From: Anaeromyxobacter sp.
Lineage (GTDB): Bacteria; Myxococcota; Myxococcia; Myxococcales; Anaeromyxobacteraceae
Direction of reading: 5' to 3'
Assembly: GCA_020028115.1 (NCBI GenBank)
Contig: JAHWYA010000014.1
Span: 1 to 18,763 of the forward strand
DNA length: 18,763 bases
The notes below the pieces were generated by a model. It was given only the letters and a program-made list of their open reading frames with translations. It searched no databases and had not been told where the DNA came from. The position numbers were made by a program, and so were the translations under genes. Each line of letters starts with the position of its first letter. Positions within the stretch are counted from its first letter, which is position 1. Shown here piece by piece: positions 1 to 18,763 of the stretch.

Positions 1-59
1 AGGCCCGCGAGCAGGGCCGACGCGACCTTGCGGACGCGATGAGCGCCGCGGACGGTCAT
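1..59 (-). CDS. N-terminus of an exported protein, cut by the window edge
   Basis: Only 19 codons are visible. The ATG at 59-57 overlaps the TGA stop of the upstream gene in an ATGA arrangement, which implies translational coupling. The visible start is basic (MTVRGAHRVRKV) followed by the small hydrophobic stretch ASALLAG, which is the n-region and beginning of the h-region of a signal peptide or signal anchor. Nothing can be said about function. It is the last visible member of the unit that begins with the giant cytochrome, so another periplasmic or cytochrome-related protein is likely, but this is inference. Confidence 0.55.
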   Translation of the reverse strand, partial: MTVRGAHRVRKVASALLAG

Positions 60-577
60 CTCGCTGCCTCGCCGCGGCTCCCGTCGAGGAGGTCCCAGCC
101 GACCACCGTCCACTCGCGGCGCGAGTGCAGTAAGTGGTACCTCGCCTCGACGACCTCCGCTCGGGTCCGGAGCTCGGTCCCCTTCGCGTCCCTGACGCGG
201 ACGACCCAGTACTCCGTCGAATCGAGCGTCAGCACGGTCCTGCCCGCCCACGTCGGGTTCCGAAGCTCGCTCCGGACGAGGCGGGGCTCCTCGATCTCGC
301 CCCGGTGCAGCGCGAACGATGCCGCTGCCACGAGCTCGTTCACGACGAGCGGCGAGGCGGGGATCGCGTCGGCGAACCGGTCGTCCCCTCCGGAGCCGTG
401 GAGGTGCGCGGAGAGCTGCAGGAAGACCTCCACCGCCCGGGCCGCCTCCGAGCGGGCGGGCTCCCCCACGGCCTCACCCCGAACACCATGCGCTCGGGCG
501 ACCCTGGCCGCTTCGAGGCCGAGCAGCGCGAGGCCCGTCGCGATCACGGCGGCCGGGAGGACGAGGGCGTTACGCAT
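56..577 (-). CDS. Small exported or membrane-anchored protein of unknown function
   Basis: This gene encodes 173 residues. The first ~20 (MRNALVLPAAVIATGLALLG) form a signal peptide or a single N-terminal anchor. The rest is soluble, alpha/beta in character, and ends in a Trp- and Tyr-rich segment (ARYHLLHSRREWTVVGWDLLDG). No heme motif, lipobox or recognised catalytic motif is present. The Shine-Dalgarno region is weak, with GGGGA about four bases before the ATG. It lies 60 bases after the ResB-like gene and its stop overlaps the start of the next gene (ATGA), so it sits in the cytochrome-associated cluster. An accessory periplasmic protein of that system is possible. I do not recognise the family. 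Confidence 0.7.
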   Translation of the reverse strand: MRNALVLPAAVIATGLALLGLEAARVARAHGVRGEAVGEPARSEAARAVEVFLQLSAHLHGSGGDDRFADAIPASPLVVNELVAAASFALHRGEIEEPRLVRSELRNPTWAGRTVLTLDSTEYWVVRVRDAKGTELRTRAEVVEARYHLLHSRREWTVVGWDLLDGSRGEAAR

Positions 578-617
578 CGAGTCCCCATCGTACGCGAACG
601 CCCCCCCGCCGAAAACG

Positions 618-633
618 GCCCGGGCTCCCGGGC
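618..633 (-). terminator. Possible intrinsic terminator after the ResB-like gene
   Basis: Two perfect 7-base arms (GCCCGGG and CCCGGGC) lie five bases past the stop of the ResB-like gene on the minus strand, and are followed by CGTTTTCGG (down to about 609). The two-base gap means the real fold would be six pairs around a four-base loop. The T-run is short (four), so it may act as an attenuator or partial terminator rather than a full stop to the downstream genes. Confidence 0.35.
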
Positions 634-637
634 GCGA

Positions 638-1615
638 TCACCGGCCGCGCCAGGCCGCGATCGCCCATGCCACCGCCGCGGCGAGCGCCAGGACCGCTCC
701 GGCGAGCGTCGTCCTCCGATGGCTCCTCCGAGAGACGTCGATCTCCGACCACATCTTCAGCCCGGCGAACCCGACCTGCCAACCCTCGCGCATCGTCGCG
801 CCGTGGCCCGGCAGCAGCGCTCCCTCGCCGAGGACCTCCTCCCCTCGGCGAACGCGGACGGTCAGCTTCGGATGGCCCCTCATGGCCTCGTCCAGGCCGG
901 AGACGTCGATGGCGGCCTCGACGGCTACGCCGTGGTCCTCGAGGGGAAGCTCCGTCTCGAACGCCACGCCGGTCGGGCCGACCCGCCGCGACTCGAAGTG
1001 CACCGTCGTGTCGAGGACCGTCGCTCCGTCGTGCTTGACGACGAGCCGCGGCGCGAACCCGAACGCGCCCTGGAACAGGACGAGCGGCCCGACGGCAGCG
1101 CCGTGATCCGGCGTCACGCGGGCCTCCACGCGCCCGCCCGCCGTCCACAGGGCGACCGAGCTCTCCGGCACGAAGCCGTCGCCAGCGGGCCGGAGCGAGA
1201 CGTTCGCGAGCCGCAGCGTGCCCCGGAGCTCCGCGAGCCGCGCGAGCGGCCCCGCGGAAAGGCCCCGCAGCCCCTGTCCGGACGCAAGCGCGACGTCCTC
1301 GCCCTCGGTGAGCAGGACGAAGCCCTGGTAGCCGAGCGCCCAGTTCGCGAGGCCGGTCCCGCTGGCGAGGGCGAGCCCGGCATAGAGGGCCGCCTCCGCG
1401 ACCCGCGACCGCCAGCGGCCCTTTGACGACGCGAGCGTCGCGAGCGTCGCGACGAACGCGGCGATCGCCGCCGCCGCGACGGCGCCCCCGAGCGCGGCGA
1501 GAGCGGACGGCGAGAGCGCGACGCGCCCCGCGCGGAAGAGGGCGAGCGCGGCCGCGAACGCGACCGCGCTCCCGACCAGCGCCCATCGCGTCACAGCGAC
1601 GAACATCCGCCGCAT
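638..1615 (-). CDS. ResB-like cytochrome c biogenesis membrane protein
   Basis: The predicted protein has 325 residues. I start it at the ATG at 1615 because this lies just after the stop of the cytochrome gene (1642), with GGAGGAGG upstream; the longer open frame runs back into that gene. Helices lie near residues 6-27, 36-62 and 70-94. A ~200-residue extracytoplasmic beta-rich domain follows, beginning with GYQGFVLLTEGE, and a last helix lies near 301-321 before a basic tail. Three N-terminal helices, a periplasmic domain and one C-terminal helix is the layout of the ResB/Ccs1 component of System II heme c attachment, which keeps apocytochrome thiols reduced and helps deliver heme. It is shorter than typical ResB proteins, and no separate CcsA/ResC partner is visible. 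Its position directly after a 62-heme cytochrome supports a maturation role. Family assignment rests on topology and weak motif likeness. Confidence 0.55.
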   Translation of the reverse strand: MRRMFVAVTRWALVGSAVAFAAALALFRAGRVALSPSALAALGGAVAAAAIAAFVATLATLASSKGRWRSRVAEAALYAGLALASGTGLANWALGYQGFVLLTEGEDVALASGQGLRGLSAGPLARLAELRGTLRLANVSLRPAGDGFVPESSVALWTAGGRVEARVTPDHGAAVGPLVLFQGAFGFAPRLVVKHDGATVLDTTVHFESRRVGPTGVAFETELPLEDHGVAVEAAIDVSGLDEAMRGHPKLTVRVRRGEEVLGEGALLPGHGATMREGWQVGFAGLKMWSEIDVSRRSHRRTTLAGAVLALAAAVAWAIAAWRGR

Positions 1616-1641
1616 CCGGAGCTCGCGCGGGCCTCCTCCGC

Positions 1642-4600
1642 CTAGTAGTTGAGCGCGCGGGCCCGACTGGACCCCGCCCCCATCGACTTGCCGGTGCTGT
1701 GCTGCGTGCAGCTGCCCCACGTGTCGGTCGTGCCGCTGAGCGTGTAGCAGCTGAACGAGCTCGTCTGCCAGTTCTCCGGGTTCGCCTCGCCCGGCGAGTA
1801 GAAGCGCAGCGAGCTTCCGTTCATGAACCGGTAGGCGTTGCGCGTGCCGCCGACGCCGTTCCCGAACACCTGGCTCGTGCCGTGGATCCAGCCGAACCCG
1901 TTGGTGTCGGTCGACACGCTCCCGTTACCCTGCGCGCCGCCGTGGCAGTTCAAGCAGGCGAGGCCGAACACCGTGCCTCCCTTGCCGCCCGGGTTCTTGC
2001 GCGACCCGCTGACGTTCGCGTTGTAGGTCAGCCCGGAGCCGTCCTGGAAGTCGCTGCCGTTCGTCGGGCCGTGGCTGCCGGACGTGCTGTACGAGCCGGC
2101 GACGTGGCACCTCGCGCAGACGTAGTTGCCGCTCGGGTACGACCCCAGCGCCGCGCCACCGCTCGAATCCTTCAGGAGGTACTCGGCCGCGGTCGAGCCG
2201 TGCGCGCTTCCGGCCGTCCCGTTCGCGCCGTCCACGGTGTGGCAGTCCGCGCAGCCCATCACGGACGTGTCGTTCCAGAGCGGACCGTTCGCGTCCGAGA
2301 CGCCCTTCTGCACGAAGTAGCCGCCGTCGTAGATGGTCGCGCCGTACGAGATCGCCCCCGTGTACTTCGTGTACCGCGAGGTCGACTGGCCGCGGATCGC
2401 GTGCCGCGAGAACGCACCCTGCGCCGGCGGGGCCCCGGAGACCTTCGACTTGATGTCCACCACCCGGCCGCCCGTCGCGGGCGGAACGGTCGTCGAGCCG
2501 GCGGCCGTGTTGGAGCGATTGAACGTGTCGTAGTTGTTCTTGATGTTGTCCGCCCCGTCCCAGAACGGGTCCGTTGAGGCCCGGTTGGTCTCCGTCGACA
2601 CACGGAAGCTCGAGATCTGCAGCGCGCCGTCGGCGTCGTGGCAGTTCAGGCAGAACCTATCCAGGCCGGCCTTCGTGGGCAGCGTGACCCCGCCCGGTTC
2701 CTCGACGCCCGAAGTCCACTCGCGCCAGGCCTGGTTGCCGCTGTACCAGTTTGCGGCCGCCCCAGCGGAGGTCGCCACGAAGTTGCTGTCGTACACGAAC
2801 GCGGCCGTCGCCGAGGAGGCGTCCACCGCCGGGGCGGCGACGTCCACGTCACGAAGGTCGATCTTGCCGTTGCCGTGGTACGACGGGTTGGTGCAGGTCG
2901 TCGGGAACGTGCCCGTCGCGCAGTCGGCCGACGGCCCGGTGACGATCTGGCCTTCCGCGTGACAGACGACGCAGTCGCGGTTCGTGCCCCAGCCCGCGGC
3001 CTCGGTCGTGCCCGTGGTGCTGAACGCGCCGACGTTCGTACGGACGTGGTGCGACTTGCCCGTGAAATCACCGCTCAGGGCGCGCGTGCCCCCCTGGCCG
3101 CCGCTGTGGCAGCCGAAGCAGTTGGGGCCGCCACCCTTGCCCGCGAAGTCGTCCTTGTGGGCGTGGCACTTGATGCAGTACGTCGGGTCGGTCTCGGTCG
3201 CGTTGTGGGTGCTCGGTGACACGGCGTTGTCCGAGCCGTTCCACCGCCAGTACTTGGTCGAGCCGACCGTCGCGTCGGTGCCCTTCGCCGGGTCGTGGCA
3301 CGCCTGGCACAGGCCGATGCGCGTCGCGGTGGTCGCCTCGACGAGCTTGCCGACCGCGGGCGGGCTGCCGGCGCGGCTGTTCCAGGTGACGTTCTTCAGC
3401 GTCGGGTTGATGCCGTACGTGCCGTCGGTGATCTGGAACACCTGCGAGCGGATCATCAGGATGTTCTGGCCCGCGGCCGTCGTGTTGCTCGGCCGGTCGC
3501 CGTGCGGATCGTGGCAGTCCCAGCAGAACTTGCCGCCCTCGGTGCCCTGGTGCTTCGTGCCCATGTGGTTCTGGGCGACCCACTGCGTCGCCTTCTTCGG
3601 CGTCGCCTGGTCCGCGGGCATCACGCCAGGAGACGAGCTCGAGCCGTGGCAGTTGAGGCAGACGTCGTTGCCGAAGTTCGTGCTCGTCGCGTTGAACGCC
3701 GCGGTCACGCCGGACGCGTCGGCCGCGCCGCGCAGCAGGTAGGGGTTCGTGTCACCGCGCGCGCCGGAGACGTGCGCCAGCGCATCGTCGTGGCAGAACT
3801 TGCACTCGGACTTCAGCGGCGTGGGGGTCGACGGGAAGTTCGCGGGGGGGTTCGTCGATCCGTCGTAGTTCCCGCTCTTCTTGCCGTGGCCGGAGTAGCC
3901 CCACTCCGTCGAGCTGATGAGGGACGGGTTCAGGTCCTTCCAGAACGTCCCGCTGAACGCGCCGGTGTCGTTGCCCGTCGTGAGGTGGCACCCGCCGCAG
4001 TTGCCGGTCTCGAACTTCGCGCTGTGGGTGTGGCACCGCAGGCAGAACTGGGCGTTCGTCTCGGTCGAGTCGTGAAGGCTCGTGTAGGCCGCCGCGCCCG
4101 TCGAGCCGTCCGGGTCGTCCGTCCCGTTCGAGCGCCAGTAGCGCGTCGACTGCGTCCCCGCCTTCGACGGATCGTGGCAGGCCTGGCACAGGCCCACCCG
4201 CGTCGCGTTCGTCGCCTCGACGAGCTTGCCCACCGCCGGCGGGCTCGCCGCGATCTGGTTGAACGTGACGTTCACGAGCGTCGGGTTGATGCCGTACGTC
4301 CCGTCCGTCGCCTTGAACACCTGCGACCGGATCATGAGGATGTTGCCGCTGCCCGAGATGCGCTCGCCGTGGGCGTCGTGGCAGTCCCAGCAGAACTGGC
4401 CGCCCTCCCCCGCCGCGTGCTTCGAGCCGTAGTGCGTGTCGACGACGAAGGTGGTGGCCTTCTTGTTGGTCTGGCCGCTCGGCGTCACGCCCGGCGACGA
4501 AGACGAGCTGTGGCAGTTGAGGCACACCGCGTTCGGCGCGGCCGTGCTCCACGCCGCAGTCGTCCCGCCCGTCGAGACGCCGCGCAGCCGGTACGGATTA

Positions 4601-7600
4601 CCCGCCGCGCCCGGGTTGTGGCCGGTCGTCTCGTCGTGACAGTAGCGGCACTCCGACTCGCCCGGGTTCGGCGCCGTCGAGAAGTTCGCCGGCTGGTTGC
4701 CCGTCACGTCGTACGTCACGCCGGTCTTGCCGTGGCCCGACCAGGTCCACTCGGCGAGGTTGAACTCCGCGCGGTTGGCGTTGCTCCAGAACGTGCCGGT
4801 CCGGTCGTCGTTGTCCGCCGACTGGCCGTGGCAGCCGAGGCAGGTGCCGTTCCCCGCGAAGTTGTCGTTGTGCGGGTGGCAGTCGATGCAGTACTGCGTC
4901 GTGTTGTGGTGCGCCCCGGTGGTCACGCCGGACGCGTACGCTCCGGTGCCGCCGTTCCCGTCCGGATCGTCCCGGCCGTCCTTCTCCCAGTACTTGGTCC
5001 ACGCCGTCGCCGGGCTCGGCGCAGCGGTCGTGTCGTGGCACGCCTGGCACAGGCCCTTGTGCGTCGTGCCCGCGGCAGTGGTCGTCTCGGCGGCGCGGCC
5101 CACCGGCGACGGCGCGTTCTGCGGCGCGGTCGTCGTGTAGAACTCCACGTCCACTGTCGCCCCGGCCGTCCCGAGGTACCCGTGGACGCCGTCGCCCTTC
5201 ACGATCACGCTCTTGCGGATCATGAAGACGTTGTAGCCGGACGAGTTGGTGTTCGACGGCCGGTCACCGTGCGGATCGTGGCAATCCCAGCAGAAGTTGC
5301 CGCCCTGGGTGAGCAGCGTGTGCTTCGCGCCGCCGTGCGCCATGTCCGGCTTCAGCGTGCCGTTCTTCAGCGAGGCGCCCGTGGGGAACACCCCGAACGA
5401 GCCGGTGGCGTGGCAGTTCAGGCAGGCGTAGTTCGCCATCGTCCCCGACGTGTACGGGTCGAACGTCGCGCCGCCCGACCTCGAGCGGCCGCGCAGGCGG
5501 AACGGGTTGCCCGCGAGCTCGTGCTCGATCGCGTCGTCATGGCAGAAGAGGCACTCCGTCTTCCCGGGCGTCGGGCTCGTCGGGAACGCCGCCGCCGGGT
5601 TGTCCGACTCGTACTTGCCGGACGCCTTGCCGTGGCCGGAGTAGGTCCACTCGCGCGTGCTGACGATCGCGACGAGGTCGTCCGACCAGAACGTCGTGCC
5701 GATGTACTCGACGTCCGCGCTCCCGCCGTGGCAGTCGAGGCAACTGACCGTGCCGCCCCACCGCGGCGTCGCGGTGCCGTGGCAGCTCACGTTCATGCAG
5801 GTCTTCGAGACCGGGTTGTAGTTCGTCGTCGCGCCGTTCGTGTCGAACGACGGGTTGATGACGACGTCGCGGACGCCGTTCGTGTGGCTCGTCGCGAACA
5901 GCGCGTCGGCCGTGGCGTTCGTGATGCTGTAGTGGCAGTTGACGCAGGCCCCCACGCTCGTCTTCACGTGCTCCTGATGGTCGTTCGCCGTCGCGCTGCC
6001 GGCCGCGCCGCTCGTGTAGTTCGGCTCACCGAACTGCGAGGCGAACCCGTACACCGCGCCGTCGCCCGCGACGAACGCGCCGTGGCAGTTCTTGCACATG
6101 TTCGCCGGCCAGACCGACGTCCAGCCCACCGGCTCGTAGTGCGCCGTCGCGTTCGGATCCTGGCCCGACGAGTGGCAGTACACCGAGGCGCAGAACGGGT
6201 TGCCCGCCGCCGGGCTCGTGCTCGTCCGCGTCCCGCGCGCCGAGATCGCCACCTGCTTCGTGCGGTCCACGTGCTGCGCGGTGCTCACGAACACCCCGTC
6301 CGTGCCCGCCTGGACCGTCGTGTTGTGGCAGTCGCCGCACCGGTAGTTCGTCCCGATCTTCGCCGAGTTCGCGACGTGCGTCAGGTGCGTGATCGAGCCG
6401 TTCTTCTGGCCCGACAGGTTCGAGCCCACCACGACCGGGTCCGCCGCCGTGAAGCCGTGGCAGCTGTAGCAGGTCTTCGTCGCCGTCCACGCGATCGACG
6501 TGTTCGCCGGCGGAGACGCCGCGTTCGTGCCGTTCGAGTGGCAGTACGTGTTCGCGCAGGTGTAGCTCGGTCCCTGGGCGTAGCTCGTCGACCCGGGGTT
6601 CATCGCCGTGTCGAACACCACCGTGTGCACGCCGGAGACGTGGTTCGCCCGTCCCGCCGCCGTGATCGAAAGGCCCGTGCCGTCCGACTGCCCCGTCGCC
6701 GTCGCGTTGTGGCACTGCGAGCAGTTGTAGAAGTACCCGCCGTTCGCGACCGCCGCCGTGATGTGCAGCCAGTGCCCGTGCGACAGCTTCGTCGACGCGG
6801 GGTTCAGCGGGTTGTCCGCCGTGACCTGGTGGCAGCTCGTGCACGTCATGTTCGCCGAGCTCGTCCAGTTCGGCTGCGGCGTCGTCGTCTGCGTGCCGCC
6901 CACCGGCGCCGCGTTCGAGTGGCAGTAGTTCGTGCACGTCGGGCTTGCCTGCCACCCCGCCGTGATCTGGCCCGCCGCCGGAGCGACCGTGATCGCCGTC
7001 GAAGACGCGAGCGTCGTCCACGCCATGTCCACCGCGCCGTCAGCGTGATCGGTGTTCCCGTTCGCGCGGTTCGGGTGGCAGCTCACGCACCCGAGCGGCT
7101 GGATCGCGTTCAGGCTTCCGTTCGGACGCACGTGCGCGTCATGGGCACCGACCGCGACCGACGCCGCGTACCAGGCGCCCCACGTGTCCACGCCCACGCC
7201 GTTGTAGCCCGGCGCCGCGGCAGGATCCGTGTTGTTAGCCGCCGCTCCACCGACGCCCGCGAGCTGGCCGTGGCACGCGCGGCAGCCGTTCTGCGGCTTG
7301 TCGATTCCGACCCGCGTGTTCCCGGTCAGGTGCGTCGCCTTCGCCGCCGCGCCCATCGTCGGGCCCGTGTAGCCCGTCCCGTGGCAGTTCGCGCAGTTCG
7401 TGTTCGACGGGTGGTTCGCGTTCGCCGACGGCGTCACCGGCGGCGGGTTCCCGTGGCACCAGTTACAGCTCGCCGTCGTCCCGCCCGTCCAGCTCGGGGT
7501 CCGGTTCGTCCCGCCGATGTCCGCCGCCACCGCGCCCGGTGCGTGGCAGTACGTGTTCGCGCAGGTCGTCCCGTTCCAGGTGATCGTCCGCGACGTCGAG

Positions 7601-10600
7601 GTCGCGAGCTGGCTCCACCCGAGATCGCGCGTGCCGTTGTGCGACGCGCCATTGTGGCAGTCGTTGCACGCGAGCGGATCCTGCCGCAGCGCGTTGTCGT
7701 TCACGTGCTTCTCGTGCTCGCCGACCGCGCGAGCGCTCTCCAGCGTCTCGCCGTTCACGCCGTCCGGCGGCGCGGCCTGCTGGTTCGCGTCGGCGCCCGA
7801 GATCGACGGGCGCGTCGACTTGCCGTGGCAGTCCGTGCACCCGAGCGTGTCGCCCCAGCGCGGCGTCTTGATGCCGTGGCAGCTCACGCTCATGCAGGTC
7901 TTCGAGACCGGGTTGTAGTTCGTCGTGGCGCCGTTCGTGTCGAACGACGGCGCGATCAGCACGTCGCGGTAGCCGTTCGTGTGGCTCGTCGCGAACAGCG
8001 CGTCCGCCGTCGCGTTCACGATGGAGTAGTGGCAGTTCTGGCAGCTCGCCGGGTTCGTCCCGAACGACGTGTGCTTCCCGTGGGTGTTCGCGTCGGCGCC
8101 GCCCGCGGGCCCGAGCTGCGGGTAGTCCGGCGCGCCGGTGACGTTTCCGGTGCCGTGGCACCCGTTGCAGCCCAGCGCGGGGCCGCCGGTCCAGGTCGCC
8201 GCCACGTAGGCCGGCGTCGCCTGGCCCGACGAGTGGCAGTAGACCGCGGTGCAGCTCCCGCCGACCGGATCCGTGCTCGCCTTGGGGCCGCGGTTCGCGA
8301 TCGAGACCTGCCGCGCGCGATCGACGTGGTTCGACGCCGTCGTGATCGGACCGTTCGTGCCCGCGTCCACCGTCGCCTTGTGGCAGTCACCGCAGAAGTA
8401 GTTCGCCCCGAGGGTGGTCGCGTTCGCGACGTGCGCCTGGTGGCGCGCGGTCCCGTTGCCGGCGCCGACGCCGATGACCACCGGCGCGCCCTGGGCGCCG
8501 CCGTGGCAGGACGTGCAGGTCGCCGAGCCGCTGCCCGCGTTCCACGCGAGCGCCGCGCCGACGGGCGCGCCGAACGGCGAGCTCGGGGACGTGCCGTTCG
8601 AGTGGCAGTAGGTGGCCGAGCAGGTGTGATCCGCCTCGTACTGGCTCGCGCCGGAGAAGAACGCCGACCAGGTGAGGTCGGTCACGGTGAACCGGACGTC
8701 GTTCTGCGAGTCCACGTGCAGCCCGCCGCCGGAGACGATCGACGAGCCGTTGTCGGTCGTGCCCGCGTGGCACGCCTGGCAGCCGACGCCCTGCGTGGCG
8801 ACGTGCAGCGGGTGCGCGTGCGTCGAGAGCGCCGCCGTCTCGTGGCACGTCGTGCAGGTCATCTGGACCGTGCTCGTCCAGGTCGCGGGCTTCGGCGTCG
8901 CGGCGAGCCCGAGCGGCTTGCCGGTGGAGTGGCAGTAGTTGGTGCACCCCGGCGACGACTCGAAGGCGGCGTTGAACGCGGGGGGCTGGGTGGCGACCCC
9001 GTTCGAGCTCGGGACCGCCCCGTACCCGAAGGCGATCGTGCCGTCCGCGTGATCGCGGTTGCCGCTCGCAGGCTTCCCGCCGTGGCAGACGGCGCAGTCC
9101 TGCGGGGCGATGTACCGGCCCTTGCCGTGCGCGTCGTGCGCGCCGACGCGGACGACGGTCCGCTCCGTCCTGCCGCGCGTGTCGCTGCCGACGCCGCCGA
9201 GCCCGTCCTCGTACCCGGGCATCGCCAGGAACGACGTGTTGTCCGCGACGGGGCCGCCGATGCCGGAGAGGAGGCCGTGGCAGGCGGTGCAGCCGTTCTC
9301 CGGCTTCTGCACGGTGCCGTCGATGTGCGTCGGCTTCGCGAGGGCGCCGACGCTCGTCTCGGCGTAGTCGCCGCCGTGACAGCTCGAGCACGAGGTGTTC
9401 TGGGGATGGACGTTCGCGACGCCGCCGCCGAGGGGGGGCGGGCTCGCGTGGCAGCTCCCGCACGGCGCGGACGCGTCCGTCCAGCGCGGCGGGGTGGTCT
9501 TCGCCGTGCCGCCGCCGCCGGCGAGGCCGGCGCCGTGGCACCAGTTCGTGCAGCTCGGGGTGGCCGTCCAGGCGCCGTCGAGGGCGCCGGCGGGCGGCGT
9601 CACCGCGACCGACCCGGTCGTCGCGAGGAGGCTCCACGACACCTCGGTGTCGCCCTGGTGCGTGTTGGGCGACGGGTGGCAGGCGACGCAGTGGAGCGGC
9701 GCCTGGCGCCAGGAGGCCAGGTTCACGTGCGCGAGGTGCGCGCCGCCGCCCGCGACGAACACGGTCGCGCCGGTCGCGACCTGCGGCGGGGCCGCGGCCT
9801 GCTGCGCGTCGGCGCCAGGGGCGGACCCGCGGCCCGCGTCGCCGTGGCAGCCGAAGCAGCTCGCGGCGAGGCCGTCCCCGTGCTTGTGGCAGGTGACGCA
9901 GGCGCCGGTCGGGTTGTGGCCGCCGGACGCGACGGTGCTGGCGGGGAACGCCGGATCCGGGACGTCGACTCCGCTGCCCCGGTAGAACTTGGTGCGCGTG
10001 TGGCAGACCTGGCACGGGCCGTCGAGCCCGGCGCTCGCGTAGGAGCCCGCCGCGAACCCGGTCTTCCCGTAGAAGGTCACCGTCTTCGGGCCCTGCTGCG
10101 CCGTGATCTGCGGCGGGGTGATCTGCTCGGCGACGAGCGCGACGTTCCGCGTGCGGTGCGGGGTGTGGCAGTCGCGGCAGGTGGTCGACCAGGAGCCCCG
10201 GGCGCTCTCGGTCGACTCGCTCGTGTGGCCCTTGTGCGCGTGGCAGTCGGAGCAGAGCTGGCTCGAGTTGTCGCGGACGAGGAGGTTGCCGTCGCCGGTC
10301 TTCGAGGCCTTCGCGACGATCGGGACGCCGTTCGAGACGACGTTCGAGGCCACCGCGTTCGAGGCGCGCGCGCGCAGCGTGTAGGTGCCCGGCGCGGGGG
10401 TGAGCCGCACCTCGAACATGCGGCCGGTGACGACGCCGAGCGTCGTGGTGTCGTAGGCGGTGGTGCTCGTGAGGCCGGCCGTGTCCCAGGTCCCGCCGTC
10501 GTTCGTGCTGTAGGCGACCCCGGAGACGGCGTCGACGCCGCCTGCGTTCGCCACGCGGATCTGCACGCGGAACTCGCCGCTGACGACGCTCCCCCTCAGC

Positions 10601-13233
10601 GGGTTGACGATCGAGACCATCGGCGCGCCGGCGGTGGTGCTGCCCTCCGCCACGAACGGCCCGGACGGTGAGTAGGGGCCTGCCTGCGCGCCCACGGAGA
10701 AGTTCCGGTTCGCGTCGCGCGAGAACGCCTTGTAGACGTACTGGGCGCCGTTCAGCACGTTCGCGTCGTGGCACGACGACGCCGGCGCGGCCTCCACGCA
10801 GGCGACGGTCGCGAGGCCCACGACGTTGCCGACCGCGTAGTCGGGCGTCCGGCCCTCCTGCGGCACCTCCACCCCAGGGGTCGCGGCGTTCCAGCGGAGC
10901 AGGACGATCTGGGCGTTGCCCGCGGGGTTCGTCCAGGTGAGGTCGACGTACCCGTCGCCGGCCGAGCCGCCGAGCCCCGACGGCGCGTCCGGAGAGCGGT
11001 TGTCGATCGTCCGCGCGGGGCTGACGGTGTCGCTGCCCGTCTGGGAGAACCCGGTGGCCACGACGCCGGTGACCTGGCCGGTCACGGCGACCTGCGTCCC
11101 GGGGGGCGGCGGCATGGCCGCGTGGGACTTCGGCGCCACGCAGATCCAGAGCGGCACCGCCGAGATGCCGACGGTGAGGCTGGACACGGTGATCGTCGGG
11201 GTGTCGGACGAGGGGTTCACCCAGCCGTAGGGCGAAGCCTGGTCGCAGGCGGACGTGTTCTCGACCGTGAGGAGGCCGACCACCTCGGCGGATCCGCCGG
11301 GCATCGTCACCGTGATGCTCTCCGGCGTCGCGGTCCCGACGGACGCCGCGAGCGTGAACGCGTCGAGGACGATCTTCGCCGCCCCGGGGACGAGCGTCGT
11401 CGCCGCCTCTCCGGTGGAGGCGTCACCGATGGCGACGGATGCCCCGGCCGTCAAGGTGACCGTTGCGTCCGCTGTGAACCCGCCGTCGACGGTCGTGACC
11501 CGGACGGAGCACCCCGCCGTGACGGCGGCCGGCGCCGTGTACAGGCCGGTCGCGCCGACCGTGCCGCACCCGGCCCCGCCGAGCACGCTCCAGTTGACGG
11601 ACTGGTTCGTCGCCCCGCCCGGCGAGATCGTCGCGGTGAACTGCTGGGTGGCGCTCACCTGCACGCTCGCGCTCGTCGGCGCGATGGCGACCCCGCTGAC
11701 CGCGATGCCGCTCACGGTGATCGTCGTCTCCCCGAAGACGCCGCTGCCGTCCGCCGCCGTCGCGCGCACGACGCAGGAGCGCGGGATCGTGCCGCCGGCG
11801 AACGCCGTGAACGTCGTCGTCGCGACGCCGTCTCCGGCCGTGGTGGCCGGGCTCACCGTGTCGTTCGCGTCGCAGCCGGAGATCTTGGTCCAGCTCACGT
11901 TGCGGTTCGTCGCGCCTGCGGGGCTCGCGGTGGCGGACAGGGCCTGCGTCGCGCCGCCCTGGATGGTCGCGGTCGCGGGGGTCACCGAGACGCCGGTGAC
12001 GGTGGAGGCCGGGCTCACGGAGTCGAGCGCGTCGCAGCCGGCGCCCTTCGTCCAGCTGACGTCGCGGTTCGTAGCGCCCGCGGGGCTCGCGGTCGCCGAG
12101 AGCGTCCGGGTCCCGCCCGCGGAGATCGTGGCGGACGTCGGGTTCACCGAGACGCCCGTCACCAGGATCGGATTGATCGTGATCGACGACGTCGCGGAGA
12201 AGCCGCTGCCGTCGGCCGCGGTCGCGGTCACGGCGCAGGTGCGCGGGAACGTGCCGGTCGTCCCGGCGGTGAAGGTCGTCGTCGCCGCGCCGTCACCGAG
12301 CGTGGACGCAGGGCTCACCCCGTCGCTCGCGTCGCACCCGGCGCCGGTCGTCCAGTTGACGTTGCGGTCCGTTGCGTTCGCGGGCAGCGCGGTCGCCGAG
12401 ATGGTCCGGGTGCCGCCCGCCGAGATCGTGGCGGATGTCGGGTTCACGGTGACGCCCGTGACGAGGATCGCCGGCTTGAGCGCGATGCTCATCGCGCCCT
12501 TGTAGCTGCTGACCGAGAGCGTCAGGGTCGTGTCGCCGATCGCGCCCGCCGTCGCCTTGGTCCCGATGATCAGGCAGTGACCACCGCCGAGCCCCTGGTT
12601 GCTCGAGTTGTCGCTGCGCTCGGTGATCGCCGCGAGCGCGGCGTTCGTCGCGGCGCCGCAGTTCGCCGTCGAGTTGCCGTTGTTCGAGTTTCCCTGGACG
12701 AGGACGACGAGGGTGTTCGCGACCGTGGTGGTCGCCCCCGGGATCACGGCGGTCGCGTCGTTCAGGCCGGCATCGTTCCCCCCGGAGGTGACGTCCCACG
12801 GGTTGCCGCTCGTCACGGCGCCGCTGAACGCGTGGAGCTGGCAGGTGGTGTGGTCGCCGGCATCCGCCGCCACAGGGCTCGCGTCCCCACCGACGGCCCG
12901 CTTCCAGAAGACCGCGATCCGGTTCGCCGGTTCGGTCAGCGCGGTCCCCGCGAACTGCGGCGAGTTCGTCACCTCGACGAAGCCGTTCGGCGTCGAGAGG
13001 GAGATCGCCTCGTTCTCGCTCTCGACGACGAGGAGCAGGACGTCGCCAGCGACGACGCCCGCGGGCATCGGCGCGGTGCAGGCATTGCCGCTACCGGTGA
13101 ACGAGCCGGAGCTCCTGTACGCGACCGCCGCGAGCGCCGGGGTCGCGCCGAAGGCGAGGGCGATGACGGAGCAGAGCGACGCGATGCGGACGACTCCCGC
13201 GCGGCCTGGTCTCGAGCACTTCTTCGGCGTCAT
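1642..13233 (-). CDS. Giant extracellular multiheme c-type cytochrome, 62 heme motifs, with Ig-like N-terminus
   Basis: This is about 3863 residues in one intact frame. A Sec signal peptide ends near residue 37 (ATPALA-AV) and there is no lipobox. Then come a lectin-like beta domain (to ~255), four bacterial Ig-like (BIG2) repeats (~256-596), and FnIII- and Ig-like domains (~740-985). From ~994 to ~3765 there are 62 heme c motifs by my reading: 52 CX2CH, 3 CX3CH (CTNWCH, CTNYCH twice) and 7 CX4CH (such as CANTYCH, CTAVYCH, CMSVSCH). Their order is 5 + 17 + 17 + 6 + 6 + 6 + 5. CX4CH/CX2CH alternation is known from Geobacter and Anaeromyxobacter secreted cytochromes. The C-terminus has a small Cys-pair motif (FSCYTLSG...WGSCTQHS). 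Inferred role: outer-surface electron storage or transfer to extracellular acceptors. The ATG at 13233 is preferred over the adjacent GTG at 13236 because GGGGAG lies eight bases before it. No transmembrane barrel or anchor is visible. Confidence 0.95.
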   Translation of the reverse strand: MTPKKCSRPGRAGVVRIASLCSVIALAFGATPALAAVAYRSSGSFTGSGNACTAPMPAGVVAGDVLLLVVESENEAISLSTPNGFVEVTNSPQFAGTALTEPANRIAVFWKRAVGGDASPVAADAGDHTTCQLHAFSGAVTSGNPWDVTSGGNDAGLNDATAVIPGATTTVANTLVVLVQGNSNNGNSTANCGAATNAALAAITERSDNSSNQGLGGGHCLIIGTKATAGAIGDTTLTLSVSSYKGAMSIALKPAILVTGVTVNPTSATISAGGTRTISATALPANATDRNVNWTTGAGCDASDGVSPASTLGDGAATTTFTAGTTGTFPRTCAVTATAADGSGFSATSSITINPILVTGVSVNPTSATISAGGTRTLSATASPAGATNRDVSWTKGAGCDALDSVSPASTVTGVSVTPATATIQGGATQALSATASPAGATNRNVSWTKISGCDANDTVSPATTAGDGVATTTFTAFAGGTIPRSCVVRATAADGSGVFGETTITVSGIAVSGVAIAPTSASVQVSATQQFTATISPGGATNQSVNWSVLGGAGCGTVGATGLYTAPAAVTAGCSVRVTTVDGGFTADATVTLTAGASVAIGDASTGEAATTLVPGAAKIVLDAFTLAASVGTATPESITVTMPGGSAEVVGLLTVENTSACDQASPYGWVNPSSDTPTITVSSLTVGISAVPLWICVAPKSHAAMPPPPGTQVAVTGQVTGVVATGFSQTGSDTVSPARTIDNRSPDAPSGLGGSAGDGYVDLTWTNPAGNAQIVLLRWNAATPGVEVPQEGRTPDYAVGNVVGLATVACVEAAPASSCHDANVLNGAQYVYKAFSRDANRNFSVGAQAGPYSPSGPFVAEGSTTAGAPMVSIVNPLRGSVVSGEFRVQIRVANAGGVDAVSGVAYSTNDGGTWDTAGLTSTTAYDTTTLGVVTGRMFEVRLTPAPGTYTLRARASNAVASNVVSNGVPIVAKASKTGDGNLLVRDNSSQLCSDCHAHKGHTSESTESARGSWSTTCRDCHTPHRTRNVALVAEQITPPQITAQQGPKTVTFYGKTGFAAGSYASAGLDGPCQVCHTRTKFYRGSGVDVPDPAFPASTVASGGHNPTGACVTCHKHGDGLAASCFGCHGDAGRGSAPGADAQQAAAPPQVATGATVFVAGGGAHLAHVNLASWRQAPLHCVACHPSPNTHQGDTEVSWSLLATTGSVAVTPPAGALDGAWTATPSCTNWCHGAGLAGGGGTAKTTPPRWTDASAPCGSCHASPPPLGGGVANVHPQNTSCSSCHGGDYAETSVGALAKPTHIDGTVQKPENGCTACHGLLSGIGGPVADNTSFLAMPGYEDGLGGVGSDTRGRTERTVVRVGAHDAHGKGRYIAPQDCAVCHGGKPASGNRDHADGTIAFGYGAVPSSNGVATQPPAFNAAFESSPGCTNYCHSTGKPLGLAATPKPATWTSTVQMTCTTCHETAALSTHAHPLHVATQGVGCQACHAGTTDNGSSIVSGGGLHVDSQNDVRFTVTDLTWSAFFSGASQYEADHTCSATYCHSNGTSPSSPFGAPVGAALAWNAGSGSATCTSCHGGAQGAPVVIGVGAGNGTARHQAHVANATTLGANYFCGDCHKATVDAGTNGPITTASNHVDRARQVSIANRGPKASTDPVGGSCTAVYCHSSGQATPAYVAATWTGGPALGCNGCHGTGNVTGAPDYPQLGPAGGADANTHGKHTSFGTNPASCQNCHYSIVNATADALFATSHTNGYRDVLIAPSFDTNGATTNYNPVSKTCMSVSCHGIKTPRWGDTLGCTDCHGKSTRPSISGADANQQAAPPDGVNGETLESARAVGEHEKHVNDNALRQDPLACNDCHNGASHNGTRDLGWSQLATSTSRTITWNGTTCANTYCHAPGAVAADIGGTNRTPSWTGGTTASCNWCHGNPPPVTPSANANHPSNTNCANCHGTGYTGPTMGAAAKATHLTGNTRVGIDKPQNGCRACHGQLAGVGGAAANNTDPAAAPGYNGVGVDTWGAWYAASVAVGAHDAHVRPNGSLNAIQPLGCVSCHPNRANGNTDHADGAVDMAWTTLASSTAITVAPAAGQITAGWQASPTCTNYCHSNAAPVGGTQTTTPQPNWTSSANMTCTSCHQVTADNPLNPASTKLSHGHWLHITAAVANGGYFYNCSQCHNATATGQSDGTGLSITAAGRANHVSGVHTVVFDTAMNPGSTSYAQGPSYTCANTYCHSNGTNAASPPANTSIAWTATKTCYSCHGFTAADPVVVGSNLSGQKNGSITHLTHVANSAKIGTNYRCGDCHNTTVQAGTDGVFVSTAQHVDRTKQVAISARGTRTSTSPAAGNPFCASVYCHSSGQDPNATAHYEPVGWTSVWPANMCKNCHGAFVAGDGAVYGFASQFGEPNYTSGAAGSATANDHQEHVKTSVGACVNCHYSITNATADALFATSHTNGVRDVVINPSFDTNGATTNYNPVSKTCMNVSCHGTATPRWGGTVSCLDCHGGSADVEYIGTTFWSDDLVAIVSTREWTYSGHGKASGKYESDNPAAAFPTSPTPGKTECLFCHDDAIEHELAGNPFRLRGRSRSGGATFDPYTSGTMANYACLNCHATGSFGVFPTGASLKNGTLKPDMAHGGAKHTLLTQGGNFCWDCHDPHGDRPSNTNSSGYNVFMIRKSVIVKGDGVHGYLGTAGATVDVEFYTTTAPQNAPSPVGRAAETTTAAGTTHKGLCQACHDTTAAPSPATAWTKYWEKDGRDDPDGNGGTGAYASGVTTGAHHNTTQYCIDCHPHNDNFAGNGTCLGCHGQSADNDDRTGTFWSNANRAEFNLAEWTWSGHGKTGVTYDVTGNQPANFSTAPNPGESECRYCHDETTGHNPGAAGNPYRLRGVSTGGTTAAWSTAAPNAVCLNCHSSSSSPGVTPSGQTNKKATTFVVDTHYGSKHAAGEGGQFCWDCHDAHGERISGSGNILMIRSQVFKATDGTYGINPTLVNVTFNQIAASPPAVGKLVEATNATRVGLCQACHDPSKAGTQSTRYWRSNGTDDPDGSTGAAAYTSLHDSTETNAQFCLRCHTHSAKFETGNCGGCHLTTGNDTGAFSGTFWKDLNPSLISSTEWGYSGHGKKSGNYDGSTNPPANFPSTPTPLKSECKFCHDDALAHVSGARGDTNPYLLRGAADASGVTAAFNATSTNFGNDVCLNCHGSSSSPGVMPADQATPKKATQWVAQNHMGTKHQGTEGGKFCWDCHDPHGDRPSNTTAAGQNILMIRSQVFQITDGTYGINPTLKNVTWNSRAGSPPAVGKLVEATTATRIGLCQACHDPAKGTDATVGSTKYWRWNGSDNAVSPSTHNATETDPTYCIKCHAHKDDFAGKGGGPNCFGCHSGGQGGTRALSGDFTGKSHHVRTNVGAFSTTGTTEAAGWGTNRDCVVCHAEGQIVTGPSADCATGTFPTTCTNPSYHGNGKIDLRDVDVAAPAVDASSATAAFVYDSNFVATSAGAAANWYSGNQAWREWTSGVEEPGGVTLPTKAGLDRFCLNCHDADGALQISSFRVSTETNRASTDPFWDGADNIKNNYDTFNRSNTAAGSTTVPPATGGRVVDIKSKVSGAPPAQGAFSRHAIRGQSTSRYTKYTGAISYGATIYDGGYFVQKGVSDANGPLWNDTSVMGCADCHTVDGANGTAGSAHGSTAAEYLLKDSSGGAALGSYPSGNYVCARCHVAGSYSTSGSHGPTNGSDFQDGSGLTYNANVSGSRKNPGGKGGTVFGLACLNCHGGAQGNGSVSTDTNGFGWIHGTSQVFGNGVGGTRNAYRFMNGSSLRFYSPGEANPENWQTSSFSCYTLSGTTDTWGSCTQHSTGKSMGAGSSRARALNY
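3061..3945 (-). repeat. 6-heme module, copy 3 of 3
   Basis: It starts at FWKDLN and carries heme motifs 52-57 (CKFCH, CLNCH, CWDCH, CQACH, CIKCH, CFGCH). It keeps EWGYSGHGK, the CWDCHDPHGDRPSN block, ILMIRSQVF, DGTYGINPTL, SPPAVGKLVEAT and IGLCQACHDP. The DPDG loop after YWRWNGSDN is missing, so it is slightly shortened there. The five C-terminal hemes (58-62) follow in non-repeated sequence. Confidence 0.85.
3946..4791 (-). repeat. 6-heme module, copy 2 of 3
   Basis: It spans 282 residues starting at FWSNAN with heme motifs 46-51 (CRYCH, CLNCH, CWDCH, CQACH, CLRCH, CGGCH). It shares EWTWSGHGK, CWDCHDAHGER, ILMIRSQVF, DGTYGINPTL, SPPAVGKLVEAT, VGLCQACHDP and YWRSNGTDDPDG with copy 3. Copies 2 and 3 are clearly closer to each other than to copy 1. 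Confidence 0.85.
4792..5691 (-). repeat. 6-heme module, copy 1 of 3
   Basis: Three hundred residues begin at FWSDDL and carry heme motifs 40-45 (CLFCH, CLNCH, CWDCH, CQACH, CIDCH, CLGCH), all CX2CH. Landmarks shared with the other copies are EWTYSGHGK, the CWDCHDPHGDRPSN segment, a VFMIRKS strand, GLCQACHD, and a YWEKDGRDDPDG segment. This copy differs most in the strand after FMIR (VIVKGDGVHGYLGTAG). Confidence 0.85.
5743..7839 (-). repeat. 17-heme module B, tandem copy of module A
   Basis: It covers about residues 1800-2498 (heme motifs 22 to 38). All heme motifs align one-to-one with module A at an offset of 17. The spacing class matches at every position except motif 24, which is CX4CH (CANTYCH) where the partner motif 7 is CX3CH (CTNWCH). 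The distance between equivalent hemes is 673-699 residues. Sequence identity is highest in the last third, around ATADALFATSHTNG and FDTNGATTNYNPVSKTC, and lower in the first half, as expected for an old duplication with later divergence or patchy conversion. Confidence 0.85.
7840..9858 (-). repeat. 17-heme module A of the giant cytochrome
   Basis: It covers about residues 1127-1799 (heme motifs 5 to 21). Counting from heme 6, the spacing classes run CX2, CX3 (CTNWCH), CX2 four times, CX3 (CTNYCH), CX2, CX2, CX4 (CSATYCH), CX2, CX2, CX4 (CTAVYCH), CX2, CX2, CX4 (CMSVSCH), then CX2 at the junction. The start GADAQQAAAPP recurs as GADANQQAAPP at the start of module B. Shared blocks include the VGAHDAH segment, the Asn-Ala-Thr-Ala-Asp-Ala-Leu-Phe-Ala-Thr-Ser-His segment, and the NGATTNYNPVSKTC segment. 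Confidence 0.85.
11450..12468 (-). repeat. Four tandem bacterial Ig-like repeats, one truncated
   Basis: These begin near residues 257, 357, 411 and 510 of the giant cytochrome, each starting with a VTGV.V.PTSATI-like strand. Repeats 1 and 3 are about 100 residues and carry a Cys pair (GCDA...RTCAV and GCDAN...RSCVV), probably a disulfide. Repeat 4 is more diverged (AGCGT...AGCSV). Repeat 2 is only ~54 residues: it stops after SVSPAST and runs straight into repeat 3, so its GCDALD cysteine lacks a partner. BIG2-type domains in surface proteins usually act as spacers or in adhesion. Confidence 0.8.
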
Positions 13234-13240
13234 CACGTCG

Positions 13241-13247
13241 TCTCCCC
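13241..13247 (-). promoter_or_regulatory. Ribosome binding site of the giant cytochrome gene
   Basis: The minus strand reads GGGGAGA here. Its GGAG core is eight bases before the ATG at 13233 and five before the overlapping GTG at 13236. The spacing and codon type favour the ATG as the start. Confidence 0.6.
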
Positions 13248-13299
13248 GTCCCGTCCCGCGTCACGGCGACAGCCGATACACGAATCCGAACGCCCTTAG

Positions 13300-13315
13300 T
13301 GCAAGCCTCGGGCCC
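13300..13315 (-). promoter_or_regulatory. Sigma-54-like -24/-12 promoter of the giant cytochrome gene
   Basis: The minus strand reads GGGCCC-GAGGC-TTGCA. Against the sigma-54 consensus TGGCAC-N5-TTGCA it keeps the invariant GG and GC doublets at the correct ten-base spacing and a perfect TTGCA -12 box, with two mismatches in the -24 box. Transcription would begin near 13288, giving a leader of about 55 bases. No convincing sigma-70 hexamer pair was seen in this GC-rich gap. High-GC genomes produce such matches by chance, so this is a candidate. Confidence 0.45.
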
Positions 13316-13411
13316 GCGTAACGTCAGGGGAAAGTCGCTTGCTTCGCGGATTTCGCCGAAATGCCCAGCAGGGCGGCTGGGTCGTCCGCACCCGGAGATG
13401 AGTGGGACCCG

Positions 13412-13425
13412 CGCGCACTTGCGCG
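13412..13425. promoter_or_regulatory. Perfect inverted repeat, possible operator
   Basis: CGCGCA-CT-TGCGCG has 6-base arms and a 2-base centre. It lies about 100 bases upstream of the sigma-54-like element and 26 bases (centre to centre) from the next inverted repeat. GC-only arms make chance occurrence more likely here than for the neighbouring repeat. Confidence 0.35.
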
Positions 13426-13436
13426 AGGTCACCCAT

Positions 13437-13452
13437 TGCGTGATTTCACGCA
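13437..13452. promoter_or_regulatory. Perfect 16-base inverted repeat, likely regulator binding site
   Basis: TGCGTGA-TT-TCACGCA has seven perfect arm bases on each side and an AT centre, in a region otherwise very GC-rich. Dyads of this size are typical of dimeric regulator sites. It is about 125 bases upstream of the -24 box of the cytochrome gene and about 300 bases upstream of the divergent small gene, a position suited to an enhancer-binding protein. It does not match the CRP or FNR spacing (TGTGA-N6-TCACA or TTGAT-N4-ATCAA). The protein that would bind is unknown. Confidence 0.5.
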
Positions 13453-13685
13453 GCGCCGGTCTGGCCGCGCCCGGGCACGGCGAGTGCGTCGCCTGCTCCG
13501 CGCCTCGATCGCCGCGGACGCGGTGATCGCACCACGGCGCGGCGATCTTCCGCGCGACGTACCCAGGGTGCCGGGTGCGCCAGCCTTCTCCGCGCGTCCC
13601 CGGTGCGGCGGCCGAGCGCATCGGGAATCCGCCCGACGGCGGCTCGGGTGTCCGCGCCCGCTCCCTCCGGACTCGTTCCCGCGGA

Positions 13686-13704
13686 ATTGGGCATTCGTCC
13701 CAAT
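13686..13704. promoter_or_regulatory. Inverted repeat ahead of the small membrane protein gene
   Basis: ATTGGG-CATTCGT-CCCAAT has perfect 6-base arms around a 7-base spacer and ends 52 bases before the ATG at 13756. It could be an operator for the plus-strand gene or a leader stem-loop. No clear -35/-10 or -24/-12 pair for this gene was found around it. Confidence 0.35.
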
Positions 13705-13755
13705 ACCGATTGCCGCTCGGCTGCGAGATGTTCCTTACACGAAAGGAGCGACACC

Positions 13756-14190
13756 ATGGCGACCACCTACGAGAGCGGCAGCGCGGTCCTCAGCGGCTAC
13801 TACCTCAACCCGTCGAGCTGGAGCATCTCCCCCGTCGCGCGCGACGGCGAGCGGCTCCCCCCCGGCCGCGGGCGCTGGATGAAGGTCCCGGCCGCGGCGG
13901 CCCTCGCGATCGTCCCGCTCCTCGGCGCGACGTTCCTCCTCTTCCTCCCCCTCGTCGGGTTCGCCGTCACGCTCCACGCGATCGCGTCGCTCGTCGTGAA
14001 CGCCTTCCACCGCACCGCGACGGAGCTCGCGGGCACCATGAGCCCGGGCTGGGTCCCCGGCGAGGCGCACTTCACCGGCAAGGCGGCCGAGCACGCCGGC
14101 GTGGAGGAGAAGGGGCCGAGCGCGCGGGGCGACGCGCTCGAGGAGCTCGCGCGAGAGATCGCGAGGCGGCGGAGCTCCTCCAGGGCTTAG
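13756..14190 (+). CDS. Small membrane protein of unknown function
   Basis: The protein has 144 residues. The start is the ATG at 13756, preceded by AGGAG seven bases away; the longer open frame upstream lacks a ribosome site and coding-like codon use. A hydrophilic N-terminus (residues 1-40, Tyr/Ser-rich, with YYLNPSSWSISPVARDG) is followed by a hydrophobic block at about 44-81, long enough for two closely spaced helices or one long one. An amphipathic charged C-terminal helix (EELAREIARRR) ends it. No known domain or catalytic motif is recognised. It is monocistronic: a divergent promoter region lies upstream and a strong terminator 47 bases after its stop. Its sharing of a regulatory gap with the giant cytochrome gene is the only functional hint. 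Confidence 0.75.
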   Translation: MATTYESGSAVLSGYYLNPSSWSISPVARDGERLPPGRGRWMKVPAAAALAIVPLLGATFLLFLPLVGFAVTLHAIASLVVNAFHRTATELAGTMSPGWVPGEAHFTGKAAEHAGVEEKGPSARGDALEELAREIARRRSSSRA

Positions 14191-14236
14191 CGAAATCCCG
14201 CGCCCGGCGGAGTGGACGCCGGTCGAGGCTGCAGGC

Positions 14237-14270
14237 GCGGGGCCGGGGCATACCCGGCCCCGCACCCTTT
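14237..14270 (+). terminator. Strong hairpin terminator of the small membrane protein gene
   Basis: Perfect 11-base arms (GCGGGGCCGGG and CCCGGCCCCGC) surround a 5-base loop GCATA (14237-14263) and are followed by ACCCTTT. The position, 47 bases after the stop at 14190, fits rho-independent termination, though the T-run is short. Confidence 0.65.
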
Positions 14271-14297
14271 CGATTGCCGAGAATTTGTCGGCTTCGC

Positions 14298-14686
14298 GGC
14301 GGGGCGGGGTGCGGGCTCTCGGTCCGGCTGAGCTCGCGCCAGGACTGGATCGTGTTCACGCAGAGCGTCGAGCAGCTCCGGGGGGTCGAGCGAGGCGCGC
14401 ACGCTGGCGCTCCTCGGCGGCGGCGTGACCCGCCCCGCGAACCGGGACACCTCGGTGGAGACGTCCGTCGTCGCCGGCCTCGACGTCTTCGACCGTCCGA
14501 TGGTGGCGGTCTTCCCCGCGGTCGGCGCCCGCGTGGCGGTCGAGTGGCGCCAGCCGACGCCGTTCCTCCAGAACTTCAGGACGTCGCTCACCTGCGTGAC
14601 CGACACCTCCCGCCGGCGCGTTCGGGCGCGACGTGGGCGGCGTCGCCGTCTACGGGGTCGTGTCCACCGGCCCCCGCGTGCCCTGA
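14298..14686 (+). pseudogene. Frameshifted, 5'-truncated tail of an unidentified gene
   Basis: Three successive plus-strand frames each show near-total G/C at third codon positions and join end to end: about 14298-14384 (SRQDWIVFTQSVEQLRG), 14386-14612 (EARTLALLGGGVTRP through FRTSLTCVTDTS) and 14613-14686 (AFGRDVGGVAVYGVVSTG, then PRVP-stop). Removing one G from the G6 run at 14380-14385 and one C from the CCC near 14610 restores a single frame of about 129 residues ending at the TGA at 14684. There is no start codon with a ribosome site, and coding signal fades before ~14295, so the 5' part is gone. Family not recognised. The alternating hydrophobic pattern would suit beta-strands. Two homopolymer indels could also be assembly error, but the missing 5' end argues for a true relic. 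Confidence 0.5.
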
Positions 14687-14695
14687 GCGGGCGCG

Positions 14696-15343
14696 TCAGG
14701 CCGGGTCGCGAGGAGCGGCCGACGCGCCGAGCCGCGGCGTATCCGCGGGCGACGGCGTCACGGTCTCCACCGTCTCGCCGCGCGCCACCGCCGCCGCGAG
14801 CGCCGCGTTCCGCTTCAGCCGCTGCGCGGCCGGAGGCGGGCTGACGATGGCGCCGCCGCCGGCGGTATCGCGATAGTAGTACGGCCGCGCCGGCAGCACG
14901 AACGCGGCGATCGTCGCGGCGACGAACGTGACGAAGACCGGCCATGCTCCGACCGCCTCGTCCACGGCCTGCGAGAGGGCACCCATCCCGGCGATCGCCG
15001 CGGCGACCCAGGCGACCGCCGGCAGCGCGAGCCGCCGCGGGTACAGGTACCCCGCGCCGCCCATGGTCCCGCGGATCGACGCGCGCGCGCGCACGTAGGC
15101 CGCCTCGCACGGCGTGCAGGGCTCGGAGTCCGAGCGCGTGAACGAGATGATGTCCGGGCCTCGCCAGTACGCCGCGAACGCTCGCGCCGCGGCGGCGAGC
15201 GCGACCGGGATGGCGACGAGCAGGCACCCCCGCGTGACGTCTCCGCCGCCCTCGCCCAGCGCGCGGACCGCCCCGAGGAACGCGAGGACGAGCCAGGCTC
15301 CGAGCCCGACCAGCGCCGCGAACGTGGAACCGCCCTGAAGCAC
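14696..15343 (-). CDS. Four-helix membrane protein of unknown function with a CXXC motif
   Basis: It encodes 215 residues. The start is a GTG at 15343 with GGAGG six bases upstream on the minus strand. Hydrophobic segments lie near residues 8-27, 43-62, 105-128 and 136-155. The loop between helices 2 and 3 holds a CTPC motif (SEPCTPCEAAYVRAR), and the C-terminal ~55 residues are a soluble Ala/Pro-rich tail. CXXC in this loop could bind metal or be redox-active; with only one CXXC neither is established. It converges on the decayed gene (10 bases between ends) and lies downstream of the response regulator, separated by 387 bases, so it likely has its own promoter. I do not recognise the family. 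Confidence 0.7.
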   Translation of the reverse strand: MLQGGSTFAALVGLGAWLVLAFLGAVRALGEGGGDVTRGCLLVAIPVALAAAARAFAAYWRGPDIISFTRSDSEPCTPCEAAYVRARASIRGTMGGAGYLYPRRLALPAVAWVAAAIAGMGALSQAVDEAVGAWPVFVTFVAATIAAFVLPARPYYYRDTAGGGAIVSPPPAAQRLKRNAALAAAVARGETVETVTPSPADTPRLGASAAPRDPA

Positions 15344-15730
15344 GTGCCCCCTCCGGCGCCCGTCCCCTCGAGCGAATCGTCGGCCGAGATGACGTCGCGG
15401 CCCGGGGCGCGCCGCCCACTGGCCGCGCCCCGAGCCGGCAACGGGGTCCCCTTGTTTCCCCCGAGCCTAGACCCGAGTCCCTCAAGCACGTGACGTGCCC
15501 ACGGACCCACGGCGAAACCGTCGAGGGAAAACGCGGTGGTAAGCGATCGCTGAGCGCCCGGGCCCGCGATCTCCGCTCCGTGCGTGGGGCTTCTCACCCA
15601 CGCGCCATGCGCGATGCGTGAATCCCCACACCCACCCACGGCACGTTGCGCTCGCGCTCGCTCCGGGCGGGCGACAGGCTGGACGCTCGCGGCGCGCCGG
15701 GCGGCGGTACCGAGCGGACGTTCGGACGGC
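15344..15730. other. Intergenic region between the response regulator and the membrane protein
   Basis: No gene seen. It holds a perfect dyad GCACGT-G-ACGTGC (15486-15498). A loose sigma-54-like match overlaps it on the minus strand (GGGCAC-GTCAC-GTGCT, 15485-15500), about 140 bases before the GTG at 15343. A stem with 7-base arms GCGTGGG/CCCACGC and an 8-base loop lies at 15582-15603 without a T-run. A GACGGC/GCCGTC stem (15725-15739) sits right over the response-regulator stop codon. The last two could contribute to transcript ending of the kinase operon. Confidence 0.35.
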
Positions 15731-16390
15731 TCAGCCGTCGACGCGGATGACGCCCCGCTTGAGGGCGAACCGCACGAGCTCCGTCCGGTTGTGGACCCCG
15801 AGCTTCTCCATCACGTGCTCGCGGTGGCTCATGGCGGTCTTCACGCTGATCCCGAGGACCTCCGCGACCTCCTTGTTCGAGCGCCCCTCGGCGACGAGCT
15901 TCAGCACCTGCTTCTCGCGATCGGTGAGCGCGTCGTAGGGGTCTACCCCCCCGCCGCCGGCGGCCGGGTTGGCCTCGGCCATCGCGGTCCGCGCGACCTC
16001 GGGATCGAGCACGAGGCCCCCGCGGTGCACGGCGCGGATCGCGTTCGCGAGCTCGGCGCCGGCGGACTTCTTGAGGACGTACCCGGAGACGCCCGCCTTG
16101 AGGAGCCGGCGCACGTACTCGCGGTCCTCGTACTGCGAGAGGATGAGGACCTTGGCGCGGCGCCCGAGCTTCTTCAGCTCGATCGTCGCCTCGATCCCGC
16201 CGAGGCCCGGCATCGCGATGTCCATGAGCACGACGTCGGGATCGAGCCTCCCGACCGCCTCGATGGCGCCCGTCCCGTCCTGCGCCTCGCCCACCACCTC
16301 GATGTCCGGGTGGAGCTGCAGGAGCGCCCGCACGCCCTCCCGGAGGATCGCGTGGTCGTCCACCACGAGGACCCTGATCTTGCCGCTCAT
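15731..16390 (-). CDS. LuxR/NarL-family response regulator
   Basis: The protein has 219 residues. The receiver domain (about 1-125) has the acidic pair D11-D12, phospho-acceptor D57 (VVLMDIAMP), a Ser in LILSQYED, and the conserved Lys in YVLKKS. The C-terminal LuxR-type helix-turn-helix (about 152-217) reads LTDREKQVLKLVAEGRSNKEVA then ISVKTAMSHREHVMEKLGV, the standard GerE-fold signature with full length. The start is fixed by GGAGGTGA seven bases before the ATG at 16390. That ATG overlaps the kinase stop (ATGA), so the two are co-translated. It should be phosphorylated by the adjacent kinase and bind DNA as a dimer. Targets are unknown. Note that sigma-54-dependent control would need a different class of regulator, since this one lacks an AAA+ domain. 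Confidence 0.95.
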   Translation of the reverse strand: MSGKIRVLVVDDHAILREGVRALLQLHPDIEVVGEAQDGTGAIEAVGRLDPDVVLMDIAMPGLGGIEATIELKKLGRRAKVLILSQYEDREYVRRLLKAGVSGYVLKKSAGAELANAIRAVHRGGLVLDPEVARTAMAEANPAAGGGGVDPYDALTDREKQVLKLVAEGRSNKEVAEVLGISVKTAMSHREHVMEKLGVHNRTELVRFALKRGVIRVDG

Positions 16391-18297
16391 GTCGCCGTCA
16401 CCTCCGCCGCCGCACCGTCTCGCGCGCCGCCGCCCGTGGGGTCGGGCGGCACCGGGATCCGCACCATGACGCGCGTCCCCTGCCCCGGCGCCGACTCGAT
16501 CCGGGCGTCGCCGCCGAGCAGCTCGGCGCGCTCGCGGATGCCCATGAGCCCCCAGGGCCTGCGCCCCTCGCGCCGGGCGACCGCCTGGCGGTCGAAGCCC
16601 CTCCCGTCGTCCTCGATGTCGATCACCACCTGGCGCCCCTCGGCCCCGCCCTCGACCCCGACCTGCACGAGCACCGCCGTCGCCTGCGCGTGCCGCGCGA
16701 CGTTGCTCATCGCCTCCTGGCACAGCCGGAAGAGCGCCGTCTCCATCTCGGGCGGCAGGCGCGGCATCTCGCCGAACTCGCACCGCACGGAGACGCCGCG
16801 CGACTCGAGCGAGCGCTCCGCGTACCACCGGATCGCGGACACGAGCCCGAGGTCGTCGAGCACCGACGGCCGCAGGTCGAGGATGAGCCGGTGCACGTCC
16901 TCGAGCGTACGGACCGCGAGCGCCTTCACCTCGTCGAGGTGCGGCACCTTGCCGGTCCGGTAGGCGTCCATCGCCGCGTCGATCCCCATCGCGAGCACCG
17001 CGAGCCCCTGCGTCGTCTCGTCGTGCAGCTCCCGGGCGATGCGCTTCCGCTCGTCCTCCTGCGCGGTGATCACCTTGCGCAGGAGCTGCGAGCGGGCCTC
17101 CTCGCGCTCGCGCAGGCGGGCGTTCGCGTCGTGGAGCTCCCGGGTGCGCTCCTCGACCCGCTGCTCCAGCTGCGCGTTCGCCTGCGCGACGTGGCCGATG
17201 AGCGCGGCGAGGTTCTGGCGCATCCTCTCGAGCGAGGTGCCGAGGCGGCCGACCTCGTCCGAGCCGAGCGCGGGGATCGGCCACTCGAGCTCGCCCCCGG
17301 CGATCCGCTCGGCGTGGTCGGTGAGCACCGCGACGGGCGCCGTGACGCTCCGCGCCGCGCCCCAGGCGAAGACGGCGGCGACGGCGCACTGCACGCCGAG
17401 GAGCGCGAGCACCACGTACCACGGGAGCGCGCCCTCGGCCGTGAGCGCCTCCCTCCGCGGCTGGCGCACCACGACGCCCCACGGGGCGCTCCCGACCGCC
17501 GCGAAGGTGATGTGCTGGTCCGGCCGCAGCTCGACCCCGTGCTCCGCGTGGCAGTCGGCGCACGGCGCCGCGACCGTGCGCTTCTCGGTCGCGAGCTGGA
17601 CCATCCGCTTCGCGCACTCGACCTTCTGGCCGACCCGGGGCCGGTCGGTCGAGGCGACGACGAGGCCGCTCCCGTCGACGAGGTCCGCCGCCCCGGTCGG
17701 GCCGCGCGGCAGGTACCGCAGCATCTTCTCGAAGTCGCGGCGCTCCGGGCGCACGGTCCCGCCGGCGACGCCGGCCACCTCCCCGCGCCAGCCGCGGATC
17801 GGGACGAGCTCGTAGACGATCCCGCCGCGCGTCCCCTCGACGACGCCGGACAGGCGCGGCCGGCCGCTCGCGAGGACCTCGGTGACGAGCGCGGCCGCGC
17901 TGGACGGCCCCTCGGTGTAGACGCCCGGCGGCTCCTCCGCGAGCACCCGCCCGTCGCGGTCGACGACGAACACGGCTTCCCGGTGGCGGAGCTGGTGGTG
18001 GGCCTCGCGGACCGCCCGCTCGATGGCCTCTAAGTCGAGCTTCCCGACGGCGCCCACCGTGGCCGACAGCCGCTGGAGGACCTCGAGATCCGCCGTGAGC
18101 TCCCCGTCGAAGTGGGCAGCGACCGCCGTGACCGCGCCGAGCCGCGCGCCGGTGACCCGCTCGTCGAGCGACTCGAGCCAGAAGAAGCCGGCCGCGGCCA
18201 TGAGGAGGAGCGGGAAGAACACCCCGACCCCCATGAGCAGGTAGACGCGGCGGCGGAGCGAGATCGCGCCGGTGGGCTGGGCCGGGCCGCTCGTCAT
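16387..18297 (-). CDS. Membrane histidine kinase with a heme c motif in its periplasmic sensor
   Basis: The protein has 636 residues. Helix 1 lies at ~18-41 and a periplasmic double-Cache-like sensor at ~42-288 (VFVVDRDGRVLAEE; GIVYELVPIRGWRGEVAGV; DLVDGSGLVVAS). Within it is C246-A-D-C249-H250, a standard c-type heme attachment site. Helix 2 (~291-313), HAMP (~313-368) and a coiled coil (~370-415) follow. The HisKA_3 dimerisation box ERKRIARELHDETTQG has H425 as phosphorylation site. The HATPase domain has N532 (QEAMSNVARHA), the DDGRGFD loop from D563, and GLMGIRERAELLGG. This is the NarX/LiaS/DegS class, which pairs with LuxR-type regulators such as the one directly downstream. The heme would be attached in the periplasm, so it could sense redox state, NO, CO or another ligand. 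The start ATG overlaps the upstream gene's stop (ATGA). Confidence 0.93.
   Translation of the reverse strand: MTSGPAQPTGAISLRRRVYLLMGVGVFFPLLLMAAAGFFWLESLDERVTGARLGAVTAVAAHFDGELTADLEVLQRLSATVGAVGKLDLEAIERAVREAHHQLRHREAVFVVDRDGRVLAEEPPGVYTEGPSSAAALVTEVLASGRPRLSGVVEGTRGGIVYELVPIRGWRGEVAGVAGGTVRPERRDFEKMLRYLPRGPTGAADLVDGSGLVVASTDRPRVGQKVECAKRMVQLATEKRTVAAPCADCHAEHGVELRPDQHITFAAVGSAPWGVVVRQPRREALTAEGALPWYVVLALLGVQCAVAAVFAWGAARSVTAPVAVLTDHAERIAGGELEWPIPALGSDEVGRLGTSLERMRQNLAALIGHVAQANAQLEQRVEERTRELHDANARLREREEARSQLLRKVITAQEDERKRIARELHDETTQGLAVLAMGIDAAMDAYRTGKVPHLDEVKALAVRTLEDVHRLILDLRPSVLDDLGLVSAIRWYAERSLESRGVSVRCEFGEMPRLPPEMETALFRLCQEAMSNVARHAQATAVLVQVGVEGGAEGRQVVIDIEDDGRGFDRQAVARREGRRPWGLMGIRERAELLGGDARIESAPGQGTRVMVRIPVPPDPTGGGARDGAAAEVTAT
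17548..17562 (-). other. CXXCH heme c attachment motif in the histidine kinase
   Basis: The minus strand encodes Cys-Ala-Asp-Cys-His at residues 246-250, between a Cache-like ligand domain and the second membrane helix, on the periplasmic side where cytochrome c maturation acts. A nearby upstream Cys (VECAKRM) and the following EHG may contribute to the fold or supply a second axial ligand. Confidence 0.8.
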
Positions 18298-18763
18298 CGC
18301 CCCCCCTGCCGGTGCGAGGTGCGCGCCATCCGGAACAGCTCCTCGACGTCGCCCGACGAGCGCAGCACGACGGCCCAGCCGCTCAGCTCGAAGGCGAGCT
18401 CGCGGTGGAGCGTGCCGTCGGCGAGCACGTCGGAGAGCGTGGCGGGGAGCTTCCCCACCGTGGTGCGGCTCGAGCGCAGGACGGTCCGCGGCCCGAGGAG
18501 CTCCGGCGCGATGGGCTCGCCCTCGCGCGTCGCCTGGAAGATGTGGAGGTCCGGACCGGAGCGCGCGCCGAGGTCGAGCCGCACCGATCCGCGCCGGCCG
18601 CCGGCGACGTGGATCGCCTTCGGCGGCCAGACGAGCCGCTCCGGGAAGTAGCCGGGGACGAGGACGCGGGCGCCGAGCCGCCGCTCCGCGTCCTGGATCG
18701 TCGCCAGCTCGCGGACCGTCCCGCGGCCGCCGGTGATCCAGCCGGGGAGCGCGCCGAGGAACG
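18294..18763 (-). CDS. C-terminal part of a protein of unknown function, first gene seen in the sensor operon
   Basis: The frame is open to the window edge, giving about 156 residues. It can be read from the edge as FLGALPGWITGGRGTVRELAT then RLGARVLVPGYFPERLVWPP, and ends in ELFRMARTSHRQGGR. An internal GTG at 18584 is unlikely to be the true start because coding signal continues upstream of it. The sequence looks like a compact soluble alpha/beta domain (LHRELAFELSGWAVVLRSSG), possibly after an N-terminal membrane segment outside the window (FLGALPGWITGG may be its end). Its TGA overlaps the kinase ATG, so it is co-translated with the two-component system and may be an accessory periplasmic or regulatory factor. 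Family not recognised. Confidence 0.75.
   Translation of the reverse strand, partial: FLGALPGWITGGRGTVRELATIQDAERRLGARVLVPGYFPERLVWPPKAIHVAGGRRGSVRLDLGARSGPDLHIFQATREGEPIAPELLGPRTVLRSSRTTVGKLPATLSDVLADGTLHRELAFELSGWAVVLRSSGDVEELFRMARTSHRQGGR

Follow-up and report, generated by a model that had tools for sequence, protein, structure and literature searches.

Very large cytochromes are annotated widely and studied little. OmcS, OmcE and OmcZ are small subunits that polymerise, and OmcZ undergoes processing. GSU1996 of Geobacter sulfurreducens is described as a linear wire of hemes that consists of four triheme domains, in which the hemes are 3–5 Å apart and the molecule has the shape of a crescent (PMC10138318). 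A cytochrome with 40 hemes is described for A. dehalogenans 2CP-C (PMC2330069), and the largest cytochrome given in an ANME genome paper has 86 motifs (PMC9012536). For ResB genes of Geobacter, co-transcription with a ResC-like gene and with multiheme cytochromes is predicted, and they are perhaps dedicated to these cytochromes (PMC2700814); Wolinella has synthases specific for unusual heme motifs (PMC12285233). The idea of a dedicated synthase is already known from these two papers (PMC2700814, PMC12285233).

The window, that is, the whole stretch of 18,763 nucleotides analysed here, comes from a contig of an Anaeromyxobacter species and carries the gene of a giant multiheme c-type cytochrome (1642..13233, minus strand) of 3,863 residues with 62 heme motifs. 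The protein is a member of the known CxxxxCH/CxxCH domain c-type cytochrome family: PF09698 (GSu_C4xC__C2xCH) matches it with 73.8 bits against a cut-off of 21.7 in eight stretches (Pfam), and TIGR01904 with 148.8 bits against a cut-off of 27 in 12 stretches (NCBIfam). What is new here is the cassette order, namely an Ig/FN part, a 5-heme head, 17-heme A modules, 6-heme B modules and a 5-heme tail. A literature search of titles and abstract openings found this 62-motif protein named nowhere.

The cytochrome gene and its modules

The reading frame starts with an ATG at 13233, with a GTG one codon 5' of it, and runs to a stop codon at 1642 without any internal stop codon. The earlier note had placed the frame at the correct coordinates; the gene, however, lies on the minus strand. 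A pattern count gives 62 distinct CXnCH motifs (n = 2–4), made up of 52 CX2CH, three CX3CH and seven CX4CH motifs, and their spacing groups them from the N- to the C-terminus as 5+17+17+6+6+6+5, reproducing both the heme number and the layout that had been claimed before. One CX15CH match has its CH in a motif that is already among the 62, and an extra CH at residue 821, whose nearest Cys on the N-terminal side would make it CX8CH, lies outside the count. Shuffling the residues of the protein 200 times produced 0.56 motifs on average and three at most. Not all of the CX3CH and CX4CH sites may be hemylated. The apo mass of the chain without residues 1–35 is 388 kDa, to which about 38 kDa would be added if all 62 hemes were bound.

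Residues 1–35 (13129..13233, minus strand) form a predicted signal peptide, as judged by hydrophobicity, with a cleavage site placed by eye (...FGATPALA/A). The most hydrophobic stretch of the protein consists of residues 12–39, and weaker ones start at residues 51 and 680. The heme-free N-terminal part that follows (residues 36–983; 10285..13128, minus strand) has five His in 948 residues and is divided into an unassigned domain (36–256), a Big_2 Ig-like region (about 256–600) and an FN-like linker (600–983). In agreement with the Ig-like N-terminus proposed earlier, Pfam finds four Big_2 stretches in this part. The heme-bearing region, also on the minus strand, is composed of a 5-heme head (residues 984–1150; 9784..10284), the 17-heme modules A1 (1165–1812; 7798..9741) and A2 (1840–2511; 5701..7716), the 6-heme modules B1 (2512–2810; 4804..5700), B2 (2811–3092; 3958..4803) and B3 (3093–3390; 3064..3957), and a 5-heme tail (3395–3863; 1645..3051), the last residue of which is Tyr. 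Each A module is built of five triheme units of the form CxxCH-Cx3-4CH-CxxCH and two further hemes after the first unit (5+3+3+3+3), and ten triheme units can be aligned across A1 and A2. Cytochrome_C7 is matched in 11 stretches of the protein (Pfam). Anchor, S-layer and MYXO-CTERM families were not found in the cytochrome by Pfam or NCBIfam, S-layer domains not even at E values up to 1 in Pfam, and no catalytic family lies above the cut-off in either collection.

The ratio of free His residues to hemes is 5/5 in the head, 20/17 in both A1 and A2, 10/6 in B1, 7/6 in B2 and B3, and 8/5 in the tail, and the seven modules together contain 19 Met for 62 hemes. Among the non-motif His of 14 aligned B modules, those at positions 62, 131, 136, 152, 251 and 267 are invariant and that at position 24 is nearly so. 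Since free His are no fewer than heme motifs in any of the modules and since the His of the B modules are conserved, the modules fit bis-His hemes. The best match among solved structures is 3ov0, which we take to be dodecaheme GSU1996 (A+B profile, 2.8e-12; B profile, 5.5e-10), such matches leaning on CxxCH. OmcS, OmcE and OmcZ chains are not named among all 20 solved chains matched by the B profile, nor among the best 60 of the 75 matched by the A+B profile, at E values up to 1. The AlphaFold2 model of A2 plus B1 has a pLDDT of 44 and is unusable; that of B3 has a pLDDT of 64.6 and gave only two Foldseek matches, both with E values of 8 or above. Both models are too poor for heme distances.

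The source genome is a 66.6% complete bin of 597 contigs, and the contig ends on both sides of the window. This fragmentation and the repeats in the gene would suit an artefact of assembly or binning, in which several genes were merged or the number of modules was altered. However, GC3 does not fall below 0.89 in any of 76 windows slid along the frame, and such uniformly high GC3 leaves no visible frame switch. A1 and A2 share 50% of their residues and 63% of their DNA, the corresponding values among B1–B3 are 47–58% and 63–68%, and the longest exact repeat within the gene is 37 bp. Because the copies are thus 32–37% apart in DNA, a mix-up of copies by the assembler is not expected. No sign was seen of the assembly merge that the earlier note had named as a refutation. 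Moreover, a sister protein of A. oryzisoli has the same module order, and A. oryzae, whose genome is one contig of 6.72 Mb, encodes a relative with 51 motifs (P0009). The unbroken coding signal, the diverged copies and the same plan in A. oryzisoli therefore make an assembly merge very unlikely, and we give such an artefact almost no weight.

Relatives and the order of cassettes

A protein search over lengths of about 0.55 to 1.75 times that of the query, in which the 1,883 candidates sharing most words were scored, yielded a set of 54 proteins, the window's own included, with 25 to 111 motifs. The highest counts are 111 in P0027 (5,341 residues), 101 in P0024 (3,553 residues), 90 in P0036 and 89 in P0044, and 16 of the 54 have 62 motifs or more. 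The earlier note had set the heme number many times above that of the OmcS, OmcE and OmcZ subunits. An exceptional size is not upheld beside 111 motifs in relatives, the 86 given for ANME (PMC9012536) and the 40 hemes described for A. dehalogenans 2CP-C (PMC2330069): 62 is a large number and no record, and a record heme number is ruled out. P0027 and P0024 themselves exceed the ANME figure (PMC9012536). The L085 stretch contains a 3,902-residue open frame with 94 motifs (contig 42073-30368, minus strand). In L083, L093 and L099, proteins of 2,107–3,298 residues with 14 motifs each matched the first part of the query, in the head region; a ResB-like gene lies directly behind those of L083 and L099, and none was found behind that of L093.

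The 54 proteins were searched with profiles built from the modules of the window's cytochrome. Since both the profiles and the protein set derive from the window, the presence of modules is biased and their order is unbiased. The head was found in 38 proteins, A in 53, B in 46 and the tail in 20, with all four in 18. B starts no more than 30 residues after the end of A in 39 of the 46 proteins having an A end, B stands directly before 15 of the 20 tails, and an FN-like part stands directly before 21 of the 38 heads. The window's order is FN - head 5 - A 17 - A 17 - B 6 - B 6 - B 6 - tail 5, and three consecutive B modules occur in the window alone among the 54. The A. oryzisoli protein P0002 (2817 residues, 50 motifs) reads FN - head 5 - A 17 - A 17 - B 6 - tail 5 and thus resembles the window's cytochrome in module order, as well as in the same two downstream genes. 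It differs in having one B, of another B lineage, instead of three, and its N-terminal part shows no match to the window's Ig array and no listed Big_2.

The tail module matched in 19 of the other 53 proteins. A tail as a general feature of the family is ruled out at the sensitivity used: the matches fall in 3 of 24 genomes, which include the window's own, and one of them is weak. R-x-[LIV]-x-Y is the C-terminus of every one of the 20 tail proteins, that of the window being encoded at 1645-1659. An aromatic C-terminal residue is found in 39 of the 54 proteins (26 Y, 9 W, 4 F) and in 31 of 74 proteins of a second, shorter set, some of them partial, while F, W and Y make up 6.8% of residues in the 128 proteins. 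As several different tails have an aromatic end, it is a fair guess from these sequences that the C-terminal aromatic serves as an outer-membrane or secretion signal.

The modular arithmetic had been explained by duplication of two kinds of building block. The modularity and the two kinds of block hold; the blocks, however, are old, with A1 and A2 at 50% and B1–B3 at 47–58% protein identity, and the trees of the B modules and A units point partly to exchange and homogenisation. The tree of B modules (59 rows) makes the window's B2 and B3 sisters (100/99) and joins its B1 to a B of P0014 (97/82). The three lie, with B modules of P0014, P0003 and P0015, in one group of six rows (100/99), whereas the B of P0002 is placed elsewhere, with P0005 and P0012. 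Constraining the window's three B modules with that of P0002 is rejected (p-AU 0.00028), and uniting the three as one clade is not (p-AU 0.105). The head, A1, A2 and tail of the window are 61%, 52%, 48% and 65% identical to their counterparts in P0002. Set against these P0002-like parts, the B trees indicate that the window's B array comes from a lineage other than that of its sister's B. The array may have arisen by cassette exchange, or by differential loss of old paralogues, together with at least one private duplication (B2/B3).

The units of the A modules appear to differ in their history. For units a to d, A2 of the window groups with A2 of P0002 (96/96), and a grouping of A1 with A1 is allowed (p-AU 0.805). 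For unit e, A1 and A2 of the window group together (100/99) and are 71% identical, as against 51% and 42% to P0002. We read this as an old A–A tandem, the last unit of which would have been homogenised in the window's lineage. Counter to homogenisation, the data for units a to d do not formally reject an A1–A2 pair (p-AU 0.108), and the tree of whole modules pairs A1 with A2 of the window (100/99). A simple recent duplication was rejected: codons at identical residues are shared at 72–80% (four pairs) against 70–72% expected from codon usage (three pairs).

Neighbouring genes

The cytochrome gene is followed, 26 nt after its stop, by a gene for a 325-residue membrane protein (638..1615, minus strand) and then, as the third gene in the row, by one for a 173-residue protein of unassigned family (56..577, minus strand). 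Both are syntenic behind the giant of A. oryzisoli, with identities of 45% over 318 residues and 38% over about 115 residues, respectively. The 325-residue protein has no match in Pfam or NCBIfam, PF05140 included. In profile comparison it is a remote ResB-like protein: its two-row profile matches that of eight ResB-like genes of relatives with an hhalign probability of 94.7 and an E value of 5.9e-8 over 235 columns.

In a survey of 19 giant-gene stretches with a simple gene caller, the list leaving out L094, a ResB-like gene lies within a few genes of the giant in ten. The match is over the Pfam cut-off in L082, L084, L087, L091, L092, L099 and L089, upstream of the giant in the last, and under it in L083 and L085. 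In A. oryzisoli (C13), ResB is matched twice, weakly in the interval that separates the two giants (E 0.0096) and strongly some 4 kb past the second giant. L086 adjoins L085, and the two giants there, one with at least 48 motifs and the other with 94, have a weak ResB and a CcsA-type gene between them. CcsA-type Cytochrom_C_asm was confirmed in L082, L084, L087, L092, L085 and L089. The L088 stretch stops at the contig end. PF05140 gave no match in seven of the 19 stretches (L090, L093, L095-L098 and L122), in a search that also missed the weak ResB of L085; a ResB gene beside every giant is thus ruled out. A link of ResB/CcsA to these giant cytochromes was not met in the literature searched. 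That ResB/CcsA genes recur beside giants provides a testable answer to the question of how dozens of hemes, those of CX3CH and CX4CH motifs included, are loaded on one chain.

Upstream of the cytochrome, the window encodes a sensor histidine kinase (16387..18297, minus strand), the sensor part of which carries the heme c motif CADCH and has a weak Cache match under the Pfam cut-off, and a NarL/LuxR-type response regulator (15731..16390, minus strand), the start of which overlaps the kinase stop. The CxxCH of the kinase is conserved in 16 of the 17 homologues aligned, a count that includes the window's, and the one lacking it is that of L088. A kinase with a conserved heme c motif near cytochrome genes is a possible redox sensor. 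In 13 of 16 kinase loci of relatives, the same strand encodes a cytochrome with eight or nine hemes some 2.3 kb upstream of the kinase, 12 of them with nine hemes and one with eight in a cut frame; in the remaining three, this position is off the contig or outside the fetched sequence. A giant with at least 20 motifs is found within 25 kb in six of these 16 loci, at incomplete coverage. Of two such loci examined, L138 has a b561-type cytochrome and L126 has NrfD and FeS proteins. The kinase loci suggest a possible electron route from quinol to the outside. In the window's genome, where the contig ends on both sides, neither a CcsA partner nor the 9-heme gene was seen. Small membrane-type proteins starting with MATTYESG or MAKYTGG recur on the opposite strand beside the kinase–regulator pair (window, 13747-14190, plus strand; L123, 5654-6070; L126, 12966-13906).

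No porin family was detected among the seven neighbours in the window, which has contig ends on both sides. In L082 (270-3491), L123 (1612-4650) and L088 (7721-10822), the gene immediately upstream of a giant, or of a 5-heme gene that itself precedes a giant, encodes a protein of 1,012–1,074 residues. Those of L082 and L123, one of 1012 and one of 1074 residues, have PKD/NHL domains, are not porins and could be surface partners.

Possible function and comparison with known systems

The bis-His-like His counts and the best match to 3ov0 lead us to favour many triheme-like units that together make up a conduit or store. We read the protein, with moderate confidence, as an intact 62-motif CxxxxCH/CxxCH cytochrome of repeated cassettes that likely acts, once exported, as a single-chain electron conduit and store in extracellular respiration. 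In this model the chain would be exported by the Sec pathway, and most of its sites would be loaded with heme, partly by a dedicated ResB/CcsA-type synthase. Its bis-His hemes would be stacked without a break along the protein, as in the triheme domains of GSU1996, and a quinol-oxidising inner-membrane system would feed it with electrons. The Ig part may reach or hold a surface, and the cytochrome may be transcriptionally linked to the putative redox-sensing kinase. As the earlier note suggested, the chain might span a long electron path without polymerising.

A reservoir role, in which the protein mainly works as a capacitor that holds charge when acceptors are short, would not need a continuous path between modules. 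Such a role has been suggested both for GSU1996 (PMC10138318) and for large cytochromes, the 40-heme protein of A. dehalogenans among them (PMC2330069), and the wide range of 25–111 motifs in relatives suits capacity as well as length. However, the recurrent order, the direct A–B junctions (39/46) and the separate tail suggest a directional chain, and storage has no need of a 948-residue Ig/FN part; we regard a mainly storing protein as rather unlikely. Each module is complete in itself, the window and A. oryzisoli are set apart by entire B modules, and OmcZ is processed, all of which would agree with a polyprotein-like precursor that is cut after export into module-sized cytochromes, either separate or polymerising like the Geobacter filaments. 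Such a precursor is nevertheless improbable, given that protease families are absent among the window's seven neighbours and that, with the boundaries used here, the A2–B1 and B–B junctions have no linker and A1–A2 has 27 residues. A terminal reductase of the outer surface, with hemes catalytic on metals or organics, is at odds with free His numbers that equal or exceed the heme number in every module, which is consistent with six-coordinate transfer hemes. Together with the want of any catalytic family above the cut-off in Pfam and NCBIfam, this makes a reductase highly improbable.

Beyond the conduit and store proposed for the window's cytochrome, a broader idea can be put forward only tentatively. 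The giants of the Anaeromyxobacter family might be length-tunable wires whose cassettes follow a grammar. A reach part that can be exchanged would be followed by a coupling head with five hemes, then by A and B wire cassettes in any number, which are swapped between paralogues, duplicated and homogenised by gene conversion, and finally by a 5-heme end with a C-terminal aromatic sorting signal, and many giants would have their own ResB/CcsA synthase. If this were true, a lineage could change the length of its wire in single recombination steps. The pair of 50 motifs in A. oryzisoli and 62 in the window, differing by two extra B modules, is a natural test of whether heme number sets reach or capacity, and the cassette borders make single modules expressible, as done for GSU1996.

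Among described systems, the 40-heme cytochrome of A. dehalogenans 2CP-C shares with the window's protein its origin in Anaeromyxobacter and a very large number of hemes per chain, and has, by its description, fewer motifs (PMC2330069); the window's genome is assigned to the same genus as those of A. oryzisoli and A. oryzae. The ANME S-layer cytochromes, with up to 86 motifs (PMC9012536), are likewise single chains of similar heme load, but they are archaeal and fused to an S-layer, whereas the window's protein has no S-layer domain (Pfam, E up to 1). The likeness to OmcS, OmcE and OmcZ lies in being multiheme cytochromes of, in the window's case probably, extracellular electron transfer. The Geobacter ResB/ResC(CcsA) pairs (PMC2700814), as a synthase pair perhaps dedicated to nearby cytochromes, have their counterparts near giants in relatives; the window differs in having just a remote ResB-like gene before the contig end. 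GSU1996, a dodecaheme, and the 27-heme GSU2210, the 'nanowires' of G. sulfurreducens, resemble the window's cytochrome as monomeric multiheme chains but are smaller and described as periplasmic (PMC10138318). With GSU1996 the window's cytochrome has repeated c7-like triheme domains in common, Cytochrome_C7 recurring along its chain. Whereas each domain of GSU1996 is described as having one His-Met heme (PMC10138318), the window's protein has free His enough for every heme.
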